From positions 1-34,153 of the IMG/VR virus record IMGVR_UViG_3300025164_001175: a stretch of DNA of 34,153 nt; one strand, given 5' to 3'. The notes under the pieces are model-generated. The model had not been told where the DNA came from. It ran no database searches and worked only from the letters and a program-made list of their open reading frames with translations. The position numbers were made by a program, and so were the translations under genes. This document shows, one piece after another, positions 1 to 34,153 of the stretch. The stretch's first letter is position 1, and the number at the start of each line of letters is the position of its first letter. Source of the DNA: a virus.

Positions 1-11
1 ATAATCAAAGA

Positions 12-251
12 TTGTATACAGCTAAATGGGAAGTTCTTCAATTTATCAAGAGAATTCCAAAAGGAACTTATTATACAGTAACATATACATTGGATGAAAA
101 GGGACCACTTTTGGTGGTTAAAAAATTAATAATGATCGTAGTAAATATCAAAACGAAAGAGGATATGGGAGCTTGTTTTTTACCAAAAACTTGGGATGGA
201 AAAAGGGCGAGGAGATGCGTGACCGTGCCAATATATGAAGATATACAATAA
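12..251 (+). CDS. hypothetical protein, possibly cut by the window edge
   Basis: I do not recognise this 79-residue protein. The frame is open to the first base of the window, so TTG at 12 may be an internal codon of a longer gene. The C-terminal half (WDGKRARRCVTVPIYEDI) is basic with one cysteine. No membrane segment or known motif is visible. It is followed by a short A+T-rich gap with a repeated regulatory-looking motif. Confidence 0.5.
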   Translation: MYTAKWEVLQFIKRIPKGTYYTVTYTLDEKGPLLVVKKLIMIVVNIKTKEDMGACFLPKTWDGKRARRCVTVPIYEDIQ

Positions 252-268
252 ATATTATAAATTTTAGG

Positions 269-298
269 GTGAAACGACAAGAAATCCTGTAGTATATA
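269..298 (+). promoter_or_regulatory. candidate promoter or leader element, copy 1
   Basis: GTGAAA (269-274) and TATATA (293-298) are 18 bases apart. The 16-mer GAAATCCTGTAGTATA (281-296) recurs exactly at 15753-15768. Both copies have TGAAA six bases upstream and end just before a Shine-Dalgarno sequence. It could be a phage promoter or an RNA-level operator. The placement fits either. Confidence 0.45.
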
Positions 299-316
299 TA
301 GGGAGGGCGATATATA

Positions 317-577
317 GTGCACGTTACGATGTATACTTGGGAAGACCTCATCCTTTTTCTAGCTTGGGGATTAGTGTGCTATTTATGGGGGGCTGGGGAA
401 AGAAAATACAAACGAAGAAGTTACCAACCTAGAATGCCTACTAAAATGCCTAACGTTCCAACCCCTCCGCCACCCCCTACTCCCCTTAACAATATGTGCA
501 AAGGGGGATGGAATTCCCCTCCTACTACTCCAAGACCAACTAATTCTCCCCCCGGACAAGGAAGGAGAGATAATTGA
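317..577 (+). CDS. small single-pass membrane protein with proline-rich tail
   Basis: This is an 86-residue protein with a GTG start 10 bases after GGGAGGG (300-306); ATG at 329 is an alternative. Residues about 9-26 (DLILFLAWGLVCYLWGAG) form one hydrophobic helix. A basic patch (ERKYKRR) follows, then a proline/threonine-rich tail with PPPPPTP. The layout suggests a membrane-anchored protein with a flexible cytoplasmic tail, such as a small lysis or membrane-interaction protein, but no family is recognised. Its stop overlaps a short open frame starting at TTG 574 (MTKREYMDGFEK). Confidence 0.55.
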   Translation: MHVTMYTWEDLILFLAWGLVCYLWGAGERKYKRRSYQPRMPTKMPNVPTPPPPPTPLNNMCKGGWNSPPTTPRPTNSPPGQGRRDN

Positions 578-633
578 CCAAACGAGAATATATGGATGGG
601 TTTGAGAAATAAAATACGATGATAGGGCTTTAA

Positions 634-1389
634 ATGAAAAGAATATCTGGGGTATATATGATTCTTAATAGAATCAACGGAAAGAAATATATAGGATCTT
701 CTAAAGACGTGTATAACAGATGGAATCAACATTTGACGGAACTTCGTAAGGGAAAACATACTAAACATATACAAGCAGCTTATTATAAATATGGGGAAGA
801 ATCTTTTGTATTTATGGTAATAGAAATAATTAAATATTTAGATCAATTAACTACTAGGGAACAATATTGGAAAGACTTTTATAAATCATATGATCGAATA
901 TATGGATATGATATTTGTAGATATGCTAGTTCTACTTTGGGGTATAAGCATACAGAAAAAACTAAGAAAAAAATAAGTTTAGCTCATAATGGAAAAATAA
1001 ATTCAGAAGAAACGAGGGGGAAAATAAGTTTAGCTAATAAAGGAGAAAATCACCCTTTATTTGGGAAACACCATACAGAAGAAACTAGAAAAAGAATGAG
1101 TTTAATACATATAGGAAAACATCCTTCTGAAGAAACTAAAGCAAAAATAGGTTTGGCCAATAAAGGAAAACATATTCTTTCGGAGGAGTTAAAAAGAAAA
1201 TTAAGTTTAGCTAATAAAGGAAAACATCTTTCTAAAGAACATAAAGAAAAAATAAGTTTAGCTTTAAAAGGAAAACCTCTTTCTGAGGAGACTAAGAAAA
1301 AAATGAGTTTATCCGGTAAAGGAAAACCAAAATCTGAAGAAACTAAAATAAAGATGAGAATAGCAGCTAAGAAAAGAGCGAATCATTGA
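634..1389 (+). CDS. GIY-YIG homing endonuclease with NUMOD3 repeats (SegE-like)
   Basis: This is a free-standing homing endonuclease of 251 residues. The N-terminal GIY-YIG nuclease domain (about 1-95) shows GVYMILNRINGKKYIGSS, the conserved Arg in VYNRW, and a later Glu in TTREQYWKDFY; these are the expected catalytic positions. From about residue 105 there are seven or so tandem NUMOD3 DNA-binding repeats of the form SEETKxKISLANKGKH. The domains look intact. Such genes cut a related phage genome lacking the insertion and are copied in by repair. It lies between a membrane-protein gene and a small acidic-protein gene. The start is ATG at 634, with only a weak ribosome site. Confidence 0.9.
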   Translation: MKRISGVYMILNRINGKKYIGSSKDVYNRWNQHLTELRKGKHTKHIQAAYYKYGEESFVFMVIEIIKYLDQLTTREQYWKDFYKSYDRIYGYDICRYASSTLGYKHTEKTKKKISLAHNGKINSEETRGKISLANKGENHPLFGKHHTEETRKRMSLIHIGKHPSEETKAKIGLANKGKHILSEELKRKLSLANKGKHLSKEHKEKISLALKGKPLSEETKKKMSLSGKGKPKSEETKIKMRIAAKKRANH

Positions 1390-1694
1390 CCAAATACGAA
1401 TTGACTTTAAATATTGAAGTTTCTAATATGGAAGAATGGAAATTTGTAAGCGATTTGGCTATGGCCGAAGATAGTAAACATTGGTGGGCAGCGGGGACAT
1501 ATGATGACGAAGGAATTATGTATAGGGATATGGAATGGTTATTCGATACTAAGTTAGAGGCGTTAGCATTTAAAAGAAAATTGAAAAAAGCATTTTTCAG
1601 ATATTGGTATAAAATAGAAATTGATATTGACGAATTTGATGAAAATGAATTGGAAGAAGAAATAGGAGATATTAAAATAAATGAAATTATTTAA
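1386..1694 (+). CDS. hypothetical acidic protein
   Basis: This 102-residue protein starts at TTG (1386), overlapping the stop of the homing endonuclease gene by four bases. It is rich in Trp/Phe/Tyr in its first half (EDSKHWWAAGTYDDEG) and strongly acidic at the C-terminus (DIDEFDENELEEEIGD). No family is recognised. The last 14 bases overlap the start of the SPL-like gene. The first ten bases of the reading context (ATTGACCAAA) repeat at 573-582, upstream of the homing endonuclease. Confidence 0.6.
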   Translation: MTKYELTLNIEVSNMEEWKFVSDLAMAEDSKHWWAAGTYDDEGIMYRDMEWLFDTKLEALAFKRKLKKAFFRYWYKIEIDIDEFDENELEEEIGDIKINEII

Positions 1695-2232
1695 CGGATA
1701 TTGGGAGTTGCGTGAACTGGTGAAGAACATCATCCCAAGAAGAGGAATGCTGGACTTTCTAGAAAAACATAAAGGACTAGTTAAAGAAAAGGGTAGAAAA
1801 ATTGGATACAAGGAATTTTCATTCGATAGTGAAAAATTTGAAATAAAACAAAGATTGCTCAATAAAGATGAAATTACTTCTTTCCTTGAAGTGAGCCTAA
1901 GAAAAAATCATTGCCCCATGCCCCTTAATGCAGATGTTTATGATGCACTATACTGCATAGCAAAAGGTCAATTGATTACTACTAAAACAGGATTCAAAAA
2001 AATTGAAGATATAAAGGTGGGGGATGAGATAGCCTCATATAACGAATCGACCAAAAAAGTAGAGTTTACCCAAGTTTTGTTATCATCTTCTTCAGAAAAA
2101 ACTAATTTAGTAGAAATAGAAACTGAAAAAGGACTTCTAGTTGTTACGGAAGATCACCAAATTTTTACCAAACGAGGGTGGGTAGAAGCCGGGCAACTTA
2201 ATGAAGACGACTTACTTTTGGAGATATATTAA
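1681..2232 (+). CDS. SPL-like radical SAM protein, N-terminal part fused to N-intein
   Basis: This is the first half of a fractured gene. Residues 1-91 are the N-extein, ending ADVYDALY. Residues 92-183 are an N-intein: Cys92 as the splice nucleophile, block A (CIAKGQLITTKTGFKKI), then block B with the TxxH motif (VTEDHQIFT). The frame stops (TAA 2230-2232) shortly after block B, where split inteins of the gp41/NrdJ type also end. The missing C-intein and the rest of the enzyme are encoded from 3367, so the polypeptides should be joined by trans-splicing. The spliced enzyme would be about 473 residues. The N-extein alone carries no cluster cysteines. Confidence 0.85.
   Translation: MKLFNGYWELRELVKNIIPRRGMLDFLEKHKGLVKEKGRKIGYKEFSFDSEKFEIKQRLLNKDEITSFLEVSLRKNHCPMPLNADVYDALYCIAKGQLITTKTGFKKIEDIKVGDEIASYNESTKKVEFTQVLLSSSSEKTNLVEIETEKGLLVVTEDHQIFTKRGWVEAGQLNEDDLLLEIY
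1954..2229 (+). other. split intein 1, N-terminal half (92 aa)
   Basis: It runs from the TGC codon of Cys1 (1954-1956) to the last sense codon. Block A and the TEDH of block B are present. At 92 residues, the length is close to known N-halves of naturally split inteins. The partner is at 3367-3486. Confidence 0.88.
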
Positions 2233-3377
2233 TGGGTAAACGAGGACCAGCCAAAGGCTGCATTCCTTGGAATAAAGGGAAAACAGGGGTGCAAGCAGCT
2301 TGGAATAAAGGTATTCCAAGGACAGAAAAAGAAAAAGAAGCTATCAGAAATGGAATATCAGAAGAATCCCGACAAATTCAATCTGAAATAAAGAAAGAAC
2401 AATGGAAGCAAGGAAAATATGATAGTATGTTCGGAGATACTAATCCTGCCTGCAGAGAAGAAGTTAAGAAAAAAATAGGAGATGCTAATAGAAGAAGAAT
2501 TTGTTCAGAACAGACTAGGGAAAGGATATCAAAATCCCGGACGGGAAAACCGGGGGCAATTTGGACAAAGAAAATGAAAGAAAATGCCTCTGTTAGAATG
2601 AAAGAAAATAATCCTATGAAAGATGAAGAGATTAAAAATAAAAGTCATGAATCTCTAATGAAAACATTAAATGATCCTAATTTTGTTCACCCAAATAAAG
2701 GTAGATTAAGGCCTGATTTATTAGGAAAACCTAGCAAAATGTCTGAGGAAGCCAAGGATATAGCTTCTGCTAGAATGAAGGAAGATAACCCCATGAAGGT
2801 TCTGGAGATAAGAAATAGAATGATCGAGTCTTATAAAAGAACTTGTGCTTTAGATGGTTATGTACATCCTAATAAAGGAAGAGAACGTTTGGATGCTAAG
2901 AATAGAATGTTATCTAATAACAATCCCATGAAGGATCCAGAAACTGCTAGACTAGTTTGGGCTAAAGCAAAAGAAACCATAAAGAAAAACGGGGGGATAT
3001 CCGAAGGGCAAAGGAAACTTTATGAATATTTAGATTCTATGGGATTTAAATACGAACCGGAGTGCTTCTTTCAATTGGGACAATTAGATTTTTCTTATAT
3101 TCTTGCCGATGCTTATTTGCCGGATTTTAAAATAATTATAGAATACGATGGTTATAGTGACCATTATTCAGAAGAGGGGATAAAAAGAGATCGTAAAAGA
3201 GATGATTATGTAGATAAATTATTTCAAATATCAGTCATAAGAATAGACACTAATTCTATTTTTGCTAAAGATGTGGATAAAACTATTTTAAAAGCCATTG
3301 ACGAACTTAAAACAGTTTCTTCCCCTAAAACTATTTACATTGGAAAAATCAGGGAGATTTTAATAAATGCAAACTAG
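2232..3377 (+). CDS. free-standing EDxHD (Vsr-like) homing endonuclease inside split intein
   Basis: This 381-residue gene sits exactly between the two halves of the split intein. The start codon overlaps the stop of the N-half (TAATG), and the end overlaps the start of the C-half by 11 bases. Residues about 1-250 hold NUMOD3-like repeats and WNKG motifs (CIPWNKGKTG, AAWNKGIPRTE, KENNPMKD). Residues about 256-370 are a Vsr/DUF559-like PD-(D/E)xK-fold nuclease: DAYLPDFKIIIEYDG, then SDHY and KRDRKRDDY, matching the E-D-x-H-D pattern. Free-standing genes of this family between split-intein halves are known from phage-like metagenomic sequences. It would be expected to cut intein-free alleles of the same radical SAM gene. 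Confidence 0.85.
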   Translation: MGKRGPAKGCIPWNKGKTGVQAAWNKGIPRTEKEKEAIRNGISEESRQIQSEIKKEQWKQGKYDSMFGDTNPACREEVKKKIGDANRRRICSEQTRERISKSRTGKPGAIWTKKMKENASVRMKENNPMKDEEIKNKSHESLMKTLNDPNFVHPNKGRLRPDLLGKPSKMSEEAKDIASARMKEDNPMKVLEIRNRMIESYKRTCALDGYVHPNKGRERLDAKNRMLSNNNPMKDPETARLVWAKAKETIKKNGGISEGQRKLYEYLDSMGFKYEPECFFQLGQLDFSYILADAYLPDFKIIIEYDGYSDHYSEEGIKRDRKRDDYVDKLFQISVIRIDTNSIFAKDVDKTILKAIDELKTVSSPKTIYIGKIREILINAN

Positions 3378-3486
3378 ATTTAAGAAAATAAAAAGTCTAC
3401 GGAAAATTAGTAAACCTACTGCTGTATTTGATTTAACTGTAGATAGAAATAGCAATTTCTTTGCATCTTCCCAATTAGTTCATAAT
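3367..3486 (+). other. split intein 1, C-terminal half (40 aa)
   Basis: It has its own ATG and carries block F and the terminal His-Asn (LVHN). The +1 residue is the cysteine codon TGC at 3487-3489, which is also Cys1 of the radical SAM motif. Confidence 0.88.
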
Positions 3487-5067
3487 TGCAGCTACGCATG
3501 CAAATATTGTTTACCTCCTAAAACCAAAATACAAATGTGGAATGGTATAAAAAAGAATATAGAAAAAATTAAAGAGGGAGATGAGGTTGTTTCTCTAAAT
3601 ACTTATAATAGTTTATTGATAGAAGAAAAATCAATCGTTCAAAAAATAATGAGCAGAGCTACCGAAGACTTAATAGTTATCAAAACTAAAAATAATATTC
3701 TAAAGTTAACCCCAGAGCATACAATATTTACTACTAGGGGTTGGATAGAAGCAAATAAATTAAATATGCATGATATGATGATATCCCCATATTATTCTAA
3801 ATCTAATAGTGTTTCTAAATGGGAATGGAGTAGAATTGAATCTATATCTAGAGCAAAAACTAGTGGTAAAAAAATAGTCTATAATTTTGAGTGTCAACCT
3901 AATAATAATTATTTTGCAGAGGGAATTCTTGTACATAATTGTTTTGCGGACTCTTTTCGCAGTTCTCTTTATACTTCATTCTTTGATAACCCCAAGGAAA
4001 TTGGAATACGCCACTGCCGTCCAGAATACTTTCGAGCAGAGATGGATAAATTAATGCCATATAGGGGAAAGAAAATAGATGGCCCAGAATTAAATAAAGC
4101 AATCAGTCTACAAATTCCCATCCGTCTAGGAATTCGATTTGAAGATTTTCTTCCTATCGAAGCTCAAAAAGGAATCAGTTTGAATTTTATGCAATATTTA
4201 TCTGATATTGCATATCCCATAATGGTGAACACTAAGTCTGCGTTAATCGGAAGAGAAGATTACGTTAGGGCACTAGCAGATAATAAAGGTGGTGCTGCTG
4301 TTCATATGACGGCGATATCTTCAGATGGTATTCTAAATAAAAAGTTGGAACCTGGCGCCCCGTCTTTTGAGAAACGCATGCTTGCTGTAAAAGCCCTTAC
4401 GGATGCAGGGGTTAGGGTTGTCGCAAGGATCGAGCCATTCATGGTCTTTGTGAACGATGATCCTTATTATGTTCAAAAATGGATACAGGGAGTCAGGGAA
4501 GCAGGGATTAAACATATCACTTTTGATACATATAGCTACTCCGCTTCTGCCCCTGGAGTTGAACGCCAAATGGAAATGGAAGGAATAGATTTTCGTAGAA
4601 TGTTTTTGCTAATGTCAGATAGTCAGTGGTTGGGTTCTTTGATTTTAGGAGAATTTATGAAAATGATGAAATCCGAGGGATTTTCAACTTCCACCTTCGA
4701 TTTCGGGAATTCCCCGATCAATAATGATGAAATCTGCTGCTCCGTATCAGATGTTTACTTACCCCTGGGTGGAGGGTTCTCCTACGGGAACAACATGATT
4801 GCTGCTAGGTTTGTTCGGGATAACGGACCCCACCCAGTAACGTGGGGGAAATATAACGCTTTCGTAGAGGAACGTGGGGGGTGGTTATCAGAAACCTTAA
4901 TGCAAGAAGTAAAGAATTCGTGGAATCTTGGGGGACATCAAGCATATCAGGTGGATTGGGCCCAGGGAATTGAACCTTATGGAAGAGATCGAGAAGGAAA
5001 TATAGTTTGGAGATATATTGAAAGTTCTGACTTCCGCTTAGAAATGTTAGAAAATTTGGTCCGGTGA
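3367..5067 (+). CDS. SPL-like radical SAM protein: C-intein, extein, mini-intein, C-extein
   Basis: This 566-residue precursor has four parts. Residues 1-40 are the C-intein of the split intein, with block F (AVFDLTVDRNSNFFA) and block G (LVHN). Residues 41-47 are a seven-residue extein, CSYACKY. Residues 48-191 are a contiguous mini-intein. Residues 192-566 are the C-extein, beginning CFADSF. After both splices the motif reads CSYACKYCFA, a radical SAM CxxxCxxC cluster site. The C-extein has SPL-family (COG1533, DNA repair photolyase) signatures: VNTKSALIGREDYV, then KLEPGAPSFEKRM and AGVRVVARIEP. The likely role is radical-based repair of pyrimidine photoproducts or a related SAM reaction; the exact substrate is inferred. 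Confidence 0.82.
   Translation: MQTRFKKIKSLRKISKPTAVFDLTVDRNSNFFASSQLVHNCSYACKYCLPPKTKIQMWNGIKKNIEKIKEGDEVVSLNTYNSLLIEEKSIVQKIMSRATEDLIVIKTKNNILKLTPEHTIFTTRGWIEANKLNMHDMMISPYYSKSNSVSKWEWSRIESISRAKTSGKKIVYNFECQPNNNYFAEGILVHNCFADSFRSSLYTSFFDNPKEIGIRHCRPEYFRAEMDKLMPYRGKKIDGPELNKAISLQIPIRLGIRFEDFLPIEAQKGISLNFMQYLSDIAYPIMVNTKSALIGREDYVRALADNKGGAAVHMTAISSDGILNKKLEPGAPSFEKRMLAVKALTDAGVRVVARIEPFMVFVNDDPYYVQKWIQGVREAGIKHITFDTYSYSASAPGVERQMEMEGIDFRRMFLLMSDSQWLGSLILGEFMKMMKSEGFSTSTFDFGNSPINNDEICCSVSDVYLPLGGGFSYGNNMIAARFVRDNGPHPVTWGKYNAFVEERGGWLSETLMQEVKNSWNLGGHQAYQVDWAQGIEPYGRDREGNIVWRYIESSDFRLEMLENLVR
3508..3939 (+). other. intein 2, contiguous mini-intein (144 aa)
   Basis: It starts at Cys (TGT 3508-3510, CLPPKTKIQMWNG). 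Block B is LKLTPEHTIFTTRGW with the TxxH pattern, block F is KIVYNFECQPNNNYFAEG, and it ends VHN before the +1 Cys at 3940-3942. There is no endonuclease domain. It is separated from split intein 1 by only 21 bases of extein and interrupts the motif before its third cysteine. Confidence 0.88.
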
Positions 5068-5447
5068 AAAATAAAGGATTCTTTTCAAGACACTGGAGCG
5101 AATCTGACGAAAGAGTACTCAAATATTTGGGGGACTTTTTCAAAGATCCTCCGATTAAACCAGATTATAAAGCTGGATACGACGTTACGGTGGGAGATGC
5201 AAAGATAGAAATAAAATCGTGCCAAGAATGGATACATTCAGAAAGTGTTAAGGGAAAATGGAAGAGAAGAAGAGGGAGATTCCACTTTGATAAGGGAACA
5301 GAGGCCGATATGATTTTATTTGTATTAGTCAAAGAATCGGGGGAGTTGGAATTTGCTATCCGATTTCCAGAACAATATGGAGTACGGAAATTGAAAATAC
5401 CTATAACGATATTATGGAATAAAGTATTTACAGAGGCGAGGATATGA
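5064..5447 (+). CDS. PD-(D/E)xK nuclease-like hypothetical protein
   Basis: This 127-residue protein has a GTG start (5064) overlapping the TGA of the radical SAM gene by four bases. The central part reads YDVTVGDAKIEIKSCQEW, a D-x(n)-E-x-K arrangement typical of PD-(D/E)xK nuclease folds. It is followed by RRGRFHFDKGTEADMILFVL, which resembles the last core strands of restriction-endonuclease-like proteins. The assignment is by motif only. A small DNA endonuclease involved in repair, recombination or host DNA breakdown is plausible. Its stop overlaps the next start. Confidence 0.55.
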   Translation: MKNKGFFSRHWSESDERVLKYLGDFFKDPPIKPDYKAGYDVTVGDAKIEIKSCQEWIHSESVKGKWKRRRGRFHFDKGTEADMILFVLVKESGELEFAIRFPEQYGVRKLKIPITILWNKVFTEARI

Positions 5448-5824
5448 ATTTACGTTGTTTTTGGGGAATTCATAAGCCTGTTGCTACCAATCCTAAAAGG
5501 GGGATATTAATAGGGGGAACCCATTGTAAAAGATGTGGGAGTATTCTAACTAATCCCATAGAATGGCCTAACCCCCTTCCTTCGCAAACTATTCAACCTT
5601 TTTGTGAAAACTCTAAATGCCCTATATGTCATTCTAGCCCTATATATACCTATTTTTGCTTAGGAATACGTTGGGATTTAGAAACAAAATATCCGTATTA
5701 TATACCAAATGAAAATTTAAAATGCCCCTACGGAGAAAAAGGGCATCTCCATCGTAGTTGTTCTTGTAAATATAAGTGGGTGGAAAAAACAGCCATAGAT
5801 GCCGAATTAACGGAAGGCGAATAA
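5444..5824 (+). CDS. cysteine-rich zinc-ribbon-like hypothetical protein
   Basis: This 126-residue protein has several metal-binding pairs: CKRCG near residue 28, CENSKCPICH near 55, and CPYGEKGHLHRSCSCKYKW near 93. The pattern suggests two or three zinc knuckles or ribbons. No enzymatic motif is visible. It overlaps the previous gene by four bases and abuts the next small gene, so it is co-transcribed with them. The function is unknown. Confidence 0.6.
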   Translation: MNLRCFWGIHKPVATNPKRGILIGGTHCKRCGSILTNPIEWPNPLPSQTIQPFCENSKCPICHSSPIYTYFCLGIRWDLETKYPYYIPNENLKCPYGEKGHLHRSCSCKYKWVEKTAIDAELTEGE

Positions 5825-5992
5825 ATGGATTATACAAAAAAATTGATCAAGGCTGCTAAAGATTATTTAAGGGCATCTACTTGCAATTGTAAATATAATG
5901 GCGGTTGCCCACAAGAAGTTTTGCAATCTTTAATAGATGAATATAAACCTCCTCTAATTATTCCTACCAAGAAAAAGAAAGGTTCCAAATGA
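5825..5992 (+). CDS. small cysteine-containing hypothetical protein (55 aa)
   Basis: The ATG at 5825 directly follows the TAA of the upstream gene and is preceded by GGAAGGCG. The stop overlaps the next gene as ATGA (5989-5992). The product begins MDYTKKLIKAAKDYL, has a CNCKYNGGC cluster in the middle and a lysine-rich end (TKKKKGSK). No family is recognised. The tight coupling on both sides supports translation. Confidence 0.55.
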   Translation: MDYTKKLIKAAKDYLRASTCNCKYNGGCPQEVLQSLIDEYKPPLIIPTKKKKGSK

Positions 5993-6660
5993 AACTGAAA
6001 ATTGTTAGTCCTACAGGATTGGTCAAAGATGTTAAAGTGGTTAATGCAGAAACCAACGAAATGCTTGATGATGTTAAGGAATTTACCATCCATGCCAAAT
6101 CCAATATGGGATTAGTAGAAGTTTCAATTAAATTTTCTCGTTTAGCTTTTGAAGTAACTGCGGAAAAAAAGAAAAGAACAAAGAAACCCAAATATCCTGA
6201 CTCTACTGCATATTCTAAAAGTTGTATAGAGGCCAACAAAAAAACAGTTATGGATGGGGAGGGGAGAGTTGATTTAGACTACGTGGAAAATCATGGGGTG
6301 AATCCTAATGATCGCCTCAGTTGGTATATGTGGCGATATTTTATCAAAATATATTCTGAAAATAAATTAACTAAAATAAAAGTTCCAGATATTGTAGATT
6401 TCATTAGAAGAGAATTTGGGCCAGATCAATCAGCAATTGAATTTAAGTTTGACAGGACGACTGCAAATCATTGCATAAATAAATTTTGTTTCATTGGACT
6501 ATTAAATAAACATAAAAAATCAGATGAATGCTTTTATACTTTCTCCAACTCCGTAAAAAGAAGGGGGTTAGAGTGGTTTTTACAAGGGAATAAATATATG
6601 AAAGGCCATTTTCAATCGGGAGCAGAGGGGTTTTTTAATCTATTGGAAATAAAGGAATAA
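5989..6660 (+). CDS. hypothetical protein, target of a homing-endonuclease insertion
   Basis: This 223-residue protein is of unknown function. Residues about 1-55 look like a small beta-rich domain. A lysine-rich linker (EKKKRTKKPK) follows, then a helical C-terminal region (about 95-205) that could be a winged-helix DNA-binding domain. The last 19 residues (KGHFQSGAEGFFNLLEIKE) have a second, diverged coding copy at 6881-6946, beyond a decayed homing endonuclease gene. This suggests that the present 3' end arrived with the mobile gene and displaced the original. Confidence 0.6.
   Translation: MKLKIVSPTGLVKDVKVVNAETNEMLDDVKEFTIHAKSNMGLVEVSIKFSRLAFEVTAEKKKRTKKPKYPDSTAYSKSCIEANKKTVMDGEGRVDLDYVENHGVNPNDRLSWYMWRYFIKIYSENKLTKIKVPDIVDFIRREFGPDQSAIEFKFDRTTANHCINKFCFIGLLNKHKKSDECFYTFSNSVKRRGLEWFLQGNKYMKGHFQSGAEGFFNLLEIKE
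6601..6660 (+). repeat. duplicated gene end, copy 1 (in frame)
   Basis: It encodes KGHFQSGAEGFFNLLEIKE, the current end of the upstream gene. It matches copy 2 at 6881-6946 at most positions over about 45 bases, for example GGYCATTTYCAATCGG. Confidence 0.75.
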
Positions 6661-6665
6661 AAATA

Positions 6666-6869
6666 ATGGCTTCTGGGATATATGTAATAGTTAATAAAAT
6701 AAATAGAATGATGCACGAACCTTGGAGCAAAGAAAGAAAGACCAAATTATCGGAATTCAAAATAAAATATTATCAAGAACATCCTATGAGCAAAGAAACT
6801 AGACAAAAAATGTCAGAAGCTAAAATAGAATATCATAGAAAAATGAGGGAGAAAAAAATTGAAAAATGA
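6666..6869 (+). pseudogene. degenerate GIY-YIG/NUMOD3 homing endonuclease remnant
   Basis: This 67-residue frame starts MASGIYVIVNKINR, the first strand of a GIY-YIG domain. It then jumps directly to NUMOD3-like repeats (PWSKERKTKLSEFK and MSKETRQKMSEAK). The YIG strand, catalytic arginine and glutamate are all missing, so it cannot be an active nuclease of this family. Compare the intact gene at 634-1389. It probably arose by internal deletion. It is preceded by AAAGGA and may still be translated as a short DNA-binding peptide. Confidence 0.75.
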
Positions 6870-6880
6870 ACTAAAAATAG

Positions 6881-6946
6881 AGAGGTCATTTCCAATCGGA
6901 CACACAAGGATTATTCAATCTACAGGATGTTACAAATGAATCTTAA
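6881..6946 (+). pseudogene. orphan 3' end of the 5989 gene (duplicated gene end, copy 2)
   Basis: Read from AGA at 6881, the frame encodes RGHFQSDTQGLFNLQDVT followed by Asn-Glu-Ser and TAA. This is clearly homologous to the end of the upstream gene but has no start of its own; an in-frame TAG precedes it at 6878. It looks like the original C-terminus left behind when a homing endonuclease gene inserted with its own copy. It overlaps the start of the next gene. Confidence 0.7.
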
Positions 6947-7166
6947 AAAAGAAGGAAAAGATTTAGTCCAACGGGGGGTTAAATTGGGGAAATCTTTTGT
7001 ATTAACAATTATATTATTATTGCAATTGGCCATTCAAGTTTGTATACTATTCTTTACTGTATGGATAACCGTATTTACCAAGGGGAAGGAAATTGCAGAT
7101 AGAAAAACATTTGAGATATCCAAGGGATCTACAGTTCCTATGACTCTATTTCCAAGGGGGAATTGA
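6936..7166 (+). CDS. small membrane protein
   Basis: I chose ATG 6936 (MNLKKEGKDLVQ) over ATG 6927 because AGGA at 6925-6927 then lies at a normal distance. Residues about 18-48 (FVLTIILLLQLAIQVCILFF and TVWITVF) form one long or two short membrane helices, preceded by a basic amphipathic segment. The C-terminal tail ends TVPMTLFPRGN. The function is unknown. A short phage membrane protein of the holin or anti-host type is possible but unproven. Confidence 0.55.
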   Translation: MNLKKEGKDLVQRGVKLGKSFVLTIILLLQLAIQVCILFFTVWITVFTKGKEIADRKTFEISKGSTVPMTLFPRGN

Positions 7167-7167
7167 A

Positions 7168-7998
7168 TTGGGACTTCGAAATGAATTAGAGGTTGAAAGG
7201 GTATTCACTTACGGAGTTGCTTTGGAACAGGGGGGTACTCAAAAAAACGCTGTATTCTGTTGGGAAAATATCATTTATATTATGAACTCCGATAAGACTA
7301 TACTACTTCGGTTTGAAACATCGGTTAATGAATTCAAAGACCCCATTAGATTTTTCTTGAGCGATTATGATTCCCCAAATTTTACTGCGGACGGAAGTAA
7401 TATAACTTTCCTTCAAAAAGGGGAGGAATTCATACGTAGCAAGAGATGCCGAATCCCCAATCAAACTTTTCAAGAAGTTGAAGAATTGTTTTATAAATTT
7501 TATAGTCCTGATAAAATGAAATGGAAAATTTCCTTTAGCAAATCTTCGTTGGATCTCTTGGACGAGAATTTATCGCATATTGAATTTGTAACTAAAGGGG
7601 GGGAACTAAAAATACTCCAACGAGATATCTATGTCGGATCTCTAATCCAACTCGAAAGAAAAATGGAAATGGAGGGCCTCGGCCTAACAGAACCAGAAGA
7701 TGTTCTTCCAGATTCTCTTTCCCCCATGGGAATGAGGACTGGTGATTTCTTGGCACTATTTAATTTCAATGAGAAGGTAGACATTTATTTTCCAGAAGAA
7801 CTGCAATACTTTATAATTGAGGGATTGCATAATAATATATCAGGGGTTATTGCGGGGTGCATTTATGACGACTGCGGGACAATAGCTGATTTAGGGGAGG
7901 TTATGCATGGGCGGAAAAAGTCGGAAAACGGGGAGTATATCCAAAAAGTTAGTCGAACGGTTGCTGAGCCAATCCTCAAAAGGAGGAAAATCATCTAA
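7168..7998 (+). CDS. hypothetical protein
   Basis: This 276-residue protein starts at TTG 7168, one base after the upstream stop, with AAGGGGGAA in front. It is a mixed acidic protein with no recognised motif. A CIYDDCG segment near residue 231 contains two cysteines. The last 92 bases overlap the well-started gene at 7907, so the annotated C-terminus (about 30 residues, basic) lies in a doubly coding stretch. No signal peptide or membrane segment is visible. Confidence 0.55.
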   Translation: MGLRNELEVERVFTYGVALEQGGTQKNAVFCWENIIYIMNSDKTILLRFETSVNEFKDPIRFFLSDYDSPNFTADGSNITFLQKGEEFIRSKRCRIPNQTFQEVEELFYKFYSPDKMKWKISFSKSSLDLLDENLSHIEFVTKGGELKILQRDIYVGSLIQLERKMEMEGLGLTEPEDVLPDSLSPMGMRTGDFLALFNFNEKVDIYFPEELQYFIIEGLHNNISGVIAGCIYDDCGTIADLGEVMHGRKKSENGEYIQKVSRTVAEPILKRRKII

Positions 7999-8113
7999 GT
8001 CGGGGGTTTCTCCAAAGGGATTATTGGATAAGGGGGGACTTGATTGGACGAAGGATTTTCCTGGGGATGAGGAAAGAAAGAAACGCGAAGCCGAGGGAGG
8101 GGGAAATAAATGA
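7907..8113 (+). CDS. small basic hypothetical protein
   Basis: This 68-residue protein has an ATG at 7907 behind GGGGAGG (7893-7899). It is rich in Lys, Ser and Gly (GGKSRKTGSISKK, SSKGGKSSKSG). It overlaps the end of the upstream frame by 92 bases and shares ATGA with the next gene (8110-8113). It is probably disordered and nucleic-acid binding. No family is recognised. Confidence 0.5.
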   Translation: MGGKSRKTGSISKKLVERLLSQSSKGGKSSKSGVSPKGLLDKGGLDWTKDFPGDEERKKREAEGGGNK

Positions 8114-8553
8114 ATCCCGACGATATGCTCACAGGACGCGAGATGGACGCGCTGGTGGCGGAGAAGATCATGGGGTCTGTGCCATGCGACGGATGGAGTC
8201 GCTTTCATATAGGCGAGATGATGAATGACATGAAGTGTGAGCATGAAATGGGCAAGTGTTTCCCAAAGAAAGCTGGGCCTCCGATGTATTCCACCTCCAT
8301 TTCCGCTGCGTGGCAGGTCATGGAGCATTTCAGACAAAACCAATGGAAAGTAAGCGTTATTGGTAATGAATGGTATGACGGAGCGTCGTGGATTTGTGTT
8401 ATGAGAGACGCGATAGGCGAAGAGAGGGGAACCGGGATCGACAAAAAGTCATGTACTGTCGTTGATGGTAAGCAGGGATGGGATGAACCGTCCGCCCCTC
8501 TCGCCATCTGCCGCGCCGCGCTGAAGACGGTGGGAAAAAATGAGACTTTCTAA
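8110..8553 (+). CDS. phage ABA-sandwich domain protein
   Basis: This 147-residue protein matches the pattern of the small phage ABA-sandwich family. It has an N-terminal helix with LTGREMDALVAEKIMG, a middle segment with YSTSISAAWQVMEHFR, and the conserved C-terminal APLAICRAALKTVG. The molecular role of the family is not established. The gene is visibly richer in G+C than its neighbours (for example GCGCTGGTGGCGGAGAAG), which suggests recent acquisition. Its start overlaps the upstream stop (ATGA), and its end overlaps the next gene by 14 bases. Confidence 0.75.
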   Translation: MNPDDMLTGREMDALVAEKIMGSVPCDGWSRFHIGEMMNDMKCEHEMGKCFPKKAGPPMYSTSISAAWQVMEHFRQNQWKVSVIGNEWYDGASWICVMRDAIGEERGTGIDKKSCTVVDGKQGWDEPSAPLAICRAALKTVGKNETF

Positions 8554-8752
8554 TTGTACCCACGAAGTACCTCCCTTTGCCCTATGTGGGATATGCGAAC
8601 CAGAGGAATTGAAGTCAATACTTAAAGAGATAAATCGACTATGGGGAAAGTTAGATGGCCCATGCCCCTATTGCAAAGTAAATGGTCCCTGCAAACATTG
8701 GTCTGGATGTGGATGGTCCGCCTCGTTTAAAACTGTAGAGGAAAAAATATGA
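8540..8752 (+). CDS. small zinc-finger-like hypothetical protein
   Basis: This 70-residue protein has two likely metal sites: CTHEVPPFALCGIC near the N-terminus, and CPYCKVNGPCKHWSGCGW near the C-terminus. The family and function are unknown. It overlaps genes on both sides by 14 and 4 bases. Confidence 0.55.
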   Translation: MRLSNCTHEVPPFALCGICEPEELKSILKEINRLWGKLDGPCPYCKVNGPCKHWSGCGWSASFKTVEEKI

Positions 8753-9006
8753 ACGAAATTGAGTTTGTTAAAAGTGTTCAAACGCTAGAAGTTAGAGAAA
8801 ACGATCTAATGATTATCAAGATTCCTTACAAAATTAAACCAGAAAATTCTGAAAAAATTAGAAAACTAGCAGAAGATAATTTGCCTATAGGAATGAAAGG
8901 AAAAGTAAAAATATTCATCCTTGAAGAAGGGGTTGATATAGGAATTATACGAGCAGAGGAGGATAACCATAAATGTGTCAAGAATGTAGTTGGGAAAATT
9001 TCATAG
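8749..9006 (+). CDS. hypothetical protein
   Basis: This 85-residue protein has a regular strand-helix-strand look: LMIIKIPYKIKPENSEKIRK, a helix, then GKVKIFILEEGVDIGII. It could be a small alpha/beta fold. ATG at 8749 overlaps the preceding stop (ATGA). The last 34 bases overlap the next gene. No family is recognised. Confidence 0.5.
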   Translation: MNEIEFVKSVQTLEVRENDLMIIKIPYKIKPENSEKIRKLAEDNLPIGMKGKVKIFILEEGVDIGIIRAEEDNHKCVKNVVGKIS

Positions 9007-9164
9007 AAGAAATAAATGATTATTTATCAGACCCAGATTACGATTGGGCCGAAGAAACGCTGTCGGGGATTGCAAATACTGTAGAAGAAAATAGTCATGT
9101 AACGGATAGGCAAAAAGAAGCGGTGGAGAATATCGTTGAGGCTGTTGAAAGGAAAAGTCGGTGA
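8973..9164 (+). CDS. small acidic hypothetical phage protein
   Basis: This 63-residue protein has an ATG about ten bases after GGAGGA. It starts MCQECSW and continues as a helical acidic protein (DYLSDPDYDWAEETLSGIA, then TDRQKEAVENI). Short proteins with this D-x-D-W-A...GI...T-x-x-Q-x-x-A-x-x-N-I pattern occur in many phages next to replication genes. The function is unknown. Confidence 0.5.
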   Translation: MCQECSWENFIEEINDYLSDPDYDWAEETLSGIANTVEENSHVTDRQKEAVENIVEAVERKSR

Positions 9165-9967
9165 AAAGTAATTACTTAAAATTGCTTGAGAAATATAAAA
9201 TTACTCCAACTTTTCCATGCAGTCAAGAATATTTTGAACGATCTGGAATTGAAGAGCAAACTTGTGGAGATTATGTATATTGGAAACAACACGAGTGGTT
9301 CATAGGGCCGCCAATAAATTCACTAACGGGGGAGTTAGTTAAAAGCCCTCCTTCAGATTGGATTATTCCCATGAACAAAATTTGGGCTTGTTTTCATAAT
9401 TGGGAAATGTCCTCAGATTATAAGAAGGAATTTTTATCCTTTGAGTATATCTATGATCCCAAAAACTTTTTGAAAATGGAAGGGGGTCGTTGGTCTATCT
9501 TTAGGAAAAATATTCGCAAATTCCCTGGCCGATATGGGAATGCCCCCCTACGATATATTGAAGCAACCTCTGATCATGAGGAGGATTTGAAAAAGTTATT
9601 TCTGGAATGGGTTGGTACCAAGGGGGAAGATCAAGAAATACATGATGATGAAGTTATGCTAAATTACCTTTTTCATGGTAATAATAGAAAAATTTTGGTA
9701 GATAAAAATAATTATATTTTGGGGGTAAATATATGGGATTTGGGGTACTCCCAAATTTATTTCCGGTTCAATTTCTCCCGAAATATCAAATTTTTAAACG
9801 AATATTTGAGATATATTTTCTATACAGATCCTATCATATTGAACCAAAATAAATTGGTTAATGATGGGGGATCTCTAGATAACAAAAATCTTGAGGCATT
9901 TAAGGACAAACTTTGCCCTTTGGAAAAAAGGGAAATTTTTTCTTATATCAAAATGGAGGAAATATGA
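9161..9967 (+). CDS. DUF2156-like protein (possible GNAT-fold acyl/aminoacyltransferase)
   Basis: This 268-residue protein has a GTG start overlapping the upstream stop. Two segments resemble the DUF2156/phosphatidylglycerol lysyltransferase C-terminal family. FEYIYDPKNFLKMEGGRW with FRKNIRKF corresponds to the family's 'Y-tt-L-G-k-KRN-in-F' segment. LVNDGGSLDNKNLEAFKDKL corresponds to the 'iN-e-D-G--gLR--K' end. Cellular relatives transfer aminoacyl or acyl groups. Here the substrate is unknown and the family match is tentative. No membrane domain is present. Confidence 0.42.
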   Translation: MKSNYLKLLEKYKITPTFPCSQEYFERSGIEEQTCGDYVYWKQHEWFIGPPINSLTGELVKSPPSDWIIPMNKIWACFHNWEMSSDYKKEFLSFEYIYDPKNFLKMEGGRWSIFRKNIRKFPGRYGNAPLRYIEATSDHEEDLKKLFLEWVGTKGEDQEIHDDEVMLNYLFHGNNRKILVDKNNYILGVNIWDLGYSQIYFRFNFSRNIKFLNEYLRYIFYTDPIILNQNKLVNDGGSLDNKNLEAFKDKLCPLEKREIFSYIKMEEI

Positions 9968-10272
9968 AACCTATAGATTTTTCTGAGAAAACAAAAGATT
10001 TACAAAAACCAGCAGAAATGACAGATAAAGAATGTTCCCCACTTCCCATTTGGAATGACGGACAAATTTGTATATCTTGTTGGAAAGCAGATTGGAAAGA
10101 AAGATTATCTATTTTATTTTTCGGAAAAATTTGGATCCGAGTTTATTCAGGGGTAACTCAACCACCTATATATTTAGAAGGAACAAAAACACCATTTGCT
10201 ACTCCTATGATATTAAATGTTAAAAAGTTAAAAGATGCCTGGAATAAAACTTTTATGGGGAGGGAAAAATGA
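9964..10272 (+). CDS. conserved phage hypothetical protein
   Basis: I chose ATG 9964 (MKPIDFSEKTKD) because it follows GGAGGAA. The longer frame from 9913 only runs through the previous gene. This 102-residue protein contains ISCWKADWKERLSILFFGKI, WIRVYSGVTQPPIYLE and a short tail. The 'CWK-x-x-W-x-E-R-L...G-x-(I/V)-W...QPP' pattern recurs in small proteins of many phages, of unknown function. It directly precedes the sliding clamp gene (ATGA overlap). Confidence 0.65.
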   Translation: MKPIDFSEKTKDLQKPAEMTDKECSPLPIWNDGQICISCWKADWKERLSILFFGKIWIRVYSGVTQPPIYLEGTKTPFATPMILNVKKLKDAWNKTFMGREK

Positions 10273-11333
10273 AAAAAGTTGATCTGTTAAATGCTATCAA
10301 ATCTGTAATGATGGGGATTGACAAATCCAGTGCCATCGGATCAGATTTTATTCTATTCGATGAAAACTGGGTCCGGTCGTACAAGGAGGATATCAGTTGC
10401 TCCTTCCCCCTTGAAACGGGAATCAGAACAGCTGTTAGAGCAGAAGAATTGTACAAGGTTTTATCCAAAATGGAAGCCGAAGAAATTGATATCAAGATGA
10501 ATGACGACGGTAAATTTCAAGTTAAGGGGGGGAAGACTACTCTCAAAATGAACCCTCTTCAAAAAGAACAGATTACCAGTTCTCTAGAGAGGGCTTGGGC
10601 TGTTCAAACAGATGGATTGGAATGGTTCTATCTCCCCAAAGACTTCCAAGTGGGAATGGAACTTTGTTCATTCAGCGCAGGGACGGGGCCAGCTTTGGGA
10701 CCTTTGGCAGGGGTTCATTTCTTCGAAAATAAAGCAGTTTCTACAGACAATTACCGGGTGTCCATCTATACCATGTTGGAAGCAGTCACTAGCGCATTTA
10801 CCCTCCCAACCAAAACGGTGGAAGGGCTTATGAAATTAGAAGAGAACTTTGAAATTATTGCTTTATCAAAGGCATGGGCTCATTTCTCTAACGAAAGGGG
10901 AGCTATCTATAGTTCAAGGGTACTAGCAGGGGATTACCCTTCCAAGAAGATTGTGGGACTGTTCGAAGTTATGAAATTTGATATGACTGCTGATCCTCTT
11001 GAGTTTCCCAAGGGATTGGAGGCTCCGTTGGAAAGGGCTAAAATCCTGGCTGGTGCTAGTGGAGATGGATGGGATGCTTTATCAAAAGTTTCTCTTTCCT
11101 ATTCCAAGGGAGTTTTAGAAATTCGGGCGGGGAAAGAAGCAGGGGAAATTGTTGACGGAGTTGATTGGAAAAAAGGTCATTTTGAAGAAGGAATTGAACT
11201 TAAAGTACAACCTGACTTTTTCAAAAAAATTTTAGGAATCACCCGTCAATTCCGTATGAGCGGAGTTAAGAAATCATTGTTGTTCTCTTCGGAGAAATTT
11301 AGTCATATTATGGTTGCATCAGTAGGAAAATAG
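10269..11333 (+). CDS. dnaN: DnaN-like DNA polymerase sliding clamp
   Basis: This 354-residue protein has the usual length of bacterial beta clamps. The middle domain has AVSTDNYRVSIYTML, equivalent to the ATDGHRLA segment. It is followed by YSSRVLAGDYPSKKI, equivalent to the SRLI-G-FP segment that precedes the last domain. The C-terminal third ends in beta strands without a typical M-P-(M/V)-R-L tail. A ring-shaped dimer would tether the polymerase encoded at 12204 and be loaded by the AAA+ protein at 15786. It overlaps the upstream gene (ATGA). Confidence 0.82.
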   Translation: MKKVDLLNAIKSVMMGIDKSSAIGSDFILFDENWVRSYKEDISCSFPLETGIRTAVRAEELYKVLSKMEAEEIDIKMNDDGKFQVKGGKTTLKMNPLQKEQITSSLERAWAVQTDGLEWFYLPKDFQVGMELCSFSAGTGPALGPLAGVHFFENKAVSTDNYRVSIYTMLEAVTSAFTLPTKTVEGLMKLEENFEIIALSKAWAHFSNERGAIYSSRVLAGDYPSKKIVGLFEVMKFDMTADPLEFPKGLEAPLERAKILAGASGDGWDALSKVSLSYSKGVLEIRAGKEAGEIVDGVDWKKGHFEEGIELKVQPDFFKKILGITRQFRMSGVKKSLLFSSEKFSHIMVASVGK

Positions 11334-11341
11334 GAGATTGT

Positions 11342-11590
11342 ATGAGAAATTATTTTAGTAAATTAGTTGGGGCAATTTTTATAGGAATTATTATTCTTTC
11401 TGAAGTTCAATTTTCTCCTGGAATAATAGTAAAAACAGTGTGTATAGATGGACTTGAATTTGTAGTAGCCTATCCACTTAAATGGTCAATGGGAAATATC
11501 TTACCTGCTAAGGCCCCCACATCGGTGATTCAAGTGTATGATAAGAGTGATTATGCTCATGGTAGTCCTCAACCAAAAAGTTGCAAATAA
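11342..11590 (+). CDS. small exported or membrane-anchored hypothetical protein
   Basis: This 82-residue protein has a positively charged start (MRNYFSK) and a hydrophobic segment LVGAIFIGIIILSEV, consistent with a signal anchor or signal peptide. The remainder includes a KTVCIDGLEFVVAYPL motif and a Lys/Cys end. AGGAGATTGT precedes ATG 11342. The function is unknown. Confidence 0.5.
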   Translation: MRNYFSKLVGAIFIGIIILSEVQFSPGIIVKTVCIDGLEFVVAYPLKWSMGNILPAKAPTSVIQVYDKSDYAHGSPQPKSCK

Positions 11591-11592
11591 AA

Positions 11593-11814
11593 ATGAAAAA
11601 GAAAGACAAAAAGATTAAGACAAGTATTATTCTTACTCCTTCTGATGAGTCAAAATCAGTTTGTCCTCGCTGCAAAAGTTATTATGCGGGTAAAATTCCA
11701 GTGTTGGATTTCAAAGATCCAGAATATTCTGCAGGGAAAAGGGAGAAACCACCTACCATAATGGTAAAATGCCACGGGGCGCACCCCCAAGATCCTTGGG
11801 AAGGGAAAGATTAA
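11593..11814 (+). CDS. small zinc-ribbon-like hypothetical protein
   Basis: ATG 11593 is preferred to TTG 11581; neither has a strong ribosome site. This 73-residue basic protein carries CPRCKSYY near residue 24 and a single Cys-His pair (KCHGAHPQD) near the C-terminus, a possible zinc site. TAA overlaps the next ATG (11812-11816). Confidence 0.5.
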   Translation: MKKKDKKIKTSIILTPSDESKSVCPRCKSYYAGKIPVLDFKDPEYSAGKREKPPTIMVKCHGAHPQDPWEGKD

Positions 11815-11996
11815 TGGATGAAGAGACTGCTAGATTCATATTAAATTTATTTTGGTTGGCTGACGGAGGGGATTGTGCTTTTTGTACTGGGGAAATGACA
11901 AGATTCTTTATTGAAAAGTTTCCTCAATTCGAATGGATAGCTGATGAAATTGCCAAGAAAAAGGGCTTCGATCCTATGTGCTGGAGGGAGCATTAA
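11814..11996 (+). CDS. small hypothetical protein (60 aa)
   Basis: The ATG at 11814 overlaps the upstream TAA and is preceded by GGGAAAG. The product has a CAFCTG pair and acidic/aromatic helices (FFIEKFPQFEWIADEIAKKK). A longer frame from 11769 reads through the previous gene and is less likely. The function is unknown. Confidence 0.5.
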   Translation: MDEETARFILNLFWLADGGDCAFCTGEMTRFFIEKFPQFEWIADEIAKKKGFDPMCWREH

Positions 11997-12032
11997 TATG
12001 GACATTAATCAAATTAGGATTGAAAAAAAAAG

Positions 12033-12203
12033 ATGGAAAATAATATGCAAAGAATAATATCACAAATGGTAGGATTATTTATAGACCAAACTGAAGTAAG
12101 AGTTGAGAATATAACTATAGCCATGATAGATGTGACTAGTCTAGGAGATACCAAACCCCGATTCGTAGTGGGACATGTGGAAGTGGGGTTGGAAAAAATA
12201 TAA
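12033..12203 (+). CDS. small hypothetical protein (56 aa)
   Basis: This frame runs from ATG 12033 to TAA 12201-12203, which directly abuts the polymerase ATG at 12204. The product starts MENNMQRIISQMVGLFID, then a beta-rich stretch (VRVENITIAMIDV). The ribosome site is weak, and the internal ATG at 12045 is an alternative. The function is unknown. Confidence 0.4.
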   Translation: MENNMQRIISQMVGLFIDQTEVRVENITIAMIDVTSLGDTKPRFVVGHVEVGLEKI

Positions 12204-15200
12204 ATGCGAGGGTTCTTTGATATACCAACTCCTGCTAAAGCAGCCCAACCAAAAACCCCCCGAGGGGCCGTAGGTTGTGACGCATGTGGGCTGAAAAATC
12301 GTACCCTATCCCCAAATATTCCCCCCACTGGTGAAGGAAAACTTAAAACCTTCATATTGGGGGAAGCTAGTGGTGAGCGAGAAGATCAACTGAACAATCA
12401 ATTTATAGGAGAAACTGGCCATTTTCTTAGAAAATGCTTTAGGATTATGGGGTACGATCTAGATAGAGATTTCAGAAAAACTAATGCCGTAGCGTGTTTT
12501 GTTTATCATCAAGTTCCTATATTTACTATAGATGGGTATAAACCTGTATCTAAAGTTAAGGTGGGGGATTTAGTATTAACCCATAAAGGAAGATTTAGAA
12601 AGGTAATATCTAGAATTCAAGATCTTCCCAAGCACCTTAAAAGAATTACTGAAGAAGTTTACAAAATTAAAGTGGGGAGGATCAATTCTCCTTATAAAAA
12701 TAGAAGTTTGAAAGAATTTGTTGTTACCTCTTCACATAGATTTTTATCTAAAATAGACAATAAAGAAAATTGGGTTTATGCACGTCAATTAAATAAAGGA
12801 GATAGAATAATAGCCATAGGAGAAAAATGTATAATTTGTGGGGGTATTTTTTTTAAAACTAATTCTTATGGGGAAAATATTTGTTCTTTAATCTGCGAAA
12901 GTAAATACTTAGAGGATAAATATGGAGAAAAACTTAGGGAGAAAGCCCATGAAAAAGTAAGAAGATCGGCTAAACTGGGCGTTTGGGGGAAGATGACGGG
13001 GGGGAAAGTAACTAAGGAAGCTAAGCTAAAAGGCAGAATAAAATGGGCCAAAATTAAAGAATCTGAAAATAAATTATCTAGTATATCTCCTATCACAATA
13101 GGATTTGGAGAGGGGTCTTTAGCAAATTATTTATCCGATAAAAAAATACAATTCATTTCTCAATTTGCCATTGAAACATTAAATTATGATTTCTTTTTGC
13201 CAAAGTATAATTTGCTAGTGGAAGTAGATAATCCGGATAGGAACGGACAAAAATCAGTTAAAAATGATCAAACGAAAAAAAACATACTAGCTAAAAATTA
13301 TAATTATGAATTACTCCGAGTTTCCTCTAAAAATCCTATTTCCCCAATAGAAAGATTAATAAAGAATCATAATCAAGAATATCAATTCACCGAAGTAGAA
13401 ATAGTTTCTATAGAAAAAATTCCTATAGGAAAAAGAATGTCTTTAACTTGCATAGAAGTAGAAGAGGACAATAGTTTTATAGCAAATAGAGTAATTCATC
13501 ATAATTGCCGGCCAACCAACGAGAAGGGGAGCAACCGAACTCCGACTACACGGGAAATCAAAGCTTGCGAACCTAACTGGCGAGCAGCGATACAACAATT
13601 TCAACCGAAGTATATACTACTTTTTGGCGCAAAAGCAGTAGAGGCGTTTTTCATGAATAGGACTCAACCTATTTCAACAAATTTATCTATTGGGAGATGG
13701 AGAAAACTTTGCATTCCTGATGTTCAAACGAAGGCTTGGGTTATCCCACTATACCATCCCTCTTTCGTTATCAGAAATCCTGACGCAGAGAACATTTTCA
13801 AATTAGACCTCCAATGGGCAATGGAACAAATAACTTCAAATTTACCAGAAATAGAAGAAATTGATTATTCCCAAAAGATAAAATGTCTAACCAATACAGA
13901 TGAAATTTTAGATATTCTCAAAACGATTAAAGAACAAAAACCAACGATAGCATTTGATTATGAAACTACTGGCCTCCGTCCCTACTATCCCGGCCACTCT
14001 ATTGTGTCTACGGCTGTCGCTATCTACGGGGAGGACATAGCCTATGCCTGGCCCTACTCCTACCCCGGAGCGTGGCAATCAGGACAGTTAGAAGCGTTGA
14101 ATAAGGCATGGCGAGGGGTACTCTCCGACCCAGAAATATTAAAAGTAGCCCAGAATATTCAGATGGAGCATCCGTGGAGTAAAATCATAATTGGAGAAGA
14201 GCCAAAAGGATGGTATTGGGATACAATGGTTTGTTCTCATATCGTAGATGAACGAGCAGGATTTACAGGGCTAGATTTTCAAACGTTTATAAATTGGGGG
14301 TATGAATACGGAGGGGATATTTCTAAATTCAAAAAGGCCCTTCCGGGAACTAAATTTAATACTATGCAGAAGTGCCCATTAAATGAGCTATTGAAATATA
14401 ACGGATTAGATGCTTATTTCACGATGAGATTGGCGGAACGGCAATGGGATTTCATGGATAAGGGGAATAAGGAATCCCTCGCCGCTTCTAAAGCCTACGA
14501 TTTATTTCATAAAGGAGTTCTTGCTTTTTCTGATATGGAAATGGAAGGGATCTCAGTAAACGTAGAATATTATCAAGATACCCAAATAAAATTAGAAAAA
14601 AGACTAGATTTCCTAGAAAAACAATTACTTCGCTCTCCAGAAGCAAAATTATTTAAATCTAAAACAGGAAGAGAAATAAAATTAACTTCTTCTGATGATA
14701 TGAAAAAACTTTTGTTTGAATTCTTAGGAGTAAAATCCATCAAAAAAACGGAGGGTGGTGGGGACTCCGTAGATAAAGACGTTGTGGAAAGTTTGGATAT
14801 ACCCTTCGCAAAAGATTTGGTTAAAAAAAGAAAATTGGATAAATTGAAGACTACTTATATTGATGGAATTTTAGGTTTACAAGTCAATAAAAAATTACAT
14901 CCTAATTCTAATTTACATTTAGTAAGAACAGGCAGAAGTTCTATGGACTCCCCCAATATGCAAAACATTCCCAAAAGAGATAAAGAATCTATGACTATGG
15001 TAAGAAATGGAATAATTCCCTCTCCAGGAAACCTATTAGCTGAGGCTGATTATGGGGGGCATGAAGTCGGCATTTTAGCTTGCTATTCCAAAGACCCTGT
15101 ATTAATGAAAGAACGTATAGATGGAGCGGATATTCATCAAGAGTGGGCAGATTTTTTACAACTAAAGGGATTCGATGCAAAAATAATGAGATTCGATGCC

Positions 15201-15728
15201 AAGAACGCCATGGTTTTTGCCCTCTTTTACGGCAGTTATTATAAAAATATTCATGCAGATTTAATTAGCAGAGGATACCATGATCTACCTATAATGAGAG
15301 TTCAAAAAGCAGAGCGAGAATTTTGGCTAAAATATCGTGGGATTAAAAAATTTCAAGATGGACTAATAAAATCATACCAACAAAACGGATATGTTGAAAT
15401 GATGCATGGCTTCCGACGAAGGGGATTTTTAACCAAAAATGAAATTATAAATTCCGTAATTCAAGGCACAGCATTCCACGTACTTTTAGAATCAATAATT
15501 AAAATAAATGAAATATCAAAAGAAGAAAAATGGAAATCTAAATTAATAGGACAAATCCATGATTCTATAATTATAGATACTAACCCAAACGAAATAGATC
15601 ATGTAATAGAAACCACTAAAAAAGTGATGACTAAAGATGTTTTAGCGAACAATCCTTGGATCATTGTCCCATTAATATCTGATATAAAAATAGGAAAAAT
15701 TAACCAATCCTGGGATTTTTTAGTATGA
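12204..15728 (+). CDS. UDG (family 4)-3'-5' exonuclease-family A DNA polymerase fusion with intein
   Basis: The 1174-residue precursor becomes about 837 residues after removal of an intein (residues 98-434). The UDG domain has cluster cysteines in GCDACG (25, 28), CRP (435, the intein +1 residue) and KACEPNW (455). It also has GEASGERED and the C-terminal catalytic segment PLYHPSF. The exonuclease domain (about 580-760) has FDYETTG (Exo I), QNIQMEHPW (Exo II, with Glu where Asp is usual) and YNGLDA (Exo III). The polymerase motifs are A DYGGHEVGILA, B RFDAKNAMVFALFYG and C QIHDSIIID. Motif C ends HDS instead of HDE. This is presumably the replicative polymerase, coupled to uracil removal. Confidence 0.9.
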   Translation: MRGFFDIPTPAKAAQPKTPRGAVGCDACGLKNRTLSPNIPPTGEGKLKTFILGEASGEREDQLNNQFIGETGHFLRKCFRIMGYDLDRDFRKTNAVACFVYHQVPIFTIDGYKPVSKVKVGDLVLTHKGRFRKVISRIQDLPKHLKRITEEVYKIKVGRINSPYKNRSLKEFVVTSSHRFLSKIDNKENWVYARQLNKGDRIIAIGEKCIICGGIFFKTNSYGENICSLICESKYLEDKYGEKLREKAHEKVRRSAKLGVWGKMTGGKVTKEAKLKGRIKWAKIKESENKLSSISPITIGFGEGSLANYLSDKKIQFISQFAIETLNYDFFLPKYNLLVEVDNPDRNGQKSVKNDQTKKNILAKNYNYELLRVSSKNPISPIERLIKNHNQEYQFTEVEIVSIEKIPIGKRMSLTCIEVEEDNSFIANRVIHHNCRPTNEKGSNRTPTTREIKACEPNWRAAIQQFQPKYILLFGAKAVEAFFMNRTQPISTNLSIGRWRKLCIPDVQTKAWVIPLYHPSFVIRNPDAENIFKLDLQWAMEQITSNLPEIEEIDYSQKIKCLTNTDEILDILKTIKEQKPTIAFDYETTGLRPYYPGHSIVSTAVAIYGEDIAYAWPYSYPGAWQSGQLEALNKAWRGVLSDPEILKVAQNIQMEHPWSKIIIGEEPKGWYWDTMVCSHIVDERAGFTGLDFQTFINWGYEYGGDISKFKKALPGTKFNTMQKCPLNELLKYNGLDAYFTMRLAERQWDFMDKGNKESLAASKAYDLFHKGVLAFSDMEMEGISVNVEYYQDTQIKLEKRLDFLEKQLLRSPEAKLFKSKTGREIKLTSSDDMKKLLFEFLGVKSIKKTEGGGDSVDKDVVESLDIPFAKDLVKKRKLDKLKTTYIDGILGLQVNKKLHPNSNLHLVRTGRSSMDSPNMQNIPKRDKESMTMVRNGIIPSPGNLLAEADYGGHEVGILACYSKDPVLMKERIDGADIHQEWADFLQLKGFDAKIMRFDAKNAMVFALFYGSYYKNIHADLISRGYHDLPIMRVQKAEREFWLKYRGIKKFQDGLIKSYQQNGYVEMMHGFRRRGFLTKNEIINSVIQGTAFHVLLESIIKINEISKEEKWKSKLIGQIHDSIIIDTNPNEIDHVIETTKKVMTKDVLANNPWIIVPLISDIKIGKINQSWDFLV
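12495..13505 (+). other. intein in UDG domain with nested EDxHD/Vsr-like endonuclease (337 aa)
   Basis: It begins at Cys98 (CFVYHQVPIFTIDGYKPV). Block B has FVVTSSHRFLS (TxxH). The end is RVIHHN before +1 Cys (TGC 13506-13508). The middle contains a possible zinc site (CIICGG, then CSLIC). It also contains a nuclease-like domain with NYDFFLPKYNLLVEVDNPD and a later KNDQTKKN. This resembles the DAYLPDFKIIIEYDG core of the free-standing gene at 2232, rather than LAGLIDADG. Confidence 0.85.
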
Positions 15729-15740
15729 GGGAGTTAAAAG

Positions 15741-15770
15741 TTGAAAATGTAGGAAATCCTGTAGTATAAG
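15741..15770 (+). promoter_or_regulatory. candidate promoter or leader element, copy 2
   Basis: TTGAAA (15741-15746) and TATAAG (15765-15770) are 18 bases apart and surround the exact repeat GAAATCCTGTAGTATA (15753-15768). AAGGAG of the clamp loader gene begins only three bases later. A start site about seven bases after the -10 would therefore fall inside the ribosome site. This leaves open an RNA-level role. Confidence 0.45.
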
Positions 15771-15785
15771 GTAAGGAGAGAACCT

Positions 15786-16715
15786 ATGCCTTTGCAATTG
15801 TCGTATCGCCCAAAAAATCTAGAGGAGTTTTTTGGAAATGAAAATATTAAGGAAAGCCTAAAATCAATTTTATCAAGAGAAGATAAACCACATACCATTT
15901 TACTATCTGGTCCAAGTGGATGCGGAAAAACAACCCTCGCAAGAATAATCGCTAACATGTTGAAATGTTCTGAAATGGATTTAGCTCAATATAATATATC
16001 TGATATGCGGGGGATTGATACTGCTAGAGAAATTATAGCTAGTTGCCAGTTTGAGCCATTGTATGGGGACATAAGAGTAATCATTCTGAACGAATGTCAC
16101 AAATCTACCGCCGATTTTCAGAATGCAATGTTAGAAATTCTAGAAGAACCCCCAAAGGGAGTCTATTTCATTCTTTGTACTACAGAACCAGAGAAATTGT
16201 TGAAAACAATTAAAACTAGATCCACCACATATAACGTTTCAACTCTACGAAAACACGATATGATTTCCTTGATAAATTGGATTTTAACCTCAGAGAACGT
16301 TCAATTATCGGAAAAGGTGAAAAGTGACATTCTATTCTCCGCAGAAGGGTGTGCTAGAAAAGCATTGGTCATTTTGGATCAAATCATTGATATCCAAGAG
16401 GAAGAGAAACAACTTGAAGCTATCAATGAAAATTTACCTAGTGAGACTGTCATTATTGACTTGTGCCGCAAAATTATGGCTAAAGAGAAGGGCGAAAATC
16501 GTTGGAAAGAATTATCCATAATGTTGAAGGGAGTGGATCAGGAAGCTGAATCAGTTCGCAGAGCGGTTCTTGGGTATCTTGCCTCCGTACTTTTAAATGG
16601 GGACCATAAGAATGGAGAGAGAGTAGTTAGATTGATGGCTGAATTCTCAAACAATTTTTATGATTCTGGAAAAGCCGGATTAATTGCAAGTTGTTACATG
16701 TCTACTCTAATATAA
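15786..16715 (+). CDS. AAA+ clamp loader subunit (DnaX/RFC-like)
   Basis: This 309-residue ATPase has the Pol III gamma/RFC small-subunit order. The N-terminal signature is LSYRPKNLEEFFGNENI, Walker A is GPSGCGKTTLA, and a Walker B-like VIILNECHK has Asn replacing the first acidic residue. FQNAMLEILEEPP, then CTTEPEKLL (sensor 1), and TRSTTYNV in the place of the SRC arginine-finger motif follow. The C-terminal third is a helical collar-type region. It would open and load the DnaN-like clamp. AAGGAG precedes ATG 15786. Confidence 0.88.
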   Translation: MPLQLSYRPKNLEEFFGNENIKESLKSILSREDKPHTILLSGPSGCGKTTLARIIANMLKCSEMDLAQYNISDMRGIDTAREIIASCQFEPLYGDIRVIILNECHKSTADFQNAMLEILEEPPKGVYFILCTTEPEKLLKTIKTRSTTYNVSTLRKHDMISLINWILTSENVQLSEKVKSDILFSAEGCARKALVILDQIIDIQEEEKQLEAINENLPSETVIIDLCRKIMAKEKGENRWKELSIMLKGVDQEAESVRRAVLGYLASVLLNGDHKNGERVVRLMAEFSNNFYDSGKAGLIASCYMSTLI

Positions 16716-16724
16716 GGGGAAAAT

Positions 16725-16916
16725 ATGGACGTTAATAAAATAAATGAAGGAGTTGCGAAAGTGCTTACAGGCATCAAAGAGCTAAATGGTTTTGATATAG
16801 CAGAAAAGATAGCGGTGCTCCAATCCGCTGCTTCTTTACTACAAAATACTCTAGCAGCGGAGGGAATTAAAGAAATTTATAAAAATGTGTTCGATAAAAT
16901 GTTAGGGGGGAAATAA
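16725..16916 (+). CDS. small helical hypothetical protein (63 aa)
   Basis: The ATG is behind AAGGGGAA. The product is a compact two- or three-helix protein (INEGVAKVLTGIKELNGF, then LQSAASLLQNTLAAEGI). It sits directly after the clamp loader and nine bases after its stop, so it may be a small replication partner, but this is position only. Confidence 0.5.
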   Translation: MDVNKINEGVAKVLTGIKELNGFDIAEKIAVLQSAASLLQNTLAAEGIKEIYKNVFDKMLGGK

Positions 16917-16919
16917 GAA

Positions 16920-17420
16920 ATGAGCGACGAATTAGAAATTTCAGAAATTGAAAAAGACTTAGAAATTGATAAAGACAACCTCGATATTGCATGCCTCGAC
17001 CAGCCAAGACGTTTCCTAAAGTGGTCAATAGAATACTCAGAAGCCATCCGAGTCAGAGACGAAGCAAAAAGGAGGGCAATGGTAATTAAATCTAATATAA
17101 ATATGGATGTACGTGCTCGCCCTGCGGAGTATAAAATAGATAAAGTAACGGAGGGTTCCATAAATGCAGCTTTAGAATCCAACGAGGAGGTGAATAAAGC
17201 CGAGAAAGAAATATCAGATGCACAATATGCGGTGAATATTTATTCCGCCGCAAAAGAAGCACTAGATCAACGCCGGTCCATGTTGGAGAGATTGGTGGCT
17301 CTGTACATCTCTGGTTACTTTTCTCAAGTTCGGTTGGATACCACAGAGGTAGGAAAATTAGCAGATGACGCCACCGCCCACCAACGATCTCTCCTCAAGG
17401 CCAGAAAGAGGACCGAATGA
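16920..17420 (+). CDS. coiled-coil hypothetical phage protein
   Basis: This 166-residue protein starts MSDELEISEIEKDLEID and continues as long charged helices (YSEAIRVRDEAKRRAMVIKS, EEVNKAEKEISDAQYAV, KEALDQRRSMLERLVALYIS). A coiled-coil or helical-bundle structure is likely. Similar acidic-start helical proteins accompany recombination and SSB genes in phages, but I cannot assign a function. It ends four bases into the next gene (ATGA). Confidence 0.6.
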   Translation: MSDELEISEIEKDLEIDKDNLDIACLDQPRRFLKWSIEYSEAIRVRDEAKRRAMVIKSNINMDVRARPAEYKIDKVTEGSINAALESNEEVNKAEKEISDAQYAVNIYSAAKEALDQRRSMLERLVALYISGYFSQVRLDTTEVGKLADDATAHQRSLLKARKRTE

Positions 17421-17635
17421 ATGATTTAAAACTGTGGGAACAAATATTAATAGCTGTAGTTGGAATACCCTTATCACTAATGGCTATATATATGGTGGTT
17501 AGGGTAATAGCCACAGCGTGTATGAACAGTTGGTGGGACACTAAAATTAGTCACACCAAAAAACTCCTTGACGTGTTCAAGGATAACCCCCAAAAGGGAC
17601 CGGAGGGCAAAAGTGACGCTCCGCCACATAAATGA
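17417..17635 (+). CDS. small membrane protein, 3' end at the IS boundary
   Basis: This 72-residue protein has one hydrophobic helix (QILIAVVGIPLSLMAIYMVV) and a basic, proline-containing tail. The stop codon (17633-17635) lies within the right-end hairpin of the IS200/IS605-type element. The final residues (SDAPPHK) may therefore be supplied by the element, and the original tail may have been different or longer. Confidence 0.5.
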   Translation: MNDLKLWEQILIAVVGIPLSLMAIYMVVRVIATACMNSWWDTKISHTKKLLDVFKDNPQKGPEGKSDAPPHK

Positions 17636-17700
17636 GGCGGCTTCTAAGAACATGTTAGCTAACACTAACATTAAGTCCTTCAGGCTGCGTCCCAGCCTGT
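17608..17700 (-). ncRNA. candidate omega RNA (reRNA) of TnpB
   Basis: In this family the guide RNA is made from the 3' end of tnpB and the right end of the element. Here a perfect 7-base-pair hairpin (CAGGCTG 17681-17687 with CAGCCTG 17693-17699, loop CGTCC) lies in the last codons of tnpB. The end palindrome (17621-17640) follows downstream. The guide would be the flanking phage sequence left of the element. The boundaries are inferred. Confidence 0.45.
17621..17640. repeat. candidate right-end hairpin of the IS
   Basis: CCGCC and GGCGG surround a ten-base loop (ACATAAATGA). It resembles the left-end hairpin in stem and in the GCCAC...TAAA core. Confidence 0.55.
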
Positions 17701-18782
17701 ATACCACGGGCGAGAATTACTCGCGCCGCCGCATGATCTCTGTGCGCACTATACCCACAATCACAATCATGCCTCCGCTCACTCAAGGTTTTCTTTTTAA
17801 CCTTGCCGCACTCAGGACATATCTGCGAAGTATAACGCGCACTCACCTCTTCGTATCGAAGACCGGCGCTTTCAGCCTTGTTCTTCAATATCATAAGGAA
17901 GCTAGCCCAGCCAGCATCCAACACCGCTCGTGCCAATCGGTGGTTCTTGACCATCCCTTGGACGTTCAAGCTCTCCACCACAAAAGCTCCGTAGCGATTG
18001 ATCAAATTCACCGCAATTTTATGATGAGCATCCTTTCGTACATTCGATATTTTCAAGTACAATTTGGAAACAATCCTTCGTTGTTTTTCTCTACTATTCG
18101 ATCCTTTTTTCTTTCTACTCAAACTGCGTTGGGAGATTCGAAGTTTGCCAAGATTTGGCTTCATCGGTTGAAGAGGATAGATATGCTCTCCATCACTAGT
18201 AGTCAAGAAACTTTCCAACCCAACGTCAATACCAATAATAGGCTTACATGTAATTATTTGAGGCACCAGGGGGAATTTGCAAACCGCCGTCACATACCAT
18301 TTATCCAATTCTCTTTTAATATTAATAGTTTTAACTGTACCTTCAATGAGGCGATGCAAATTGATTCGTACCAGTCCAATATGTTGAAGCCTCAGTTTAT
18401 TACCTATTATCCGGGCACCATCTCCGCCACCAGATGGAAACGTTATCGAATGAAATTGATTTCTTGCTTTGAATCTCGGGTAGCCCGGCTTTCCGCCAGA
18501 TTTAACACGGCGAAAGAACGCTTTGAAAGCCTTATCCAAATTGCGCATTGTTGCTTGAGCAGAGGAAAAATTGATTCTAGCATAGTATGGGTTTATCTTT
18601 CGATCAAGGGTAAATTGGGCCGATTGTTCCACATAATTAACGCCATGTTTATTTGTTTCATAAGATTCCTTTCGCCACCTCAAACAGGCATTGTAAAGTC
18701 TTCTGTGGGTTTCAAGGGATGTTTCAAGTTCCCTAGTTTGATTCACATTTGGTTCAAGTCGATATTTGAAAGCTTTGAACAT
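17655..18782 (-). CDS. tnpB: TnpB RNA-guided nuclease (IS605 OrfB)
   Basis: This 375-residue protein starts MFKAFKYRLEPN, the typical TnpB beginning. The RuvC-like catalytic residues are present: Asp in GIDVGLESFLTTSDG, Glu in VVESLNVQGM, and Asp in HRDHAAARVIL. The zinc ribbon is intact (CPECG, then CDCG). TnpB is the ancestor of Cas12: it uses an omega RNA to cut the empty donor site, so that repair restores the element. The ATG directly follows the tnpA stop. The nuclease appears functional by residue inspection. Confidence 0.92.
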   Translation of the reverse strand: MFKAFKYRLEPNVNQTRELETSLETHRRLYNACLRWRKESYETNKHGVNYVEQSAQFTLDRKINPYYARINFSSAQATMRNLDKAFKAFFRRVKSGGKPGYPRFKARNQFHSITFPSGGGDGARIIGNKLRLQHIGLVRINLHRLIEGTVKTINIKRELDKWYVTAVCKFPLVPQIITCKPIIGIDVGLESFLTTSDGEHIYPLQPMKPNLGKLRISQRSLSRKKKGSNSREKQRRIVSKLYLKISNVRKDAHHKIAVNLINRYGAFVVESLNVQGMVKNHRLARAVLDAGWASFLMILKNKAESAGLRYEEVSARYTSQICPECGKVKKKTLSERRHDCDCGYSAHRDHAAARVILARGIQAGTQPEGLNVSVS

Positions 18783-19178
18783 CTACTTTCCCTTTTGCGA
18801 GTCTATATACATTCGTATTGTTACTCCCAAAACTTGCCCTACAGTTCCAGCATAATAACTACGACTCCAAAGAGTAGGCAATCGAGAACGCAACGAAGAA
18901 AACTCCCGACGCAATATTCGACTAGTGAAACCCTTCAGTCGATTTACAATTTCAGCAATCCCTTGACGAGGGTCAAATTCTATAAATATATGGACATAAT
19001 CTGGATTTATATCCAAAGAGTAAATTACCATTTCCAATTCTTTTGTCTTGGTATAAAGCAATATCCTAAGCCTCTTTTCAATATCCTCTACAAGCACAGG
19101 GCGGCGGTATTTGGTGCACCATATCAAATGCAATTTAAGATTAAAAATTGCCTTAACATTTCGAACATATCTTGCCAT
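18783..19178 (-). CDS. tnpA: TnpA transposase (Y1, IS200/IS605), altered HUH motif
   Basis: I chose MARYVRNVKAIFN at 19178; the frame also extends upstream to 19214 without family similarity. The 131-residue product has HLIWCTKYRRPVL, VNRLKGFTSR and the catalytic tyrosine in RMYIDSQ. The metal-binding HUH motif reads NPDYVHIF: the first histidine is replaced by tyrosine (TAT for CAT). This single-base change may impair strand cleavage, leaving an element that depends on a transposase in trans. tnpB follows directly. Confidence 0.85.
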   Translation of the reverse strand: MARYVRNVKAIFNLKLHLIWCTKYRRPVLVEDIEKRLRILLYTKTKELEMVIYSLDINPDYVHIFIEFDPRQGIAEIVNRLKGFTSRILRREFSSLRSRLPTLWSRSYYAGTVGQVLGVTIRMYIDSQKGK

Positions 19179-19239
19179 GTAAATTATTATAAGTTCGGCG
19201 AGTATATAAGTCAAGTTAATCGAAAGGAGGGAGTTTCCT

Positions 19240-19256
19240 CTGCCACCTAAAGGCAG
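19240..19256. repeat. candidate left-end hairpin of the IS
   Basis: CTGCC (19240-19244) and GGCAG (19252-19256) surround ACCTAAA. It lies upstream of tnpA on its coding strand, about 40 bases before the SSB start codon. Confidence 0.55.
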
Positions 19257-19297
19257 CAGTTACTAATTTAATAAAATAAAAGAAGGAGGAAAAAGAA

Positions 19298-20506
19298 ATG
19301 GCCACGCTTGACAGACGTGCGGCGATGAAAGAATCTCTGGCAAAGAAAACCCAAGAGTCATACGAAAAGCGGGATGACTCTGGGCAGTTTAAAAACATTT
19401 TCAAAGATGAATACGTTAGCAAACTTTGGAAATGTGGGGAGGGGGAACATCTTATCGATATTATTCCCTTCCTTGCTGGAGACCATGATCCTAATACCAA
19501 GCCTGGGGAACCCAATTATGTATTGATTCTTTGGGTTCATTATCAGGTAGGGGTAAATCAAGATGCTTATGTTTGCCCCGCTCGCAATTATAATAAGTCC
19601 TGCCCCATTTGCGAATATCGTGAAGAGGTTCGCCGGCAGGAGGATTATGATGAGGATCTGGTAAAGGAACTCACCCCCAAACGTCGGAGTATCTACAATA
19701 TCCTGTGCTACGATAATGATAAGGAAGAGAACAAGGGGGTTCAGATCTTCGATGCCGCCCACTGGTTTATGGAGAAGCATATTGCACCTTTGGCTAAGAC
19801 CCCCGTTCGGGGGGCTGGAAAATCCACTGATATGTACGTGGCATTCTCAGACCCAGATACAGGGAAATCCATCTCCTTTACTCGTAAGGGAACCAAGAGG
19901 AATTCGGAATTTCTAGCCCATAAGTTTGTGGACAGAAATTACCAAATTCCTGATGAAGTTTTGGATGCGGCTTTCATTTTGGACGATTGCGTCAACTATT
20001 CTTCTTATGATGAAATTAATCTGGCTTTTCAAGGAGGGGGAGGGGATGTAGCTCCCCCAACAGAGGAATCCCCAGCACCCCAACCGACAGCGGCTCCCGC
20101 AGAATCCCGACTTCGTACCAGAGCAACTCCTGCTCCTGCTGCGGAACCTCCGATACCTGCCCCGGCTGTTAATCCAACCCCCACCCCCCGTCAACGCCCC
20201 GCCGCTACTCCAGTAACGGCTGGTGCCCAGATCTGTCCTGTTGGGGGAGTATTTGGGGCAGATTGTGAAAAGTATAACGAGTGCGCTACTTGCCCCATTT
20301 GGGATGACTGCTCGGCTGAGAAGGATAAGATTGATGCGGCTGGCGCAGAGACTTCTGCACCCTCTGCTACTCGTCCTACTCCTGCAGCCCCGGCAACTCC
20401 TAGACCAACTCCTAGACCTGCGGCTCCTGCAGCAGCGGCTCCGGTAGCAACCACTGCGGCTCCTGCCACTGCAGGACCCAGACGTGGTTTAAGACCAAGA
20501 GGGTAA
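19298..20506 (+). CDS. T4 gp32-like single-stranded DNA-binding protein with long Ala/Pro tail
   Basis: This 402-residue protein has a gp32-type core (about 1-235). EGEHLIDIIPFLAG is followed by a zinc site H81-x11-C93-x8-C102-x2-C105 (SCPICEYREEV), close to the gp32 pattern. YNILCYDNDKEENKGVQIFD and a basic segment follow. From about residue 250 the protein is low complexity, rich in Ala, Pro and Thr. It is interrupted by a second cysteine cluster (CPVGGVFGADCEKYNECATC). The end is basic (GPRRGLRPRG), unlike the acidic tip of most SSBs. GAAGGAGG precedes the ATG. It coats single-stranded DNA for replication and recombination. Confidence 0.85.
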   Translation: MATLDRRAAMKESLAKKTQESYEKRDDSGQFKNIFKDEYVSKLWKCGEGEHLIDIIPFLAGDHDPNTKPGEPNYVLILWVHYQVGVNQDAYVCPARNYNKSCPICEYREEVRRQEDYDEDLVKELTPKRRSIYNILCYDNDKEENKGVQIFDAAHWFMEKHIAPLAKTPVRGAGKSTDMYVAFSDPDTGKSISFTRKGTKRNSEFLAHKFVDRNYQIPDEVLDAAFILDDCVNYSSYDEINLAFQGGGGDVAPPTEESPAPQPTAAPAESRLRTRATPAPAAEPPIPAPAVNPTPTPRQRPAATPVTAGAQICPVGGVFGADCEKYNECATCPIWDDCSAEKDKIDAAGAETSAPSATRPTPAAPATPRPTPRPAAPAAAAPVATTAAPATAGPRRGLRPRG

Positions 20507-20513
20507 TACATAT

Positions 20514-20590
20514 GGGGACGGTCACAGACGGTCGGGGTGTATTGGTTCGGGATAGCCTATCACTTCTTCCCAACTGTCCGTCCCCTTTTT
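20514..20590 (+). terminator. hairpin with T-run behind the SSB gene, terminator-like
   Basis: GGGGACGG (20514-20521), a two-base bulge and ACAG pair with CTGT and CCGTCCCC (ending 20585), directly followed by TTTTT. The stem is strong but encloses a loop of about 46 bases. It is therefore either a large-loop terminator or part of a longer RNA structure extending to 20746. Confidence 0.5.
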
Positions 20591-20641
20591 GATTGCTCCA
20601 GGGAGCGTTAAGCCTTGTGTAGGGGGCTGAAACTGGTGCAT

Positions 20642-20746
20642 TGGTTGGGGGGGTGTTCCGTATGTCTGGTTAGATTTTCCGGTACGGACACGGATGGTAA
20701 CCGTGCTGACCAAGCGAATGTCTTGGGACGATGGCACCCCTAACCA
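20642..20746 (+). ncRNA. candidate structured RNA, three hairpins in a closed helix
   Basis: The outer helix pairs GGTTGGGGG (20643-20651) with CCCCTAACC (20737-20745), one G-U pair. Inside are three hairpins. H1 pairs TCCGTA 20657-20662 with TACGGA 20683-20688, plus an inner four-pair stem. H2 pairs CACGG 20689-20693 with CCGTG 20701-20705. H3 pairs CCAAG 20710-20714 with CTTGG 20722-20726. H2 and H3 have seven-base loops, but T-loop and acceptor features are missing, so it is not a tRNA. It ends just before the ribosome site of the next gene (GGAGGG, 20759-20764) and is much richer in G+C than flanking DNA. Confidence 0.5.
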
Positions 20747-20767
20747 CCAAATTAATTAGGAGGGAAA

Positions 20768-21025
20768 ATGATAGTAAAACAGAAATTAGATAATTGTGAA
20801 AATCACGGCCTTCAATATTCTTGGAAAGTTTTTGAGTTACATCAAAAATGGGGGGATGGGCGCAAATTAGTAAATGGTAGTTCCTTTCCTCCTACTGAAA
20901 CTCCTATTAGAGAAAAACTACTTCCCCTTATTATGAAACAAACCACCCATATTAGGAAATGTCAAAATTGTTTACGAGAAGAATTATTTGAAATGGAAGA
21001 AGTTAGAAAATGGGTTGTTAAATAA
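20768..21025 (+). CDS. small CxxC hypothetical protein
   Basis: This 85-residue protein has an ATG behind AGGAGGG. It contains ENHGLQYSWKVFELHQKW, and a CQNCLREELFEME pair near the C-terminus, with CENHG near the start: a possible zinc site. It is the only gene between the two structured intergenic segments. The function is unknown. Confidence 0.5.
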   Translation: MIVKQKLDNCENHGLQYSWKVFELHQKWGDGRKLVNGSSFPPTETPIREKLLPLIMKQTTHIRKCQNCLREELFEMEEVRKWVVK

Positions 21026-21140
21026 TGGATGATGGGGTGCCCTATACCATATTCAAACTGCGTCATCCAGACTTGGGGAGTGGGAGCTACCAGCCGGATA
21101 AGGGACTGCCTCTCTTGAGGCTTATATCCCACTTCCCAAG
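21026..21140 (+). ncRNA. candidate structured RNA, two adjacent stable hairpins
   Basis: Hairpin A: TGGATGATG (21026-21034) pairs with CGTCATCCA (21061-21069), nine pairs including one G-U. Hairpin B: CTTGGGGAGTGGGA (21072-21085) pairs with TCCCACTTCCCAAG (21127-21140), fourteen continuous pairs with one G-U. It encloses an inner hairpin GCCTC-TCTT-GAGGC (21108-21121). B ends nine bases before ATG 21150, so the ribosome site of the next gene would be inside or next to the helix. This suggests translational control or a processed small RNA. Confidence 0.5.
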
Positions 21141-21149
21141 GACTATAAA

Positions 21150-21437
21150 ATGAAAAAAGAAGTTATCAAAGAAGATCCTATGCACGAATGGTTTGGATTA
21201 ACTTATGCATCATACTTAGTTCTTCCTAGAGTAGGATTAATTTCAATGCCATATAATTGGCAAAAGAAAATGGTCAAACTTTTAGAAGAAATGAAAGAAA
21301 CTTTTTATCCAGATGATCTTATGCCGGAATTATCTCAATACAAAGTTCTACTTACAGATAAAACTGGAAGATCTATCAAAGACCCGTTACGTCATTATCG
21401 TCACCATCCTAAGTTAAAAATTAAGGAAAAAATTTGA
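21150..21437 (+). CDS. conserved phage hypothetical protein
   Basis: This 95-residue protein begins MKKEVIKEDPMHEWFGLTYA, then SYLVLPRVGLISMPYNWQ and KKMVKLLEEMKETF. The 'H-x-W-F-G-L-(S/T)-Y-A-x-Y-x-V-L-P-R...M-P-x-x-W-Q' pattern is familiar from small proteins of many tailed phages, of unknown function. Its translation start lies next to a strong RNA helix. It overlaps the exonuclease start by four bases. Confidence 0.6.
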   Translation: MKKEVIKEDPMHEWFGLTYASYLVLPRVGLISMPYNWQKKMVKLLEEMKETFYPDDLMPELSQYKVLLTDKTGRSIKDPLRHYRHHPKLKIKEKI

Positions 21438-22300
21438 GCAATCTTTTAATAATTGATTCTAATTTCATAGCATACAGAGCCATGCTATCAATGATGGGAC
21501 TCTCTTATGAGGAACATTCCACTGGAGTTATATTTGGTTTCATGAGAGAAATTTTAAAGTTATCGGAGGATTTTGAACAACCTCGATTTACATTTGCTTG
21601 GGATTCTAGAAAATCATATCGTAGAGATGTTTACCCTGATTATAAAAAACGCCCTCAAATTGAAGATCCCGAGATGGAAGATATAATTCGTTCTGGTAAA
21701 CCCCAATTTACGGAAATTCGTACAAAGATTCTTCCTAAATTAGGATTTCAAAATAATTTTATTCAAACTGGATTAGAAGCAGACGATATTATTGCTCATA
21801 TAGCTAATGACCATGCTTGGGAATTTGATCATACTTATATTGTAACGTCGGACGAAGATTTATACCAATTATTAAATTCAAAAGTATCTATTTATAATCC
21901 AAGAGAAAAGAAAATTTACTCTAAAGATGATTTCATAGAAGAAAAAGGGATAGACCCTAATATGTGGTACTACGTTAAATCGGTCGCAGGGTGTTCATCT
22001 GATAATATAAAAGGAGTAGTTGGAGTTGGCGAGAAAACTGCTATAAAATATTTAAAATCAGAATTAGGAGTTAGTTCAAAAAAATATCAAGATATACATG
22101 CTTTTGATCCTACTTTTAATTATTCCTTAGTGAAACTTCCTCATAAAAGATCCACTTCGGTAGATTTAGTACCAGATAAATTAGATTTCAATATATTTGA
22201 GGGAATATGCATGGATTATGGATTTTCTAGTTTTTTAAAGAGGGATTTATACAACAAATGGAGAGTTTTATTAAAAGGAGATCAGAATGCCATTGATTAA
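21434..22300 (+). CDS. 5'-3' exonuclease / flap endonuclease (FEN/PIN type)
   Basis: This 288-residue protein has a TTG start (21434) overlapping the previous stop. Metal-binding motifs appear in order: LIIDSNFIAYRA, FAWDSRKSYRRDVYPDYKKR, LEADDIIAHIAND, and TSDEDLYQLL. They are followed by the helix-hairpin-helix VVGVGEKTAIKYL with SVAGCSSDNIKG. This is the T4 RNase H/T5 D15/Pol I 5'-nuclease arrangement. It removes RNA primers and flaps on the lagging strand. It is translationally coupled to uvsX (14-base overlap). Confidence 0.88.
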   Translation: MSNLLIIDSNFIAYRAMLSMMGLSYEEHSTGVIFGFMREILKLSEDFEQPRFTFAWDSRKSYRRDVYPDYKKRPQIEDPEMEDIIRSGKPQFTEIRTKILPKLGFQNNFIQTGLEADDIIAHIANDHAWEFDHTYIVTSDEDLYQLLNSKVSIYNPREKKIYSKDDFIEEKGIDPNMWYYVKSVAGCSSDNIKGVVGVGEKTAIKYLKSELGVSSKKYQDIHAFDPTFNYSLVKLPHKRSTSVDLVPDKLDFNIFEGICMDYGFSSFLKRDLYNKWRVLLKGDQNAID

Positions 22301-23330
22301 ACGCAAAATACAAGATGTAGCAAAAGGGTTAGTGGCTATACATGAAGAAGAGGAAGAAGTACTTATAGATAAAAGTCGCATGGTTTCTACGGGGTCCACG
22401 TTACTAGATTTGGCGATCAGTGGTAGACGCATACGTGGGGGAGGAGTTCCCTCCGGTATACTTATGGAAATTTCTGGACCCCCTTCTAGTGGAAAAACCT
22501 CCGTTCTTGGAGAGATGGTAGCCTATGTCCAAAATACTGGTGGTATAACCAAAATAGGAGATGCCGAACGTCGAATGACTCCAGATTGGTTAAAATATAT
22601 GGGGATCAAAATTAATAAAGAAGATTTATCAAATCCTACTACTGTTAAAGAAGTAGAAAATTTAATTATGGAAACCCCTGAATCTGAAAATGGGGGAGTT
22701 AGTTTGACAGCCATAGATAGCGTTGCTGTTTTAATGTCTTCATTAGAAGATGAAAAGGGGGATAAAAGAGGTAGTTCAAGAGCGAAAGAATTCCATCAAT
22801 TATGCCGAAAGGCAAAAGCAGAAATATCCAAGAAAAATCGTTTGGTCGTACTAACAAATCAAGTACAAGATATCCAAGATGCATTACCTGGGCAAAAAAG
22901 AACTAAAACTGGTGGTGGAAATGCTATCCCATTTTTAGCATCTCTACGTTTAGAAGTAACACCTACATTAGGATCTAAAATCAAGAAAAAAGTAAAAATA
23001 GGAGCAGTAGAGGTTGAAAAAGTAATTGGAGTAAAATCCAAAGTAACGGTAATAAAAAGTTCTATAGACGCCCCATATAGAGAAGCCGATATATTCATAA
23101 TTTTTGATTATGGGCTTGACGATCTATGGGGAAATTTAGTGTACATTAAAGAAATGTCTGGTAACAAAAAATATTGGGCCGTAACGGAGGAATTCATTAG
23201 TCTTGAAAAATCTATTAAACATATAGAAGAGAATAATCTTCAATCTCAACTCAAAGAAGCTGTTATAAATATGTGGGAAGAAATTGATTCTCAGTTTAGA
23301 ACAGAACGTTCACCAAAAAGTAGGAATTAA
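22287..23330 (+). CDS. uvsX: RecA/UvsX-like recombinase
   Basis: This 347-residue ATPase has STGSTLLDLAISG near the N-terminus, Walker A GPPSSGKTS, VKEVENLIME, and the Walker B-like LTAIDSVAVL. It also has the L1/L2-flanking VVLTNQVQDI and KRTKTGGGNAIPF, and the late FIIFDYGLDD. This is the RecA order, with phage UvsX-like divergence. It forms filaments on single-stranded DNA for strand exchange and recombination-dependent replication, with the SSB encoded upstream. AAAGGAG precedes ATG 22287. Confidence 0.85.
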   Translation: MPLIKRKIQDVAKGLVAIHEEEEEVLIDKSRMVSTGSTLLDLAISGRRIRGGGVPSGILMEISGPPSSGKTSVLGEMVAYVQNTGGITKIGDAERRMTPDWLKYMGIKINKEDLSNPTTVKEVENLIMETPESENGGVSLTAIDSVAVLMSSLEDEKGDKRGSSRAKEFHQLCRKAKAEISKKNRLVVLTNQVQDIQDALPGQKRTKTGGGNAIPFLASLRLEVTPTLGSKIKKKVKIGAVEVEKVIGVKSKVTVIKSSIDAPYREADIFIIFDYGLDDLWGNLVYIKEMSGNKKYWAVTEEFISLEKSIKHIEENNLQSQLKEAVINMWEEIDSQFRTERSPKSRN

Positions 23331-23331
23331 T

Positions 23332-23772
23332 ATGAATGAAAATAAGGTCGTCAATTTAAGTCCTAACGTTGAAGAAAAACGATGGGAATTATTTTTAACC
23401 CATTTGACTAAAGAGCTATTCGGATCAGCCATACTTTTACAATTACCAAATTGGAAATATAAAGGAACCCCCGTTCAACCTCAAGAAATAATTTTATTGC
23501 AATTATCTGGTTGGAAAAAACTGATGTTTTCCATATCAGATATAATAGTAGATCAAATTAATACGATAAAATTAGATATAACTAGTCATACCGTAACAGA
23601 ATCAAAAAGAAGAGAAGAAGAAGTAAGATGGAAAACGGAGGCTTTGAAATCTATACGGGGATTATTTTGGTCTATAATTAAATTGAAATATTTCCCCGGA
23701 AAAGAACTAACGGCTAAATCATTGGATGGTGAAGTTGTTTTGGTTGAATTCTTTGGAAGTCAGAGAGGATGA
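23332..23772 (+). CDS. hypothetical protein between recombinase and resolvase
   Basis: I chose ATG 23332 (MNENKVVNLSPNVEEKRW), just after the uvsX stop with TAGGAAT upstream; the longer frame lies inside uvsX. This 146-residue protein is alpha/beta: FLTHLTKELFGSAILLQL, a hydrophobic WKKLMFSISDIIV, and a helix with SKRREEEVRWKTEALKSIRG. No family is recognised. Position suggests a recombination or replication accessory factor. Confidence 0.55.
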   Translation: MNENKVVNLSPNVEEKRWELFLTHLTKELFGSAILLQLPNWKYKGTPVQPQEIILLQLSGWKKLMFSISDIIVDQINTIKLDITSHTVTESKRREEEVRWKTEALKSIRGLFWSIIKLKYFPGKELTAKSLDGEVVLVEFFGSQRG

Positions 23773-23779
23773 AAAACCC

Positions 23780-24268
23780 ATGAGTATAGTGATGGGGCTA
23801 GATTTATCATTATGTGCAACTGGATTGGTAGCCGTAGATAATAATTGGAGAATAGTAGAACAACGACTCATAACATCTTCTTCCAAAGAGGAAAATACAC
23901 CAAGATTAACAAAAATAGCAATTAGTATTGGATTATCCGTCGGTAAGATTAAACCTGATCTAATAATGATAGAAGGTCCTGCTTTTGGTATCACCAAAAC
24001 AATCAGTATATTTCAATTAGGAGAGCTTGCAGGAATAATAAAACGAGATTTATTTATGGCGAATTATCCTTTTATCATCGTTCCTCCAACTGTATTAAAA
24101 AAATTTGTAACTGGAAAAGGAAATTCAAAAAAAGACCTTATGCTTTTATCAGTGCACAAGAAATTTGGGGTAGATTTCGATGATGATAATTTATGCGATG
24201 CATACGTCTTAGCAAGATATGGATTTCAATTTTTGAATCCAAAAATTAAACAGAGGGTCAGAAATTGA
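23780..24268 (+). CDS. ruvC: RuvC-like Holliday junction resolvase
   Basis: ATG 23780 (MSIVMGLDLS) places the first catalytic strand at the N-terminus as in RuvC, so I prefer it to 23726. The 162-residue protein has the RuvC RNase H-fold acids: Asp in GLDLSLCATG, Glu in MIEGPAFGI, and the Asp pair in FDDDNLCDAYVLARYG. A lysine-rich TGKGNSKKDL segment precedes the last motif. It would cut four-way junctions during recombination or packaging. The next gene starts in the overlapping TTGA. Confidence 0.82.
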   Translation: MSIVMGLDLSLCATGLVAVDNNWRIVEQRLITSSSKEENTPRLTKIAISIGLSVGKIKPDLIMIEGPAFGITKTISIFQLGELAGIIKRDLFMANYPFIIVPPTVLKKFVTGKGNSKKDLMLLSVHKKFGVDFDDDNLCDAYVLARYGFQFLNPKIKQRVRN

Positions 24269-25350
24269 GAAAACTACTTAGACCACATTCCCCATTCGAC
24301 ATTCAACCAGACTCGCTCATATTTTCTGATCTTCATCTTCATGAACGTAAAGAGTTCGAACAAGTTGATAAAAAAACAGGACTAAATTCTCGTTTAGTAG
24401 AAGGACTAAATATTCTTCAACAAATCATAGATATTTTACGAAGTCATCCTGAAATTAAATGGGTTTATTCCCTCGGAGATTTATTTGAGCTTAAAGATAA
24501 AGTTCCCTCCCACTTACTTATTGAATGTAACAAAATGTTATCAGAAATAGAAAAAGGAGAAGTTCTACATACAGCGTTACTCGGTAATCACGATTTCAAC
24601 TTGCCCAAATATCCAATTGCTAAATTATTTGATCTTTGTTTGATAACGTTAACTCAAATGATTACTAGAATAGACGGAGTAAAAATTGGATTTATTCCTT
24701 ATGAAAGAAAATTTGAAGATTTCCTAACAGATTTGAAAGGAATAAATTCTCAAAATCCCGACATAGTATTTTTTCATCAAGAAATCCCCGGAGTAACTTA
24801 TGAAACTGGAAGAGAAATACCCGGAAGAATGGATTCATATTTTTTCAACCCCAAAACACTCTACATCTCGGGCCATGTTCATAAGTGCCAGGCAATTGGG
24901 CAAGTCCAATATGTTGGAAGCCCTTATCAAATACGATTTTCTGACGAAGGGCAGAACCGATTTATTTGGTTACTCAATTCTAAAACCAAAAAACTTGCCC
25001 CAATTAAACTTAAATACCCAGAGTTCAAATCATTGGATGTTAGATCGTTTCCTGACCAGTGGGATAAAGCAACCAACTTGGAAGGCAATTATATCAGAGT
25101 GGTCGGGGATGTTCCAACCTCCCAATGGGGTCCAGAAATCAAAAATGATATTCGATTTAAATTACAAGGTGCGGGTGCTAGGGGAATTTCCTTCCAAGTA
25201 AATATTATTCGTCATCATCAATCTCAAATTCCTCCTGAAATGGTAGAGGATGATGATTCTATCATAAATTTATATGTTCAAAATAACATTGAAGGATCTG
25301 GGCTAAACCAAGTGGATCTTATCCGGGTGGGCATTGAATTATTCAAATGA
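24265..25350 (+). CDS. sbcD: SbcD/Mre11/gp47-like nuclease
   Basis: This 361-residue metallophosphoesterase has all core motifs: FSDLHLHE (DxH), YSLGDLFEL (GD), LLGNHDFN (GNHD), FFHQE, and ISGHVHKCQ (GHxH). The C-terminal 150 residues are a capping region without known catalytic residues. It acts with the SbcC/gp46-like ATPase encoded at 25609 to process DNA ends. TTG 24265 overlaps the resolvase stop. Confidence 0.88.
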   Translation: MRKLLRPHSPFDIQPDSLIFSDLHLHERKEFEQVDKKTGLNSRLVEGLNILQQIIDILRSHPEIKWVYSLGDLFELKDKVPSHLLIECNKMLSEIEKGEVLHTALLGNHDFNLPKYPIAKLFDLCLITLTQMITRIDGVKIGFIPYERKFEDFLTDLKGINSQNPDIVFFHQEIPGVTYETGREIPGRMDSYFFNPKTLYISGHVHKCQAIGQVQYVGSPYQIRFSDEGQNRFIWLLNSKTKKLAPIKLKYPEFKSLDVRSFPDQWDKATNLEGNYIRVVGDVPTSQWGPEIKNDIRFKLQGAGARGISFQVNIIRHHQSQIPPEMVEDDDSIINLYVQNNIEGSGLNQVDLIRVGIELFK

Positions 25351-25607
25351 GACGGCCTCTTTTAATAAAGAGAAAAAGGGAAATCATTGTTGAAGTATCC
25401 CCAGTGCCTTTCAAAAAAGTGAAAGTAAATGAAAACCACAAAAAGGAAATTACATCCATAATTTTAATGTCAAAACGTATTGATGAATATGAAAATGAAG
25501 TGAGGAAAAAAATGGAAAGTGAAATGATTGTTTTTTCTTGTAAAGTTCATTCGCAAAAGTTTTTATGGAGTTTGATTCCCTCTGCAAACCCAAAAAGACG
25601 GAGATGA
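25347..25607 (+). CDS. small basic hypothetical protein between sbcD and sbcC
   Basis: This 86-residue protein has an ATG overlapping the sbcD TGA (ATGA). It is lysine/arginine-rich (RRPLLIKRKREIIVE at the start, NPKRRR at the end), with a central charged helix. T4 also has small genes between 47 and 46, but I see no clear similarity. It ends one base before the sbcC gene, so it is co-expressed. Confidence 0.5.
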   Translation: MRRPLLIKRKREIIVEVSPVPFKKVKVNENHKKEITSIILMSKRIDEYENEVRKKMESEMIVFSCKVHSQKFLWSLIPSANPKRRR

Positions 25608-25608
25608 T

Positions 25609-27528
25609 ATGCTAATTCGATTAATATCTATAAGTGGAAAAGGATTCATGTCTTTCCGTAAAACATTCGAATTTTCCATGGCCAATTATGAAGGAAAAAC
25701 CATCCAAATAGACGGAAGGAATTTGGATGACGAGAAGAGTCAATCAAATGGAAGTGGAAAATCGACGTTACTAGAAAGTTTTTGTTATGGGTGGTTTGGG
25801 GAACTTTGCCGAAAAAATCGGTATAAGGATGAAATTATACATAAAAAAGAAAAACAAGCCCTGATTCAAACTGTATTTACAGCAGATTCCGTTATGTATA
25901 AAACAGAGAGAACTATTGAACGAAAGAAAACACCCAATTTGAAAATTTGGAAAGAAGAAACAGAATTATTTAAAAATGCAACATACCAAGTTAAGCAAAA
26001 TGAATTAGAAAAAGTATTACAAATAAATTTCATTTCTTTTCAATGCGCTGTAATGTTCGGAAGGGATTTCAATAATTTCCCAGATCTAAAACCTGCAGAA
26101 CGTGCCAAAATTTTAACAGATGTTAGGGGTCTAGACAAATATGTGTCCAGTAGTCTGAAGGCGGGGGAATCGGCAAAATCATTACAGTCCTTGGTGCTTG
26201 AATTAGATAAATCTATTGGAAATAAAGAAGGAGAGTTAACTGGGGTCCGATCTACCTCATACAAAATCAATATAGATACTTTTGAATCCGAAAGAGTGGC
26301 CAGTATTTCATCTTGGAAAGAAAGTTTAGTTGAAGAAGAGAATGAATTAAATAGCATTCAACTTAGAATAGACGAAAAAACAAATAAAATTAAATTGAAG
26401 ATAGCCCATTTTGAAAATAGTAAAAATATTTTGATAAAAGAAACCGGCACTAAACAAGAGGCATCCGATAGAACTAACAATATTCAGTCAGATTTAAATG
26501 CTCTTGTATTTCGTAGAGATAATTTGAAAATAGATATGAATGAAATAAATAATGAAATTCAAACTCTTACAAAACAGGGAGAAGGCCCTTGTCCATTTTG
26601 TGCCCAAACCATTACAGGGTCATATCTCCAATCCCGAATAAATCAATTAGGATTAGAGGCAATGGGAATAAAATCAGAGTGGGATACTATTCCCGATAAG
26701 GAAAGAAGTTTAAGAGATCAACTAAAAGTTAGTAAATCATTGGTAGATGAAATTGATAAAAAAATTAGGGAATTGGATACGATTAAAGATTCCATACGAG
26801 ATTTGAAAGTAGAATTATCCCATGCCCAAGCTGATGGGGAATCTACTATATCCGCTTCAGTAATTACAATAACTAATTTGAAAAATGATATGCTAAAAAA
26901 ATCTGAAGAAATTAATCCTTATCTAGAAATGGAGGAAAATAGGAAAAAGCAAATAAGGGAATTAGGGTCAAAGATCCGTGGAATGAATGAAACTAAAAAT
27001 GGTTTACTTGATAAAAAGAAATATTTTGATTTCTGGGTAGACGGGTTCAAGAAGATTCGAATGATGTTGTTTGATTCTATGATATCCCAATTGGAATCCC
27101 TGGCCCAGCACCACCTATCAGAGTACAGTTCCGAATTAAATATTATTATGGCCACAGAAAGGGAAACTAGATCAGGAACCATTAAAGATGAATTTCATAT
27201 TGCTATTGTAGATAGTAACGGAGATGAAGTTTCCTATGAAATGTATAGTGGTGGAGAAAGACAGAAAATTAGGTTGTCTATCTCCCGAGCACTTTCTCAA
27301 TTTATAAAAGAAGGGTGTTCCGTAGACTTTTCTTTCATCGCTTTCGATGAACCGAATGATTCCCTCGATGACTTGGGCAAAGAGTCGAACTTCGATACAT
27401 TTACTTATTTAGCAGAAAATGACGGAAAAGCAGTTTTAGTTACCGATCATGATGCTTTACTTAGAGATCGTTTCGATTGTAGAATATTGGTAATAAAAGA
27501 AGGGGGAGAAAGTATAATCCATGTCTAG
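25609..27528 (+). CDS. sbcC: SbcC/Rad50/gp46-like ATPase
   Basis: This 639-residue SMC-like protein has an N-terminal Walker A (SNGSGKSTLLESFCYGW), long coiled coils (about 190-330 and 350-470), and a zinc hook CPFCAQ at about residue 330. The ABC signature is YSGGERQKIRLSISRAL, and the Walker B is FIAFDEPNDSLDD near the C-terminus. The arms are short compared with cellular Rad50, as in phage gp46. With the Mre11-like partner it resects double-strand ends for recombination-dependent replication and may degrade host DNA. Confidence 0.9.
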   Translation: MLIRLISISGKGFMSFRKTFEFSMANYEGKTIQIDGRNLDDEKSQSNGSGKSTLLESFCYGWFGELCRKNRYKDEIIHKKEKQALIQTVFTADSVMYKTERTIERKKTPNLKIWKEETELFKNATYQVKQNELEKVLQINFISFQCAVMFGRDFNNFPDLKPAERAKILTDVRGLDKYVSSSLKAGESAKSLQSLVLELDKSIGNKEGELTGVRSTSYKINIDTFESERVASISSWKESLVEEENELNSIQLRIDEKTNKIKLKIAHFENSKNILIKETGTKQEASDRTNNIQSDLNALVFRRDNLKIDMNEINNEIQTLTKQGEGPCPFCAQTITGSYLQSRINQLGLEAMGIKSEWDTIPDKERSLRDQLKVSKSLVDEIDKKIRELDTIKDSIRDLKVELSHAQADGESTISASVITITNLKNDMLKKSEEINPYLEMEENRKKQIRELGSKIRGMNETKNGLLDKKKYFDFWVDGFKKIRMMLFDSMISQLESLAQHHLSEYSSELNIIMATERETRSGTIKDEFHIAIVDSNGDEVSYEMYSGGERQKIRLSISRALSQFIKEGCSVDFSFIAFDEPNDSLDDLGKESNFDTFTYLAENDGKAVLVTDHDALLRDRFDCRILVIKEGGESIIHV

Positions 27529-28213
27529 AATAAAATCTAAACATCGTCCATTCATTCGCAAATTTGAAGAATTAATTTTAAAAGAAGGGCACGAAGGCAT
27601 ATCCATCTTCGTAAATGACTGGATTACCAAAGGGGGTACGTTTCGAACGCTCCACCAATGGTTGTTGTTAAAAGATATAGAAGTGGAGTCCAACACAGTT
27701 TATGCATCTCTAAGACCATATTTGACCGTCCCATACGATATGCCCACTTCCTTTTGGAATAAATGGGGTTCTGTTGCTCAAATTAAAGGGTTTAAAGATA
27801 TAGATGATTTAATGGAAACATATAAGAAAAAATATACAAATACGGAAATGGCAATGGAGTTGGGGGTAACTACTAGAACCATAGAGTATCTAAGAATAAG
27901 AATGGATGGGGATAGAAGTCTTCCGATGAGGGAATTAATAAAGGGGAAAAGACCCTCCCACCGAGATGAAGATGGTTTTACCAAAACAGACGTTAAAGAA
28001 AAATGGAATAAAATTTTAACTGAAAAAGGATTTAAAAATTTGAGGGAAGCTGCTGCATATTATATAAAAAAGAAAATGTCTCCAGAAGCAATGGCAAATG
28101 AATTGGGGGTGACAGAGAGAGCACTCAAAATCCGAATGGAGAAAGCCGGAATTTTGATTAGTAAAGAAAATTATGCTGCAAACAATACTGAAGATTCGTT
28201 AGGACTACTTTGA
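27521..28213 (+). CDS. protein with two helix-turn-helix segments
   Basis: This 230-residue protein overlaps sbcC by eight bases. Two similar helix-turn-helix motifs are visible: KYTNTEMAMELGVTTRTIEY (about residue 105) and KMSPEAMANELGVTERALKI (about residue 188). A third helical region precedes them. It looks like a DNA-binding regulator, terminase-small-subunit-like adaptor or recombination-directing factor. The sequence does not decide between these. The last bases overlap the radical SAM gene start. Confidence 0.6.
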   Translation: MSRIKSKHRPFIRKFEELILKEGHEGISIFVNDWITKGGTFRTLHQWLLLKDIEVESNTVYASLRPYLTVPYDMPTSFWNKWGSVAQIKGFKDIDDLMETYKKKYTNTEMAMELGVTTRTIEYLRIRMDGDRSLPMRELIKGKRPSHRDEDGFTKTDVKEKWNKILTEKGFKNLREAAAYYIKKKMSPEAMANELGVTERALKIRMEKAGILISKENYAANNTEDSLGLL

Positions 28214-28932
28214 TTTATCAAAAAATAGGATGTATCAAAAATTTAGAAGTTTCTTCAATTTGTAACCTATCTTGTCCATATTGTCCCTGTTCTGGTCAAG
28301 GGGAGCATAGGCCAGTTGGATTGATGGAATGGCCCACCTTTGAACAAACTCTCAAATTACTTGAAATATTTGTTAAAAAAGGAACCCAAAGAGAACTCAA
28401 TTTATTTGGGGTGGGGGAGCCTTTTCTACACCCCCGATATATTGAAATGGTTAAACGTTGTCGAACCATAATGCCTCGGTATCTCTGCCTCCGTACCAAT
28501 ACAAATGGAATTTTGGCAGACGAAGAATTAATCCGTAAAATTCTTGATGCGGGAATAGATGCAATAGATGTTACGGATCATGATGCGTTTATAGCTATGA
28601 AAACAGTAGGACTATTTAATAAATTGCGTTTAGAATATCCTAAAGTCCAATTTGGGTATTCCCGAGATGCTATCATAAGACCGAATAATTGGGGGGGACT
28701 GATAAACTGGACTCCAGAAGATTACAGATCTAGAGTCCTTTGCCCATGGCTTAAAAATGGGCAAGTAATGGTTATGAGTAATGGAGATATAACACGTTGT
28801 TGCCAAGATGCCTACTCTAGGGGGATTTTGGGAACAGTATGGGACGATTCTTTAGAGATTATTCATACACCATATATTCAATGCAATACTTGCCATGAAG
28901 ATGTTCCTGAAGGAATGGCCAGGGTAAAATAA
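28210..28932 (+). CDS. radical SAM protein with SPASM-like C-terminal cysteines
   Basis: This 240-residue protein has a TTG start (28210). The cluster motif SSICNLSCPYCPCSG (CxxxCxxC) is followed by LNLFGVGEPFLHP, equivalent to the GGE strand, and LRTNTNGILA. The C-terminal part has LCPWLKNGQ, MSNGDITRCCQDAY and CNTCHED, the cysteine arrangement of SPASM/Twitch domains. Such enzymes modify peptides or small molecules; the substrate is unknown. No intein interrupts this copy, unlike the SPL-like enzyme at 1681-5067. Confidence 0.82.
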   Translation: MIYQKIGCIKNLEVSSICNLSCPYCPCSGQGEHRPVGLMEWPTFEQTLKLLEIFVKKGTQRELNLFGVGEPFLHPRYIEMVKRCRTIMPRYLCLRTNTNGILADEELIRKILDAGIDAIDVTDHDAFIAMKTVGLFNKLRLEYPKVQFGYSRDAIIRPNNWGGLINWTPEDYRSRVLCPWLKNGQVMVMSNGDITRCCQDAYSRGILGTVWDDSLEIIHTPYIQCNTCHEDVPEGMARVK

Positions 28933-29111
28933 TGGAATATATATGCTATGGAGATAATTGTTATTGTAAGATTATTCTAGGCTGTATCGACTATAAACCA
29001 ATTTGTATAGAAATAGATCCAGATGTTTATAAATTACGAGGTTGTAGTGGGAAACATCTAATAAATGAAAGGGATAAAAATGAGAAGAACAGTTGCAAAA
29101 AGACTTCGTAA
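28932..29111 (+). CDS. small cysteine-rich hypothetical protein (59 aa)
   Basis: ATG 28932 overlaps the TAA of the radical SAM gene. The product begins MEYICYGDNCYCKIILGC and contains further cysteines (CIEIDPD, RGCSGKH). CIEIDPD also resembles a piece of a nucleotide-binding strand, but the protein is too short for a methyltransferase. It overlaps the next gene by 32 bases. It may be a remnant. Confidence 0.4.
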   Translation: MEYICYGDNCYCKIILGCIDYKPICIEIDPDVYKLRGCSGKHLINERDKNEKNSCKKTS

Positions 29112-29226
29112 ACAAGCAGCTAAAGATTTTCCTGGAGGCTCTCATAGAACTAGACGAGCGGATGGATCAATGTATTGGCAGGGAACAAGAAAGGCATACC
29201 AAGATAGTAAGAAAGAGACAAAATGA
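29080..29226 (+). CDS. small basic phage protein (48 aa)
   Basis: ATG 29080 follows AAAGGGAT. The product starts MRRTVAKRLRKQAAKDF and is strongly basic, with an ADGSMYWQGTRKAYQ segment. Short basic proteins with a KRLRKxA start occur in many phages; their role is unknown. Its stop shares ATGA with the next gene. Confidence 0.5.
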   Translation: MRRTVAKRLRKQAAKDFPGGSHRTRRADGSMYWQGTRKAYQDSKKETK

Positions 29227-29459
29227 AAACTCCTGATAGCGAGTGCTCAATTTGTAGAAATCTTTCTTGTGTTTGCAATGAGAGTAAAATAAAATGTACT
29301 TGTCCCCGAACCAGATGGTATAAATGCCCTATACATTCGGCAGTTCCCCAAGATACCGCCAAACCAATGGTTGCTAGTCCATATTTCATAATAGATGCTC
29401 TTATTGAGATTATTCGAACAAATAAAAAGAATATTCGTACTATCATAGGAGATTGCTGA
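29223..29459 (+). CDS. small cysteine-rich hypothetical protein (78 aa)
   Basis: The first 38 residues contain eight cysteines (CSICRNLSCVCNESKIKCTC, then YKCPIHS), likely binding two zinc ions. The C-terminal half is a helix (IIDALIEIIRTNKKNIRTII). ATGA overlaps both neighbours. The function is unknown. Confidence 0.5.
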   Translation: MKTPDSECSICRNLSCVCNESKIKCTCPRTRWYKCPIHSAVPQDTAKPMVASPYFIIDALIEIIRTNKKNIRTIIGDC

Positions 29460-32428
29460 TGAATATTATCATTGTTTCCCCCGGAATGAAACACGATGGC
29501 AACACCTTGGCCAAAAGCTCATTAGGGGGATCAGAAACCGCCGCTATTCAATTAGCAGAATCCTTTGCTTCTAAAAAAGATGCTTTTGGCGGAAGAAATA
29601 GGGTGGTAGTTCTGAGTCCTTGCGATGCTCCAATGGGAATCAGGGGGGTAATGTACATCCCCCTACAACAAGGTCAAGAATTAATGTCTCATTCAGATAT
29701 AGATATGCTCATCGTATCCAGAGATTTTGGTATTCTTCAAACCCCCCATAATGCTAAAACTTGTTATTTATGGTGCCATGACCTCGCTCTCAAAAGAACT
29801 GCCCCAAATATGAGGGGAATTTTAACTCAAGTTGATCGCGTTCTTCTTATGTCTCAATTTCAAAAGAATCAATATAAAGAAATTTATGAAATCCCCGAAG
29901 AAGCAATTGAAGTGATCAGAAATGGGATAGACGTTTCCTTGATTCCTGACGGACTCAATTCCGTCAGAAGTTTAGGGCAAATGGTCTACTGTGCTAGACC
30001 AGAACGAGGTCTGGAAAATCTTGTCAAAGAAAATGGAATTATGGAAAAATTTCTCAAGAAAGAAATCTCTGTAAAACTTATGGTAGCCCACTATGACAAT
30101 ACCGTTCCGGGGATAAGAGCATATTACGAACATCTTTGGGAAAGGTGCAAAGCACTTCCCAACGTTCAATTACTGGGATCTTTAACAAAAGCTCAATTAT
30201 ATGATTTATATTCTCGTTCTTGGGCTTACGTTTACCCCACAGAGTTTGATGAGATTTCTTGCATTAGTGCTATCGAAGCCCAAGCTTGCGGACTTCCTTT
30301 CATTACGACTCCAACCGCCGCATTGGTAGAAACTCTTCATCCTGGTGCCACTAAATTTATCAATACTACTGATTTTGGACTAGCTTCTACGGAGGCTTGC
30401 CAAAATGAATTTATTAAAGTTATTGAAGAACTTTTAAATAAGCCCTCTATTACTAAAAACATGTCCATAGCGGGTATGGAACACGGGAAAACATTGATTT
30501 GGGGGCCTGTAGCAGATCGATTGTTAAATATATCTGATAAAATTATGAGAAAAAAATCAAGTAACCCCGCTAGATTGTATAAGCATTTCTTTAAAAATTC
30601 TGATATTGAAATGTGTAATATTATAGAAGCAAAAGAAAATGGGGTTGCCGTACATTTTGAAAGAGAATGCCATAATCTCAATTTGGTAAAGAATGATGTT
30701 AAATATATCCATGATAATTTCTCTTTTATGGAATCTCCTGAAACATATAGAGAACAATATAAAAAAGTAGATGCTCCTATAGAGGGAACAAAGCATGAAG
30801 GGGCCAAAGTTAGTCACTTTGAAACTAGCGGAAGTGAGCCACGATGGTTGATTATGAAAGAGTTTTTGGAAACTTCTGGTCCGTATGAAAAAGTCCTTGA
30901 TTACGGCTGCTGGATTGGGCATCAAACCATTAGAATGGCAAATCTTTTCCCAGATAGTCAATTTTTGGGGCTAGATATAACTAGAAAAACTATTGATACT
31001 GCTAACAAATGCAAAGAAAAATATTCTGAGCATAAAAATATTAAATTCATATCTACAGATGAAATGACCTCTCATCCTATAGAAAAAATATTAGAAATAG
31101 GCGGGGGGACTTTTGACTTAGTATTTTGCAATGAAGTATTAGAACATGTTATTGACCCCTATCATCTTATTGATCAATTAGAAACTTTATGCAAAGAAGG
31201 GGGAACTATTTACTTGACAGTTCCATATGGACCTTGGGAATATTTATCATACTATACCTTCCCCCATAGATGCCACGTTCGCCATTACGAAATGAACGAC
31301 ATTTTGGATATGTTTAGTGAGAAAAAAGATATCAAAGTTTTCTTTAGATCTACGGGAAGAATCAATTCTGGAGAAGTTATTGGGCACCACTTTATCTCAT
31401 ATACTAAGGATTCTAGCATTCCGACTAACCGTGTTAATTTTGAAAGAAAGATGGTATGGCAAGCTCCAAAGGAAACTCTCTCAGTTTGTATGATAGCATA
31501 TAATGCAGAAGATATGCTTCATAGATGTTTGAAATCTGTTTCTAAAATAGCCGACGAAATCATTATTGCAGTAGATCCGAAAACTAATGATAGCACCAAA
31601 GAAATTGCTCAAAAATATGGGGCCAAGATTTTAAAAGGAATTGACCCTCTCAAGGAAGGATTCGGAGCCGCCAGAAACCTAAGCATCAAAGATGCAAAGG
31701 GAGATTGGATACTTTGGATTGACTCTGATGAAGTTCTACTCAATCCAGAAAACGTTAATAAATATCTTCGGGCGAACCCCTTTAACGGATATGGCATACA
31801 ACAACATCATTTGTCCGTAGACCCCCCCAATCCTTTTAAGCCCGACCTACCTACACGCTTATTTAGAAACAATACGGGGGCCAAATTCTTTGGCTTGATT
31901 CATGAACATCCCGAATTAGAATTGAACAAGGGATTTGGTTTGGGAATTATTATGCCAGACTTTTGGATTGGTCATGACGGGTATTTAACAGATAAAATCA
32001 GAAATGAAAGATTCCTCAGAAATATTGATTTGCTTCTTCGAGATTACAAAGAATGCCCTGATCGGGATTTGATGAAATTCCTATTCATGAGGGATTGTAT
32101 TCATATCATAAAAGATAGAATGAATCGTTTTCCCCCTGGGACTCCTCCAGATGATTTCTGTCGGGAGTGGGCTATGAGGGCTAAGCATATATTTGAAACT
32201 AAATTTTTACCAAATCCCGCTGATCCTATTATGTTAGATGCGATTGAATTATATTCAACTGCTAACGCTTTACTAGGATTGGGGCAAGATATGATATTTA
32301 CTTTTATTCTAGATGGAATTCAATTACGAGATGTTAAAACTAGATTCCCTAATTCTGAAATAGCTTCTCAAATTGTTGGTGGAATTCTTAAACATCAAAT
32401 GTCTTTGAGAGAAGGGAAATACGTTTAA
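29459..32428 (+). CDS. three-domain GT4-methyltransferase-GT2 fusion
   Basis: I prefer ATG 29459, after AGGAG, to TTG 29453. The 989-residue protein has a GT-B glycosyltransferase domain (about 1-370): GGSETAAIQLAESF, VIRNGID, and YPTEFDEISCISAIEAQACG. A class I SAM methyltransferase follows (about 450-640): VLDYGCWIGHQTIR, FLGLDI, and FDLVFCNEVLEHV. A GT-A family 2 glycosyltransferase is last (about 672-930): LSVCMIAYNAEDML and WILWIDSDEVLL with a DSD metal site. It probably builds and methylates a short glycan. Targets could be virion protein, host envelope or modified DNA. No membrane segment is seen. Confidence 0.82.
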   Translation: MNIIIVSPGMKHDGNTLAKSSLGGSETAAIQLAESFASKKDAFGGRNRVVVLSPCDAPMGIRGVMYIPLQQGQELMSHSDIDMLIVSRDFGILQTPHNAKTCYLWCHDLALKRTAPNMRGILTQVDRVLLMSQFQKNQYKEIYEIPEEAIEVIRNGIDVSLIPDGLNSVRSLGQMVYCARPERGLENLVKENGIMEKFLKKEISVKLMVAHYDNTVPGIRAYYEHLWERCKALPNVQLLGSLTKAQLYDLYSRSWAYVYPTEFDEISCISAIEAQACGLPFITTPTAALVETLHPGATKFINTTDFGLASTEACQNEFIKVIEELLNKPSITKNMSIAGMEHGKTLIWGPVADRLLNISDKIMRKKSSNPARLYKHFFKNSDIEMCNIIEAKENGVAVHFERECHNLNLVKNDVKYIHDNFSFMESPETYREQYKKVDAPIEGTKHEGAKVSHFETSGSEPRWLIMKEFLETSGPYEKVLDYGCWIGHQTIRMANLFPDSQFLGLDITRKTIDTANKCKEKYSEHKNIKFISTDEMTSHPIEKILEIGGGTFDLVFCNEVLEHVIDPYHLIDQLETLCKEGGTIYLTVPYGPWEYLSYYTFPHRCHVRHYEMNDILDMFSEKKDIKVFFRSTGRINSGEVIGHHFISYTKDSSIPTNRVNFERKMVWQAPKETLSVCMIAYNAEDMLHRCLKSVSKIADEIIIAVDPKTNDSTKEIAQKYGAKILKGIDPLKEGFGAARNLSIKDAKGDWILWIDSDEVLLNPENVNKYLRANPFNGYGIQQHHLSVDPPNPFKPDLPTRLFRNNTGAKFFGLIHEHPELELNKGFGLGIIMPDFWIGHDGYLTDKIRNERFLRNIDLLLRDYKECPDRDLMKFLFMRDCIHIIKDRMNRFPPGTPPDDFCREWAMRAKHIFETKFLPNPADPIMLDAIELYSTANALLGLGQDMIFTFILDGIQLRDVKTRFPNSEIASQIVGGILKHQMSLREGKYV

Positions 32429-33105
32429 ATAGAAATAACCTGACTAACGACAATTTTTTCTCTAAGGCGATGGGCTATGGCTTCCTCAAAACTTAGGCCA
32501 TCTTTAATTCGTTGCCAGAGGGTAGCATAGTTTATGCCAAAATGAGCTGCCCAATCCTTCAAACACTTTGTTTCGCCATTATGGGTATAATTACGATTTC
32601 TAGTTGAATAATTTCTATTGGATATTGCAGGAGTTACCCAACGGCAATTACCCGGTTCATAGTTACCGTCTGCTTCAATTCTATCAATTATTTTCCCATT
32701 ACAGGGTCCCATATATGCAAGAAAAGCCTCAAAATTATATCTCCATTCATCGCAAATGGTAATTCCTCTTCCACCGTAACGAGGATACTTGCGATTGGTT
32801 TCACAATAGCAACGATCCTTCATTCCTGACCAACAACTATATTCCGGAGTTATCTGACCATCCTTACAAAAACCATGTTTGAAATTTGCCCCGGCTTTGA
32901 TAATCTCCCTTTTCAAACATCCACAACTTTTTGTTAGTTTGAGTTTATCTTTAGCAACAATATGATAATTTCCGCATTCGCAGAGGCATTCCCAAAAAGA
33001 AGTAGTCCCCCGTTTGTCTTTATCAATTCTAGAAAGACCTAATACAGTCAAACGAAAGAATTGGGTCCCAGTCATATCGGTTGTTCTAGGGGGAACAAGA
33101 ATCAT
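32425..33105 (-). CDS. HNH homing endonuclease at the strand switch
   Basis: This 226-residue protein has an N-terminal DNA-binding segment with two CxC-type pairs (WECLCECGN, SCGCL). The nuclease core is YGGRGITICDEWRYNFEAF, then IDRIEADGNYEPGNCRWVT, typical of phage HNH homing endonucleases. The C-terminal helix-turn-helix module is CLKDWAAHFGINYATLWQRI. The gene overlaps the end of the converging glycosyltransferase gene by four bases and separates the replication/metabolism strand from the virion genes. All core residues appear present. Confidence 0.85.
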   Translation of the reverse strand: MILVPPRTTDMTGTQFFRLTVLGLSRIDKDKRGTTSFWECLCECGNYHIVAKDKLKLTKSCGCLKREIIKAGANFKHGFCKDGQITPEYSCWSGMKDRCYCETNRKYPRYGGRGITICDEWRYNFEAFLAYMGPCNGKIIDRIEADGNYEPGNCRWVTPAISNRNYSTRNRNYTHNGETKCLKDWAAHFGINYATLWQRIKDGLSFEEAIAHRLREKIVVSQVISI

Positions 33106-33187
33106 GAGGCACCCCCTTTCGGAGATGCCCCATGAACAAGAAGGAAAGAACTTTGTAGCACGCCTAAGTACCTGATTCTATTGGGTA

Positions 33188-33739
33188 TTATGCCCCTAAA
33201 AATTTCCAGCCCCAGTCGATCTGCAGCGTATCGCCAGCAGCCTTGTTCACGTTCGGAGCCACCAACGCATGGGCTACAAAGGAACCAGCCTGAGTCCGCA
33301 TTCCCACTTCTCCGATAGACCCGTTGGTTGCTACGCCCGCGCCCCAAGAGAACCGCCAAATTGTCCACTCACCGGAACCCGTACCGAATGAGTTGACATT
33401 CTGCGGATAGGAAGCGGAAGTTGCTAGGGACGAAGTAGCAATTAAAGTCCCCAAACCAGTTCCAGCCTTCACCGGAGCGGTGGTATTAACACCAAGCTCT
33501 GCCCACATAGATCCCGGCAACACCCCTGCCCCCGACAAATAGACAGAGAGATACTTATCCCCAATAGAGTTTACTAGGTTAAACTTATGACCTTCCTGCT
33601 TCAGTGTACCATCAGGGCCATACAAACGGTGACGAACACACCCGAGAATTCCCATTTTCTCAATGGGAAGATCTCCTTCAGTTTCTTTGAGAAACGCCGC
33701 CAGTTTTGCATCTAAATCCCTTCTTAATTGCTCATTCAT
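33188..33739 (-). CDS. probable virion or tail-associated protein
   Basis: I chose ATG at 33739 (MNEQLRRDLDAKLAAF), which follows GGAGGAAGGG; the frame extends 13 codons upstream without support. The 183-residue protein has an N-terminal helix, then a beta-rich Gly/Ser/Thr/Ala-rich region: GPDGTLKQEGHKFNLVNSIG, WAELGVNTTAPVKAGTGLGT, and SGEWTIWRFSWGAG. This composition is typical of phage tail or decoration proteins. The gene is richer in G+C than the replication region. It is read on the opposite strand, as expected for a separate structural module. Confidence 0.6.
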   Translation of the reverse strand: MNEQLRRDLDAKLAAFLKETEGDLPIEKMGILGCVRHRLYGPDGTLKQEGHKFNLVNSIGDKYLSVYLSGAGVLPGSMWAELGVNTTAPVKAGTGLGTLIATSSLATSASYPQNVNSFGTGSGEWTIWRFSWGAGVATNGSIGEVGMRTQAGSFVAHALVAPNVNKAAGDTLQIDWGWKFLGA

Positions 33740-33804
33740 TTTCCCTTCCTCCTTCTCTACATGGGGTGTTCGGAACATTTTGGTTCCCAGTTAGAATCCT
33801 TTTT

Positions 33805-33833
33805 ATTATATCGTTTATGGTTCTCCCTTTCTA
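33805..33833 (-). promoter_or_regulatory. candidate minus-strand promoter
   Basis: On the minus strand, TATAAT (33805-33810) lies 17 bases downstream of TAGAAA (33828-33833). It is located in the gap between the two minus-strand structural genes, about 70 bases before the start of the 33739 gene. The -35 match is four of six, so confidence is modest. Confidence 0.35.
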
Positions 33834-33840
33834 TGAAAAA

Positions 33841-34128
33841 TTACACCAAACGGAAAAGGGTTCCACGATGGACATATATCTTCCCTCCGTAATATCCGTA
33901 AGCATCAAATACAACATCCCCATTGGCATGACTGCTAGGATCTGTTTGCCAACCATAAACGTAAACTCCTGTGACACTTTTGGTGAAAGCAGATATACCT
34001 ATATGATTAGAGGAGGAATCCCAAATATTTCCCCAAGTAGAAGTAGGATCAAATAAAACTTTTGAGTTTGTTCTAAAGGTAGCTTGAAGCCAAACTGTAT
34101 CCCCATTTGTAAACTCTTTTATGCTCAT
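33841..34128 (-). CDS. probable small virion-associated beta-rich protein
   Basis: This 95-residue protein has an ATG (minus strand, 34126-34128) behind AAGGAGGG. It is almost entirely beta-type sequence (GDTVWLQATFRTNSKVLFDP, VTGVYVYGWQTDP, FDAYGYYGGKIYVHRG). It resembles small immunoglobulin-like or baseplate/tail-associated proteins, though no family is certain. It is upstream of, and read in the same direction as, the 33188-33739 gene. Confidence 0.5.
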   Translation of the reverse strand: MSIKEFTNGDTVWLQATFRTNSKVLFDPTSTWGNIWDSSSNHIGISAFTKSVTGVYVYGWQTDPSSHANGDVVFDAYGYYGGKIYVHRGTLFRLV

Positions 34129-34153
34129 ATTTCCCTCCTTACTTCATTCTGAG

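What the first reader, a model, noticed from the sequence alone, without database searches (positions are those of the whole stretch)
1681..5067. Fractured radical SAM gene with a split intein enclosing a free-standing homing endonuclease gene
The N-half ends in a 92-residue N-intein with blocks A and B. A complete NUMOD3/EDxHD endonuclease gene follows in TAATG overlap. The C-half then opens with a 40-residue C-intein carrying its own ATG and blocks F and G. The layout and the two lengths match the fractured-gene arrangement known for a few phage-like replication and nucleotide-metabolism genes (gp41 helicase, NrdJ, IMPDH). I am not aware of it in a spore-photoproduct-lyase-like enzyme. Active enzyme would need trans-splicing of two translation products.
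Basis: partly seen in the sequence, partly recalled or inferred. Interest (0 to 1): 0.92.

Follow-up and report, generated by a model that had tools for sequence, protein, structure and literature searches.

The report
Virus enzyme gene in two halves
A virus from environmental sequence data carries the gene for an iron-sulphur enzyme in two pieces with a DNA-cutting gene between them, so the enzyme can probably only be made if the two protein pieces splice themselves together; the layout is known from a few other phage genes, but this enzyme and this exact spot seem to be new.

Summary
N-half 1681-2232 is a 91-residue extein plus a 92-residue N-intein; a nuclease ORF (2232-3377) and a C-half (3367-5067) opening with a 40-residue C-intein follow. 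Joined, the intein halves match solved mini-inteins nearly end to end, including NrdJ-1. The nuclease domain aligns best to Vsr and I-Bth0305I (EDxHD type). Two records of a related virus (L015, L012) have the gene uninterrupted at this site, so a 1,533-bp cassette is cleanly present or absent and no extein residue is missing. The spliced extein keeps 16 of 16 residues invariant in six distant homologues.

The finding omits three things. A second, contiguous 144-residue intein lies seven residues downstream; the two inteins sit before cysteines 1 and 3 of the radical-SAM CX3CX2C motif, which therefore exists only after one trans- and one cis-splicing event. A radical-SAM paralogue upstream of the window is fractured the same way, at its third cysteine. 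Fractured uvsW genes with a related split intein exist in phages S16 and PM2.

This is a new variant of the known fractured-gene arrangement. Splicing and homing are inferred, not shown.

The parts
1681..1953 (+). N-extein: first 91 residues of the radical SAM protein, ending ...CPMPLNADVYDALY
   Evidence: aligns with the uninterrupted gene in L015, 66 of 91 identical
1954..2229 (+). N-intein of the split intein, 92 aa (block A CIAKGQLI, block B TEDHQIF, by eye); stop 2230-2232
   Evidence: Pfam PT-HINT 2.5e-9; tblastn 44% identical to the N-intein in uvsW of phage S16 over query 1-90
2232..3377 (+). Free-standing endonuclease ORF, 381 aa, start in TAATG overlap with the N-half; three NPMK repeats
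   Evidence: PHROG 9084 homing endonuclease 4.4e-5 and PHROG 9019 resolvase 2.7e-5; 35% identical over 174 aa to the nuclease in the fractured paralogue; repeats
2994..3314 (+). Catalytic domain of the endonuclease, about residues 255-361, Vsr/EDxHD fold
   Evidence: VIA-align: Vsr 1cw0 Z 11.7, I-Bth0305I 3r3p Z 11.2, Vsr 1vsr Z 11.0; a mitoribosome chain (9i05_Xr, Z 11.0) is tied; block mean pLDDT 49-77 for residues 261-370
3367..3486 (+). C-intein of the split intein, 40 aa with its own ATG, blocks F (AVFDLTVDRNSNFFA) and G (LVHN|C), by eye
   Evidence: NCBIfam intein_Cterm, two stretches in the C-half, best 20-41; 44% identical to the S16 uvsW C-intein over 34 aa
3487..3507 (+). Extein heptapeptide CSYACKY: cysteines 1 and 2 of the radical SAM CX3CX2C motif
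   Evidence: aligned with six distant homologues
3508..3939 (+). Second intein: contiguous mini-intein, 144 aa, no endonuclease, inserted before cysteine 3 of the motif
   Evidence: Pfam Intein_splicing in the C-half, best stretch 59-191; same site in L015, 101 of 141 aligned residues identical
3940..5064 (+). C-extein from CFADSF: rest of the radical SAM protein, 375 aa; stop 5065-5067
   Evidence: NCBIfam PA0069-family radical SAM 2.6e-13 for the C-half; spliced extein matches the same model from residue 92 to 292 at 3.5e-14; both far below that model's cut-off

Best explanation
A mobile split-intein/homing-endonuclease cassette of 1,533 bp (1954-3486) sits exactly before the first cysteine codon of the CX3CX2C motif of a phage radical SAM gene. 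Three coupled ORFs result. Shown by sequence: the anatomy, intact splicing residues, a Vsr-type nuclease domain, and an empty-site allele in a related virus. Inferred: the N-half (N-intein net charge -6) and C-half (C-intein net charge +6) bind each other, Cys1 of the intein, the TEDH block B and the terminal Asn carry out trans-splicing, and Tyr91 is ligated to the first motif cysteine. Also inferred: the contiguous intein seven residues downstream excises itself in cis. Together the two reactions make CSYACKYC, and only then can the 473-residue enzyme hold its 4Fe-4S cluster. The nuclease between the halves is expected to cut cassette-free alleles such as that of L015, and repair copies the cassette in.
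For: Layout and lengths. Joined intein nearly full length against mini-inteins, with the C-half Met aligned to a Met of NrdJ-1 in the printed alignment (that this Met begins the natural NrdJ-1 C-intein is recalled). Empty-site allele, 81-84% identical in its best segments, in two records of a related virus, uninterrupted at site 1 and with the same second intein. Six distant homologues uninterrupted at both sites. 16 of 16 residues invariant in those six kept. Pairwise dN/dS 0.08 for both exteins and 0.16 for the second intein. Vsr/I-Bth0305I fold. No Rfam match at gathering score in the window. Same architecture in a paralogue of the same virus and in uvsW of phages S16 and PM2.
Against: No splicing, cleavage or expression data exist. 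All copies of the cassette found are one virus at 100% identity, so selection on the split intein itself cannot be measured. dN/dS spans time before the insertion and dS is near or at saturation. The nuclease model has mean pLDDT 47, Foldseek alone gave nothing below E 0.08, and the top VIA rows are tied with a mitoribosome chain. Joining the extein did not raise the Pfam Radical_SAM score (20.8 bits spliced; 22.3 for the C-half) and that match does not reach the motif. A profile of the nuclease domain found no nuclease among solved chains.
Confidence: 0.88

Rival explanations
1. The nuclease gene broke the radical SAM gene; the intein halves are leftovers, and the two pieces are decaying or work without splicing.
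For: Phage Aeh1 NrdA and phage 25 DNA polymerase, in pieces with homing endonuclease genes at the break, work as unspliced pieces (PMC2988022, passages). The radical SAM gene may be non-essential, and the L012 copy of the related virus has a frameshift.
Against: All splicing residues intact by eye, both halves open, ribosome-binding-like sequence before each start by eye, 16 of 16 invariant residues kept, low pairwise dN/dS. The break separates the cluster cysteines from the N-terminal part, and a second intein would still sit inside the cluster motif.
Confidence: 0.08
2. The interruption is removed at RNA level (group I or II intron carrying the nuclease ORF), and the intein resemblance is incidental.
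For: EDxHD enzymes are listed among the homing endonuclease families of group I introns (PMC3943268, passages).
Against: No Rfam match at gathering score in the whole window. The intein match is strong in both halves.
Confidence: 0.01
3. Assembly artefact: a frameshifted or chimeric contig makes a normal cis intein with an in-frame nuclease look split.
For: Metagenomic assembly. N- and C-halves are in the same frame.
Against: Three IMG/VR records identical over window 1-11064 (their independence is not known). The N/C frame has 30 stops across the nuclease, about what unconstrained sequence gives (26.0 mean), so no small error can restore one ORF. The paralogue shows the same layout with a different intein and nuclease.
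Confidence: 0.03

Closest known systems
Fractured genes of Dassa et al. 2009 (gp41 helicase, NrdJ, IMPDH split inteins; paper not held; title seen in reference lists; content recalled)
   Same: Host gene in two halves at a split intein, free-standing endonuclease ORF of a new family between them, similar half lengths; NrdJ-1 and gp41-1 are among the solved matches.
   Different: Host gene is a radical SAM enzyme. The site is a metal-cluster cysteine, and a second, contiguous intein lies seven residues away in the same motif.
Fractured uvsW of Salmonella phage S16 and Proteus phage PM2 (annotated as DNA helicase genes with a hypothetical gene between)
   Same: N-half, overlapping nuclease-like ORF, C-half with own start and C-intein. 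Split intein 44% identical to this one in both halves for S16.
   Different: Helicase gene. The S16 middle ORF scores as TnsA-like endonuclease (4.5e-4) with NUMOD3 (8.6e-4), both below Pfam's curated cut-offs, and is barely similar to this nuclease (E 0.006).
vB_PaeM_MIJ3 PolB split intein with HNH endonuclease ORF (PMC6892783, passages)
   Same: Isolated phage, putative split intein with a homing endonuclease gene between the halves.
   Different: HNH nuclease, intein starting with Ser, DNA polymerase gene.
Intein-containing Rv2578c-family radical SAM proteins (NCBIfam NF038136)
   Same: Distantly related extein (spliced extein 5.9e-10). Profile coordinates put that intein's first residue (model 76) at the position of cysteine 3, where the second intein of this gene and the paralogue's split intein sit (inference, assuming ungapped ends).
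   Different: One protein model with one contiguous intein; by the same coordinates its intein is not at cysteine 1, the split-intein site here.
Pyrococcus abyssi MoaA intein (PMC3922620, passage)
   Same: Native Cys-3/Cys1 disulphide that can control intein activity. The second intein here also has Cys at -3 (CKY|C).
   Different: Archaeal intein. That MoaA is a radical SAM enzyme and that the intein lies in its cluster motif is recalled, not checked.

Membership tests
Fractured gene (split intein plus free-standing homing endonuclease) | Host gene encoded in two ORFs, each with one half of an intein at the break | tested here: met
Fractured gene (split intein plus free-standing homing endonuclease) | Endonuclease ORF between the halves | tested here: met
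Fractured gene (split intein plus free-standing homing endonuclease) | Uninterrupted allele in a relative, nothing missing at the junction | tested here: met
   L015 and L012
Fractured gene (split intein plus free-standing homing endonuclease) | Trans-splicing of the halves | not testable with these tools
   needs protein expression
EDxHD (I-Bth0305I) homing endonuclease | Vsr-like catalytic fold | tested here: met
   3r3p Z 11.2, rmsd 3.4, 94 aligned; 1cw0 Z 11.7, rmsd 2.9, 107 aligned; tied with 9i05_Xr, Z 11.0. Caveat: model mean pLDDT 47 and Foldseek best E 0.08
EDxHD (I-Bth0305I) homing endonuclease | Catalytic residues E, D, H, D | tested here: inconclusive
   E277, D293, E304, D306, H311, D320 invariant in three nucleases (A2), not mapped residue by residue onto 3r3p
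EDxHD (I-Bth0305I) homing endonuclease | Cleaves intein-less allele near the insertion site | not testable with these tools
   needs cleavage assay
Radical SAM superfamily | CX3CX2C motif and radical SAM barrel | tested here: met
   motif restored on splicing and aligned; intact relative's model matches radical SAM structures (Foldseek 3.7e-5; VIA Z up to 13.7). Model pLDDT 54; Pfam Radical_SAM stays below its cut-off (20.8 of 29.5 bits)
Spore photoproduct lyase | Pfam SPL family membership | tested here: not met
   PF20903 E 0.056, 12.8 bits against cut-off 27 (L015 protein); not listed for the spliced window extein at E <= 1
PA0069 / Rv2578c radical SAM families | NCBIfam curated cut-off | tested here: not met
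   52.6 of 360 bits and 50.2 of 430 bits: distant relative only
NF038136 intein-containing Rv2578c family | NCBIfam curated cut-off | tested here: not met
   71.2 of 700 bits for the C-half; below cut-off in 3 of 3 virus records, and the model also rings below cut-off in 10 of 14 control genomes

The most novel reading that the evidence does not exclude
The two inteins act as a post-translational gate on cluster assembly. Two of the three cluster cysteines are themselves the +1 splicing nucleophiles, so iron, redox state or metal binding at the motif could control whether trans- and cis-splicing finish and hence when the virus switches its radical SAM enzyme on. In the same genome the paralogue's split intein has reversed charge polarity, which would keep the two trans-splicing reactions from cross-ligating the two enzymes (both polarities occur among other split inteins, so chance is not excluded).
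Probability: 0.12. Interest if true: 0.85.

Novelty: new variant of a known kind. Interest (0 to 1): 0.62.

Why it matters
It extends split-intein fractured genes to a metallo-enzyme, and places two independent splicing events inside one eight-residue cluster motif, one in trans and one in cis. That is a natural test case for conditional splicing. The virus pair carries a shared mini-intein, two split inteins in one virus and, in the other, a contiguous intein with a nuclease gene hidden in another frame; apart from the mini-intein, the matching site in the other virus is empty (by eye for the clamp loader). So the steps by which inteins become split can be compared directly. Two split inteins of opposite charge polarity in one genome are also candidate orthogonal tools.

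Tried and rejected
Searches that led nowhere or said little: genome-contig scans gave 0 relatives among 3 and among 118 candidate stretches. Isolated phages: C-extein no match at 1e-5; spliced extein 5 records at E <= 1, best 3e-6 at 21% identity, not followed; nuclease no match at 1e-3. Plasmids: 35 records with distant radical SAM matches, best 6e-11, 22-28% in the 15 shown, not followed. Solved structures by sequence: no true relative of the extein or nuclease domain. A pattern for an intein C-terminus directly before CxYxCxYC hit 9 viral stretches: 3 are this virus; in the other 6 I read one match each (L060 has a second, not read), and none follows an intein (5 have a stop within five codons upstream, L053 has 27 unrelated codons). 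Foldseek alone for the nuclease was not significant. The UDG-PolA and epimerase inteins were not pursued.

Rejected: an RNA intron, an assembly error, missing extein residues.

Fractured loci elsewhere: the N-intein profile scan kept the best 80 of 81 relatives; 6 rows are this virus. Of the other 74, 13 have a stop within 150 codons of the match start. Of these 13, 6 have a C-intein-bearing ORF 0.65-0.9 kb downstream (L072, L074, L075, L078, L085, L097), 1 runs off the contig (L086), 5 are complete Hint domains ending HNK or HNR (three of them identical), and in 1 the script's two downstream hits do not look like C-inteins (L071). None of the six C-exteins begins with CxxxCxxC; their families were not tested.

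Bias: L007-L010 came from a pattern that runs from cysteine 1 to the Ala after cysteine 3, so they could not have shown an intein at cysteine 3; an intein at cysteine 1 would not have been hidden.

Papers: searches 'split intein'+'radical SAM' (2 papers), 'intein'+'radical SAM', 'intein'+'CxxxCxxC', 'MoaA intein' and 'fractured gene' terms (20 of 68 listed) showed in their listings no split intein in a radical SAM gene. Campylobacter phage IBB_35 has both inteins and six radical SAM genes, but its inteins are described in other genes (PMC3322345, passages). The library lacks most subscription papers, Dassa 2009 included.
Full report
What is there. The window is a 34-kb virus record. ORF 1681-2232 codes for 91 extein residues and a 92-residue N-intein. 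ORF 2232-3377 codes for a 381-residue nuclease and overlaps its neighbours at both ends. ORF 3367-5067 codes for a 40-residue C-intein, the heptapeptide CSYACKY, a second contiguous intein of 144 residues (3508-3939), and the rest of the extein. A purine-rich GGAG or GGGAG lies upstream of each of the three starts, rather far (about 12 nt) for the N-half (by eye). Both inteins are inserted directly before a cysteine of the radical SAM CX3CX2C motif: the split one before cysteine 1, the contiguous one before cysteine 3.

The split intein. Separately, the halves score as Hint/intein N-terminus and intein C-terminus. Joined, they give Pfam Intein_splicing 3e-14 and align over most of their length with solved chains: a bacterial intein-like domain 5e-11, Spl DnaX mini-intein 1e-10, NrdJ-1 1e-8, gp41-1 2e-4. 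In the NrdJ-1 alignment the Met that starts the C-half pairs with a Met; that this is where the natural NrdJ-1 C-intein starts is recalled. Cys1, TEDH in block B, HN at the end and Cys at +1 are all present (by eye). In isolated phages 89 records match the joined intein; among the 20 shown the best E-value (2e-12, 44% over the N-intein) is for uvsW of Salmonella phage S16 and its kin. There the record shows an N-half ending in an intein, an overlapping 291-residue ORF and a C-half starting with a C-intein, and phage PM2 is alike.

The extein. Two records of a related virus, L012 and L015, carry the gene, 81-84% identical in the best segments and 64% in the first 119 residues, uninterrupted at cysteine 1 (DALS|CSYQCKYC), with the second intein at the same place. 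The cassette is therefore 1,533 bp, 1954-3486, with no extein residue missing. L015 is intact (615 aa); L012 has a net 11-nt duplication that shifts the frame. Five further homologous loci (L007-L010, L019) and the related virus's paralogue have neither intein; the search pattern hid cysteine-3 inteins in L007-L010 but not cysteine-1 inteins. So an empty cysteine-1 site looks ancestral, and the second intein is older than the split between the two viruses unless it spread between them. All 16 columns invariant in six distant homologues are kept in the spliced sequence. NCBIfam PA0069 matches the spliced extein from residue 92 to 292 at 52.6 bits, against 49.7 bits and a shorter stretch for the C-half. 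Pfam Radical_SAM did not gain (20.8 against 22.3 bits). The model of the L015 protein (pLDDT 54) matches spore photoproduct lyase first in Foldseek (3.7e-5); VIA-align puts NifB (Z 13.7) and spore photoproduct lyase (13.6) level. The substrate is unknown. Nei-Gojobori counts between window and L015 give dN/dS 0.08 (N-extein, dS 2.8, saturated), 0.075 (C-extein, dS 1.4) and 0.16 (second intein, dS 1.3). These cover time before the insertion too.

The nuclease. PHROG matches are to a homing endonuclease (4.4e-5) and a resolvase (2.7e-5). The model is poor overall (pLDDT 47) but better in the C-terminal domain. VIA-align ranks Vsr 1cw0 (Z 11.7), I-Bth0305I 3r3p (11.2) and Vsr 1vsr (11.0) as rows 1-3 of 50 shown; row 4, a Toxoplasma mitoribosome chain, is tied at 11.0. 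Foldseek alone gave best E 0.08, with restriction-like nucleases among the top rows. Pfam does not see NUMOD3 here. Three NPMK repeats are present.

Wider picture. In a longer record of the same virus (G001, 90 kb) a second radical SAM gene upstream is fractured too. Its N-half (L038 8231-7824, minus strand) has 42 extein and 93 intein residues, its nuclease is at 7834-6854, and its C-half at 6869-5688 has a 39-residue C-intein. That split intein sits at cysteine 3, and the related virus has that gene uninterrupted. The three inteins are 33-38% identical and the two nucleases 35% over 174 residues. Net charges are -6/+6 (N/C) for the window intein and +4/-6 for the paralogue's. Among 10 split inteins compared (S16 and PM2 near relatives of each other, as are L074 and L085), 8 have N and C of opposite sign, four each way; the other two are -5/0 and -10/-1. 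Opposite polarity of the two in this genome could therefore be chance. In the related virus (G004) the clamp-loader intein holds a nuclease ORF in another frame while the intein frame stays open: 0 stops over 227 codons, where synonymous resampling gives 19.3 on average and 0 of 5,000 draws had none. Pfam reads DUF559 in one frame (2.8e-12) and Intein_splicing in the other (7e-10). A hidden out-of-frame HNH ORF in a phage methylase insertion has been described, without intein features (PMC11855218, abstract and passages).

Verdict. The arrangement is known from fractured genes, so the kind is not new. New here, as far as the searches listed in Tried and rejected reach, are the gene, the cysteine-1 site, and the pairing of a trans- and a cis-splicing intein inside one cluster motif. 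The library lacks most subscription papers.

Noticed in passing
L038 5688-8231 (minus strand), G001, outside the window: Second fractured radical SAM paralogue in the same virus: split intein 93+39 aa at cysteine 3 with its own EDxHD-like nuclease ORF; uninterrupted in the related virus.
   Followed up: yes
L038 7824-8231 and 5688-6869 (minus strand): After splicing the paralogue's motif would read CSAGCNWMC, CX3CX3C, one residue longer than the relative's CSFPCHFC. Unexplained; the difference lies right beside the insertion.
   Followed up: no
L040 5399-7372 (minus strand), overlapping ORF 6070-6753: Clamp-loader intein of the related virus contains a DUF559-type nuclease ORF in another frame while the intein frame stays open (0 stops, 19.3 expected). 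Possible intermediate towards split inteins.
   Followed up: partly
window 12204-15728: Uracil-DNA glycosylase/family A DNA polymerase fusion with a contiguous intein in the glycosylase part (AVA|CFVYHQ...IHHN|CRP) that carries a nuclease-like region; the related virus lacks it there but has a different intein in the polymerase part.
   Followed up: partly
L038 3424-5691 (minus strand): NAD-epimerase-like gene (by eye) with a large intein, LAGLIDADG-like by eye; uninterrupted 311-aa ORF in L012 and L015.
   Followed up: no
window 634-1389; L015 3777-4481; L012 4860-5564: A related GIY-YIG endonuclease gene lies before the radical SAM gene here (GIY-YIG with six NUMOD3 stretches) but after it in the related virus, so its position differs.
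   Followed up: partly
window 6666-6869: Short ORF that looks like an internally deleted GIY-YIG endonuclease; a longer copy is in L015 from 6005 (by eye).
   Followed up: no
window 17655-19214 (minus strand): Two ORFs that look like TnpB and TnpA of an IS200/IS605-type element (by eye, no family search).
   Followed up: no
L062 2814-5540 (phage S16); L063 2814-5546 (phage PM2): uvsW is a fractured gene with a split intein in both phages, annotated as DNA helicase genes with a hypothetical gene between.
   Followed up: partly
window 28210-28932: A further radical SAM ORF (Pfam Radical_SAM 6e-14, weak SPASM 0.014); no intein model was listed for it.
   Followed up: no
L012 about 4200: The related virus's radical SAM gene has an 11-nt tandem duplication that breaks its frame in this record but not in L015.
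   Followed up: partly
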